Source of the DNA: Gossypium raimondii
Taxonomy: Eukaryota > Streptophyta > Magnoliopsida > Malvales > Malvaceae
Assembly: GCF_025698545.1 (NCBI RefSeq)
Contig: NC_068577.1
Coordinates: forward strand, 2,637,501-2,701,500
Length of the DNA: 64,000 nucleotides
Direction: 5' to 3'
Of this stretch, positions 1 through 64,000 are shown piece after piece. The position numbers and the translations under genes were made by a program. The notes below the pieces were generated by a model. It searched no databases. It was not told where the DNA came from and saw nothing but the letters and a program-made list of their open reading frames with translations. Every line of letters starts with the position of its first letter. The first letter of the stretch is position 1.

Positions 1-683
1 TCTGATTGATCCAATTGTTGGTTTTTTTAGTTTGGATTGTTTATTGGTTTCTCTTCTTGATGTATATAAAACTTATTTAATTATTCTTGTAATTTTACTC
101 TTGTATGTTAATGTGTCATTTGTCTTCATCTTTTAGAAGAAAAGATAAATAATATTAAACCTAGTAAGAATTAAATGAAACCCAGCTGGACTCATAAAAT
201 TCATGGATGATCACAATGCAGATATAAATTAACATCTTATGCCATTGTATTTGCTTCTAAATAAAGTAATGTGATACTATTTCCTTTATATTTTTCTGAA
301 CTAAGAACTTTTGCATTTGACATAGAAGTGTTTTCTTCAATAAACATGGATAAAAATATTGTGTAACAAAAAAGAAGTTGAAATATGACTCCATTGGAAT
401 TTTTTCTATCTACACCACTAGATGTGTTTCCATGTTCATTAACATGTGCATGTATGCAAATAGCAAAGCATCAGCTGGAAATGTTAAAGCTGATTTAATT
501 TTCTAGTTTATGAGAACAATACAACTCTTGGTGTAGGATTTATTGTGTAATCCACTCAGTTCATGCTTACGTGTGTTGTTTAGGCGAGCTTAGCATTCTG
601 AATTATGGACTTGTGAAGAGTATATCATTGTCTAATCTTGTACCAAGTTTTCTGTTGTATTTGATTTGAATGTTAATGTGTAG
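1..683 (+). other. Intron of the V-ATPase subunit a gene (upstream exons outside window)
   Basis: No coding exon is visible. The stretch is T-rich and ends in an AG acceptor at 682-683, directly before the first recognisable exon. It is therefore read as the 3' part of an intron at least 683 bases long. The missing N-terminal coding exons should lie before base 1. Confidence 0.6.
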
Positions 684-3600
684 ATGGAGAAAAATGTATT
701 TGTGGTTTTCTACTCTGGAGAAAGGGCAAAAAACAAAATTCTCAAGATATGTGAAGCTTTTGGTGCTAATCGTTATCCTTTTGCTGAGGACCTAGGCAAA
801 CAAGCTCTCATGATTACCGAGGTATGGATTATTATTATTTATTTAAACTATCACTTAGTTGTATTTTCTTAATGGTTTGGCAGACTGCTGCTTGCTTGTA
901 TATTTTTTTTGTTCCTGTAGGACATCCCAGGCTGTCCAGTTCTGTATTAAGTAGAATTTCTGAATATGCCTGTATCCTAAATCTTTTCTTCCACAGACCA
1001 CTCTTTCAATATTACTTCTTGACGAGGAACATCCACTCCTCCCCTCTTGTTCCAATTATTTTGATGCATCATGGGAACTTGAATCTTTTTTTCATTTCAG
1101 GTTTCTGGAAGAATTTCAGAGCTAAAAACCACCATAGATGCTGGATTGCTTCAACGGGACAATCTATTGCGGAATATTGGAGATCAGTTTGAGCAATGGA
1201 ACCTTAAGGTCTGTTTGAACTTTAAATAATGTTACTTGATGGTCATCTTTTATCAGCTTTTTATAGATTATGTAACATATGCTTATATTTTCCTCTTGCA
1301 CATGAGATGCATTGAGGACTGATGTTCTAAATAGTCTAGATTAAGTTCAGTGAGTAAATCATATTTTCTTTAACTCCTGAAGGTGAAAAAGGAGAAATCA
1401 ATCTATCACACTCTGAACATGCTTAGCCTTGACGTAACAAAGAAATGTCTTGTGGCTGAGGGATGGAGTCCCGTTTTTGCCACAAAACAGGTATTAGTTT
1501 TCTGCCACTTGTGCTTTATATTTCAATAGATGTTTCTTTTATATATGTAGTAGATTAATTATGTATAAGTTTGCAATTTTATGGTGCAGATTCAGGAGGC
1601 ACTGCAGAGGGCTGCATTTGATTCCAACTCTCAAGTTGGAGCCATTTTCCAGGTCTTGCATACAAGAGAATCACCACCTACCTACTTCCGCACAAATAAA
1701 TTTACTTCTGCTTTTCAGGAAATTGTTGATGCCTATGGGTAAGTTCACAGTAAGACTGAACTTATATTGTGTTTCAGAGCAAAAAGAAAACCAGATATCC
1801 ATCGTAAATGATGCCCATATGTGCTGAGTCTGTCTATGTGTCTGTTTATCCTAATAGACTTATACATACACTTTTTAGGCATTTTCTTTATATTGATTTG
1901 GCCTTTTATTATCTGCTTATATATAGGATGCATGTCCAAGCTAAATATGAGCATTGATGTCCTTTAAGCTAGGGAATTAGGAGCTTACATTTTATCTGTT
2001 GCTTTCCACTGTAATTCAATGCAATGATATTCGGAAGAGATAAGATTTAGAGTACAGCTTGTTCTTATTAAGGAGATGCTAGTAATGACTTGATTAATAA
2101 ATTATTGATTGCCGATCTGCATATGTCAGAAAATAGATATTATGGCATAAGTGCTCTTCCTATTTCATTCCTGAAGAAGAGAGTGAACAGTATTCTTTTC
2201 TGTGTTATTTGACCTATACTTATACTGTTGTACATGTTATATTCTTGTTATGTATCCAGTTTTTATTTCCTAGTGGTAAATTCACCTTATAATAGGGCTC
2301 CTGCACTGGTTTCCTTTTTGGGAGTATGTGTTTTGTCTGTATGTTCTGCATTAATATCCTTGCTGATTAAATTGCAGGGTGGCAAAGTATCAAGAAGCAA
2401 ATCCCGGTGTATACACTATTGTTACATTCCCTTTTCTTTTTGCTGTCATGTTTGGTGATTGGGGGCATGGAATATGCTTATTACTTGCAACATTATATTT
2501 TATTGTCCGGGAAAAGAAACTTTCTAGTCAGGTAATCTCTTGTGGTACATTAAAGAAAGAAAAAAAAAAAATTTGAGGACACTTACTCCTTCATTCTGTT
2601 TTTCCTTGAAGTTGTAGAAAGAAGAAATATGTTTTTAATTGTACCTCCGTAAGATAATGACTTGGAAAGCCCTTTGTCCCATTGAATTTGGACAAAATAG
2701 TTTCAAGTTTAATCTTCCGCTTTGAGACTTGTTTTACGTTTTGTTTGTGTAAGAGTTCTGTATATTAGCCTCCTTTTTACTTGCTATGTAACTGCTACTA
2801 ATTTCTCAGTCTCATCAATGATTAAATGCTGAATCTACAAGATTTCTATACGATTTAGTTGGGCTACAAATGTCATTAACCATCTCTTAATTTCATCTTA
2901 AATTTGCTAATATGGTAAATAAACACGACATGGGATTATACTGCATGAACTTTTTTGCTTTATTTTGTTAACAACAGAGATTGGTAAGGGTCACATTGAT
3001 GTGTACCGTGAACATCATCATGTCATAGAATTTGTGGTAACATGACCTTGCCTTGTCTGAGCTTTTGGTTTGAAGGGTTACTTCCAAGATAGAAGGACCT
3101 GTTAGTTTTCCTAGTTTGTGATTGTTATCTTTATTGGTCTATTGTCTCTGTGGGTGGAACCTAAGTGAATTATAATTCTTGGAATCTGCAGAAGCTTGGA
3201 GATATCACCGAAATGACTTTTGGTGGTCGTTATGTGATTATGATGATGTCACTCTTCTCTATTTATACTGGTTTGGTCTATAATGAGTTCTTCTCTGTGC
3301 CCTTTGAATTATTTGGTCGCTCAGCTTATGCTTGCCGCGATCTCTCTTGCCGGTATTTCACTTACACTTCTGATGATACCAAATGTTTTAGAAGCCTCCT
3401 ATTGTGGTATAAGTCCTTTGTAACAGCTTTTTGACTGCTTTTTATCCAGAGATGCGACTACTGTTGGTTTGATTAAGGTTCGCGACACTTACCCCTTTGG
3501 AGTGGATCCTGCATGGCATGGTAGCCGTAGTGAGCTGCCATTCCTGAACTCTCTGAAGATGAAAATGTCAATCCTTCTTGGGGTGGCTCAGATGAACCTT

Positions 3601-5473
3601 GGAATTATTTTGAGTTACTTCAATGCAATATTCTTTCGTAATAGTCTGAACGTCTGGTAAGACTGATATGCCAATCAAGATCTTAGCTTTTCCATTTTCT
3701 AGGGGTTTTGACTTGACTGCTAACTGAAAGCTTGTCTTTGCTTATGTGTTACTCAGGTTCCAATTTATTCCCCAGATGATATTTCTGAACAGTCTGTTTG
3801 GCTATCTATCATTCCTTATCATTGTGAAATGGTCCACTGGTTCACAAGCTGATTTGTACCACATATTGATATACATGTTCCTGAGTCCTACTGATGAACT
3901 GGGTGAAAATCAGCTTTTTCCTGGCCAAAAGATAACTCAGGTTATTTCTCGTACTCTAATATATATATATATATATATATATCATTCATTGCAGGGATTT
4001 TCATCTAACTTGATATTCTTGTGCATTTCTTTCCAGCAAGTGCTGTTATTACTTGCCCTGGTGTCTGTGCCATGGATGCTATTACCGAAGCCTTTTCTTC
4101 TAAAGAGACAACACGAAAATGTATTTATGCTCAACTTTCTCGATTTCTTGTTGAACATATTTTAAGTTTTATTTTCATCCTTGTCCCATCACTTATTATA
4201 TGCACCTTTTTGTCAGAGGCACCAAGGCCAATCCTACGCACCACTTGAAAGCACAGATGAAACTCTCCTTTCAGTGGCAAATCATGATTCCCATGGTCAT
4301 GACCATGAGGAATTTGAGTTTAGTGAAGTCTTTGTGCATCAACTGATCCATACCATAGAGTTTGTGCTTGGTGCAGTTTCAAATACAGCTTCATACCTTC
4401 GTTTATGGGCCCTCAGGTATGTCATTAGTAACTTAATTGATGCTGAGACTTCACTTGGTTTTGCTTGAAGTAACACCATCTCTAAATTTTACTTTCTGCT
4501 TTGAGTTTCAAAAAGATCTCATCTTTTGATGAGTCTCGTTTTGTCAATTCTGATTCAAATCTGAAAATCTGACTTGATCAATTTGAACCAAACCCAACAT
4601 AATCTGAGTTTACCATAGAAGTCAACAATCCAAATCCGTCAGACACGAATCCGAATTAATCCAAACCTGAAATGATGTGAACCTAAAGTTACCATAGCTT
4701 AGAATGATCCAGATTTGTAATGACCCAACCCGAAAAAACCGAGCCTCAAACATGAATTACCTGAACCCAGAACAACCTGAATTTGAAATGGCCCAAATCC
4801 AAAATGCTCTGAACTTGAAATTGACCCAAACCTGAATGACCCGGAGTCAAAATTGACCCAAACTGGAGTGACCCAGATCAAAACTTAACCCATCCTGCTC
4901 GATTGACAGGTTTAGTGTGTTCTACAATTGTTTTTATTTTTATTTTTTATTTTATCAATGTTGTCTGATTTAAGTAAAGCCTAACTGCAAACTGCACCAT
5001 GTTTGTTCATTCTTTTTGCAGTCTTGCTCACTCAGAGTTGTCAGTTGTGTTCTACGAGAAGGTTCTTCTTCTTGCTTGGGGGTACGTCTTGCACATTTTC
5101 CATGCTTACGAATTCAACCCAGATACATATATAGGCACTTTGTATCTTATGATATCATATTGCTCTTATGATTCCATCCATTTCTTCTTTTACATTTTCT
5201 AAGTGTTCTCCGAGTCTATAGATCTAAAGGCATATGCATGATGATATTGCCATTTTTGCTTGCTGCAGGTATAACAATATAATCATCCTCATTGTCGGCA
5301 TAATCGTCTTTATTTTCGCAACTGTCGGTGTGTTGCTAATTATGGAGACCCTCAGTGCTTTCCTACATGCTTTGCGACTTCACTGGGTTGAATTCCAGAA
5401 CAAATTCTACGAGGGAGACGGTTACAAGTTCTATCCATTTTCATTCGCATTACTCGATGATGAGGATGATTGA
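684..5473 (+). CDS. VHA-a: V-type proton ATPase subunit a (VHA-a), 3' part of gene, 12 exons
   Basis: Membrane subunit a of the V-ATPase Vo sector, which forms the proton half-channels against the c-ring and acidifies vacuole or trans-Golgi compartments. Exons: 684-821, 1101-1208, 1383-1490, 1590-1738, 2378-2531, 3192-3352, 3450-3656, 3757-3940, 4037-4120, 4217-4416, 5022-5081 and 5269-5473. All junctions are GT-AG and phases match, giving 585 residues and a TGA stop. Plant homologues have about 820 residues, so roughly 235 N-terminal residues lie upstream of the window. Visible landmarks are the exon starting [14 protein letters not shown] with membrane segments, the GHDHEEFEF acidic/His loop, and YLRLWALS-LAHSEL, which carries the arginine essential for proton transfer and is split by the 4417-5021 intron. 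The C-terminus FYEGDGYKF...DDEDD is typical of the tonoplast-type VHA-a2/a3 group. An AATAAA at about 5688 could serve as poly(A) signal. The family call is very secure; the a2/a3 subgroup is less so. Confidence 0.95.
3959..3982. repeat. (AT)n microsatellite in VHA-a intron
   Basis: About 12 AT units lie in the intron between the exons ending at 3940 and starting at 4037. A length-variable simple repeat with no coding effect. Confidence 0.9.
4555..4890. repeat. Degenerate short tandem repeat in VHA-a intron
   Basis: The 605-base intron 4417-5021 contains a run of loosely repeated units of about 16-20 bases resembling GACCCAAACCTGAA, with CCGAA/CCTGAA/GACCC cores recurring across some 330 bases. 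The units are too diverged for a strict period. A similar flavour (GGGTTTGCGGGTTGAG) appears in the cysteine protease intron at about 7165-7350, which suggests a shared dispersed repeat. Confidence 0.6.
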
Positions 5474-6836
5474 TGCGATGCACCGAATCGAATACAAAAG
5501 AATGTATGTTGAAAGGACTTGAGCGTGGATAGGTAAGAAGTTATGTTGATTTTTTCATTTAAACATGACGAAAATTGGGGATATAGATTACCCTATATAG
5601 TTGGAGTTGAGGAGGTTTTTATTAAAGCCGCCTAAGGACACGCTGCTTCTTTACCCCTCCAGTTGATAAATAGTTTGTTATTGGAAGCAATAAATGGCCT
5701 ACTGCATGGGCTGGTATTTATATGTGGTATTCAGCTATGTATGAAATATACTTGATTTAATTTATTTTTCTATTTAAATTTTATGAAAATTTCTAGTTGC
5801 TCTGGTTGTATCAACTAGGTATCATGTCTTTATGGCAAATGATATTTTATGGAAAATATAGTATATGAATTTTTTAAAAATATAGATAAATTTGAAAATA
5901 AAAGCGAGGATGAATTTCAAAATTATACATAAATTTTGGTTTAATGTATAATTTTATACTCATTTTGATTTGATTTGATTTAATTCTCATAAATTAATAA
6001 CACAATTATTAATGACATTATTTTATGTTTATATTGTACACAAATAATTATATTTATCTAAATCTAAAATAAATGATTGTATTTATTTCTTTAAATATGT
6101 ATGATTGAATCAAAATTAAAATTTCATATATAAATGTGAACCGCAGTTAAACTTCCATATGTATAATTGCACTAAAGTTTATGTATTAACTTATATATTG
6201 AATTAAAATTCATGTATAGTTTTGAAATTTGTCCCTATTACAAAAGTTAACATGTTCAAATCTGTCAATGATGTCTTTGGTAAAGTTAACAAAGGTGTGA
6301 AGGTTTGAATCATGAGTATCTAGGTTCAAGACTCAACATGAATAACTTTATGCGTGTGATTTCAAGGTCAGTTTTAGTCTATATTGTACTGTTACTATGT
6401 GTGGATTTAAGTTCCAATAGTAAATATATTGTTTCAATTTTTAATCTGTTTGTATTGTAATTATTTGATTTTACATTTTATTCCATTTGTTAGTCCATCT
6501 ATATTACAACATTACAACAGTTCAATTCTACATTTTGGGACTGTTCAGACGGATTTTTATTTGCACTTTAATTGTACTTGTAACCTATAAAAATAATTTT
6601 AGTTACAGTAGTCGAGTTTAAGTTGGGGATTGCAGTAGCCATGAGTATTAATTAACAAGAGGCAAAGGAACATCTCGAGTTCCATTTCAGGGAGACGAAT
6701 GAGGGGGAATAAAAGCTAAGAATTTCATAAAAAAAGGTGTAAACCCGATTGAGAAACATAATGAACCCAAATTAATTGTAACGAGATACATATATACAAA
6801 GCAACTGTTCGTAAAAGAAGAGCTCTGCTCCCAACC
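5474..6836. other. Intergenic, convergent 3' ends
   Basis: Lies between the stop codons of VHA-a (+) and the RD19-like protease (-), so it holds both 3' untranslated regions. Beyond the possible AATAAA near 5688 it is AT-rich and I see no gene or well-defined element. Confidence 0.6.
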
Positions 6837-8682
<1,846 letters not shown>

Positions 8683-8742
8683 TTTTTTTTTTTGGAAAAA
8701 AAAAAGTGAAAGTTGCAGAGGAAACGGGAAACGAAGGCGCGT

Positions 8743-8750
8743 TATTTAAA
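8743..8750 (-). promoter_or_regulatory. Probable TATA box of the RD19-like gene
   Basis: On the minus strand TTTAAATA lies about 61 bases upstream of the ATG at 8682. This would place transcription start roughly 30 bases before the start codon. Position and sequence fit a plant TATA element; no transcript evidence. Confidence 0.45.
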
Positions 8751-8759
8751 GGCACCATT

Positions 8760-9175
8760 CATGGCCGGTGGGGTACTTTAAATTTTCAAAGCTAACAGTC
8801 ATGAGGATATTTTGGGGATTTTGAAAGTTTTAATTATCAATTTTAATCCTTCAACTATGTTAAAATTTAATATTTAATACCTCTACTTTAAATAATTTAG
8901 TATGCAAATTGATTACTAGAATTAGCAGCCAATGTTATTAAGGCTGCGCAGAAAATTCGATAAAACTAAAAATTGTTGCTTTTGATTTCGATTTGGTTCA
9001 ATTTTTATTATGTTAGGTGGGGTTTTATTGGAATTAACTGACTACTTAAATTTGAGTTTTACAATATACGATTGAAATATTTAGGTCTCTAGTTTCAACA
9101 TGGACGTATAATGTATAGGTTTTAACTAGATTACTTTTAGTTTTGTTTTGATTTGTATTAATTTAATTTTATGGT
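8760..9175. other. Intergenic AT-rich DNA
   Basis: Upstream of the RD19-like gene. No open frame with recognisable coding character and no clear repeat structure. Confidence 0.5.
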
Positions 9176-9640
9176 ATAATGACTTAATTAACCTTCTAAT
9201 TTTATAAAAAAATTATTTTAGCCATTTATTTAAATTTTCATTTTTTAGCCTTTAAATTTACGTTTTTTTGTCAAATCACCCAAAAATGGATGAAAAATTA
9301 ATGTCTTTCAGCTCTGCTGATGTGGCATATATGTAGATGACACGTCAACATTTAATTAATTTTTTCAAATTTTAAAAATATTTTTAAAGATAAAAAATAA
9401 TTTAAAAAGTATAAAAATTGTAATTTTTTTAATATTTTAAATTTAAAAAATTAATTAATTGCTGACATGTCGCCCGGCCCATGAGCACCTCTAATGTCAC
9501 GTAAACAAAGTTTATTTTTTCATCTATTTTGAGGTGATCAGACAAAAAAATAAAAGTTCAAAGGTAAAAGAGGTGAAAAATTAAATAGAGTTAAAATAAC
9601 TTTTTTTAAAGTTAGAGGATCAAAAAAGTCATTATGCGTA
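9176..9640. mobile_element. Foldback/MITE-like element, about 465 bp
   Basis: The two ends are long imperfect inverted repeats of about 120 bases. The left arm begins ATAATGACTTAATTAACC and runs through GTCAAATCACCCAAAAATGGATG. Read in reverse complement, the right arm begins ATAATGACTTTTTTGATCC and runs through GTCTGATCACCTCAAAATAGATG. The centre is AT-rich with no coding potential. A target-site duplication was not clear by eye. Confidence 0.55.
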
Positions 9641-10264
9641 ATTCTATAATCAGTTGTTTGAATTCTATTTGTAATAATAACCCTTTCAAAAAAATATTTG
9701 TTTGTTCTCATAACGTAAGAATATTATTAAAAATTTTCAAAAACCAATTCAAATGACGGGATTAGAACAGATCCCCTTATTTTATTACTATATTTATAAA
9801 TGATGAGATTCGAGTCACACAAACTCTAACACCAATAATAAATTTACATACTAGTTTAATGCTAGAGTTCGTTGATCATCATTTTAGTGACATATATCAG
9901 TATAAAAGAATGGTTAAATTAAGTCAAATTAAAGTAAAAAGGATGAAATCCTAAATTGGGGTATAGCAGAAGGACTAAAACCAGGATTAAAGCATGATAA
10001 AAAGATTGCTTAAGAGTGAGGGAAATAAAAGGCAGGGGTAGAAGACACGTGGAAGAGTGGAGTGTTAGAGGTTGAATGGCAGTTGCTTTTGGGGTTTCGG
10101 GCTGTTCTTTTAACAAGAGATTAGATTCCATGAAAATAGCGAACAAGTTGGGTTTGTTGGATTTGGATTACCTTTGACGATTGTTTTCGGTTTCATCTTC
10201 TTTGTTTGCTCGTCGAAGATGCCCTGTAATAACTCTTTATGAGAATTTATTTTATCAAACTTTC
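9641..10264. other. Intergenic, no gene recognised
   Basis: AT-rich. A 75-codon minus-strand open frame at 9919-10146 shows no recognisable domain and is probably chance. Confidence 0.45.
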
Positions 10265-10600
10265 CGCCATTGATATTTTAGTAATTTTTTTCATTTCGTT
10301 AACATATAATTTTTGTAATTTTTTTTATCTTAAATACTGAGCTTCAAACCTTGAACCTTAATTTTAAATCCCGAGCTTCGAATCTTAATCTCGAATCTTG
10401 AACCTTAATGTTAAATCTCAAACCCCAAACCCCAAATCAAGTTTAAAATTCAGGTTTGAATTTGAAGTTTAGATTCAGAGATTCGAGATTCAGGGGGTCA
10501 GGGTTAAGATTTAAGGTTCTAAATTTAGATTTTAAACTTCAAAATAAAAAATTATTAAAATTATATGTCTATAACATAAACAAATTATTAAATAATTAAA
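10265..10600. mobile_element. Foldback MITE, copy 1
   Basis: Terminal inverted repeats of about 50 bases (left GATATTTTAGTAATTTTTTTC... ACATATAATTTT; right is its approximate complement) enclose a palindromic middle of repeated CTTGAACCTTAA / TTAAGGTTC words. A clearly related element lies at 12835-13168, so this is a dispersed family rather than a chance palindrome. Confidence 0.6.
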
Positions 10601-10779
10601 AATAAACTATTAATAATGTGTTTAGAAGAGTAAATAAAATAATTTCTCCACTTTTAGTTATAAAGGTGTAATGTAACAGTTTTGTTTGCCTCAGCAATTT
10701 CGTAGATGTTGGATTTGCTTTTAGGATTACACCCAAAATTGACAATTGGGTAGACGGATTTTTGGAATTTAGTTTGATT

Positions 10780-11235
10780 TTTATATTTTATAAAATTAAA
10801 AAATAATTTAATTAGATAATATTACTAAAATCTTGTCTTTAAATCAAAATCGATATAACGATTTATATAGTATAAATTAATAAAATCAACGGTTCAAGAT
10901 TACGTACCAACAATTTGATTAAATTTTCGGTTTTAGTCAAGTATGAACATTAAATGCCAATAAATTAAAATAGAGAGATTAATTTCTTAATTCTCATAAA
11001 AATAGAAGGACGAAATTCATAATTAAACCTAGCTTAAAATTAAATGTATTTTTCAAAATATATTTAAAAATTAATATTTTATTTTATTTATTTAATAAAG
11101 AATCCCTTTCAATGATGTAAAACGAAATCATTTTTTTCAATACCAACAACCTAGACAAGATATAAACTACAAGTCTAAATTAATGTTCTTTTCTTGTTTT
11201 TCCAAAGAAGAAACTCTTATGTTAGACTTGGAACA
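10780..11235. repeat. Local duplicate of the sequence flanking the CACTA insertion
   Basis: This stretch aligns with 13310-13378 (left flank of CACTA A) joined to 28960-29300 (right flank). Shared landmarks in the same order are AATTTAATTAGATAATATT, AATCTTGTC, GACGGTTCAA/CAACGGTTCAA, TAATTCTCATAAAA/TTTTCATAAAAT and CTTGTTTTTC-AAAGAAGAAACTCTTAT. It acts as a paralogous copy of the empty target site. Confidence 0.6.
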
Positions 11236-11633
11236 TAAGTGAGTTGTAACTCTCTTTATAATTAAATGTGTTGGATAATAAGCTACTGGAAAATAAATAA
11301 AGAATTTAGAAATAAAAAATTTACTGCGTTGTGGTAAATCTTTTATTTTAGAAACAAATTCACTTTTATTGGTATAATTGTGTAGTGGACGTCGTCCCCT
11401 AAGTTTAACATAGTGTTTCAATATTCGTACATTTGAATAAAGAAGATGAAACTCCATTGGTGCTGCTCTTTTAAGGGAAATCACAGTAAGATCAATTCCC
11501 AAGAAAGTTTGGAGGAGTTACAGTCGGTCCCGCTTAAAACTTAAATTCCCAGATAGAATTTTTGACTTCAATTTCTCAAAAAGATCAATTCTTTTGATTG
11601 TATGATATACTTCCCTGAAAAATATTGGCGCAC

Positions 11634-11671
11634 ATATAAACGAGGTGCTCTACCAATTGAGCTGTAGCCCT
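11634..11671 (-). pseudogene. trnV-UAC: trnV-UAC 5' exon remnant (plastid origin)
   Basis: The minus strand reads AGGGCTACAGCTCAATTGG then TAGAGCACCTCGTTTATAT, close to the 5' half of plastid tRNA-Val(UAC). It is followed by GTGCGCC, a group II intron 5' boundary, as expected for this intron-containing gene. No matching 3' exon was found, so no tRNA can be made. Confidence 0.65.
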
Positions 11672-11868
11672 TGTATTTGTGATACATATTTTATCATATT
11701 ATGTAGATAATTTCTTGTCAAGATGAATATTACATGATCCAACATCATAATCATACCCATTTGGTCCGTGTGATTGGTATTGCTTAGAAGTAATATTAAA
11801 TTTATAATCCATTGATGTAATAGGTCCCTTTTTTTTTTTCTCTTTATGATGCCTTATGATAATAAATG

Positions 11869-11941
11869 ACATACTTAACTCAGCGGCTACAGTATTGCTT
11901 TCATACGGTTGAAGTCATTTGTTCAAATCCAATAGTAGGTA
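11869..11941 (+). tRNA. trnM-CAU: Plastid-derived elongator tRNA-Met(CAU), probably non-functional
   Basis: 73 bases with TACTTAACTCAGCGG, the anticodon loop TTTCATACGG and the T-arm GTTCAAATCCAATAGTAGGTA, very close to plastid trnM-CAU. Several substitutions (for example GGCTACAG in place of the usual GGTTAGAG) weaken the D stem. It is followed by a hairpin (TTAGATACC...GGTGTCTAA, 11949-11975), as in the plastid trnM-atpE spacer. Confidence 0.7.
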
Positions 11942-12060
11942 GAACTTATTAGATACCCTCGATCCCGGTGTCTAATAAATTTTTCTACTCACCTTCTTTT
12001 ATTGATTTTCTATCTTTTTCACCCTATTCTATTTCCGTTTTCAATTTTCAAAATTCTAAA

Positions 12061-12834
12061 GTGATTTAAGAGAAAAAAAAAACAATAGAATTTAAGGGAA
12101 ACCCTATCCCACCATTTCCGTGCTCAACAAGAAAAAATATATTTATGTTCTAGATTTTTAAAGAAATACATGTAGTACATGAACCAAATGGACAACATAC
12201 ACATATGATAGGTCTATAACCCAATTACTCGATGAAAACAAAAAGTAAAGCTATATAAAAATCCTTTTAATAACTTGTGCTTAACCGATGTGAGATATAG
12301 CCATTAACAACACCCCTCTCCATTACCTACAAAGTGCACTATATCATCATTATCCTCTTGTAAGTATCGAAGAATGTTGTATAGTGTTTGGTGCCACAAT
12401 TTACCGTTATTTTACAGGATGCTCGACATTTCGACCCCAAGAAACAAAAACATCCGACTCAGCCTCCCCTAAGAAAAAAAAATGTGAATATAGAAGCATA
12501 ATGTATTCATCCATTACACTTATGAAAATTGATGCATAAAGTCTTGTACATCTGAGTATATTAATTAAGGATTTTGAGCCTAAAAGGTAGATTATCAAAT
12601 GTAGCAAAAGAATGATTCATCCTTCTTATTTATTTGATATTATTATAATATTTTGTCACGATAGATCTTAATTTTTATTTTATAAATAATTAGTTAGATA
12701 TAGTCATAAATTAAAACCCATTTAAATTGTTTGTTACCTTCAGCTTTACAACAGTTGTTACATGTGTCAAGCCTTATAGGAACACACAGAAAGTATTGTA
12801 TGAAATAGAGATATCACGTCATCTTATATTTTTT
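12061..12834. other. Intergenic, no gene recognised
   Basis: AT-rich; a 66-codon minus-strand open frame at 12407-12607 shows no recognisable domain. Confidence 0.45.
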
Positions 12835-13168
12835 TAATCACTTAACGATATTTCAGTAATTTTTTTCATGTCGTTGATACATAATTTTGGTAATTTTTTA
12901 ACCTGAACCTTGAAACCTAATTTCGAAATCTCGAATCCGAAACTCTAAACCTTGAACCTCGAACCCTAAACTTGGTCTCTTGATTCAGAGTTTAGAGTTT
13001 AAGGTTTTAACTTCTAGGTTTAGGATTTGGGGTTTGGGATTTTGGATTTGAGTTCATGTTTCAAGGTTTGGGTTTGGGACTCATGTTTCAAAGTTCAGGT
13101 TGAAAAAATTATCAAAATTATGTATCAATGATATAGAAAAAATTACTGAAATGTCATTAAATAATTGG
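12835..13168. mobile_element. Foldback MITE, copy 2
   Basis: Terminal inverted repeats of about 55 bases. Left: CACTTAACGATATTTCAGTAA... TACATAATTTTGGTAATTTTTT. Right, in complement: TATTTAATGACATTTCAGTAA... TACATAATTTTGATAATTTTTT. The middle is rich in ACCTTGAACC / GGTTTGGG words as in copy 1 (10265-10600). No open frame. Confidence 0.65.
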
Positions 13169-13378
13169 AAAGGGATACAGGATGACGTTGCGACCCTGTT
13201 TCATACAATCTTTTCTTTAAGAACACAAAAACAAAGCAATTGGTAAATGAGGATCTGTGAAATTCATGATATAATATAACATATATACTTTAAAATAATT
13301 AGGATTAAGAACAAATTAAAAAAATAATAATTTAATTAGATAATATTGTTCAATCTTGTCGTCAAACCATTAAAACAG

Positions 13379-13790
13379 CACTACACCAGAACAGGTTTTT
13401 AGCGGCGTTTTTTTAGGCTTTTAGCGGCGCTTTTTAACGCCACTAAAGGCATTTGCGGCGCTTGAAGAAGCGCCACAAAAAATGCCGCTAACGACAACGT
13501 CGCTAACTTTTTGGCTTACTGAAAAAAACGCTAAAGAACATGTTCTTTAGCGGCGCTAAAAAATAAACGCTAAAGATCATGTTCTTTAGCGCTTAGAAAA
13601 ACGCCGCTAAAGATCATATTCTTTAGCGGCGCTTAGGAAGAAAACGCCGCTAAAGATCATGTTCTTTAGCGGCGCTTGGGAAGAAAACGCCGCTAAAAGT
13701 AGTGTTCTTTAGCGGCGCTTATTTCACAAACGCCACTATTTGATATGACTTTTAGCGGCGCTTTTTTAAAAAACGCCACTAATTTTGGGA
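13379..13790 (-). repeat. Subterminal repeat array, 3' end of CACTA A
   Basis: Roughly a dozen copies of TTTAGCGGCG or its complement CGCCGCTAAA, often paired as short hairpins with a TTTTT/AAAAA centre. In En/Spm elements such motifs bind the TNPA-type protein; that role here is inferred from the family. Confidence 0.85.
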
Positions 13791-14002
13791 TTTTTTTAAA
13801 ATAAAATTTTCCGTTTTTTTCAGCCTTCTTGCAACAACAAATCAAAAGCAACCAGATCTAAAGCAACCAAAAACAATAAATTTATATAATATTTCAAATT
13901 AAATGACAAATAATATTAATTGATATAAATAAAAGTGAATTCATACTTTTCTTTACAAAAACGTTAAAAGTTAAAATGATAAAAATATTTATGCAATATA
14001 CA

Positions 14003-15803
14003 CTATGACGGCGGAAGTTGCGACTGCTGAAACATCTTCATCATAATCTGAAGTTGCTGTTGAAGTTCGTCGTACTTTTTGCTCTGCTCTGCTTCTCTCG
14101 ATGTCGCATCTTTTTGAAGTCGTAGCTGTAGTTCTTTATATTTCTTTTGAACCATCTGCTTCTATCGCTGCTTCTCTCGTTGCTTCTCTCACTGCGGCCT
14201 CTGCTTCTCTCGCTGTAGCCTCTGCTTCCCTCGCTGCCGCCTCTGCTTTAAGTTGTTGCTGAAGTTCTTCATATTTCCTTTGAACCTCAAATGTGGTCGC
14301 TTGCATCTGAGCCATCTGGTCTTTTAACCTCTGAACTTCAGCTTGAGATTGACTCCCCGAAGCCATGTATTGGTACGAGCTGGATCCAAAATATTGGGTT
14401 AGGCTGATAAAATATCCTTGAAATCGAACCCGACCATACTTTTCAGGACCCAAAACTTCAGTAATAATCCGGTTATCAATGTATTCAAGATGAACAGAAC
14501 TATCACTAGAAGTAATCGCTTCGTACTCCGTCTTTTTTCCTTTAGTTTTTCCTAATAAATAAATCACATAGTTAGGAACGCAATATATATTAAAAAAAAA
14601 CAAATGCAATATAACAATAGTCGCATTACAAGCAATGACTTAAACCATTAGAAAATAAACACTATAAATAACTAAAACAAGTCAAATCGTATTAAGTAAA
14701 CGTACCATAATTTCACCAGCTTCAGGAGTCATAGCAGATCCATCTTTCTTCTTATGTGTAATTTCAAAAAGTTGAAGGCGTCCAACTTTTTAACCGGACG
14801 ACCGTTCCTACAATATAGTAGTAAAAATATTATTTAATAGAAAGTTATACATATTTGAGAATATTAAAAAATTAAAAATACCCCGCCTCAGCTACACATG
14901 CAAAACTTCTCGACCCGGCTGTGTGAGTGAATTTTTGTTGGCGCCGGCTGCTTTTTCCAACTCCTTCACGATCCTACGTTATAAAATTTTTAGTACGTAA
15001 ATAGTAAATACTATAAACCAAAATAATTACAATAGTTTGGAAGTACGTCGTACCTCGCCTTTCTGAGAATGCCAAAATCTAACCGCATCTTTCCATTGGT
15101 ACCTCAACATACCCGGCGGGACATTTTGCAATTTCTCATCGAGGGTTGTTTTTGTCTTATAATAAATTTTCTTCAAAGTACTTTTATTGTCTCTCCATCT
15201 TTTTCCAAATGCCTTCTTTACATAAGCATCCGAGACCTCTAAAGCAAACCTCGCCTACAAAAGACACAAGTTAATAAAGTAAATATAAATGAAACTATTT
15301 CCCAAGCATTACAGATGACATTAACATTTTGTTACCTTAATATTATCGAGGGCTTGGTTTTTGTTGCTATCGGGCATTTGACGCCATGACTTGTAGTTGA
15401 TAGGAAACATATTAACATTTCGTGCTAAAATGCCCATGTATCCTGCTAAAAGTCGAGCTTCTGATCCAACAGGCTGACCAAAACTGTTTCTGCATACCTT
15501 GACACGCTCGACTGGATCTGACTCGTATAACTCTCTAAGTAGCGTACGTCCTCGACCTCTGCGCGTCCCACCATTTTCAGCTACAAATGGTATATTATAA
15601 TATAAGAATTTGAAAAATAAATCAATTATAAGTCAACACGCATGTAAATTAAATGTAAAATTACTTTGAACTTCCGTAGGATCCTCAGGTGCAATCGGAA
15701 CATTCGAAGATCCAATTGCTGTCTGTTGTTCAGTACTATTTGCTTCTGTCGAGTTTGGATCGTTTTGAACAATGCTTTCCCTTATAATTTTTCTTCTAGG
15801 CAT
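14003..15803 (-). pseudogene. CACTA second gene (Transposase_24/TNPA-like), copy in element A, broken
   Basis: Six exons aligned to the copy in element B: 15803-15665, 15580-15336, 15254-15054, 14973-14882, 14807-14706 and 14551-14003. It begins MPRRKIIRES, has an RGRGRTLLRELYE segment and a TWRD-type W/K-rich region, then a C-terminal coiled coil of REAEA repeats. This layout matches the plant Transposase_24 proteins that accompany TNP2 in CACTA elements. Relative to copy B it has a one-base loss at the exon 4 donor, an in-frame stop early in exon 5 (GGT TAA where B has GGT CAA), a one-base loss at the start of exon 6, and a one-base gain near 14137 that shifts the last part of the coiled coil. 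Not functional. Confidence 0.75.
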
Positions 15804-15955
15804 TTTATCTGCAATACACATAAAATGTAATTAAACTTAATTACTAATTACAACAATAACAGCACATATAAAATAGTTGAAATATATAATAAGACAAAGA
15901 TTTAATACTAATGTAAGTTACATATAATTAAACAATCGTAAAATCTTACTATATC

Positions 15956-16530
15956 CACTACACCAAAACAAACTTTTAGCGGCGCTTTTAGCGGCGATTG
16001 GACAACAAACGCCGCTAAAAATTAAGCAGTAGCGGCGATTTTAAAAAAACGCCGCTAAATATCAGTATTACCGGCGCTTCTACAAAAACGCCGTTAACAA
16101 TGAGCATTAGCGGCGTTTTTTAAAAAGCGCCGCAAAAAACCTAAGCCAAACGACGTCGTTTTTCTTAGTTTTCGAGGCTTTGGTGGCGTTTTTGGAGAAG
16201 CGCAAGTAATTCTCAGGGCTTTAGCGGCGTTTTTTAAAAAGCGCCGCAAAAGACCTAAGCCCAACGACATCGTTTTCTTAGTTTTTGAGGCTTTGGTGGC
16301 GTTTTTGGGAAAGCGCCGCTAATGCTCAGGGTTTTAGCAGCGTTTTTTAAAAATCGCTGCAAAAAACCTAAGCCCAACGACGTCGTTTTTCTTAGTTTGG
16401 GAGGCTTTGGTGGCGTTTTTGTAAAAGCGCCGCAAAAAACCTAAGCCCAACGACATCGTTTTCTTAGTTTTCGAGTCTTTGGTTGGGGATTTAGCGGCGT
16501 TTTTGAAGAAGCGCCGTTAATGCTCTATTT
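15956..16530 (+). repeat. Subterminal repeat array, 5' end of CACTA B, with tandem unit of about 115 bp
   Basis: Dense AGCGGCG / CGCCGC motifs. From about 16141 a longer unit recurs, each beginning CTAAGCC(C)AACGAC(G/A)TCGTTTT, at about 16141, 16254, 16370 and 16441 (spacings 113, 116 and 71). The CGACGTCG core is palindromic. Confidence 0.8.
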
Positions 16531-16789
16531 TTTAAGAAAATATTAATTAAAATATTTTAAATTATTTAGTAAAAAATAATGACACGTACAAACAATTTTG
16601 AAAGTAAAAATATGTAAAAATATATAAAATATTTATTAAAAACGGGAAAAATGAAGAGACTGTTGTTTAAAATAATTTTAAATTAAGTTTATTGGGTACA
16701 AGAATGGTTATTTTTAATTTATATATTAAATAGTTTCTTATATAATCGTAATAGAGATAGTATTATTTTTAAAATATTGAATTAATTAT

Positions 16790-17060
16790 CATTATAGTTT
16801 AGGGTTTATGGTTTAAGGTATAAGATTTAGGGTTTAAGGATTATGCATGGTTTTATGGTTTAAGTGTTTAGGGTCAGAGTTTAGGGTTTAATTAAGGTTT
16901 ATGTGAATTATGGGTTTAGTGATTATGATTTACAATTTAGGGTTTACAAGTTGGGGTTTAAGGTTTATGGGTTGGGGTTTAGGGTCTAGGCTAGGTTTAA
17001 GGATTATGATTTTGGGTTTAGGGTTTAAAGGATTTAGGGGTTATGTGTTTAGGGTTTATA
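16790..17060 (+). repeat. Degenerate telomere-like (TTTAGGG) tract inside CACTA B
   Basis: Some 25 loosely spaced TTTAGGG / GGTTTA words with irregular spacers over 270 bases. Element A has a counterpart on the other strand at about 27840-28030 (CCCTAAA words), so the tract belongs to the family and is not a true interstitial telomere. Confidence 0.7.
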
Positions 17061-17519
17061 TTAATTAGTGTTATCTAATCAAGCTTTTTTGACCCTTACT
17101 TGTAGGGTTCTTAGAATGTCATATGTTCGTGGACGTGTTTGAAACAAGTTTTAGACACGAATACTTGAAGTAATTAAAATTAAGAGTCAAAGGAATAGAA
17201 TTATATATCCTTAATTTCTATTAACCAATCATGAACTTTTTTCGGATTGTTTTGATCCTTCTAATTTGTTCGATTCTATCGTAACATTATCAGCTTTGTC
17301 TTCTTTAATACAAAAAACTACGTATTCTTCATCAAGAAAACATATATATCCAGCTCCAGTTTTCATATTATTAAAAATTACTTTCATACACAATTATAAA
17401 ATTTTACAAATTAAATATATAGCGTTGAACAGAATAAATTTAATTGAAAGGAATTTACGAAATAATTAAAACTTTGAAATATAGAAACAAATTTAATTTA
17501 AAGGAATTTTGTTTCAATA

Positions 17520-18190
17520 AAAACGGTGGCGTTTTATAGGATATATTAGTGGCGTTTTGGGTAAAACGCCGTAAAAGTTTGGGCTTTCCCGGCACTAAGC
17601 TGAAAACGCCGCAAAATGTGATTTTGTTTCAATAAAAACGTTGCCGTTCTGTAAGATTTCTTACTGGCGTTTTTGGTAAAATGCCGCAAAAGATCATCCT
17701 TTAGCGGCGCTATGTCAAAAACGCCGCAAAATGTGATTTTGTTTCAATAAAAATCTTGCCGTTTTGTGGGATTTTTTACTGGCGTTTTTGCCAAAATGCC
17801 GCAAAAGGTCAGCCTTTAGCGGCGCTAGATTAAAAACGCAGCAAAATGTGATTCTGTTTTAATAAAACGCTGCCGTGGTGTAGGATTTATTAGTGGCATT
17901 TTTTGTAAAACGCCGAAAAATGTCAGCCTTTAGCGGCGCTGCGTTGAAAACGCCGCAAAATTTCAATGGGTTATAATAAAAAACGTTGCCGTTTTGTTGG
18001 ATTTTGTGTTGACCGAAACGAAACCGTTTTTATGTTTTTAGTGGCGTTTTTGTTAAAACGCCGCAAAAGATCTTGCTTTAGCGGCGCTTCTTTTAAAACG
18101 CCGCAAAAATGTTATTTTGTGTTTACCAAAACGTGACCATTTTTTTATGTATTTAGTGGCGTTTTTTGTTAAAACGCCGCAAAAGATGTT
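17520..18190 (+). repeat. Second subterminal-type cluster of CACTA B, tandem unit of about 118 bp
   Basis: Units containing GTGATTTTGTTTCAATAAAA, a GCCGTT word, GGCGTTTTTGGTAAAA and TTTAGCGGCGCT recur near 17613, 17731, 17846 and 17965. The array continues after the hAT-like insertion at 19404-19520. Confidence 0.75.
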
Positions 18191-18198
18191 ACTTTAGC

Positions 18199-19403
18199 TA
18201 GGGGTGAGCATTCGATCAAATCGAATCGAATCGAATCGAAAATTTTCGAGTTAATCGAGTTTTCAAATCTCATTTTATCATCCTAACTTTATTTGAAGTT
18301 TTCTCGAATCGAGTCGAGTGAGATGGAATTCGAATCGAATTGAATCGAATATATTTGTTCGAGTTAAATTTTAAAAAATAATTTTGGGTCCTTGTAACCA
18401 TTGTCACCCATCGTAATAAAATTTGTCCACCTTAATCAAAAATTTTAATAACTTTCATCACACCATAATTTATTTATTAATTTTTTATATACTGGTTAGC
18501 TTCTTTGCTTGCTTAGTTGTTTCAATTATCTTCATATTCTTGTCACTATGTATTTTGGAATTAAAATATATTAAATGTAAAAATATGATTTTTAATAAAA
18601 GTTATTTTAAAAATAAAATGTGAAATTGATACCAATATAAAATTTTAACACGAATATTTTATGGCATAATTAATAATTCAGTTTTAATATAAACATTCAA
18701 TATGACTAAACAATTCAATAATATAAATAATATAAAATGTGAAATTTAATTTAATAATATAAATAGTAGATATAAATAAAATTATTACTATTTATGTTTA
18801 GTATTTTTGGATAATTTTGATTTTTATTTGAGAGTAAAGGGTGAGAAGTAAAAGTTTAGGGGAAAATAAAAGTTTTGGGGAATAAAAGTTTGAGGAAAGT
18901 AAATAGGGGAGTAAAATTTTGGAGGAAAATATTAAAAAAATTGGAGGGGAGGGTTTAGGGTAGATGGGAGGTGGGATGGGAAGGAATAAAAGTTTTAGGG
19001 AAAAGTGGGAGGAGTAAAAATTTTGGGGAAAATAAAAGGTTTTGAGGGTTTTGGGAGTAAAATTTTGAGAAAAAGTAAATGGGAGAGTAAAATCTTGGTG
19101 GAAATGGATTTTGGGTAGATTGGGGTTGGGAGGAGAGGAGTAAAAGTTTTGAGGAAAGTGGGAAGGAGTAAAAGTTTTGAGGAAAAGTAAAAAGTTTGGG
19201 AGTTTGGGGTAAAATGTAAAATATTATAGTTTGATATTGAATTATTGAGTTATTCAATTGAAAACTCAACTCGATTCGAACTCGAAATTGAAAAAAATTG
19301 AGTTGATTGAATAACTCGATTAACTCGAATAACTCGATTCGTTTAACTCGAAATTCAATTTTTTTTCGATTTTTCGAGTCGAATCGAGTTTTGCTCACCC
19401 CTA
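18199..19403. mobile_element. hAT-like non-autonomous element nested in CACTA B
   Basis: 1,205 bp. Terminal inverted repeat TAGGGGTGAGCA / TGCTCACCCCTA, flanked by a perfect 8-base duplication ACTTTAGC (18191-18198 and 19404-19411), as expected for hAT insertion. Removing it restores an uninterrupted CACTA subterminal repeat (TTACTTTAGCGGCGCTTC). Subterminal regions are rich in TCGAATCGA / ACTCGATT words. The centre (about 18830-19200) has irregular GGGGAAAATAAAAGTTT repeats. No transposase frame. A shorter relative lies at 39646-40294. Confidence 0.85.
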
Positions 19404-19519
19404 ACTTTAGCGGCGCTTCTCTTAAAACGCCGCAAAAATGTTATTTTGTGTTTACCAAAACGTGATCGTTTTTTTATGTATTTAGTGGCGTTTTTGTTAA
19501 AACGCCGCAAGTGTTTATT

Positions 19520-20791
19520 TCTTGTAGCCGAAACGTCGTCGTTCCCTCAAAGGTTTGTTTATTTTACCGAAAACATCGTCGTTTCCCTGTTTTCCCCTTA
19601 TTCTGATTTTCATATCCCCCTTTCTCCCCAGCAGAGGGTCGATCGATCGTCATTCATTTCCCAAGCAGCAAAAACCTCCCCTAACGTTTTAGAGTTTGAG
19701 AAAATTCCTCCCGAAATCCCAAATTTCTACCCGAAATCAGCAGAAATCAGTAGCCCCACTACTTTCCCGAAATCGGCAGCCTTGGAATCACCATTTTTGA
19801 GGTTTGTTCTCTTGCCCACCCGACTTCTAGGGTTTCCATGAATTAAAAATTTCGTTATTTTCATTGAGTTTGATTCGGGGTTTGCAGTGTTTTAAATTGT
19901 TATGTATAGTATGAAGTTAGGGGAAAGTTGAGGATCCAGCATTGATTGGTACTGAATCCGGTGGATTCTTTTTTAGAAATCGCTTGTAATCGCACTGTCC
20001 TTTCTTGCTTCCTTGCTTGACTGCCTTTTACGAGCATACTAGGAGTCAAACGATTAACTATTTACTGAGCTATTGCATAAGAGAGAGCAAATTGTTCTCT
20101 ATAGTTCTCTATAGTGCTTCATTACAGACCCAAAACAAAGCATATTGTTCTACAAAGTGCGCAGCATATAAATTTCACTGTAATCGTTAAATATGTTCCT
20201 AATTCGGTGTACATTTTTTGTACGTGCTTTTGTAGTTTTGGTTCTTCTTTCTTGTTTCTAGCTTTCATTACAAATTGGTAGGCAGACAGGTGATCTAATG
20301 CATTTAAATGACCTTTTAATTATGTTTAATATTATTGTGATAATGTATTTTCAATGTTTGTTTTGGTATGCTTTCTATTTAGTTTAATCATTAAGTATAT
20401 TAGAAATTGGATGTGCATCATTAAGCTTTCAATTTGGCTGCTGTCAAATGTTTGGTTGCTACTGTCAAATGTATTCTTATTTTCAGAGTCTGGTTTGTTC
20501 ATTTGTGGGGATTGCAGTTGTTTTATGTTCAACTGTGCTAAGGCATACTTCAGTTAAAATAAATCAAATTTAATATTTTGATTTGAATCTTGATTTAGTT
20601 GAAATATACTCTGTTTAGTCAACGAGAAGGAAAAAATAAGCTTTGCCATTAGACTGGGAAATCCCTTCTAATGTAATTCTTAAATAATGTAATAAGCTGA
20701 TAAATAATGTTTAAAAGAAACAATGTATATGATATGGCCTTAAATCATTTATGCATTTAGGTTTTTTTAGTTTTTTTTTTAGTTTAGTTAA
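19520..20791 (+). other. Leader and intron-like region of the CACTA B transposase gene
   Basis: 19520-19850 is richer in C and CpG than its surroundings (CGTCGTCG words, CCCGAAATC repeats), like a plant 5' untranslated exon. After it comes about 900 bases of T-rich, intron-like DNA that leads straight to the last transposase exon. The region where the DDE core should be coded is missing, so an internal deletion is inferred. Confidence 0.5.
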
Positions 20792-21334
20792 CTTCGTGAA
20801 AATAAACTTCGTGAAAATTGTGGAATAGTTGTTAATTCTGCAATTACAAGTTATACTAGTGCTAGGGACAATAATCCTATCGAGGGGAATGTGGAATATT
20901 TTGGACATCTCACTGACATAATTGAGTTGGATTACTACGGCAAATGGAAAGTTGTCTTATTTCGAGGTGATTGGGCCGATGTTAATACAGTTCGTGGAAT
21001 TAAGCAAGATCAATTTGGTTTTACAATGGTGAACTTTGACCGATTGATTCACACAGGACAACAACTGATAGATGAGCCGTATGTATTCTCATCTCAAGTC
21101 AAATAAGTTTTTTACTCAAAAGATCCAACTGATGAGGGTTGGTACGTTGTACTCTGTAACATCCCTAGAGACTTGTTTGACATGGGTAGTGGAAGTAGAG
21201 ATAACATCGACGATAGATCAGAAACTTTGCCATTTCCAGAACAAAACTTAAACAATAATATCCCTAGTACTAGTACACAATTTCAATGGGTTCGTCAGGA
21301 TACAGATGAAGATATTTATAAAATAATGATGTAG
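20792..21334 (+). pseudogene. TNP2 transposase C-terminus (DUF4216 region), CACTA B
   Basis: The frame reads GIVVNS...NPIEGNVEYFGHLTDIIEL, then YGKWKVVLFRGDWADV, GFTMVNFDRL, DEPYVFSSQVK, then a TAA stop at 21104-21106. The same frame continues VFYSKDPTDEGWYVVL...IPRDLFDM to a TAG at 21332-21334. This is the DUF4216 domain found at the end of plant En/Spm TNP2 transposases. The internal stop is probably a CAA to TAA change, since glutamine usually stands there. With the catalytic part absent and this stop, no active transposase is possible. Confidence 0.8.
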
Positions 21335-21476
21335 TAAGATTTTGCGATTGTTTAATTATATGTAATATCATAATTTAAATCTTGGTTTTATTATATATTT
21401 CAACTATTTTATATGTGCTGTTATTGTTGTAATTAGTTATTAAGTTTACTTACATTTTATGTGTATTGCAGATAAA

Positions 21477-23263
21477 ATGCCTAGAAGAAAAATTGTAAGG
21501 GAAAGCATTGTTCAAAATGATCCAAACTCGACAAAAACAAATAGTACTGAACAACAGACAGCAATTGGATCTTCGAATGTTCCGATTACACCTGAGGATC
21601 CTACGGAAGTTCAAAGTAATTTTACATTTAATTTACATGCGTGTTGACTTATAATTGATTTATTTTTCAAATTCTTACATTATAATATACCATTTGTAGC
21701 TGAAAATGGTGGGACGCGCAGAGGTCGAGGACGTACGCTACTTAGAGAGTTATATGAGTTAAATCCAGTCGAGCGTGTCAAGGTATGCAGAAACAGTTTT
21801 GGTCAGCCTGTTGGATCAGAAGCTCGACTTTTAGCAGGATACATGGGCATTTTAGCACGAAATGCGAATATGTTGCCTATCAACTACGAGTCATGGCGTC
21901 AAATGCTCGATAGCAACAAAAACCAAGCCCTCGATAATATTAAGATAACAAAATGTTAATGTCATCTGTAATGCTTGAGAAATAGTGTCATTTATACTTA
22001 CTTTATTAACTTGTGTTTTTTGTAGGCGAGGTTTGCTTTAGAGGTCTCGGATGCTTATGTAAAGAAGGCATTGGGAAAAAGATGGAGAGATAATAAAAGT
22101 ACTTTGAAGAAAACTTATTATAAGACAAAAACAACACTCGATGAGAAATTGCAAAATGTCCCGCCGGGTATGTTGAGGTACCAATGGGAAGATGCGGTTA
22201 GATTTTGGCATTCAAAGAAAGGCGAGGTACGACGTACTTCCAAACTATTGTAATTATTTTGGTTTATAGTATTTACTATTTACGTACTAAAAATTTTATA
22301 ACGTAGGATCGTGAACGAGTTGGAAAAAGTAGCCGGCAGCAACAAAAATTCACTTACACAGCCAGGTCGAGAAGTTTTGCATGTGTAGCTGAGGCAGATG
22401 TATTTTTAATTTTTTGATATTCTCAAATATGTATAACTTTCTATTAAATAATATTTTTAATATATATTGTAGGAACGGTCGTCCGGTCAAAAAGTTGGAC
22501 GCCTTCAACTTTTTGAAATTACACATAAGAAGAAAAATGGATCTGCTATGACTCCTGAAGCTGGTGAAATTATGGTACATTTACTTAATACGATTTGACT
22601 TGTTTTAGTTATTTATAGTGTTTATTTTCTAATGGTTTAATTCATTGCTTGTAATGCGACTATTGTTATATTGCATTTGTTTTTTTAATATATATTGCGT
22701 TCCTAACTATGTGATTTATTTATTAGGAAAAACTAATGGATAAAAAGACGGAGTACGAAGTGATTGCTTCTAGTGATAGTTCTGTTCATCTTGAAGACAT
22801 TGATAACCGGATTATTACTGATGTTTTGGGTCTTGAAAGGTATGGTCGGGTTCGATTTCAAGGATCTTTTATCAGCCCAACCCAATATTTTGGATCCAGC
22901 TCGCATCAATACATGGCTTCGGGGAGTCAATCTCAAGCTGAAGTTTAGAGGTTAAAAGACCAGATGGCTCAGATGCAAGCGACCACATTTGAGGTTCAAA
23001 GGAAATATGAAGAACTTCAGGAACAACTTAAAGCAGACGCAGCAGCGAGGGAAGCAGAGGCTGCAGCGAGAGAAGCAGAGGCCGCAGCAAGAGAAGCAGC
23101 GAGAGAAGCAGAGGTTCAAAAGAAATTTGAAGAACTACAGCTACGGCTTCAAGCAGATGCGACATCGAGAGAAGCAGAGCCGAGCAAAAAGTACGACGAA
23201 CTTCAACAGCGGCTTCAGATTATGATGAAGATGTTTCAGCACTCGCAACTTCCGCCGTCATAG
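21477..23263 (+). pseudogene. CACTA second gene (Transposase_24/TNPA-like), copy in element B, broken
   Basis: Exons 21477-21615, 21700-21944, 22026-22226, 22307-22399, 22473-22574 and 22727-23263; the phases agree throughout. Product: MPRRKIVRES start, RGRGRTLLRELYELNP, a GYMGILARN segment, GKRWRDNKSTLKKTYYKTK, WHSKKGE, RLQLFEITHKK, then a C-terminal coiled coil of REAEAAAREAE repeats ending QHSQLPPS. About 370 residues if uninterrupted. Two lesions are visible against copy A: the exon 2 donor reads AAG|ATAACA where A keeps AAG|GTAACA, and codon TAG at 22946-22948 replaces CAG, with the frame open on both sides. By analogy with TNPA it would bind the subterminal repeats; that function is inferred. 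Confidence 0.75.
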
Positions 23264-23474
23264 TGTATATTGTATAAATATTTTTATCATTTTAACTTTT
23301 AACGTTTTTGTAAAGAAAAGTATGAATTCACTTTTATTTATTGATATTAATATAATTTTAGTCGTTTAATTTGAAATATTATATAAATTTATTATTTTTG
23401 ATTAGTTTAAATCTGGTTGCTTTTGATTTGTTGTTGCAAGAGGGCTGAAAAAAACATAAAATTTTATTTTAAAA

Positions 23475-23805
23475 AAATCCCAAATTAGTGGCGTTTTTTA
23501 AAAAAGTGCCGCTAAAAGTCATATCATATAGTGGCGTTTGTGAAATAAGCGCCGCTAAAGAACACTACTTTTAGCGGCGTTTTTAACTAAGCGCCGCTAA
23601 AGAACATGATCTTTAGCGGCGTTTTTTTCTGTAAGCGCCACAAAAGTTAGCGACGTTGTCGTTAGCGGCATTTTTTGTGGCGCTTCCTCAAGCGCTGCAA
23701 ATGCCTTTAGTGGCGTTAAAAAGCGCAGCAAATGCCTTTAGTGGCGTTAAAAAGCGCCGCTAAAGGCCTAAAAAAACGCCGTTAAAAACCTATTCTGGTG
23801 TAGTG
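23475..23805 (+). repeat. Subterminal repeat array, 3' end of CACTA B
   Basis: Inverted counterpart of 13379-13790: paired AGCGGCG / CGCCGCTAAA motifs leading into the terminal TGGTGTAGTG. Confidence 0.85.
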
Positions 23806-23809
23806 ATCA

Positions 23810-24028
23810 TTATTCGTAAATATCTTCTTCCGTATCCTGACGAACCCATTGAAATTGTGCACTAGTACTAGGGATATTATCGTTTAAGTTTTGTTCTGGA
23901 AATGGCAAAGTTTCTGATCTGTCGTTGATGTTATCTCTACTTCCACTGCCCATGTCAAACAAGTCTCTAGGGATGTTACGGAGTGCAACGTGCCAACCCT
24001 CATCAGTTTGATCTTTTGAGTAAAATAT
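23810..24028 (-). pseudogene. TNP2 transposase C-terminal remnant, CACTA A
   Basis: Minus strand: FYSKDQTDEGWHVALRNIPRD, LFDMGSGSRDNI, FPEQNLNDNIPS, QFQWVRQDTEEDIYE, then TAA at 23812-23810. It aligns over its whole length with the end of the copy at 21107-21334. Element B is inserted just after this stop. Nothing of the transposase upstream of this fragment was found in A. Confidence 0.8.
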
Positions 24029-26454
24029 AGCTTATATACGTAAATTAATATATGTATAATATTAAAAATATAGTATTACATATGTAAGTTATCAATTTAT
24101 GTCCCAAATTGATTACATTTTCTCGGAAAATTTATTGCGTAATTTTTTAAAAATCTTCTCAAAATTTTTTAGAAAAATAGGTTATATATGTGAAAAATAA
24201 AATAGGGTTAAGCCAAAAAGAACGAGATCAGCTGGCATATTAGAGGTTAAAATATAATATTACAAGCAATCTTTGCTTTTAAACTAATCTTGCACTCAAT
24301 TAGGGATGGAAAGGTATATGTGTTACTGATTTGACAACAAAATAAACACTACTTTCTGCAGTATATGTTTGCTGATTTTGTTTGCAGAGAAAAGATAAAA
24401 GCAAATCTAATATAAAAGCATAAAACCCGTGGATTCTAAAGTTGCATGCTTTTCTTTTTTATTTCTACAAGTTTAGCACTAAGGTCTTTTCATCATTTTT
24501 AAACTTATTTATCTTCAAACTATAAATAACAGTATATCAGTTTCATACTAGCATTTCTTTCTTTTATAACTAATCATTGATTTTCAAAGTGTAATTACAA
24601 TTATAAATCATATATATTACTATGAACAACAAGTAATTATATCTTAATATTTTTTATGTATTTCAAAGATAGCGAAATTGTATTGTTTATGGAACCATAT
24701 TAAATAATACTAGTATTAAATAATACTATTTGCATTGGCTAAAAGAACTATTAGCACATAAACAAAGTCCACTTGCTTAAAACCATTTGGGGATTTGCAT
24801 AATACATGTCAAGACGGTGACTAAATGCAACGGCTATAGCAGTACCTCGAACAGCAAGATGATTAACTACCAAACCTTTTGTTTGCAACAGAAAATTTAC
24901 CTTCAGAAAATTCTGTTCTTTCAATCAAACTAAGGCTGATACATTACAACAGAAGAATAAATATTTACCTTCCACGCAAAAAAGTAGACAAGTTCTGCAG
25001 CGAAATACGCAGCAAGCTAGCGGCAAAAAATTGACCTTTCACGCCAAAGAATAGTGTTATCCTTCCAACCCAGCAAGCTAAGCACAACAACGCAAACAGC
25101 AATTATGAACGGTTACAAACTACTATAAACTACAAACAGGATATAAACAAATTATGAACAAAAATTTGCAACGAGAAATGTTATTAGATTTATATTATTT
25201 TATAAGCTATAGAGTAAGAATTATTTGATAAGCTATAGAGTGAGAATTATTATGCAACGAGAAATGTTATTAGAAATGCATTACTTGACAGCCTATGGGA
25301 CCAAATACAACAATTATTTGATAAGGTATATTCCAACGAAGTGTTCAAGAGAGCACTGCACAAGGTTTTTGTCAAGAGTTGGTTCAAATGTGCCAAATTT
25401 CTGGCATAGTGAATTTTCCTAACCTTTGTTTTCACTAACCAACTAATTTATCTATATAACAGCTTCCAATGGATGTCGTTTGGTGCCTGAACCTTTGATC
25501 AATTTGGTCTTTTAAATGCAGGAATTCGATCGAGACCCGTAATTCCTATCTATTCACTAGACCGATCAAGTTAACAAGGCAATCGAAATACGATACCATG
25601 TCACTGCAAACAAGCTTGAAGGAAAATAACTTGAATTACTCATTGCCCTTCTTCCAGACAACAATGGATCCTTATATGGTATGTCCCTTCTTGCAACTAT
25701 ATTAATTGTATGAACAAAATTTTTCATGATTAGCAGGATAACAATGTACAACAAGACGAAATATACTGCTTAGTTTGCTTTGATTTTTGTTTAAAAATAA
25801 TATTTTTTTCATGCGTATGACATGAGATATGGTACTTTTGGTTTCAGTAAGAGCAATTATGGGACCAAATATTATCATTTCCTATAATACAAACAGGAGA
25901 GTGAAAATGATGAAAAAAATTATGAACAGTTCCAAACTATTTGGAACTACAAGCAGGAAATAAACAAATCATGAACTAAATTATGCAAAGGCTATAGATA
26001 AAATTCTAAGAACAAATTCCCGGTCTTTTCTGTCCCAAACAGGATACTGTAAAATTGTCTGAAACTCATCAACAATTTGCGCATTTAGTTAACATTATTA
26101 GGTGTAAAATAATGTATGTGAGGTTGTAACCTAAACCCTATACCAGGTGCAAAACTATTTGCGCGCAGAAGAGAAAGAGGAAAACCTTACCGATCGTTTT
26201 ACCCAAGTGACGGCAGAGGAGTGCAGTGGTACACGACTGTCACGGTCGACGGTCGACGAGCAACAACAGAAGGGTCAGTAAACGGTAATGTAGCAGTGAT
26301 GGTTGAGGCACAGCAGACTAGGGTTCTAGATTTGGGCAATTTTTGGGGAAAATTTGGGGGGAATTTTTGGGGAGAAAAGTGATTTGTCGGCTAAGGGATG
26401 GGACTATTTGGGATGAAATACAGACACTATAAAATGACAGCGTCTTACCAGAAT
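24029..26454 (-). other. Interior of CACTA A, no intact gene
   Basis: AT-rich DNA where the transposase body should be. Short open frames (for example 25225-25422) show no recognised domain. At 26150-26400 the minus strand is GC-richer and ends in ACGATCG|GTAAGG, like a non-coding first exon with its splice donor. Confidence 0.5.
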
Positions 26455-27075
26455 GAACATTTGTGGCGTTTCTAATATAGCGCCACTAATGCCTTTAAGG
26501 TGTCATGTAAAACGCCAGCGTTTCTCTAAAATGGGCGGAAAATTTGCGGCGTTTTATTTGATAGAACCGCTAAAACCTACCTTCAGTGGCGTTTTAGGCG
26601 TTGCGCCGCTAAAGCCGAAAAAATTTCCCAAACAAAAATTACATCGTTTTGCCCAAACTAATAATATTTTCCGACGTTTATGAATAAAACGCCGTTAAAT
26701 CAAATTTTCGTGGCGTTTTATACAAAAACGCCACTAGTACATTAATTTCTTTTATTGAAATGCCATCGTTTTCAGAAATTTTAAAACATTGTTTTTTTAA
26801 TTAATATTTAAAATATATATATAAATTAATAATTGCGGCGTTTTTACCTGAGCGCCGCTAATACCGTTAATATGCCACACAAAACGTCAACGTTTTAATT
26901 ACAGACTACAGAGCAACGTTGCGGCGTTTTCTTCCTAGCGCTGCTAATTCCCAGATTTAGTGGCGTTTTAGACATTATGCCGCGAAGGCCGTTAAATTCC
27001 CAGCCAAAAACTACACCATTTTCTCCAAATTATTAAAAACTTTTGCGGCGTTTTTTGCTGAAAACGCCGCTAAAT
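26455..27075 (-). repeat. Second subterminal-type cluster of CACTA A
   Basis: Repeats of GGCGTTTTA / GCGCCGCTAA words at intervals, the counterpart of 17520-19520 in element B. Confidence 0.75.
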
Positions 27076-27839
27076 CTCACATATTTTATTTATTTATTTA
27101 TTTCTTCTATGTTTCATTAAAATTTTAATTAAATAATTATTAAAATTTTAAGTAATATTTAAAAGTTTTGATAAAAATATAAAATTTTGTTTTTTATTTC
27201 ATTTTATATTTTGTTAGTTTTTTCTAATATTTTGATCCTATCCAAATTCAATAATTAATTACCTATATATATATATCCATATAAAAAATATCGAATTGTT
27301 AAGGTTAAATATTTTTAAATATAAAAGTATTAATTAATTAATTGTATCATTTAACAAGTCTCAAATAAACTTTAAACCCTAATTTAACCATTCAATATAC
27401 ATCTTTGAAATATCTTAAACCCTAATATATATTATATCTCTTAACTAAATAATATAAATTAACTATACATATTTGAAATATCTTAAATGATCACTGAGCC
27501 TCCACGTACCAATTGTAGGATTCTTGACATGTGCTATCGGTGCCCTAGGAACATTGCCAAAAAACCGAAAGGGGGCTTCTAGCTTCCAACAATCCAAATC
27601 CCGTCGTTCATCAATAAATATATTTAGAACAATCCTTTCTACTATAAAGAAGGGTGAACTAGATTTTGTAGAGTACTGACAAAAAATTGGAGAAACAAAA
27701 CCGGGCAGTCACTACTTACTCGACTGCTAGCACATACTCAAGGCCGATAAGACGTAATATATACTCATAATTTAAATATATTAAATTTATCATTATATAT
27801 TTTACAAACATATAAGAACATATTTAATATATAAATTAA

Positions 27840-28030
27840 TTAAACTAATTAATCTAAGCAACCAACCCTAACTTGAGTACCCTTGACACCTTAACCCCTA
27901 AATCCCTAACCCCTAAATCCCCTTAAACCCTAACCCCCTAAATCACTAACCCTTAACCTCTAAGCCCTAAATTCCTAACCCTTAACCCCTAAACCTTAAT
28001 CCCAAACCCTAATCCATACCCCTTACTCCT
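27840..28030 (-). repeat. Degenerate telomere-like (CCCTAAA) tract in CACTA A
   Basis: Repeated CCCTAAATCCCTAACCCC-type words, the opposite-strand match of the tract at 16790-17060 in B. Confidence 0.7.
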
Positions 28031-28574
28031 TAAAATACCTTCCAAAAAATTTCCTAAATCTTTAATAATCATAAAATATAGTTTAAATCGATTAAACAAT
28101 AATTAATAGTTAAAAATTTTGTATAAAGTAGCAATAAACAATATTAATCTTTATAAAATTTATTTTTTATATAAAGTATGGAATTTTAATATTTTATTTT
28201 ATTGATAAATGAATAAATTTCTCTGATTAACAAATTTATTATATTCTTAATTTCTCAATTAGATAAATGAAAACAAGAAGGACGAACAACTATATATATA
28301 TATATGGCATTTTTTTAATATTGAAGTGATAACAAAAGGAATGATAGCAAGTTAGGTATATGCATATATTTTAATTTGAATATTGATTTCAATTCAAATT
28401 CACAAATTTATTTAAGTATTTAATTAAATGTTTGTCATGAATTATTAAAGTATTACTATTCCAACCTTGAATTTAAATTAAATAATATTATCCATTGAAT
28501 ATTTTACATATTCTAGAATTAAGTTGAATTTTATTTAATTAATCTAAATAATATTAAACCAATTAAGATAAAAT

Positions 28575-28956
28575 GTATTTTGCGGCGTTTCCATCAAAAC
28601 GCCGCTAAAACTCCAACATTAGCGGCGCTTTACAAAAAAACGCCACTAAAAGCCCTAAAATTAGCGGCGCTCAGAAAAAAACACCACTAAAAACCATAAC
28701 ATTAGCGGCGTTTGTTTAAAAACGCCACTAAAGCCCTCTGAAGGTCACCAAACGACGCCGTTGGGTTTGGAGTTTTTGTGCCGTTTTAGCAAAAGCGCCG
28801 CTAATGCATATTATTAGCAGTGTGTTTTTATAAGCGCCGCTAAAGGCCTATTTTTTGTGGTGCTTTCTCACAAACGCCGCTAATGCCTGATTTTTACCGG
28901 CGTTTTTCCACAAAACGCCACTAAAAGTGCCGCTAAAAGCCTATCTTGGTGTAGTG
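28575..28956 (-). repeat. Subterminal repeat array, 5' end of CACTA A
   Basis: Paired AGCGGCG / CGCCGCTAAA blocks, with one ACGACGCCGTT word like the CGACGTCG motif of B, ending in the terminal TGGTGTAGTG. Confidence 0.85.
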
Positions 28957-28959
28957 CAG

Positions 28960-29549
28960 AAATCACCAGATCAATAATTTATAGGTAAGAAATTAGTAAA
29001 AATTGACGGTTCAATAAATTATATACAATAAATTAGCAAAAATCAACAATTTAAGATAAGTATTCATAGACAATTTATAGGGATTAATTTGTTAATTTTC
29101 ATAAAATAAAAAGATAAAACTTTACAATTACATTTAGTTAATAGTTAAAATATCACATATATTTTTCAAAGGATGTTTAAAAATAAAACTTGTGATAATA
29201 TTATAAATTTATTTATAGAATTAAGGAAAAGGGTCTAAATTCATGTTCCCCTTTCTTGTTTTTCAAAGAAGAAACTCTTATATCAGTCTAACATGTTAGG
29301 CTAAGAATGCTTGATCCAACCAACCATATGCAACCGACACTTCAACTCTCACGTGCTCTTTCGCAGTAGTAATTTTTATTTTTTTATTTTGGTAAATTAT
29401 AATAGGGTAAAGTTCTAATAGCAACACGATTAGCATAATTCAAATTTAGGCTATACTTGGTGAACATCCTAATCATCAGGTTAATATATGGGGTTCAATA
29501 AGAGTAATTATTATTATTATTTTGGTGAAACAAACAAATAAATGAAAAA
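28960..29549. other. Right flank of CACTA A, repeat DNA
   Basis: Up to about 29300 it resembles 10900-11235 (see that entry). The rest is AT-rich without a gene. Confidence 0.5.
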
Positions 29550-30055
29550 TTACATCATATTCATTTTATCTATCGCTCCCTTAGCTTTATCTTGAAAAAG
29601 AACTTTTGAGGTAGTATGAGGACACTCGTCATAAACTTGGAGACTTGTCCTCCCGTCTGAGCTCAATTTAGTCAAACAGTCCGCAACACGATTGCTTTCT
29701 CTGGGAACGTGTTGAATCAGCCAACACCCTTCCGTGCTCATTATCTTTTGGACCCTCCTGAGAATTGTAATGCCCGAATCTTCCAATAAATTATCCTATA
29801 AAATTTGAACTACTTCCAAATTATCAATGTGAATTACAACTCTATTAAAACCATTACTATGTGACGTAATCATGCCGTCCAAAATATACTAAAGTTCAAC
29901 CTCAAAAATATTACACTTTTCAAGAAATCGATTATAACCGAAAATCCAATTCCTACTGTAATCTAGCATCACTCCACCAGCAGACTCCGCTCCAATTCCT
30001 CGATCAACCGCTGCATCAGTATCTAATTCTTTAATCCTCTTCCTAACCTAAGTTA
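29550..30055 (-). pseudogene. RNase H domain fragment of a non-LTR retrotransposon
   Basis: Minus strand reads ELDTDAAVDRGIGAESAGGV, MLDYSRNWIFGYNRFLEKCN, IFEVEL, a stop where Trp is usual, YILDGM, then a second stop (VVQIL*), followed by an open stretch ending HVPRESNRVADCLTKLSSDG. This is the RVT_3-type RNase H domain common in plant LINEs and LINE-derived fragments. The initial DTD acidic motif and the HxxRExNxxAD end are visible. At least two internal stops; no reverse transcriptase part nearby. Confidence 0.7.
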
Positions 30056-30198
30056 CAATTTATTTTACAATTAAATGCAGTTGTTTGTTATTCAGTTCAA
30101 GTTCTGTTTCCTTTAGCTTTACGCAAGCTGTTACGTATGCCTAGGGCTGTGGTCCACTGTTTGCGCCATCTATACTGTAGGAAGATAAGGACAAAGGG

Positions 30199-30347
30199 TG
30201 GGGTTTAGATGGGCGATTGGGTGCGGTGCGATGCATTTAGTTTACTTTTTGTCTCACGCTACAGTATCGCTACAGTGTCTAATCTCACCGTCACCGCTGT
30301 TTTTACACTAACCGCATGTAAACACACCGTTCATCCAAACTCACCTA
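30199..30347. mobile_element. Short MITE-like inverted repeat, about 150 bp
   Basis: Left end GGTTTAGATGGGCGATTGGG; right end in complement GAGTTTGGATGAACGGTG; the inner CGCTACAG words are GC-rich against an AT-rich surround. No coding potential. Borders approximate. Confidence 0.45.
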
Positions 30348-30931
30348 AAGTTAATGATAAACGAGGACCAGCGAATTTCTTATAGTCTATTATCATATAG
30401 TATAACATATACTCTTTCTTTCCTTTTTATATTACAGTATTAGAATTTAGAATTTAATCTAACAAATCGTGCAGTTTTAGATGATTTTTTAGTTTAAATT
30501 CACTTAAGTTAATTTTGCTTTCGAAAAATGAGAATTTTCGTAAAAATTTTCTAAAACATCAAAAAATACATTAAATATTTGAATAAATGCTCTTAAAAAC
30601 ATCTGTGACCCGGGACACAAGGAAGCTGATTAGTTTAATGGTTTATAATTTCAATAAATCCAGTAATCCTTAGGTTGTATTATTTTTATCATTTCATAGT
30701 TGAGAACGTGAAGGGATTATTATTTATTTATTATTAATATTTGTTTTTTTAGAATTTTATTTTTGGTACATAAGGAAAGCAACAGGCAAACTAGAGTCCA
30801 TTGCCTCATCACCACAAGGCACAAGCTTTGTTCAGATTTATATCTCTATATATCCTATATAATTAATTCCTTTTCACATCACCCATTCTCGTAAAGCTTT
30901 CAATGAGTTGACTTCTAATATGATCTGTTCT

Positions 30932-30958
30932 GTATATTCGTATATAGCCTGAATATTC
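30932..30958 (+). promoter_or_regulatory. Two P1BS (PHR1-binding) motifs upstream of the purple acid phosphatase
   Basis: GTATATTC at 30932-30939 and the perfect palindrome GAATATTC at 30951-30958 both fit the consensus GNATATNC bound by PHR1/PHL MYB factors under phosphate starvation. They lie 27-53 bases upstream of a TATAAAT at 30986 and within 110 bases of the start codon. Two adjacent sites before a phosphatase gene is functionally suggestive, but the motif is short and AT-rich, so chance occurrence is possible. Confidence 0.5.
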
Positions 30959-30985
30959 TTCCCTTATTTCATTGACAATTATCCA

Positions 30986-30992
30986 TATAAAT
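30986..30992 (+). promoter_or_regulatory. TATA box of the purple acid phosphatase gene
   Basis: A perfect TATAAAT lies 46 bases before the ATG at 31038, implying a short 5' leader of about 20 bases. Confidence 0.5.
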
Positions 30993-31037
30993 GCAATGTG
31001 TTAGAGCCTGTGTGGCGTTAAGACCTAGATACCAAAG

Positions 31038-33199
31038 ATGAACTCCCTTCCTTCTTTAGTTCTGGCCTTTCTTGTCATTGTTCTTCAAGTTTTGGATTCA
31101 GCAGTGATATGCAATGGGGGAAAGACCAGCACCTACGTTAGGAAAGTGGAGAAAACTGTGGATATGCCGCTTGACAGTGATGTTTTTCGAGTTCCCCCAG
31201 GCTACAATGCACCCCAACAGGTTGCTTCTCGGTTCCTTAGTCTTGTTTTTTATATTTTTCTTTTGTCCATGTCGGAATCTAGACAGGGAGCAAAGCTCTC
31301 CTAGTGCCGACTTTGCTTAAGGGGCCACTCGGTCCAATAGGTGTTGGTTGTTTCAGAATTGACATTGTTTTTGTAAATTTAAGGTTCATCTAACACAAGG
31401 AGATCATGTTGGAAAAGCTGTGATTGTTTCATGGGTAACTGAGGATGAACCAGGTTCCAGTACTGTTGTTTACTGGAGTGAAAACAGCAAGGAAAAGAAA
31501 AAGGCAAAAGGCAAATTCAATACCTACAGGTTCTTCAATTACACCTCTGGTTTTATTCATCACTGCACCATCAGAAATCTGGAGGTAAATTTGGGATTAT
31601 TTACTGTATTCATAGTCTCCCTTTTACTGTTCTATCTTATGCCTGCTTGGCTATGGTCTATATAGTACTCAGTACGGTTTGCGTTATCAAGTCTGGAGGG
31701 GGCATTCTTTGATTTCGATTCCGAGTCCTTTTTTCATTTGGTTGTTGAATGTTTTTGCAGTATAACACCAAATATTACTATGTGGTTGGTGTGGATCATA
31801 CTATGAGAAAATTCTGGTTTACAACTCCTCCCGAAGTTGGTCCCAATGTCCCATACACATTTGGTCTCATTGGTAAGGGAAAGCTTGATTAATGTATGTA
31901 TGTATGTATCATGTTTTGATGTGGTAATGTATATCATAATGCAGGGGATCTAGGGCAGTCTTTTGATTCAAACAGGACATTGACTCACTATGAGCAAAAT
32001 CCAGTGAAAGGTGAAGCAGTGTTGTTTGTTGGGGATCTTTCTTACGCAGATAACTACCCCAATCATGATAATGTAAGATGGGATACATGGGGAAGGTTTA
32101 CTGAGAGAGTTGTTGCATATCAACCATGGATATGGACAGCAGGAAATCACGAAATCGACTTCGCCCCTGAAATCGTAAGCACTCGTTCTTTTCTCATTGT
32201 TATGGCTGGCCTGGTGAATTGATAATAACACGATTATGGTTCTGTTGCAGGGTGAAACAGAGCCTTTTAAGCCTTACATGCACCGTTATCATGTTCCTTA
32301 TCAAGCATCAAACAGTACTGCTCCCTTTTGGTACTCGATAAAAAGAGCTTCGGCGTACATCATAGTATTGTCTTCGTATTCAGCCTATGGTATGTGTATG
32401 ATTCACCAGGGATGCATGTTGGATTCATCTGGTAACTTATCAATAATATTTCCGCAGGTAAATACACTCCACAGTACAAATGGCTAGAAGAAGAGCTACC
32501 GAAAGTAAACCGGAGCGAAACACCATGGTTAATAGTCCTTATGCATTCCCCATGGTACAACAGCTACAACTACCATTACATGGAAGGAGAAACCATGAGA
32601 GTAATGTATGAACCGTGGTTTGTGCAGTACAAAGTCGATGTTGTATTTGCCGGTCACGTCCATGCCTACGAACGAACCGTAAGCTCTTTGCCTGTATCAT
32701 TAGGTTCTGCATTGTGGGGTTTGAACCATTTTTTGAAATGCCTAATGGAAAAGAGTTTGTTTCGAAGTTGCTCGATGACCGATTTATGTATTTTTACAGG
32801 AACGCATATCCAACATTGCATACAACATCGTAAATGGCCTTTGCACTCCCGTGAAGGATCAATCCGCACCTGTATACATTACGATCGGTGATGGAGGGAA
32901 CATTGAAGGCTTAGCAAACAAGTAAAAGATTGTTCTTTTCTTGTATGTGATGGTTTTCCTACATGATTTATGTCAAACGGTTTGGTTTTTTTCGTATTTG
33001 CAGCATGACCGAGCCACAGCCGGCTTACTCGGCATATCGCGAAGCCAGTTTCGGTCACGCCGTTTTCGATATCAAGAACAAGACTCATGCTTATTATAGT
33101 TGGCACCGTAACCATGATGGATATGCAGTTGAAGCGGATTCAATGTGGTTTTTCAATAGATACTGGCATCCAGTTGACGAGTCTTCAGCCTCACAGTGA
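31038..33199 (+). CDS. PAP: Purple acid phosphatase, plant 55-kDa class, complete, 8 exons
   Basis: Secreted binuclear metallophosphatase that releases inorganic phosphate from organic esters, of the PAP10/PAP12 type. Exons: 31038-31220, 31384-31584, 31761-31872, 31945-32174, 32251-32389, 32458-32678, 32800-32921 and 33004-33199. All introns are GT-AG and phases agree, giving 467 residues, the normal family length. Residues 1-26 form a signal peptide. The N-terminal fibronectin-like domain covers about 55-155. The phosphatase domain contains all seven metal ligands: Asp167 (GDLG), Asp196 and Tyr199 (GDLSYADNY), Asn233 (GNHE), His317 ([10 protein letters not shown]), His354 and His356 (GHVHAYERT). 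The C-terminus is [14 protein letters not shown]. Several N-glycosylation sites occur. An AATAAA near 33239 is a likely poly(A) signal. Two P1BS motifs upstream suggest phosphate-starvation control. I cannot assign a one-to-one Arabidopsis orthologue. Confidence 0.95.
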
Positions 33200-34420
33200 G
33201 AATAACAAGCTATGTTTCCACCTTTACAAGTTACAATCAATAAAAAGAATATTCCAATATTTTTCTTCACATTTCTTACTCTACAATTTCACTTTCAGTA
33301 AATTGCCATCAAGTTATCTTACGGGTCTAGAATAGTTGATTTAAGGTTCGAGTCTTCGCACTTTTCAAAATTTTCAAGGTTAAATTTTGCTTTTAGTCCC
33401 TATACTTTATAGAAATTGTGAATTAAATCCTTATACTTTAATTTAGTAATTTTTAGTCCTTGTACATTTTGAATTTCACAAAATATATGAACAAATAACT
33501 GAAAGCTTTTCTAAGGGCTTAAATGGCGAACTTGAAGTTAAACCTACGCAATATTCTTTTTTGTTTTTCCATGTAATTTCATCCAATAGTTAGAGCAGAG
33601 GTGTAATTAGGGGCTAGCAAGACTCGGCCCTAAAATAGAAATTTTTTTCATTTAGGTCTTTTAAAATTTTTAAAATTTAATAATACTCTTAATTTATTTT
33701 TTAATTTATTTAATAATATTTTTTTGAATAGATTTAATAATACTTTTTATATAAGTTATTTCAAATATAAAATATTTATTGAATTTAAATTAAATATTAT
33801 GATATTTAACCTGTGAACCAAAAACTGAAGTGAATATATTTAACTAATGACAGAAACAAATCATACCTAATTTAATAAAACCAATTACTACTATTTGGAT
33901 TGATTTTTCGAACTAGGCGAGGGAACCAAGGAACAAAGGCGACTCTAGCCAGGCAAACAAGGAAATCAATAGAGCAGTATTTGATGCCTGTAAGAAACCC
34001 AGAATATCTAATGCGTCCCTTTATAAGTTAAAAAACAGGTTTTGGTTATCCACAACCCTAATACATAAACCAGAAGAAAGAAAGGAAACCCTACGTCTCG
34101 AAAATACGTGCATGCATGCATACATACATACATACATACATACATACATACATACATACATACATACATACATACATACATACATACATACACAACATTG
34201 TTAACTTCCACTGACTGGCCCTTCAAACAATATAAACAGGACTCAAGTTTTCAAACCAGTTACTGTCAACTCAAGGATTATGAACTTACAAGGCTTATAG
34301 ATTTGGATGGCACGTATATTAGTGTCTGTGTTTGCTCCAAGCCTACTCCATGGTTAACAGTGAGAAAACGAGTCGAGTTGGGTATCTTGACTAAAATGCT
34401 ACCTTTTATGTACCTTTTTG
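33200..34420. other. Intergenic between PAP and the BAH-PHD gene
   Basis: Holds both 3' untranslated regions, AT-rich repeat DNA (including TTAGTCCTTGTAC-type words near 33380-33480) and a CATA microsatellite. No gene seen. Confidence 0.5.
34117..34191. repeat. (CATA)n microsatellite
   Basis: About 18 perfect tetranucleotide units preceded by GCATGCATG. The YV/CM- or HT-rich open frames crossing it are artefacts of the repeat. Probably length-variable between accessions. Confidence 0.95.
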
Positions 34421-37189
34421 TCACCTCCGGCGTCGTTTTGCATCCACCTGAAACATAATGAACCAATGGTGATGTCTGTAGTTGATAATACATACCAGCT
34501 GAAGAATTCGGTGATACCCTTAGCACATTTTACACAGGAACTTAAATCATACAAGCAGGTAGCCAGATAAGCACCTACATTCTCAAATAAAGATACAGAC
34601 TGTGTGGTGAATAGCTAATAAAGAATACCGAAAATGAATGGAAGGGTGAGGAATCGGGAAGACCTTTGTATCCGAGGGTCTGGAAGCAGCATGGGAATTC
34701 TGCAACTTTTTCTGACCAGAAGATGAACAAGTTTCACAAAAGAAGTGGTCAAGTATTTTAGCCTCCTCTGCTGTCATTTCTATACAAGCAGGATGAAACC
34801 TGAATCAAAAGTAGTATGCTGAATATGGCAACGGTTTTTACAGCATGGAGGGTAAATTGGTTGCAAATCAAAATTAACCTTTGAAATTAGACATGAGAGT
34901 AAATCAAACGAAAAAGTCTTTCCAGGACTGGCCTCTAAAACTCAAGAAAACTAAATTTCCTAGCTAGGATCAACCAAAAAGCTCAACCTACAAATACACA
35001 CATAAAGTGAAAATGTAACAAAAACCTGTCCATCAGCATGCTTCTGAACCACTAAGAATTCATCCCATGTTAATATTTTTATATTTCATGGAAACAACCA
35101 GACTTCTGGGTGCTTCTGTATCTTCAATAAAGTGTATTAGGTCTTTATAACACAAACGAATATCAGTTGACACATCATAAAGTTAAGTGATCACTTCTCC
35201 AGATTTTCATACTTTAATACAATTTGGATTTTCACTTTAAAACCTACCAACTCAATGCCAATAATTCTAGATTTGTAAATCCATGAGCTATCAGTGTGAA
35301 CACTGTATCTAAGCAAATATCATGCCTATTGAATCAATTCATATCAACATAATTAACTACACAGACAATACGAAGTCTAAAGGCCTATGCAACAGGACCA
35401 AATCACTCTTCCCCAGCCCCCACCTGAGCAGGCTCTAAGGATAAATAAAGTTAAACTTAGGTCCAGCACCTGCCAATAGCATTATAAAAGAGAACCATGT
35501 TTTCCGCCTTTTATTCTAGTGAAGGGCAACAAAGACTTTAGTTACATCACAACTGTATAAATGCCTCCCAGGAAGGCCTAGAAGGAGCTATTTTCTTAAA
35601 AGAAAATGCTAATTAAACCCTAGCCGTACTACCAGTCAAAAAGTTGGGGGAAAACAATAGTGTTCAGTTTCCATAGCAGAAAAGGAGAGGAAGGGATCAT
35701 CATTCCACTATAGGGCCAAACTTTAGAACTTCTTTAACCATTTTTGCTCCAATTGAAAGTGGCAGCTAAAATAATACCAGTTCCAATTCTTCAACGACCT
35801 GCTGATAAATGACAGCTAAAACAATAGTCAGTAGCCTATCTGTCACTCTATTAAACTGTTTCCACATCCTTGAACAAACATATGTTACTGGATTTTATGC
35901 AAATTTATAAAAGAAAAAGAAAAGCACTTGGAGAGAACTCTTCTGGCATATCTTGCAAAGATGCATACAATATGTTCATCCTAAGAACTTAGAGAATAAA
36001 TGCATAACTGAGATAGCTATCTTCCCAAGCATCCAACTTACCAGTCACTGCAATCTTCACACTGAACCATTAGGTCATCAGGATTGTAAGGCATTTCACA
36101 TTTGCAATAACTGCCACATCACCATAACAAACTAGAAAAGGTCAAAGGAAAAAAAGATTAAATAGAATAATCTAATACTTAAAGTTGCAAAACACTCGAA
36201 CTTCATTTCAAGTAAAAATGTTCACTTTCAAATAACCATTTCAATCCGTTAGAGTCGTGGGACCCGAATCCATCACTTATTAAAGAAATAAAATACACTG
36301 ACAAAATAAGAAGATTTGCGGGGCAAACGGCCTAAACCCGCTAAAGATCCCAAACCGCCGCATAAGTAGAATCCATATAATACTGCACTTCCTCTATTTA
36401 TGTTTTTCTAGTGAACATTAATCAAACATTAAGCACACAAATATAATGTTGAAGTCAACGTTAATCAACTTATATTCACTAACTTAATCTTAGTCAAGCG
36501 ATTAACTGATCAAAACACCATTAGTGATAAATTAACAAAAAAAGCACCAATTAAGCCATTGAAGTATGAATTTTGAGCGAAGAGAAAACAGGGGAAAAAC
36601 ATGAGTCTAATTAACAATTATGAAGTTAGAATTCAGGCATTCGTTAAAACAAAAATTAAAAAAAGAAAAAGAACGTACACGGCGACGCGATCGGGATTGA
36701 AAGCACCGGTGGAGGAATTATATTCGAAACGACAGAAGAAGTCATCGTTTCCGACGGAATCGAGCTTCGTATAGCTCTTGAAGCTATGGACTGTGCACTT
36801 CCCTTCGATAGTATCAGCGCTTTGCACATCGTAATGATCAGACAAGAAAAGCTCTTTAGATCCATGGAACTGTCTCCGCCCTCCGATCGACTCCTCCGGC
36901 CTGTAGTACCACCTTGCGAGCACCTTAACGTTTCCTCCACGTGCGTCCGCATCGATCCGCTCGATTCTCGCCACGTATTGAGGGTTTGACTGATCCGCTG
37001 GTCGCATCAACACGCAATCCCCAGCTGCCAATCACCACCAGCACCACCACCACCACTTTTTAGGAAAAAAAAAAAAACCCTTAAAGCTCTTATCTTTTTC
37101 ATTTCCTTTGGCTTACCGTTAATTGTTTTATTGATGTGTTTGATTGTGCAAGACTCTAGAGGTCTCCTCGGAGCTTTAGCTTTGGCCAT
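34421..37189 (-). CDS. SHL: BAH-PHD histone reader of the SHL/EBS family, complete, 5 exons
   Basis: Nuclear chromatin reader. In Arabidopsis SHL and EBS bind H3K4me3 through the PHD finger and H3K27me3 through the BAH domain, and help repress floral genes. Exons on the minus strand: 37189-37117, 37024-36679, 36110-36042, 34799-34664 and 34447-34421, giving 216 residues (SHL about 228, EBS about 234). The start [22 protein letters not shown] resembles SHL more than EBS. BAH domain about 25-140 ([46 protein letters not shown]). PHD finger: [42 protein letters not shown], with all Cys4-His-Cys3 ligands present. The last coding exon has only nine codons (VDAKRRRR and stop), a basic tail likely to act as a nuclear signal. 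The introns at 34800-36041 and 36111-36678 have no coding content. Confidence 0.93.
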
Positions 37190-39278
37190 GGAAGAAGAAC
37201 AGAAAATAGTACAAAAAGAGAAATAAACGACAATTGTTCAGTGAAATACAATACAAAGGCATGCACAAGTACAAGAGAGAGATTGTGGGCCGACAAAAAT
37301 TAAATTTTCAAAAATAATAGTAAAAGTTTGGTCAAATTTTATAAAGATCCCTGTACTATGTTTTTTTCCTGATTTAATCCCTCTTCTATAATTTAATAAT
37401 ACCTAATCCATCCACTTTTTGAAATGTGTCCCTTTCAATCTTGAGAATAACTTTTTTTTCAATAAATTCTATCAAATTTTTAATAAAATGTGTACATCAA
37501 ATTATTTGATGAAATTATTATAAAATAATAATATCAATATTGAAAATACATATTTTAAAAAAGTAAATAAATTGAATCGATCAAATTATGGTATAAGGAC
37601 TAAATCCGATAAAACAAATACAACAAACACTTTTTATTGAATTTAAAATAAGGTTTAATTCACTATTGGACACTTGAAGTATACTGGTTTTTCCACTTTA
37701 GCACCTAAACTTTCTTTAAACTATTACTCTGTTATAGTTTTTAGTCCAACAATTAAACAATGTTAAAAGAAAAACTGATCAACCAACAAGAATGTGCAAG
37801 GTGCATGTCTTTTAAGTTAGAGTTAAAATTAAAATTTTAAAAGTATATTTTAATTAAATAAAAATAAAATCTTATTATTTTCTGAATCAATGTTGTTGAT
37901 ACCAAGTATCAACGAAAGGGAGAGACAAACAGTGGTGTGATATTGATTCACCCTAGCGGAGGAGAGCTATAAAAGGGAGGGAGGGAGAGTGTGAGAATGA
38001 CGCCTACTGTTTTCTAGTGGACTTTTATACAAGGGATTAAGTTGTCACGTGGAAGAGTTCTATTAATAGACGAGTCACTTCGTTGTCATTTAGTGAAGGC
38101 GGCTGTGTGACCTTGTAGGATGATGATGCAATGTTATAGGTTGAGTTAATGATGGATAATAATTGTTTTGTCAATAAATGGTCTTTGGCAGTGACAAAAA
38201 GCGAATAGTAATTGAGATAGAGGTGTATCACTCGACAGAAGTGTCTGCAGAGGTGATAAAACAATTGTCTCCTAGTCGAAGAGTAGACAGAAGTTGCCCT
38301 CTTAGAGAGATGTTAGTGAGAGCAAAATTTCTCTTTCTTTTTAATATTTTTTTTTTTGAATTTTGAAAGACTAGTGGATGATGTAATTGTGACTTTTAAT
38401 GGCAACATGATTTGGAGAACATGTGTTGGTTGCCATTTGTTATTAAGTTTAATGATGAGGCATGGCGGTACGTGACGATATATAAGAAGATCATATGGTG
38501 GTTGATGAGTGATGTATGTGAAAGTTACGCAGTATTGGAGCGTAAGGGCAGTTGCATGCATTTTGGATGGGTTATGGAGCTTACAAATAGGTGGTTAATG
38601 TGAGTCTTGCTTCACCTTCATTACTTGCTTTATCGGCTTTAGTTTACTTTGTTTGCCGCCTCCTCTTCTTTTTCTTCTTAATTTGTTGCAATCGTTGTTA
38701 TTTGAGTTAATTTATGATATCTGTAGTGATAATTTTTTCTCGAAATCGCACTTATGTTTTAAACTAGGTGAATATTTGTCGTTTTTAACTTTCAACCGAA
38801 TGATCTTTTCTATTATTCTCGTACCACGAATAAAATAACTATTGTGGAGTGTGCAAAGTCCTTAGTAACTAGCACGATGCGAGATTTTGGGCCTACTTGG
38901 AAAGTCTAAAAACCATCCTACAACGACAATAGAACAAATGGAATACCTTACTTGGTATTAAATTCCATTTGACATAATGAGCATCTCATCGTCATCTTTC
39001 TTCTTTATTTAAATATATTAAATTTTGGGATACATATGTCATTCAGCATCATCAAAACTTATAGGCATGTGAATTGTGAGGCTACCTAATGTTGTAACTT
39101 TTCAAACTTTTAAGTTATTGATTCACCAATCGTTTTACAACTGAAATATTGCGTCTAATTATGGGTTTTGGTCCATCTATTATTTAAATTTACGGTTTAA
39201 TTTATCCTAGACCCGGTCGACTAGAGGTACGGTCACCCAAGGCTCAAGCTTGAAAGGGGCCAAAAAATTTTCGTTTTT
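37190..39278. other. Intergenic, no gene recognised
   Basis: AT-rich to 37860, with inverted-repeat-like segments (TTAATCCCTCTTC... / ...GGACTAAATCCG). Then a more mixed stretch (37900-38600) with short open frames at 38178-38366 and 38412-38603 that show no known domain. It may be remnant retrotransposon DNA, but I cannot support a family. Confidence 0.4.
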
Positions 39279-39395
39279 AACTTTTAAAGGTCAGAAAAAT
39301 TATTTACCAACTTTTGAGGGGCCCCAAAATTTCTTTTACCAACTTTTAAGGGACTTAAAATTTTTTTTTCCAACTTTTAAGGAACCTAAAAACTC
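39279..39395. repeat. Short tandem repeat, about 40-bp unit, four copies
   Basis: Four diverged units contain AACTTTTAAGGG(A/G)CC followed by AAAATT and a T-run. No coding content. Confidence 0.6.
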
Positions 39396-39645
39396 ATTTT
39401 ATTATTTTGCTTAGAGCCCCACAAAAATATCAGGAACGAGTCTGATTTATTTATTTTAATTTGATATAATTTGATCCATTATTTTCTAATATTATTTATG
39501 AGTACGTTCATTAACACCGTTAATTATTGTTGTTAAAGTGAGTATATGGAACTTTTCTTAACACATTCTTAAGCATGTAAAGATACTATTAGTTTAATGT
39601 GCTTGAGTAGATTTTCATGTGGCATTAATTATGTGACCAAAGATT

Positions 39646-40294
39646 TAGGGGTGAGCAAAACTCGATTCGATTCGAAAAAATTAATTTTTTTTTGAATTTC
39701 AAGTTAATCGAATCAAGTTGAATTTTACAATTCAGATAACTCAAATAATTCAAATAATAGATTTGTGTAAATACTCTTTTGGTCCTTGTCAAGTTTGAAA
39801 ATGAGCAAATTAGTCTCCCTCTCAACAAAAATTACAAAATATTTCAAAAATTCAAAATATTTATAAAAGAATTCAAAATTTTATATTTTTTACAAAATTA
39901 TAAATATTTCAAAAGAATCTAAAAATATATAAAGAAAGTTAAAATTTTAAAAATTTCTAATAATTTTGGGACCTAAATAAGTTAATTAATTATTCAAATT
40001 TATCATACTAAGTATGTTTTCATTATTTTGCTTTGAAAATGTTTTCAAATATATATGATTTCAAATTTATGTGCTCAAACATGAGATTAGATATACTGTA
40101 ACAAGATTTTAATTTGACATGTTTAATTTTTTAATTTAACTCGAACATTTCACTAGATTCGACTCGACAAAAAATTTATTTCACTCGATTTGATTCAAAA
40201 AAAATTATAAATCGAGTTAGGATAATAAAATAGGACTCGTCAACTCGATTAACTCAAAAAATGTTCACTCGATTCAATCGAGCACTCACCCCTA
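39646..40294. mobile_element. hAT-like non-autonomous element, second copy of the 18199 family
   Basis: Starts TAGGGGTGAGCAAAACTCGATTC and ends GAGCACTCACCCCTA, with the same TIR and TCGA-rich subterminal words as the element at 18199-19403, but 649 bp. Flanking octamers CAAAGATT and CGAAGAAC agree at only 5 of 8 positions, so the duplication has decayed and this is probably the older insertion. Confidence 0.7.
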
Positions 40295-40824
40295 CGAAGA
40301 ACAATAAATTAAAATTTTCACGTCATCATTTTAACGACAACACCAAATATGGTGTTTTTAATTTGGATCTACTAATAATAATATAGAAGTAGAGGAATAC
40401 CATTATGTCAAATTAAAATGAAAGATCAAATCTTGATTTTAAACATAGTAAAGGGATTAAAACCAGAATTAAACCTAAATCTTTTGAAGCATATCCCCTA
40501 AATTATTCTAAAACAGTCCATAAATTTTGTGTTGACTTCTTGAATCAGACTGGGAACATCCCAACATGGTACCTCAAAGACATGACACGTTTATTTAACC
40601 AATGTTGTTTCATTCATGAATATTAATTTCAATGTTTTACAACAGGATTGGTGGTTGAATTGTCAAATTAGAATAGAGGGGCTAAATCCATAAAAAGGGA
40701 ATAGTACAGGGATCTTTTATGCTGTTTGACTTCGATATCATACTACGGATTTGGACTTTTGGCATGTTAATTTGAAGGATAAATTCGTTCATCAATTGAT
40801 GCTTAATTTCTCTTTTAAAAGTGT

Positions 40825-41302
40825 TCATAGCTCGGTTCGGGTCGGGTTGAATCTTAATATTAGCATATTTTATACTTGTTTAAGTTTGATCTGATTCGAA
40901 ATTTAGAGCTAAAATTTTAGCCAAACCGCCCATAGTCTGCTCATATTATTTTATTTTAATATTAAATAATTTATACAATTTTTATATATTGAAATTTTTT
41001 ATATAGTTATCTTAACATTATTTTAATGTTTATATTATAGTAGTATTATATATTTATTTTTTAATGTGTTCTAAATTACATAATTTATAAAAATAACATA
41101 ATATAAAGTATTATAAACTTAAAACCGGCTGGGCCGAACTCGAGCTTTAAATGTTCAAGTCCGAGCTCAACTCATAATTTAATCAGGTTTAATTTTTTTG
41201 CCTAAGCCCATTTTTCGGGCCTAATATTTTTATCCAAACTTTTTCAAATTTCAAGCAAGCCTTCGAGTCTGGACAAATAACCCGACTCATGAACAGGTCT
41301 AA
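40825..41302. mobile_element. Probable foldback element with GGGTCGGGTT ends
   Basis: The left end GTGTTCATAGCTCGGTTCGGGTCG pairs loosely with the right end in complement (CTGTTCATGAGTCGGGTTA). The interior is AT-rich with two GGGCC-containing blocks. No frame. Borders and class uncertain. Confidence 0.4.
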
Positions 41303-42898
41303 TAAATATAAGTTGATATTAACCCAATTAAAAAAGAAAAGAAAAAAAAAAGGAAAATACAAAAAATGAGAGAGAAGGTAATATTAACCTTCAAAAGAAA
41401 AAAAAGGGGGGGAAATTTATAGCTAGTCCTTATGTTTTGACCGCTGAGCCTTTTTTTCTATGACCCACATGCCAACGTGGCATTTTATTATCGGTCTATG
41501 TGTCATTTTTATGTCAGAATTAATACCATTAAATTATACAGATGTCAAATTGAATCAAATTGAATAAATTAAAAATATAAGTGCCACATAAACAAATTTA
41601 ATAAAGTAAAGGGATGCCTTTTTTCCATTATTCCCATTCAAATAAGCCTTTCAATTTTGTTATTAGATGTAAACAGCCCTTATAGCTTTAATTGGTGCCA
41701 AAATAATCATTAATTTTGACTTATATCTAATTAAGCCATTATGGTGTAAAAGTAGGTTATTATCCCTTATATACAATACAATTGGTTGTCTATATTAAAA
41801 TTATATTTTAATAAGGATAAATTTTAAAACAACACGTAAATTTTGATTTGATATAAATATACACATTAAATTTGATTGTAATTCAAGTATATATATAATT
41901 TTGATTTTGATTCAATTATAAGCATATATTAAAAAAATATCAACTTATTTTTATATATAGATATATTTAAATATTTGTATTTACAATATGTAAGTATAAA
42001 ATAGTGCTATATCGAAAAATATAATATATAAAATTACATAAAATCAAAATTTATGTATAATATTACACATGAATTCAAAGTTTATGTATAGTTTTCAGAT
42101 TTAACCCTATTTAATATACTTAATTATTCATTATGTTAAGAAAAACTATTCATTACTTTTAAATTAATTACGGTTATGTCTCTAACATTAAGTTCTTTTC
42201 CTCGATATATTCAATATGCTTTTATGTTCGAGATGATTTACGGTTATTTAAATTTCAATTTGAAAATTAAATGTTTTAATGAGATGAAGGTCAAAGCTTA
42301 AGGTACATAATGAAAATGTGAGAAATGATATAATCGAAGTTATAATGAGATTGTTAAAAAGAAATATTAAAAGGTTTATTTAAATATTACAAAAATAAAG
42401 TAACTTATTTAAATAAAGTGACAAAATTTAAGAATTTATTTAAACTTAGATTACGATATACGAAAAATTTATGTTAAAATCATATTTATAAAAAGTTAAA
42501 AAGTAAAATATTTATGAAAATTTTAATATTTATAAAACTTTAAGCCCCAAATTTAACTCTTATCTTGTCTAGTCGTTGATGCCTGATTAGCTCGTATCAC
42601 CAATTTACTCAATCTAAAGTGTTATCCCTAAGCAATGTCTGCTCCAAATGTAGATAAGATGCCATTGATACATCTCAGTAACATGTTTTTACCGTAGAGA
42701 ATATTCAACAGACTGGCATGAACTTGGTACATTTATGTTACAGAGTGCACAAAATTGTTAAAACCTTTCAACAAGGTACTAAATTTATAGCAATTGCATT
42801 AACATCAAATGCCTCATCTAATATTCTCATATTTTCCCCTTAAAGATGAGTATGATGGGATATGCTACAAAACTGGTTCTAAGCAGCTGCTAATGGAA
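41303..42898. other. Intergenic AT-rich DNA
   Basis: No gene or convincing repeat structure. The last few hundred bases should include the 3' untranslated region of the RBM28-like gene. Confidence 0.5.
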
Positions 42899-45800
42899 TT
42901 AAGCTTGAAACCACCTTCTAAGCTTCTTAGAACCTTGCTTTTCCGCGTCGGGTGTTCCGGATTTCGGCTGTGAGAACTTAGATCTGTATTGTTCAATTAG
43001 CATATCAAGTTTGTCTACCACGTCTCGGCCTGATGGATCTTTATTCCTTTTTGGCCTTTTCCTTTTTAAATTTGTCTCTCCCTCCTCCGGCTTTGCCTTT
43101 TCTTGTCGTGTCCTCTCTTTCGGGTGTGAAATTGCTTTCACCTCTTTCAACTTTAATTTGCTGGTCTCATTAACATTTGTTTCAACCTTGTCGGAACTAC
43201 CAACAGCGGGTTTTGCGACACCTTTACGATCCTTGGGCTTATGCCTTGATCCTTTCAACTTCTGATTGTAGCCTTCCAAATTTTCTTTCGAAGATGGTTT
43301 TCTCTTTTCACCGGTCGGTTTATGCTTTGGCTTCTTACTAGCTTGGCCTTCTTCAGTGGCAACCACGTTTTCCATCTCAGCCTTTTTCAACTCTGAATGT
43401 TTCGTTGCCCTTTGGTCATCTCTAGATTTCCGTTTTCTGGATTTGTTAGTGTGATCGTCAAATGGATATGCTTTAGCATTTTGCTGTGCATCGTTCAAAT
43501 CATCGCTAGCATCTTGCTGCTGAGCTTGTAACTTTGCTTTCCGCAGCTTCAATGTCTGCACATTATCGACTGCAAACTCCACTATTGGACGATGCTCAGA
43601 ACCAAAAGTTTCTGCAAATAAAAACCAACTACACATTTTAGACTATAAACAGAAAATATAAATATATATAATTGAATAACCTTTTTCCACTTAGAAGATA
43701 CTGAAAAAGACCATGACAAATCTAGCATTGGAATTACAGCCATCATACAAATGGGATTGTAACATAAGGGGAATTACCTGGGTTATTGTTAAGAACCCTT
43801 AGGGCGACAAGTGCGTGCTGGTGTTCCGTAAACTCAACAAAGGCAACCCCACGTGACTGATTTTTAACAACAATCTTTCCCTTCTTCACAGTTTTCAAGA
43901 ACTTAATCTGCAGGACAGCATAGTGATATCAGATTTAAGACTTAAGAGCGTACTCTATATATGCAGAAAACTATAGTAAAGAATTAAAAGAACACTTTAT
44001 AATAACAGATTAATATATTTATCTAACCTGTCGTATCACAGGTTTTTGTTTTGTAGCTCGCGAAGTAACTGCATCGATACAAAGTTGTTTCAATTCGTTT
44101 TCAGTCATGGACTTTGGCAAATTATAAATAACAAGTCTTGTCTTTGAGACATGAAAATTCGGAGATTGAAGCTTGGTCATCTTTTTTTCATGCAACCTGC
44201 AAGACATCCAAAAAGCCTTATAATAAACGGAATAGGTAAGTGAAATTTCACATGAGAATCAGCAGGAGAATTAAGAACTACCAATATCAAGTTGCTTTCA
44301 AAACTTGAAGCAACATCACGTTTAAGGATTTTGTAACAGACTCGCATATTCATTTCCATATGAAAAATTAAAAGAGAAACATTCAGAAACATTGATTTGA
44401 CTTTATTCTTATCTGCTCTTCTGTTTTTACTATCCTTTTAAATCATTCCTGGCCAGACCAAACATCTCTTAACTACAAAATGGTCAATACAACAGAACCG
44501 ATTTGCATCGTGCAGCAAATAGGCAGAAGAATCTTGTGCTCAGTATCTGACTTATAATATCAAGGGAAACAAATAAAAGAAATCCTTACATTTGGCGTTT
44601 TTCCATATCGCTAGCTGAAACATCTTTAGCAGCTGGAGTCCCCTCGACTATAAGGCCTTCCTATTAAGTCAGAAAAACAAGAATGTCAAAACTATACTAC
44701 AAACACATTAAATCTATGAAAATTCAGTTAATTGTCAAGTTAAGCAACCTTTGCCAAGTAAAGGTTACGAAGGTCATGTTCCTCAGCTTTGGCCTTCTCC
44801 AATTCTTTATCATGTGCTGATTTCCGATCCAAAGCTTTCAACACTTTGATCTGTCTACCTTTGAGAAAAATACCCAAGCCAGAAGAAGCATTTGCTGCAG
44901 AAACTGCTGCAGTAGCCGCATCTATTGTTTTAAACTTGAGGAAACCAGTTCCTCTCGGTCGCCTGCCAGGGGAGCAAAAGAACCATAAGTATTTACTAAT
45001 TTAAAGGAATAAGAAAGCAAACCATTTCAAACTATTTAGAGTCAGTACTTGGTAACTGGATGAAGGACTGGTATAAAGGATTGCACTTCCCCAAATCCAG
45101 AAAACCTTTCTTTTACTTCTTTATTGTCGATATCAAACGGAAGGTTGCTTATGAAAACTGTTCTCTGCAATTCCTCTTCACTATCTATTTGTTTATTTGT
45201 ACCAGATTTTTCAGGTTTACTCACATCTGATCCTATTGCAGATTCAATGGGTAACTTATTTTGCACATTGATGGTTTCATCTACATTAGTATTGTCTTCA
45301 CTCTTGGGCAGAACCCCATGATCTTGAAGGGAAAGAGAATCTTTAGAAGAGGATGTCACCAAGTTATTCAGCACTTTTCTAGCAATGTCTACTTCCTTAT
45401 CAAAATCCACTGCTGTCGATGTCCTTTCCATCTCTGACATATTTGAATCATTTGAAGCAATACCATCATCACTATCATTATCACTATCCCCACCTTCATC
45501 CTCCATATCAATGCTACTACCATCACTTTCCTCCTCTTTATTATTCAGCTGCCCTGTAAAGCCACTAGTAATGAGATGGTGTCTTACTACAAACTTATAA
45601 TGTAAATGCAAGAGACCAAAATTTTACCGAAGAATTTAACAAGAAAAATGCATTACGTATAAAAAGCCAAGTATAGAAGATAAGAGATGAAATAACACAC
45701 ATCAATTACCCTTAAGCAAAGGCATAAGCTATACATAAACCAGGAACATCAACACATATTTGATATTAAAACTCAAAGATAAAATATTCCTACTCTGTTA

Positions 45801-48800
45801 CAGTGGGCTTGTGTGTGCCTATGTGCTTGCATGTGATACAGAAACAGACATATACATCACCTGAATATTCAAGCAGAGTTTTGATGACCAATCAGAAAGT
45901 CAAAAAATAACAATCTTTTAGAAAAGCATGCATGGCAGAAGAAACTTATTGTGTATGCAATTAACTTCCTAAAACAGTTCTCTAATCTCATGTTTTTATC
46001 TTCTCTACTTCTACAAACACAAGAAATATAGACCCTTTTTTTCTGATAATTGATATGGATGATTGATCCAAAAGGTTAAGATCACTAATTCAGCTCTCAG
46101 TGAAACAGCCAATGGCTCACAGAAGAAATAAGATAGTAAACATATTGATGAATAGACAAAATTCAGTTAAGGACACAAACCATCATCCGAAGTAACAGCA
46201 GTATTACCACCAGCACTGTAAAGTTTCTTCGGAACAGCCCAATCAACAGCTATGGGTCTTTTACATAAGGTCTTCCCATTGAACTTTTGAATGGCCTGAA
46301 AATGGAAAATGATGTTCAAACAGATAGCAGAAAAAATCTCTAACACCTCACATCTAAGACAAAAGGATAATCCAGAAGTAGTACATTTTCTGCATCCTGT
46401 TTAGATGTGAATTTGACAAAAGCAAAACCCTTGGATAACCTGGAAAAAGAAAAAGGAAAAAAAAAGGAAGGGGGGAGGAGGGAGACTGTTACATGATTTG
46501 AAAAAATACAAATTTAATTGAAAATTTCAGATGATCTTCTATGAAGCGAAGATACCCTGTTTCAGAATTATGTGGAATAAAGACATCCCAAACAAACCCT
46601 GCTGCTGAAAACATATCCTTTATCTCACTTAATTTAGCCTGCAGTTCAATGAGCTACTTTAGAGGTCTAAGACTTTTGAGTTTCAACCGGCAAAATCAAC
46701 TAAAGGGATAATCATAATACACCATTAGCATCAATTATCAAACAACCTTGAAAGAAAGATTTCTTATAATGAGCTTCCACTTTTGAGTCTTAGAGCCCTG
46801 GATCACAAGAACCAGATAGAAATAATTAGATCTCAGGCATAAATGAGTATGAACCTGAAATTAATGAACACAAATAATTTCAGCATGACTGCATTGTCAT
46901 GGTTACTTTACCTCGCCACCTAGCTGGCGTGCCCAAACAATGCTTCCATGTATCTCTTTTTGGTGTAACATTGCCACAGCGGTATGAGCTGATTTGACAC
47001 TTGTGAAAAGTACAGCTGAAGCATCCATTTTGCATCCATCTTGTGCAAGACCTAGTAAAGTTTGAATTTTATGGCTTGCAATTATTCCACAACAATTAAT
47101 GTACTCTTCATATCAAGACTTTGATTATCAGTAAATTTCCATCCAGAAACCATATGCCAAATCTTTGAACAAAGTATATCTATTGGCAAATTTGGAAGCA
47201 CCAAAATATTGCAATATCATAGATTTTCAGTAAATGGATATAACTGGACAATGAAAGCACCGAAGTATGTACGGAAAGTCATTACAGCCATGGTGTATAC
47301 ACATGCAAATGACAGGCAAGTAATAGATTACACCAACAGGAATTTATCCAAGGAGCTCTTCAAATGCAACACTTCTCTATTTTTGAGCTTTAACCATAGG
47401 GGGTGTCATAGGGGGTAAAAAGAACAATTCAGTTAAATGATAGCAAAGAACACCTTTTTGCTTACCATGTTCTTCAAGCTCTTCTTTTGGAAGAGGATAA
47501 GTTACAGCACAAACAGTGCCAATCTCCTTTGCAAGTCGGTGAACATCTTCTGCCATCTCAGCATTACGAAGACCACCGAATACAACAGTCCTAGCAACCC
47601 TTCATAACATTGAAAGAGCAGAAGAAAAGTCATGCCCTGATATGTCAGAGAGTGAATATCATAATACTCAAGTAAAAACTAAACGTGTATTAAGCAAAAA
47701 GAAAAGAACTAAACGTGCATAAAAAAAGGAGTATTTTTTAAATTTATGATGATGAATAAAAACATAAAGCATTCTAAAGATTCAATTCATGGGAGAAAAT
47801 TAATTCAAATTTTACTGCCAAGAACTACATGATAATGTTTAAAAGTCCATATCTAATTCCAAAACTTGGTATTAGCAAGCAAATTGAGTACCTCTGCTTC
47901 TCTGAACAATTCTCTTTATCAGCTAGATCAGAACAAAGTGTTGCTGCTTTTTTAGGTTGCACGGGTTTCTCTATATTTGCATTCAAAATATCAAAAACAA
48001 ACCAAGTCACTAATAAGAATTAACAACAAAGGACTATAATTGAATAGTATAAAAGCTTTAGTAACCTAATTTTGGCAGGTCTGAACCATGTGCTTCTACA
48101 GCTGAAGTAAGAAGACCATCTTTGTCATTCTTTGTCTTTGTCGCATCATCTGAGAAAGTTAGTAATTAGTGTCGAATAACATGTGCTTACAACTCCTGAA
48201 CTACATTGAAATAAACAAACCTTGTGTTGCCTTTGACCGTCGTTGCTCCAATGAAGCACGGTGCATTGCATGTTTAACTCCAATTTTCCGACCTCCAACT
48301 GAAGAACCATTCTTCAACTCAATTGCACGGTTAGCATCTTCGGCAACAGCACTGCAGAAGATATACAAATAGACAGCAAAAGGTAAACAAGAAACTTAAA
48401 CTCCAAATGAAACATGAAAATTCAGCCCAACGATAAGCTCAAAAGTTCTAAAACAAAACAAAATAACACCATCAAAAGAAAAAAAGGAAGAAGATAAAAA
48501 TGAACCTAAATTAACTTACAATTGAACGAAGGCAATACCACGATGCTCAGTTGACCCTATGAACAATAGAAAGAACATATCAGTATACTAATGAACCAAT
48601 TATTAAAATCATTATAAAATAATAATAAAATAAAATCATACCCTTTTTCGTAACCATAAAGCAACGCCTGATTGGACCAACATCGCTAAATGTTTCTTCA
48701 AGCTGGAAAAACAATATATATATAAATATAAAATTCTACATATGCAAAGAAGAATCTAAGACTCACTAAATTCCCAGAACGGAGTAATACCTGAGAGTTC

Positions 48801-48889
48801 GTAAAAGAGTAAGCCAAGTTGGTGACGAAGACGGTGGCAGGTGAGTGGTCGGATTCGGGTCTCTTATCGGATCTCTTGTTTTTCCCCAT
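42899..48889 (-). CDS. RBM28: RBM28/Nop4-like nucleolar RNA-binding protein with five RRMs, complete, 18 exons
   Basis: Likely nucleolar factor for 60S ribosomal subunit assembly, by homology to yeast Nop4/Nop77 and human RBM28. Exons (minus): 48889-48791, 48702-48642, 48556-48520, 48351-48221, 48149-48066, 47970-47892, 47599-47466, 47051-46912, 46798-46748, 46638-46556, 46439-46385, 46295-46181, 45553-45049, 44962-44749, 44660-44590, 44196-44028, 43907-43778 and 43611-42899. All introns are GT-AG and phases close exactly, giving 956 residues. RRMs at about 18-95 ([21 protein letters not shown]), 165-252 ([10 protein letters not shown]), 258-345 ([18 protein letters not shown]), 485-575 ([17 protein letters not shown]) and 633-735 ([17 protein letters not shown]). 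An acidic Ser/Asp linker lies near 360-400 and a long Lys/Arg-rich tail after 735 ends [12 protein letters not shown]2 has a weak RNP1, as is common in this family. The third exon is only 37 bases. Confidence 0.93.
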
Positions 48890-49787
48890 TGATGGTGTGG
48901 CTGCTGAGGAAGTGGGATGGAAGAAAACGTTCGAACCTAAAAATCCAAAAACCTCTCTGCTCTAATAAGCGTGTGGGGTTTAAAATTTTAGCGGGTTCGG
49001 GTCGGAATGGGAAATGGAATAGGTTTCTTGGACTAGGGCTCCGTAAGAATTTGAGGCCCGAAATATGTTTTGATCCATGTATTTATGGGTCTACTTTGGA
49101 TCCGCCATGTTTTTCCTATCAATTTGACCCAACCCACTTGAATTTTTAAAATATATTTGCAATATCTTTCTAAAATAAAAATAAAAGAAAAAGAAAATAT
49201 ATTTGCAATATAAATAAAAATATTTTTTGAAATTTAAATAAATAAAATAAAATAATTCTTTTCAATAATTTTGATATTTAAATTTCAACATTTGTATGAT
49301 TTTCTTTATCCTTAAATAAACCAATAAATGTAACAAATCAAAGTTACAATTTTACATTTATAATTTATAATAAATGTATATAAGTACGAGTTTGGAAAAA
49401 TTCTTAGACTACCATAATACATTTTATTTTTCATCATATTATTAAATTAATATTTAAAAATAATTACAATATTTAATTTAGAATTATTAGTAAAAAGTTG
49501 AAATAAAATAGAAGTTGTGATAATTATAGATTTAAAACAATTATAATTTAATATAAATTAGGATGACATTTAAAAATAATTAGAATTAGAATTAAAATTA
49601 AATATTATTAAGTATATTTTTACATTTAATTTTTATTCTTAATAATCTAACATGAAAAAACTGATTTATTGAGTTTTAAATCAGAATTTTACAGTTCAAC
49701 ATGGGGAAACATTGCATGGCTTATCCAAAAGATAACAAACATCGAATCAAAGTCGAGTAGCATTCATGGATCTCTACGCCGTTAACA
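48890..49787. other. Intergenic, upstream of RBM28-like gene
   Basis: About 200 GC-richer bases just upstream probably hold the promoter and 5' leader; the rest is AT-rich. The 102-codon plus-strand open frame at 48841-49149 overlaps the first exon in antisense and shows no domain. Confidence 0.5.
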
Positions 49788-50113
49788 TAAGGTTAAAATA
49801 TGCCTATAGTGATTGTAGTTTTCAAAAATTAGGAATATAGTTCCTATACTTGTATTTAATCCCTTTATTTTTTTAGATTTTAAAATTCTGGTTCGTTAAT
49901 AATTTTAATATTTTCTTGTTGAATTCAGTTAATTTCATTTTTTTAATTACATAATTATGTGTGTAGTTTTTTATTTCAAAATGTCACATCAACAAATTTA
50001 AAAAAAAGAAATACAAGTTTAACAAAAATATTAAATTCCTAAAAATACAAGTACAAAGACTGAAATCTTAATTTTCGAAATCTACAAAGACTATATGCAC
50101 ATTTTAACCTTAA
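49788..50113. mobile_element. Foldback MITE-like element, 326 bp
   Basis: Inverted ends of about 100 bases. Left: AAGGTTAAAATATGCCTATAG...TTGTAG. Right, in complement: AAGGTTAAAATGTGCATATAG...TTTGTAG. Both continue to CCTATACTTGTATTTAA / CTTTGTACTTGTATTTTT. No coding frame. Confidence 0.65.
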
Positions 50114-50530
50114 TATAATTGTTAAAGTTGTACATCGTGAATCTCATCACTTGTTAAAATAATAAAATACAATGGCAAAAATAAGAGAATCTGTAAGGAC
50201 GATCGGAGTTACGACTGAATCCCATTTAATATAATACTGGATTTTTTCTCTGCCCGTATGTTTTTATTTTCTTATTATGTGATTATTCTTTTGTCATTAT
50301 TCACGTCTATTAAATTAACGAATTTACAATTTGATTAAGATAAATACAAACAGTAAAGAGAGTCTTCCACTACCTTTGAGTTCTTTATTTTTCGACCCAA
50401 AGGTCAGGATGAAAACGAGCATCTGACACTAAACAAGCAATTAGGAACATTGGAGTTTGGGGGACATACCTCAACTTACATCGATCCCATCTTCATGAAC
50501 TATATTCAAAGATCTCCAACTCCATCATCA
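50114..50530. other. Downstream region of the first lectin kinase
   Basis: Holds the probable 3' untranslated region of the gene ending at 50531; no other feature seen. Confidence 0.5.
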
Positions 50531-52924
50531 TCACCTTGGCCCAGATAACATTGAAGGTAAAACTATTGAAGGAAAGGTATCCACAGGTTCAAGAGTTAAT
50601 CCATTTAGAAAATCTTCATTCAGGCTACCTGTAACATCAACTGAACCCTCAAAAAGCTTCACCACTGTGGACATAGAAGGCCTCCTCGCATATTCAGTTT
50701 GTAAGCACCATGCAGCAACCTTCATCAACTCCACAACTTCGGCTGCATTCGACTGCATATCATCGCTACACTTATCGACTAAATCCATGAGTTGCCCTTC
50801 TTCTTGCTTTCTCTTAAAAAGTCCCAATAAATGCATATCTTCTTCCTGTTGAGATACATCAACGTTTCGTCGTCCACATAAGATTTCTAGGACAACAATA
50901 CCAAAGCTATAGACATCTACCTTTTCGGTTATACACGAGCTTAACCATTCAGGAGCCATATAACCAGGGGTTCCCCTCATCGCTGTTATGACTCGACTTT
51001 GGTCTTTTCCGATTAATTTCGACAACCCAAAATCTGAAATTTTGGCATTAAAATTCTCATCTAAAAGGATATTTTGAGGTTTGATGTCTAAGTGAATTAT
51101 CTTTTGGTTGCACTCTTCATGAAGATAGGCTAATCCCTTGGCTATATCTAAAATGATTTTCCTTCTAATCTGCCAACCAAGATCAAGATCTCGATTTTGA
51201 TTGAAGATCCATCGGTCTAGCGATCCATTAGCCATGTACTCGTAAACTAAAAGTCTATTAGAACTTTCAGCACAAAATCCAACCAAACTTACCAAATTAT
51301 AATGGTGAATGCTTCCAATTGTCTGAACTTCAGCTATGAAGGACTTGTTAACGGCACCAATGTTGAATTGATGCTTCACTGCAACATCAGAGCCCAGAGG
51401 TAAGATTCCATGAAAAACCGAACCAAATCCACCTTCACCAAGCTTGTTGCTAAAATTCTTGGTAATGTTCTTCAACTCTTCATATGAGAATCTAGTTGGC
51501 ATTCCCAACATGTTGTCTAAACAATGCTCTTCAGCTTCTTCAAACCCTTTTTCAGCTCGTAGGAAAAATAAGCCGCAGATAAGAAGCACAACAAGGACAG
51601 CTCCAAGTGTTGAACCCACAATAACAGCCCCATTCTGTCGTTTCTTTTCAGGGTAATTCTGCACCTTTATAAAAGCTGAGTTGCTGTAATAGTCACTGGA
51701 ATAGTTTTTCTCAATGGAGAATACTTGAGATAGAAAATAGCAGTAACCCAGATTATATATAGCAGCTTTGCAAGAACAATTCTTTAAACACGTTTCCTTA
51801 CAAATCTCTAATGTTATGATTGTGTCGGAGAATAAAGAGCTATATATGGGTTGAGAATAGCCCCCCTTGAGTTCGATAAAACTATGACGAACAGAAGGCT
51901 CACAAGAAATGGGTGAAACTGCATAACACCCATGATCTAGGCTTGTAGAATTTATTGGCTTAAAAAAAGTGGTTTCGCTTTCACTTACAGTGTCAAGGCA
52001 ACTGCATCCCTCTTTTGAGCAAAGGCTATATTTCCCACATGGCAATGGATAACTACATTGATCAAGGCCCAGTAAATCAATCCCCTCCCACCCAGATTCT
52101 GTCAACTCATATGCCTTCAAGTGCCCATCATTTCCCAACCGTATAAAACTACCCCAATCTCCCACATAGAAAGACCCAAACCATTTATTTTTGAATTCAA
52201 CATTATCTTCCACAGAACTTGAGTAATAGATTTGGGGAGGATTTAAATCCATGTAAGCAGTGAATACACCACGGCTGATAGCAAATGCATACAAACCTTC
52301 CCTTGGGTCGTCTGGGGATATGCTGGCTTTCAATTTCTGCCCTGGCACTAACCTTTGACCACGAACTAAAGTGTCGGTTGGGTGGTCAAACGACTGCCAA
52401 ACAATGTGGTCGGCTTTGTTAAGCAGCATAAGGTTTCCCTCTGCAGTCAAGTTTAACCTTGAAACCAACTTGCCTACTGTGCCTTGGGACCAAACCGAAG
52501 TATCGTTAGCATCTTTCAACATAAATTTGCCTTCAAAAGTGAGCTCCAACAGTGCCTGAACATCAACTGGTTTGTCCCGATTAGCTGACCATACCACTTG
52601 GGGAGGAAAGCTAGATTGAGGAAATCTATAATCACCATTAAAACTGGTATTGAAGATGGAGATAGCGAATTGGCAAGTATTACCATGATAGCTGCAGTGG
52701 AAACCACACACAAATATCCCATTAACAAGGACCGGCATCACACTAATGTCGGTCTCTGGGAAACTAAAGTCAGATGAGGGAGTGATTCTCCAGGAATTTG
52801 GTCCTCTGACAAATGATGGATACTCTTTGGTTTCAGCATCAATAAAAAATGATGACGGTACGATCAGTAAAATCAAAAGTGTGATCATCAGAAAGTAGCT
52901 AAAGGCATTCATAATCATGGTCAT
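50531..52924 (-). CDS. G-type lectin S-receptor-like Ser/Thr kinase (SD2-5-like), intact, single exon
   Basis: Plasma-membrane receptor-like kinase of 797 residues without introns. Signal peptide about 1-30. Bulb-type lectin domain about 65-190 (VVWSANRDKPV, SRLNLTAEGNLMLL, IVWQSFDHPTDTLVRGQ). EGF-like Cys cluster 290-310 (CSYPLPCGKYSLCSKEGCSC). PAN/apple-like domain about 334-420 (CKETCLKNCSCKAAIY). Transmembrane helix 433-455. Kinase domain about 495-765 with GEGGFGSVF, Lys517 (VAVKHQ), catalytic loop HLDIKPQN (611-618), DFG at 631 and APE at 657. Leu replaces Arg before the catalytic Asp, so it is a non-RD kinase, a class often tied to immune receptors. The ATG at 52924 is used; an ATG three codons in (MIMN in the paralogue) is equally possible. 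Ligand unknown. First member of a tandem cluster of four. Confidence 0.93.
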   Translation of the reverse strand: MTMIMNAFSYFLMITLLILLIVPSSFFIDAETKEYPSFVRGPNSWRITPSSDFSFPETDISVMPVLVNGIFVCGFHCSYHGNTCQFAISIFNTSFNGDYRFPQSSFPPQVVWSANRDKPVDVQALLELTFEGKFMLKDANDTSVWSQGTVGKLVSRLNLTAEGNLMLLNKADHIVWQSFDHPTDTLVRGQRLVPGQKLKASISPDDPREGLYAFAISRGVFTAYMDLNPPQIYYSSSVEDNVEFKNKWFGSFYVGDWGSFIRLGNDGHLKAYELTESGWEGIDLLGLDQCSYPLPCGKYSLCSKEGCSCLDTVSESETTFFKPINSTSLDHGCYAVSPISCEPSVRHSFIELKGGYSQPIYSSLFSDTIITLEICKETCLKNCSCKAAIYNLGYCYFLSQVFSIEKNYSSDYYSNSAFIKVQNYPEKKRQNGAVIVGSTLGAVLVVLLICGLFFLRAEKGFEEAEEHCLDNMLGMPTRFSYEELKNITKNFSNKLGEGGFGSVFHGILPLGSDVAVKHQFNIGAVNKSFIAEVQTIGSIHHYNLVSLVGFCAESSNRLLVYEYMANGSLDRWIFNQNRDLDLGWQIRRKIILDIAKGLAYLHEECNQKIIHLDIKPQNILLDENFNAKISDFGLSKLIGKDQSRVITAMRGTPGYMAPEWLSSCITEKVDVYSFGIVVLEILCGRRNVDVSQQEEDMHLLGLFKRKQEEGQLMDLVDKCSDDMQSNAAEVVELMKVAAWCLQTEYARRPSMSTVVKLFEGSVDVTGSLNEDFLNGLTLEPVDTFPSIVLPSMLSGPR

Positions 52925-53139
52925 TGCTCTCTAAGAAGAGCCAACAGCTTTCCAGGGAAGAGTGAATTAGCTGCAACAATGGCTTCAAGCTTGATAAACG
53001 AAAACAAATTCATGCTATCATATTGAGGAAAAACATGTATGCAATTTTCTTCTAAAACATCACCAAGAAAGAGGAGAAAAGTCAAATACGAGTTTGAGGA
53101 ATAGCAAGGATTTTCTTTTGGAAAACAAGTAGTCATCCA

Positions 53140-53270
53140 TTAACGTTCAAAATGGTCAATCAATGTAGTGGGGGAGACAGCAATAAGACCTACTCTGCAA
53201 GGGTCAAACAATGTAGCGGGGGTGAGAGCAATAAGACTTAATCTGTAAAATGTTCACTTTTTGTCAACGC
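53140..53270 (-). promoter_or_regulatory. W-box cluster in a short tandem duplication upstream of the intact lectin kinase
   Basis: On the minus strand TTGACC occurs at 53154-53159 and 53202-53207, and TTGACA at 53262-53267; all contain the WRKY core TTGAC. The first two lie in a duplicated unit of about 48 bases (GTCAAWCAATGTAGYGGGGG... AGCAATAAGAC). They are 230-345 bases upstream of the start codon. WRKY control of a defence-type receptor is plausible but inferred. Confidence 0.4.
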
Positions 53271-54331
53271 CTTATTTCAGTCGCATGTGTATTGTTCATT
53301 AAACTTATACATGTAACAAAAGTTAATACAACAACTATGAAACTTGAAATCATAAAACAGGCATCGCAATTATAGATTGTTATTAATTGAGATGCAACAC
53401 TTCAAATTGTCTGTAATCATCTACAACACTGCAATCACTTGAGATGCAAAAGCCAACTATTGTCTGTAATGGCCAAAAGGACGAAGGAAGAGCAAAACTT
53501 CGAATTTATCTGTAAGTTCTTCTCAGCGACAAAGCGATTGTTGAAGCCGGCAGGTACCCTCACTCAGAGAAGAAATTTCCTTAATTTTACCTGTCGTTGC
53601 AGGGGACGAAATAGAAAGGAAGGGGGAGAGTGGGGTTGACTTACTTTTTCTTAAAGTGGAGAAACCTTCCATTGATTTCACCCTAACTTGACATGTATAG
53701 AGTAATGTTAATGCAATTATTGTATTGCAATGTCATACATGGATGCTTTCTACGAGATGAGTCCTCAATTCATCTCTGCTGTTGCAAAATGCCCTGGGGG
53801 GTCGTGGGCCTCCATTTGTCCGAATGATCATTATAGAGGCGAGGGACTTGGTATTGTGAGGCATAACCTGTCGAGAGGTTTTAAGAGTGTCACAATGTTA
53901 CAATCTGAGTTTCATGATGCTGCCATGAACAATTTCGAGGTTGAACTAAGCATTTTATGGTTCAAAGGGAAGCCATAGCTTTGAACTTTCGGTTTGTGTT
54001 GCATCAGTTGTGAGATGAAGAGTGTGAGCAGCTGGAATCACAGAGATATGTGTATGTTCGTTGAGAAACTGGAATACAAAAGATTTTAGACTTGAAAATT
54101 CAACATGAATTCTAATTTAACAAATAAATTTTTTTTTTTAATATTCTTTTAGCTACCTAATTTGATGCTATCAGTGGATGGATCTACCAGATAATATGAT
54201 AAATTCTTCTATATAATCAATAATGAAAACAGACAATATTCCACAACCTTTGAGTTTGGGAACATCCCTTTCATTACATTACATTCATAGTCATCAACTA
54301 TATTCGAAGATGGATCTCCTGTTCATGATCA
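53271..54331. other. Intergenic between lectin kinases 1 and 2
   Basis: Contains two short plus-strand open frames (53439-53639, 53730-53978). The second, MSYMDAFYEMSPQF..., has a coding-like look but matches no family I know. It starts at an ATG without a clear promoter. Possibly a gene fragment. Confidence 0.35.
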
Positions 54332-56717
54332 TCACCTTGGCCCAGATAACAAACATGGTAAAACTATCGAAGCAAAGGTCTCCATAGCTTCAGGAGTTAA
54401 TCCATTTTGAAAATCTTCATTCAAGTTACCTGCAACATCAACTGAGCCTTCAAAAAGCTTCACCACTATGGACATGGAAGGCCTTCTTGCATGTTTAGTT
54501 TGTACACACCATGCAGCAACCTTCATCATTTGCACAACTTCGGCAGCATTCGACTGCATATCATCGCTGCACTTATCGACTAAATCCATGAGTTGCCCTT
54601 CTTCTTGCTTTCTCTTAAAAAGCCCCAATAAATGCCTATCTTCTTCCAGATGAGATTCATCGACGTTTCGTCGCCCACACAAGATTTCTAGGACAACAAT
54701 ACCAAAGCTATAGACATCTACCTTTTCGGTTATGACCGAGCTTAACCATTCAGGAGCCATATAACCAGGGGTTCCCCTCATAGTTGTTATGACTCGACTT
54801 TGGTCTTTTCCAATTAATTTAGATAACCCAAAATCTGAAACTTTGGCATTGAAATGCTCATCTAAAAGGATATTTTGAGGTTTGATGTCTAAGTGAACTA
54901 TCTTTTGGTTGCAATCTTCATGAAGGTAGGCTAGTCCTTTAGCAATATCTAAAATGATTTTCTTTCTAATTTGCCAACCAAGGGCAAGATCTCGGTTTTT
55001 ATTGAAGATCCATCTATCTAAGGACCCATTAGCCATGTACTCGTAGACTAAAAGCCTGTTGAATTTTTGGGCACAAAATCCAACCAAACTTACCAAATTG
55101 AAATGGTGAATGCTTCCAATTGTCTGAACTTCAGTCATGAAGGACTTGTTAACTGGACCGAAACCAACAAGATGCTTCACTGCAACTTCAGAACCAGAAG
55201 GTAATGTTCCCTGAAAAATAGACCCGAATCCACCTTCACCGAGCTTGTTGCTAAAATTCTTGGTGACATTCTTCAACTCTTCATAAGAGAATCTAGTTGG
55301 CATTCCTAACATGTTGTCAAGAAAATCCTCCTCAACTTCTTGAAACCCTTTTTTAAATCTTAGAAAAATTAAAGTGCAAATAAGAAACACTCCAAAGATA
55401 GCTCCAAGAGTTGAGCCCACAATAACTGATGTATTCTGCTTTTTTCTTTCAGGGAAATGTGTCTGAAATTGTAGAATTCTGCACCTTTATAAAAGTCAAG
55501 TCGCTGGAATTAGTTTTCTTGAGGGAGTCCACTTGAGAAAGAAAATAGCAGGAGCCCTTTCGATATGTAGCAGCTTTGCAAGAACAGTTCTTTAAACAGG
55601 CTTCCTTACAATCTTCTAATGCTATTGTGTTGGAGAACAACGAGGTATACACGCGTTGAGAATAGCCGCTACTGAGCTCGAGAAAGCTCTGAAGAAGAGA
55701 ACTCTCACAAGAGATTGGTGAAATTGCAGAACACCCAAGATTTGGCGTTGTAAAATCTATTGGCCTAAAAAAAACTGCTTCGTTTTCACTTATATCGTCA
55801 GGGCAACTGCATCCCTTTTCTAAACAAACGCCATAATTTCCACATGCTAATGGGTAACTACATGGATCAATGGGGAGTAGATCAGTCCCCTCCCACCCCG
55901 ACTCTTTCAACTCATATGCCTTCAAGTGGCCATCACTTCCCAACTGTATAAAATTAGCTGAGTCCGCTACGTGGAAACTCCCGAACTGCCCATTTTTGAA
56001 TTCAGGTTCAGTAGAGAGAATAGAAGAACTTTGGTAATAGGATTGGGAAGGATCTGAATCCATATAAGCAACGAATTTACCATCAATGACAGCAAATGAG
56101 TACAGGCTTTCACTTGAATCGGCTGAGGATACATTGGCCCTCAATTTCTGCCCTGACACTAACCTTTGACCACGAACTAAAGAGTCCGTTGGATGGTCAA
56201 AGGACTGCCAAACGATGTAGTTGGTTTCGTCAAACAGCATGAGGTTTCCCTCTGCAGTTAAGTTTAACCTGGAAATGGACTTGCCTGGGGTGCTCGGGGA
56301 CCAAACCACAGTATTGTTTGCATCTTTCAAGTTAAGTTTGCCTTCTGAAGTGAGTTCCAAGAGTGCCTGCATCTCAACTGGATTGTTCGGATTAGCGGAC
56401 CATACCACTTGGGCAGAAAAGCTGGAATTACCTTCAGAACTACTCTTGAAGATGGAGACAGCAAATAGGCAATTTTCACCAACAAAGCTGCAGTGGAAAC
56501 CACAGGCAAACATTCCATAAACAAGGATCGGCCTCACACCGGCTGACTCCCAGAAGCTAAAGTCAGTCGAGGGAGTGTTTCTCCATGAATTCGGGCCATT
56601 CACAAATGAAGGGTAGTCCATGATTTCGGCGTCAATAAAAAATGAGGACGGAATGATCAGTAGAATCAAAAGTGTGATCATTACAAAGGCACTAGAGGTA
56701 TTGGTATTCATGATCAT
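54332..56717 (-). pseudogene. G-type lectin receptor-like kinase 2, interrupted by one frameshift
   Basis: Paralogue of the 50531-52924 gene. The first frame, 56717-55449 (422 residues), covers signal peptide, lectin, EGF-like and PAN domains (CLKNCSCKAATYRKGSCYFLS) and ends VQNSTISDTFP with a TGA. From about 55480 the coding continues in the next frame (KKQNTSVIVGSTLGAIFG: transmembrane helix, then an intact non-RD kinase with GEGGFGSIF, VAVKHL, HLDIKPQN, VSDFGLSKL and APE) to 54332. A net one-base shift in the juxtamembrane linker, between about 55450 and 55490, explains the break. Otherwise no stop occurs in nearly 2.4 kb. It may be a very young pseudogene, a secreted lectin-only protein, or a sequencing error. 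Confidence 0.8.
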
Positions 56718-56939
56718 GGCTCTCGAAGACGAGCAATGGCTTTCCAGGGAAGACTAAATTACTTGAATAAACTAAATAATTCATGCTATAATTCCTTGAA
56801 GAAATCACCACGAAAGAGCTGAAATTTCCAAAACAATAATTTTCTTCTAGGAAAAATGAAAATAGTTATGCTGTAGCGTTCAAAATGGAATCAATCAATG
56901 TTTAAAAAAAAATTAATTAAGTTTTTGCTCTCTTTTTTT

Positions 56940-57700
56940 TTTCACTTAATTAGGTATGTCAAAATGTATCAAATAAATCTTTTGATGTTAACTTTAATAG
57001 TTGACGTTATTGTTCTTAATTTTTTCAGTTAAAGCTATCCCGTGTTATAATCACGGCATGATATGTAATAAAAATTTATACAATATAAAAAGCAAAAAAT
57101 TATAAAATTATTAATTTTAATAAAATATTAAATTATTAAAATTATTAAATTAGTAAGAAAATATAAAAATTGTAAATTTTATAAAAAATAAAAATTATAA
57201 AATACATAAAAAACCTTTAGTCATTAACTTTAACTGTTGATCGTTAAAATTAATGACTCCAATTTTTTCAATTAAAGCCATTACGTGTTACAACACAACA
57301 TAACATGTGGCGAAAGATGATAAAAATAAAATCAGTAAAAGTATAGAAAATTATAAAATACTTCTTTTGGTACGATATATTTAAAAAATAATTTTACGAT
57401 TTTATATTTCTTTACATTTTTTATAATTTTTTCTATATTTCTATATAATTTATAATTTTTATAAAATTTTACAATTTTTTTATAATTTTTTTACCATTTT
57501 ATATTTTATTACAATTTAATACTTTTTATAATTTTTATTAATTTTCTTTCTTTCTTTTTCACACATCACGTTGTAGATGTGACATGTTGTGACTTTAACT
57601 AAAAAAATTAGGGGTGATTAAATTTAACGGTCAACCGTTAAAGTTAATGATCAAATGGCCTTTTTGATGCATTTTGATGGTTTAAGTAACTAATTGAATG
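56940..57700. mobile_element. Large foldback repeat element between lectin kinases 2 and 3
   Basis: Left end TCAAAATGTATCAAATAAATC...GATGTTAACTTTAATAGTTGAC. Right end in complement ATCAAAATGCATCAAAAAGGCC...TCATTAACTTTAACGGTTGAC. Internal segments around 57210-57300 repeat the same TTAACTTTAACTGTTGATCG / ATTACGTGTTACAACAC words, so it looks like a compound of two related elements. Centre AT-rich, no frame. Confidence 0.55.
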
Positions 57701-58165
57701 CAAAAAGGAAAAAAAAAAGGAAAGGGCTTAATTGTTTTTTTTGAAAAACTTGAGAGACTTTTTGATGCATTTTGAAAGTTCAAATATTGAATTGAATGCA
57801 AAATTACTTTTTTGAAAAAGTTTGAAAACTTTTATATTATTAAGCCTTATAATAACTATGAAAATTGATATAATAAAAGATGTATAAGCACATCACTTTA
57901 AAAAATATCTTTCCTATTTTGTTCATTTAACATTTTTTATCAATTTAGTCTAATTAATATAAGTGTTTGAAGGTGATGCATTAACCATCATTAACAAATG
58001 TCAATCAAATCAAATAGACAGATCAAAGATCGAGGCTCATATCAAAGACATTCATCAAATAATAAAATAATCTAGACTAATCAAAATTTGATTGAAACAA
58101 ATAAATAGAGTTTAACTAAAATATTATTTCTCAAATTTAACTAAAATAGGAATCATACTCAACAA

Positions 58166-58557
58166 ACATCTATCAACCAAAACTGGCCATCATGAAAGAG
58201 TTGCAACTATGCTTGACTCTCAACTGGATAGCCTCTATTAGCCGACCATACCACTTGTGGAGAAGATCTGATATGACCATCGTAACTCGTGCTGAAGATG
58301 GAGATGGCAAATAGGCAATTGTCACCATCATAGCTGCAATGGAAACCACAGACAAACGTCCCATTAACAAGGATCGGCTTCACACCAAATGACTTCCTGA
58401 AATTATAGCCAGATGATGGAGGGATTCTCCAAGATTTCGGGTCATCAACAAATGAGGGGTAGTCCATGATTTCAGCATCAACAAAAACTAACGCCGAAAT
58501 GATCAATGGCATCAAAAGAGTGATCATTAGAAAGGCGCTACAAGAATTGGTATTCAT
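58166..58557 (-). pseudogene. G-type lectin receptor-like kinase 3, truncated 5' fragment
   Basis: Begins MNTNSCSAFLMITLLMPLI and is nearly identical to the start of copy 4 (63404 downward): signal peptide and the first part of the lectin domain (FVCGFHCSYDGDNCLFAIS, VVWSANRGYPVESQA). It stops at TAG where copy 4 has CAG. Homology runs on only to about 58166 (LQLFHDGQFWLID), after which the sequence becomes unrelated AT-rich DNA. All later domains are lost. Confidence 0.85.
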
Positions 58558-59025
58558 GATCTTTGCTCTCTAAGGCGAGCAATGGCTTACCAGGGAAAAG
58601 TAAATTAGCTGCAACAATGGCGTCAACTTTGACTAACCTAAATAATTCATGCTATCATATTGAAGGAAAATAATTCTTTTACGTTTATGAAATCACCAAG
58701 AAAATGCAGAAATGTAAAAAAAAGGAGTATGACGAACAGCAAGAATTTTCTTTAGGAAAAAATAGTTAAAAAAGTGGGGGCATTGACAGCTTCTATACCC
58801 TCCCAACGCGTGCAATTTGTCAAATTCAAATAAGTCCATTTCTATGGAAAAAAAAAATGCAATATTGTGAGGTGGTTGCTTGGCATCCTCATACTCGAGA
58901 TTAGTTGAAATTTAATACCAATGGATCTGTAATGATGGACACTGGAGTTGAAGGTATTGGAGGTATTTTGAGGACTTGCATAGCCACAGCTTAATTACAT
59001 TTTCACCATGTGTTGACCCAAGTCA
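58166..59025. repeat. Segmental duplicate of 63012-63913
   Basis: The fragment of copy 3 plus about 460 bases upstream match copy 4 and its upstream region almost base for base (shared CCCTCCCAACGCGT, GTGAGGTGGTT, GATGGACACTGGAGTTGAAGG). Copy 4's side carries about 45 extra bases near 63617-63660 (GTAGCGTTCAAAACGGGATC). Similarity ends shortly after GTGTTGACCCAAGT. Confidence 0.75.
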
Positions 59026-60953
59026 AAGTGTAATTTTATCTTTAATAATTTAATGGCCTAAATAGTAATTTTACATTTTAGGGGGCTCGGCCCTGCAGTC
59101 CCTCCTTAGATTCACCTCTAAGAGTATACAGAACCAATCAAAAAGTAACATGTGACATGCCACATTGATAAATATTCTGACATGGCATGTCTCATCTATA
59201 AATATTAAAAAATATATAAAAATCATTAAAATTTGTATAAACATTTTAAAAATAATTAAAATTTTATTAAGAAATAATAAAAATTAAAAAAATATGATAA
59301 ATATTATTATAATGATGGCAAACATATCAAGATACCGAAAGCACCAAACACCAAATGATAAAGGTGGTTCATAAACTTGAATCAAACACTTGGAAACATA
59401 TACAGAACTGATTTGAATCCAATTTTGGCTATTATAAACTTGCAAGAGGGCCTTCGTTAAGCTCATGTTGAGAGCAAAAGACATCAATAAGATGACCTTA
59501 TGACACATTAGTAGAAGCCCGATAATAAAGGAAGCCCACACCCAAAATAATCCTCTACTTTAGGGTTTAAGAAGGCATCCCATACACTTACTAATGTCAC
59601 GGGGTTAGAACTTTAGTCTTACAATCTGTGTAGTTTTAGGCATTTTTTTAATTTTAAATCTACTTAAATCAGTTTAACTCTCGCAAAAACGAAAATTCTC
59701 GATAGAAATTCTCTAACGCACCGAAAATAATGTGAAAACAACTCAAAACGAAATAACAACGAAAGAACAGAAAATACTACAAGAAAGCAACACACATCAA
59801 GTATTTGAGTAAATACTCTCAATTGTATTCAATTACTATAAAGGATTAAAATTGAGTATCCTGAGAGGATAACTAATGAGAGGGAATGCCTCTATTTAGA
59901 GGATAACTAATGAGAATGCCTCTATTTATAGTTGAATTCACTCAAAACTAACGATACAGATTGAGTTACATCAACGATCAATATTAGAGAGCTAATTTAG
60001 AATTGAGATTCTTAAGGGATTGACTCAATCCTTTAAGATTACAAAATCAAATCTTATCATTATAATATCTTCTAATATTGGTTTCCTTATTTATCCTGAA
60101 AGCCTTAAATTTTCTCTTAAGTACTTTACTTGGCCACCAAGGCTTCAAGTAAAAGTGAATCGAATGAACCTCATTTCATCAATTGACCTCTATGAGATAC
60201 TCTTAGCACATTCAATACGGGCTTTGATCCGTGACCTGTGACACCGGCACACCTCCTAAGCTTACTACAAGGAGAAGACACCTTCCACTTCTTAAGTCTT
60301 GACAACCTGCTCTCAAGTTATTACCAAACATCCTAAAAACTGAAAGCATAAGTCACCCAATCAATGGATTTATAAACAATTTGCAATCAAATAAGTTGCT
60401 TTAATGAATATTTTAGCGCTTTTTCTAACTTATAGATAAAACAACTCTTCAAGAGAGTTGTAGACTTGTGAATCTCCATTAGCATGATCTTGAATTACAC
60501 CCTAATCAGAACTCTTCAACATGGTATGTGATAAAAAAAAAATCTTTCATCAAGTGAACTTCTTTTACTACTAAATTTTTATACTATGACTCTTGAAATT
60601 ATCTTTACTAGACCAAATATCTTCGCGAATTAAAACCATGAAAATTGAGTGGACTATGTCTAGTTGCAACTGATAGTACAAATGGAAGCACTAACAGGAT
60701 CATTGTTATTACAGTAATCCACAAAGGAATAAGCAACTGACAATACAACTGAAAGCAAGAACTTGATTGGTTATTACAGCAATTTGAACATGATTCTACA
60801 TCATCCTTATCTTTTACCAGTAGGAGAATGATCAGATTTTGAGAGCGGACAAGTAAACACTAGCAAAAGTTAAAAAGGGAAACAATGACAAATCTAAATT
60901 GATCCCATCTTCATCAATATCATCCTAGAACATCTCCTCCATGTCCATATTCA
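59026..60953. other. Intergenic between lectin kinases 3 and 4, repeat remnants
   Basis: AT-rich. The stretch 59620-59720 (GTGTAGTTTTAGGCA...AAAACGAAAATTCTC) resembles 30465-30560 (GTGCAGTTTTAGATG...AAAATGAGAATTTTC), so a dispersed repeat is present, possibly LTR-derived. A duplicated AGAGGATAACTAATGAGA lies near 59865-59910. No gene recognised. Confidence 0.45.
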
Positions 60954-63404
60954 TCACCTTGGCCCAGATAATATAGAGGGTGAAACTTGTGAAGCAAAAC
61001 TCCCCACAATTTCCCACGTTAATCCATTTAGAAAATCTTCATTCAAGTTACTTGCAACGTAATTTGAGTCCTCAAAAAGTTTCACCACTGCGGACATGGA
61101 AGGCCTCCTGGCATATTCATTTTGCAGACACCATGCAGCAACCTTCATCATCTCCACAACTTCGGTTGCATTCGACTGCATATCATCGCTGCATTGATCG
61201 ACTAAATCCAACAGTAGCCCTTCTTCTTGCTTTCTCCTAAAAAGTCTCAGTAAATGCATATCCTCTTCTAGCTGAGATTTATCGACGTTTGGTCTCCCAC
61301 ATAGAATTTCCAGGACCACAATACCAAAGCTATAGACATCTGCTTTTTCAGTTATAACTGAGCTTAACCATTCAGGAGCCATATAACCAGGGGTTCCCCT
61401 CATAGCTGTTACGACCCGACTTTGGTCTCTTCCAATTAGCTTAGACAACCCAAAATCTGAAACTTTGGCATTGAAATTCTCATCTAGAAGGATATTTTGA
61501 GGTTTGATGTCTAAGTGAATTATCTTTTGATTGCAACCTTCATGAAGATAGGCTAGTCCTTTGGCTATATCTATAATGATCTTCTTTCTAATTTGCCATC
61601 TAAGAGCGATTCTTGGTTTTTATAGAAGATCCATCGGTCTAACGATCCATTAGCCATGTACTTATAGACTAAAAGCCTGTTGAATTTTTCAGCACAAAAT
61701 CCAACCAAACTTACCAAATTGAAATGGTTAATGCTTCCAATTGTTTGAACTTCAGCTACAAATGACTTGTTAACTGCACCAAAGCCAACAAGCTGCTTGA
61801 CTGCAACTTCAGATCCCGGAGGTAAGGTTCCATGAAACACATACCCAAAACCACCCTCACCAATCTTGTTGCTAAAATTTTTGGTGACGTTCTTCAACTC
61901 TTCATATGAGAATCTAGTTGGCATTCCAGCATGTTGTCTAGATAATCTTCCTCAACTTCTTGGAACCCTTTTCTAAATCCTAGAATAATGAAAGCGCATA
62001 TAAGAAACACACCAAAGATAGCTCCAAGAGTTGAGCCCACAATAACTGATGTATACTTGGGTGATGAAACATTCTTGTTAGAACTCTGTGAAATTGGAGA
62101 ACTTTGCACCTTTATAAAAGCTGAGTTGTCATTGTAAGTACCATAGCCGCTAGAATAACTTTTCGCGATGGACAATCCTCCAGACAGAAAATAGCAGGAA
62201 CCCTCTGTATCCATAAAGGCTTCGCAAGAACAGTTGTTTAAACAGAGTGCTTTACATTCTTTTAAAGTTTTTGTCTCAGAGATCAAATATTTTTTCACGG
62301 GATGAAAATTGTAGCCTTGTAGCTCGAGAAAACTCTGATGAATAGAACTCTCACAAGAGATTGGTGAAACTGCATAACATCCAAGATCTGGCTTTGTATA
62401 ATTTATTGGCTTAAAATAAGTAGTTCCATTTTCATTTGCATCAACAGGGCAACTGCATCCCTCTTTTAAGCAAACGCCATAATTTCCACATGCGAATGGA
62501 TAACTACATGGATCAATGGGGAGTAGATCAGTGCCCTCCCACTTGGGATCTTTCCACTCATATGCCTTCAAGTGGCCATCACTTCCCAACTGTATAAACT
62601 TAGCTGAGGCTGGCACGGGAAACTCCCGAACTTTCCTTTTTGGAATTCAAGATCAACATAAGACAAGATAGGACTTACGTAATAGGGATCCATAGATGCA
62701 GTGGATTCACCATAAGTTACCATAGAAGCAGTGAAAGTGGGTTCACCATAAGTAACCAAAGAAGCAGTGTAGTTAACAGAAGCATTGATAGCAAATTCAT
62801 ACGAAACAATACTTGAATTCGGTAGCGATACATTGGTCGTCAATGGATGCTGTAGCATTAAACTTTGACCAAGAACTAAAGAGTCCGTTGGGTGGTGAAA
62901 TGACTGCCAAACCATGTCACTGGCTTTGTTAAGCAGCATGAGGTTTCCCTCCGCACTCAAGTTTAACCTTGACGTATCAAAGATGAGTGCGTCCCAAACA
63001 GAAACATTGTAAGCATCTAACAACCAAAACTTGCCATCATGAGTGAGTTGCAACTGTGCTTGACTCTCAACTGGATAGCCTCTATTAGCCGACCATACCA
63101 CTTGTGGAGAAGATCTGATATGACCATCGTAACTCGTGCTGAAGATGGAGATAGCAAATAGGCAATTGTCACCATCATAGCTGCAATGGAAACCACAGAC
63201 AAACGTCCCATTAACAAGGATCGGCTTCACACCAAATGACTCCCTGAAATTATAGTCAGATGATGGAGGGATTCTCCAAGATTTCGGGCCATCAACAAAT
63301 GAGGGGTAGTCCATGATTTCAGCATCAACAAAAACTAACGCCGAAGTGATCAGTGGCATCAAAAGAGTGATCATTAGAAAGGCGCTACAAGAATTGGTAT
63401 TCAT
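60954..63404 (-). pseudogene. G-type lectin receptor-like kinase 4, three frameshifts
   Basis: Full-length in outline but broken by three one-base losses relative to its paralogues: near 62610 (TTCCCGTGCC where copy 2 has TTCCACGTAG), near 61928 (CTGGAATGCC where copy 1 has TTGGGAATGCC) and near 61608 (GAATCGCTC where copy 2 has GATCTTGCCC). Pieces: 63404-62568 signal peptide and lectin domain; 62616-61894 EGF-like, PAN and transmembrane parts (CSYPFACGNYGVCLKEGCSC, CLNNCSCEAF, SVIVGSTLGAIFG); 61924-61571 N-lobe (GEGGFGYVFHG, VAVKQL); then an open frame to 60954 with HLDIKPQN, DFGLSKL, GTPGYMAPEW. It also has an internal duplication in the linker (VTYGEPTFTASMVTYGEST). Non-functional as it stands. 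Confidence 0.85.
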
Positions 63405-64000
63405 GATCTTTGCTCTCTAAGGCGAGCAATGGCTTACCAGGGAAAAGTAAATTAGCTGCAACAATGGCGTCAACTTTGACTAACCTATATAATTCATGCT
63501 ATCATATTGAAGGAAAATAATTCTTTTTCGTTTATGAAATCACCAAGAAAATGCAGAAAAGTAAAAAAAAGGAGTATGACGAACAGCAAGAATTTTCTTT
63601 AGGAAAAAATAGTTAAAAATAGTTATCCAGTAGCGTTCAAAACGGGATCAATCAGGGTGGCTAAGTGGGGGCATTGACAGCTTCTATACCCTCCCAACGC
63701 GTACAATTTGTCAAATTCAATTAAGTCCATTTCTATGGAAAAAAAAAATGCAATGTGAGGTGGTTTCTTGCATCCTCATACTCGAGATTAGTTGAAATTT
63801 AATACCAATGGATCTGTAATGATGGACACTGGAGTTGAAGGTATTGGAGGTGTTTTGAGGACTTGCATAGCAACAGCTTAATTACATTTTCATCATGTGT
63901 TGACCCAAGTTAAGTGGAGGTGCTAGCTATTATAGAGGTAGCCTCAATTTAGTTACCAAACTTACAAAAATTTATAATTTAATTTCCAGACTTTCATGTT
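63405..64000. other. Upstream region of lectin kinase 4
   Basis: Duplicated with 58558-59025 up to about 63913. The four kinase copies share GCTCTCTAA-GNCGAGCAATGG-type sequence directly before their start codons, so promoter-proximal DNA was copied with the genes. The end of the window has no gene. Confidence 0.5.

Follow-up and report, generated by a model that had tools for sequence, protein, structure and literature searches.

A three-level nest of DNA transposons in Gossypium raimondii: two CACTA elements of one family and a hAT-type element, with target site duplications intact at every level

How three DNA transposons came to lie one inside another, and whether their nesting tells in which order they arrived, is the question raised by a locus of Gossypium raimondii that we analyzed within a stretch of 64,000 nucleotides (contig NC_068577.1, positions 2,637,501 to 2,701,500; hereafter the window). 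Located base by base, the nest consists of CACTA element B within CACTA element A and of a 1,205-bp hAT-type element within B, with every target site duplication (TSD) intact (Table 1), so the three nested elements with clean CAG, ATC, and 8-base duplications of the preliminary description are borne out. Its most probable history, at roughly 0.88 in our estimate, is an in-place stack of three cut-and-paste insertions, A, then B, then the hAT-type element, with A and B mobilized in trans.

Table 1. Positions of the nest, its parts, and its surroundings in the window (TIR, terminal inverted repeat)
Feature	Positions	Strand	Remarks
A-less paralogue of the ~1-kb host repeat	10272..11228	+	colinear blocks; block 10793-11074 spans the joined-flank point
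Left part of host repeat	12847..13378	+	ends in TSD CAG 13376-13378
CACTA element A	13379..28956	-	5' end 28956, 3' end 13379; CACTACACCA...TGGTGTAGTG ends and CAG duplication
3' half of A	13379..15955	-	carries the TIR, subterminal GCGGCG repeats, and the accessory ORF2 in exon-like pieces; closes with TSD ATC 15953-15955
CACTA element B	15956..23805	+, inverted relative to A	CACTACACCA ends and ATC duplication; empty site in 11/11 relatives read
115-bp GCGGCG repeat array of B, split by the hAT-type element	17506..18198	+	ends in TSD ACTTTAGC 18191-18198
Non-autonomous hAT-type element	18199..19403	+, arbitrary	TIR TAGGGGTGAGCA, 1,205 bp, 8-bp TSD
Second copy of TSD ACTTTAGC	19404..19411	+	
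DUF4216 remnant (C-terminal part of tnp2 transposase) in B	20792..21331	+	PF13952, E 2.6e-13
ORF2 pieces of B, coiled-coil accessory protein	21648..23260	+	TNPA-like by position only
Second copy of TSD ATC	23806..23808	+	
End of A's transposase frame	23809..24025	-	stop 23810-23812; homology to B and relatives stops at 24025
5' half of A	24026..28956	-	distal GCGGCG and TTTAGGG-like repeats, ~59% similarity to the 5' half of B
Right-hand portion of host repeat with the second CAG (28957-28959)	28957..29289	+	

The ends of the elements are rare sequences in the window. CACTACACCA occurs exactly four times on both strands, each time as a CACTA end of A or B (0.05 expected under a first-order model), and the three occurrences of the 12-bp TIR TAGGGGTGAGCA (0.003 expected) are both ends of the hAT-type element and one end of a relative. 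The probability of a chance match between two window positions is 0.022 for a 3-mer and 5e-5 for an 8-mer. A and B have CACTA...TAGTG TIRs, 3-bp TSDs, repeat-rich subterminal regions, and homologues that carry tnp2 domains; 56 of the 58 GCGGCG/CGCCGC motifs of the window lie inside the bounds of A, where they occupy the ends and repeat arrays of both elements. The superfamily assignments made earlier, CACTA for A and B and hAT-like for the innermost element, are supported. Without its insert and one copy of the TSD, A measures 7,725 bp and B 6,637 bp.

Empty or insert-free sites were found in the same genome at all three levels, the weakest being that of A, and the removal of each element gives back the sequence that had been claimed for it. 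Once B is excised, A can be aligned without a break to B itself and all 11 relatives read, with a single ATC in each, which restores the 3' end of the transposase and confirms the position of B at the end of that frame. Removal of the hAT-type element restores one unit of the 115-bp array, and one relative of B aligns through the site without the insert, the register at the site being ambiguous because the number of array units differs. For A, the joined flanks align over the join to the repeat paralogue with 66% identity, which none of 200 random right flanks did, and a 9-bp gap close to the join leaves the CAG not confirmed base by base.

In the mechanism that we propose, three ordinary cut-and-paste insertions would have been stacked in a diploid cotton-like genome. 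The non-autonomous element A would first have entered an old duplicated intergenic repeat, with a 3-bp TSD; its sister B, of the same family, would then have entered A in the opposite orientation, again with a 3-bp TSD, at a point one base plus the TSD past the stop of A's residual transposase frame; and a non-autonomous hAT-type element would last have inserted into the subterminal repeat array of B, with an 8-bp TSD.

Judging from their sequences, A and B are members of one family placed in opposite orientation. They have ~2.8 kb of the 3' half in common at 95% identity, coding and noncoding alike (~95% between the 3' halves outside the terminal repeats), and the 3' half of A is 91 to 95% identical to those of the relatives in 8/8 extracted. 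Selection was rejected as the source of this similarity, as open-frame and other sequences have diverged equally (95.3% identical each, with exon bounds that are stop-to-stop guesses); a codon count over two pieces gave 5 synonymous differences in 114 sites and 12 nonsynonymous in 420, too few to separate weak from no constraint. A and B fall into different supported clades, so neither is a direct copy of the other, and gene conversion between them after nesting was likewise rejected as the source of the 95% similarity.

Neither element contains the tnp2 core within itself, and the core has been lost at different points in the two. Pfam searches with 20 open pieces taken singly and with 2 joined ORF2 reads found no Transposase_21, TAD, or DUF4218 in A or B, and among the pieces from the 5' halves and ORF2 only the DUF4216 domain of B passed the cut-off. 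This remnant is interrupted by an in-frame stop at 21104-21106, and 20814 marks the limit of its homology to relatives; the first part of DUF4216 is missing from A as well. No transposase domain was found by Pfam in the open pieces of A's 5' half, a Transposase_24 match in A staying below the cut-off (E 0.2), and a PDB search with one piece of this half gave no match. The open pieces of B's ORF2 (21648-21956, 22026-22250, 22727-22945, and 22949-23260) matched no Pfam family over the cut-off, and a viral-contig search with one of them returned no relative. As both A and B lack the catalytic core, they were presumably mobilized in trans by complete members of the family. Longer relatives do carry tnp2-type domains, in frames that are broken where read: L029 has pieces of all four (TAD, Transposase_21, DUF4218, and DUF4216), and in L023 the sole two pieces tested gave Transposase_21 (E 1e-63) and DUF4218. 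Of 8 relatives, 5 gave a TIR pair with equal 3-mers, and we accepted four (R009, R005, R006, and R008), discounting R004 because its pair begins at an internal TIR; the two TIRs of R012 are accompanied by 3-mers that do not match, and R013 and R007 each miss one exact TIR. An additional nested element in the 5' half of A was considered and rejected, the longest inverted repeat there being 33 nt at 76% identity (among the 25 longest of 38).

The order of insertion had been described as fixed by the nesting. This does not hold, because cut-and-paste elements can carry cargo: if the hAT-type element had entered B, or B had entered A, or both, at some other locus, and the resulting composite had later been transferred here whole, the three TSDs would look no different. 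A length of 15.6 kb would not stand in the way of such a move, as an account of soybean elements (PMC2613891) reports a CACTA insertion measuring 20.5 kb, and the three events cannot be ranked by divergence (p = 0.62). The evidence that favors stacking in place comes from outside the nest. In a search for the junction of A with the end of B, the best 40 of 2,251 candidates included the junction only in the window; in the other 39, similarity sets in at the first base of the ATC, and the 11 of them that were read are all continuous, with one ATC. The junction between B and the hAT-type element was spanned only by the window among the best 40 of 2,418 candidates, with two relatives of B matching the B side alone and 37 places the hAT side alone. 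A genome search for copies of the hAT-type element (best 40 of 2,693 candidates scored) placed none of the 37 other copies checked inside B sequence (19 by both flanks and 18 by one; 39 were scored), and the window's own flanks were detected as a positive control. As scoring covered the best 40 places per search, a diverged composite copy could be missed; even so, we regard movement as a composite as unlikely. Intact TSDs at each level of a DNA-transposon nest thus do not alone fix the order of arrival, and it is the uniqueness of the junctions in the genome that argues for it.

The nest had also been proposed as a good dating case, which it is not, since private substitutions are indistinguishable among A (0.9%), B (1.2%), and the hAT-type element (1.1%; p = 0.62). 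These counts are rough: the CACTA module was compared with 9 other rows, all of which had to agree, the hAT module with 19 other rows at 85%, and the relatives differ. End branches measure 0.026 for the hAT-type element, 0.024 for B, and 0.017 for A, a ranking that is, if anything, opposite to "outermost is oldest," in trees of different sequences that were differently sampled. The alignment of A with B that had been suggested yielded a divergence (K2P 0.049), which dates the split of the subfamilies and not the insertion.

Assignment of the innermost element to hAT, in the stacking scheme that we prefer, competes with its assignment to another TIR superfamily with 8-bp TSDs. The element resembles non-autonomous hAT elements in its short TIR, 8-bp TSD, many copies, and lack of a detectable transposase, its four open pieces (67 to 161 aa) having matched no Pfam family at E 0.01; this last result would also suit the other assignment. 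hAT ends of the TAG type exist. The ends of this element start with TA, whereas a table in PMC4423477 gives CA as the hAT consensus. All 19 genomic copies fetched are flanked by matching 8-mers, the length typical of hAT (15 perfect and 4 at 7 of 8), and we consider a non-hAT origin improbable. That two CACTA fragments were joined by assembly error or ectopic recombination, with no insertion at all, is extremely unlikely: inverted sequences of one family are a substrate for rearrangement, but the nest shows four intact TIR ends, exact TSDs, and a single-copy target site in 11/11 relatives read, and the empty sites speak against it.

The least ordinary feature of the nest is an inverted repeat of the family's 3' gene, which exists because B entered its sister in the opposite orientation. 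Its arms (13379-15955 and 21328-23805) are ~2.5 kb long, ~95% identical outside the terminal repeats, and on opposite strands. Read-through from the 5' side of A could conceivably give a long hairpin and siRNAs against the family, and nesting would then have made a candidate silencing locus; we give this a slim chance, and the repeat offers a testable candidate for self-silencing. If true, the locus would be born of nesting rather than rearrangement and Mu killer-like in effect, and its siRNAs would target a family whose first-look candidate places in the genome number more than two thousand. As described in PMC3440606, Mu killer of maize likewise duplicates, in inverted orientation, part of its transposon's gene together with terminal sequence; the arms here differ in coming from two nested copies and lie ~5.4 kb apart.

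We found no literature combining the cotton genome with CACTA. Compared with the eudicot CACTA/En-Spm elements Jozin of Chenopodium (PMC8978399) and Tgmt* of soybean (PMC2613891), as far as these accounts describe them, A and B share the CACTA ends, the 3-bp TSD, and the repeat-rich subterminal regions, and the domain set of L029 is that of Jozin ORF1 (PMC8978399). The differences are that no TAD, Transposase_21, or DUF4218 was found in A or B, that A misses the beginning of DUF4216, and that GCGGCG/CGCCGC, along with TTTAGGG-like arrays, serves as the subterminal motif.

Multilayer nesting is itself common in plants, and this nest is a clean teaching example of it, as well as a locus on which annotation software can usefully be tested, since software that read it un-nested would call a false 15.6-kb element. 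As in the multilayer nests treated in a review (PMC10741241), nested elements have become targets of others; the usual targets stressed there are LTR retrotransposons, whereas this nest has a DNA transposon in each of its three layers, two of them from one family.

The nest is real, clean and ordinary, and was correctly described: the positions and target-site duplications (TSDs) of its three elements in the preliminary description were matched exactly on re-checking. The window corresponds to C13:2637501-2701500 in the 750.8-Mb assembly (281 contigs), and within it the CACTA terminal sequence CACTACACCA is confined to the four ends of the two CACTA elements (expectation 0.05), with a chance of matching flanks of 0.022 for a 3-mer and 5e-5 for an 8-mer. 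The sole unusual property of the nest is that self-nesting has set gene sequence of the family itself in an inverted repeat; Mu killer of maize (PMC3440606) likewise has transposon gene sequence in an inverted duplication. A non-exhaustive search of the literature found no published account of this particular nest.

Features of the nest and its surroundings (window positions)
Feature	Position	Strand	Remark
Inverted repeat pair	5913-6132 / 41888-42101		~220 bp, 72%; perhaps a MITE family
Frame with cathepsin propeptide domain	8152-8745	minus	left neighbour of nest
Direct duplication, left copy	10272-11228
Direct duplication, right copy	12847-13378 and 28960-29289
Fold-back, MITE-like	12788-13216		~430 bp
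CACTA element A	13379-28956	minus	TSD CAG
CACTA element B	15956-23805	plus	TSD ATC; inside A
hAT-type element, non-autonomous	18199-19403		1205 bp; TSD ACTTTAGC; inside B
TTTAGGG-like (telomere-like) degenerate arrays	16797-17058; 27838-28010		5' halves of B; A
Frame with calcineurin-like phosphoesterase domain	32436-32888		right neighbour of nest
Second, shorter hAT-family relative	39646-40294		649 bp
Receptor-kinase genes, tandem cluster	50446-63913		one tested: B_lectin, PAN, kinase domains
Truncated receptor-kinase copy	58164-59026		92% identical to 63011-63913

Other direct pairs listed in the receptor-kinase cluster are 74 to 81% identical. The fold-back adjoins and partly overlaps the right copy of the duplication, and the degenerate arrays of A and B lie at matching places.

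Excision of each element restores the target that had been named for it: a repeat paralogue for A, the transposase 3' end for B and a subterminal repeat for the hAT element. The target of A was an old ~1-kb direct duplication, in whose right copy the element lies, and removal of A with one CAG gives colinearity with the left copy; the block across the joined flanks (13313-29187 versus 10793-11074) is 66% identical, with more blocks on both sides, and no match crossed the join with any of 200 random right flanks. The left-copy paralogue has a 9-bp gap close to the join, so the single-copy CAG itself is not visible there. When B is taken out, the 3' half of A aligns to B itself, unbroken at the join and with one ATC. 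As B sits one base plus the TSD past the stop of the remaining transposase frame of A, the transposase 3' end is the right name for its target. Removal of the hAT element with one ACTTTAGC restores a 115-bp array unit.

In the genome search with the end of B joined to A, the window was one of the 40 places scored (of 2251 candidates), the other 39 matching from the first ATC base and none having B attached to A sequence; all 11 of these that were read are continuous empty sites with a single ATC. For the B-hAT junction (201 hAT bases plus 600 B bases), only the window spanned both sides among the 40 places scored of 2418 candidates: 37 matched the hAT side alone, stopping at most 7 bases from the element end, and two the B side alone (90% and 79%). 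The 90% relative of B (801 bases read) continues through the site without the hAT element, and its best alignment is gapless there; its array unit number differs, so the register at the site is ambiguous. The hAT family is large (40 copies scored of 2693 candidates). We fetched 19 further copies: the 8-bp TSD is perfect in 15 of them and agrees at 7 of 8 positions in four, and none has ACTTTAGC as TSD. No copy lies in B sequence among these 19 or among 18 more read one-sided, with two partial copies left out. The shorter hAT-family relative in the window is mostly 74 to 84% alike over aligned stretches, and its flanking 8-mers agree at 5 of 8 positions.

A and B have about 2.8 kb of their 3' halves in common, 94.5 to 95.3% identical outside the terminal repeats (95.3% both in open-frame pieces and in the remainder) and dropping to 80% over the last ~155 bases beside the 3' end; their 5' halves are ~59% alike across the distal 1.2 kb under lenient scoring. 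We fetched eight relatives, 20 kb each, and all carry the 3' module at 91 to 95% identity to A; four have exact TIRs at both ends with identical 3-bp flanks, and measure 9.3 to 12.3 kb. Pfam searches on pieces of three of these four found TAD, Transposase_21, DUF4218 and DUF4216 in L029 (R008), Transposase_21 and DUF4218 in L023 (R005, two pieces tested) and TAD in L015 (R009, one piece tested); as the domains sit on separate open pieces, we do not claim an intact transposase. Homology to each of the eight relatives breaks off at 20814 in B and at 24025 in A (24028 in one case); for L011, one of 11 shorter loci, the break in B is at 21027. Since these end points differ between the elements, A and B lost the transposase core by separate events. 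The two elements fall in different supported clades of the tree. Matches of their 5' halves to the eight relatives are confined to repeat stretches (65 to 82%), and another relative of B has part of its 5' half in common (90%). With this divergence and the conserved 3' module, the combination of a conserved 3' and a variable 5' half seems to characterize the family as a whole and not this nest, and 13379-24025 and L015-L030 suggest that 5' arms may have been exchanged among subfamilies.

The order A, then B, then hAT had been considered fixed by the TSDs, which does not follow, as a stack built elsewhere and then moved to this locus by cut-and-paste would give the same three duplications. We regard such a transfer as less likely, as no second copy of either junction was found among the 40 candidates scored per search, although cut-and-paste may leave no copy behind. 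Private substitutions (A, 22/2372; B, 29/2373; hAT, 13/1200) do not differ among the elements (equality, P = 0.62). With plant substitution rates between 7e-9 and 1.3e-8 per site and year, each would have a rough age of about 0.7 to 1.7 million years. The tree end branches (0.017, 0.024 and 0.026 for A, B and hAT) do not support the hAT element as the youngest, nor do they refute it, and all three elements fit one recent period of activity.

The element ends and stagger sizes are directly observed. Complete family members would provide tnp2 transposase, we infer in trans, which would cut both A and B at the CACTA termini, inserting them with a 3-bp stagger; an autonomous hAT, presumably also in trans, would mobilize the 1205-bp element likewise with an 8-bp stagger. 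The TSD sizes agree with the superfamily table in PMC4423477, and a CACTA insertion of 20.5 kb is on record (PMC2613891). Jozin (PMC8978399) has the same set of transposase domains as L029.
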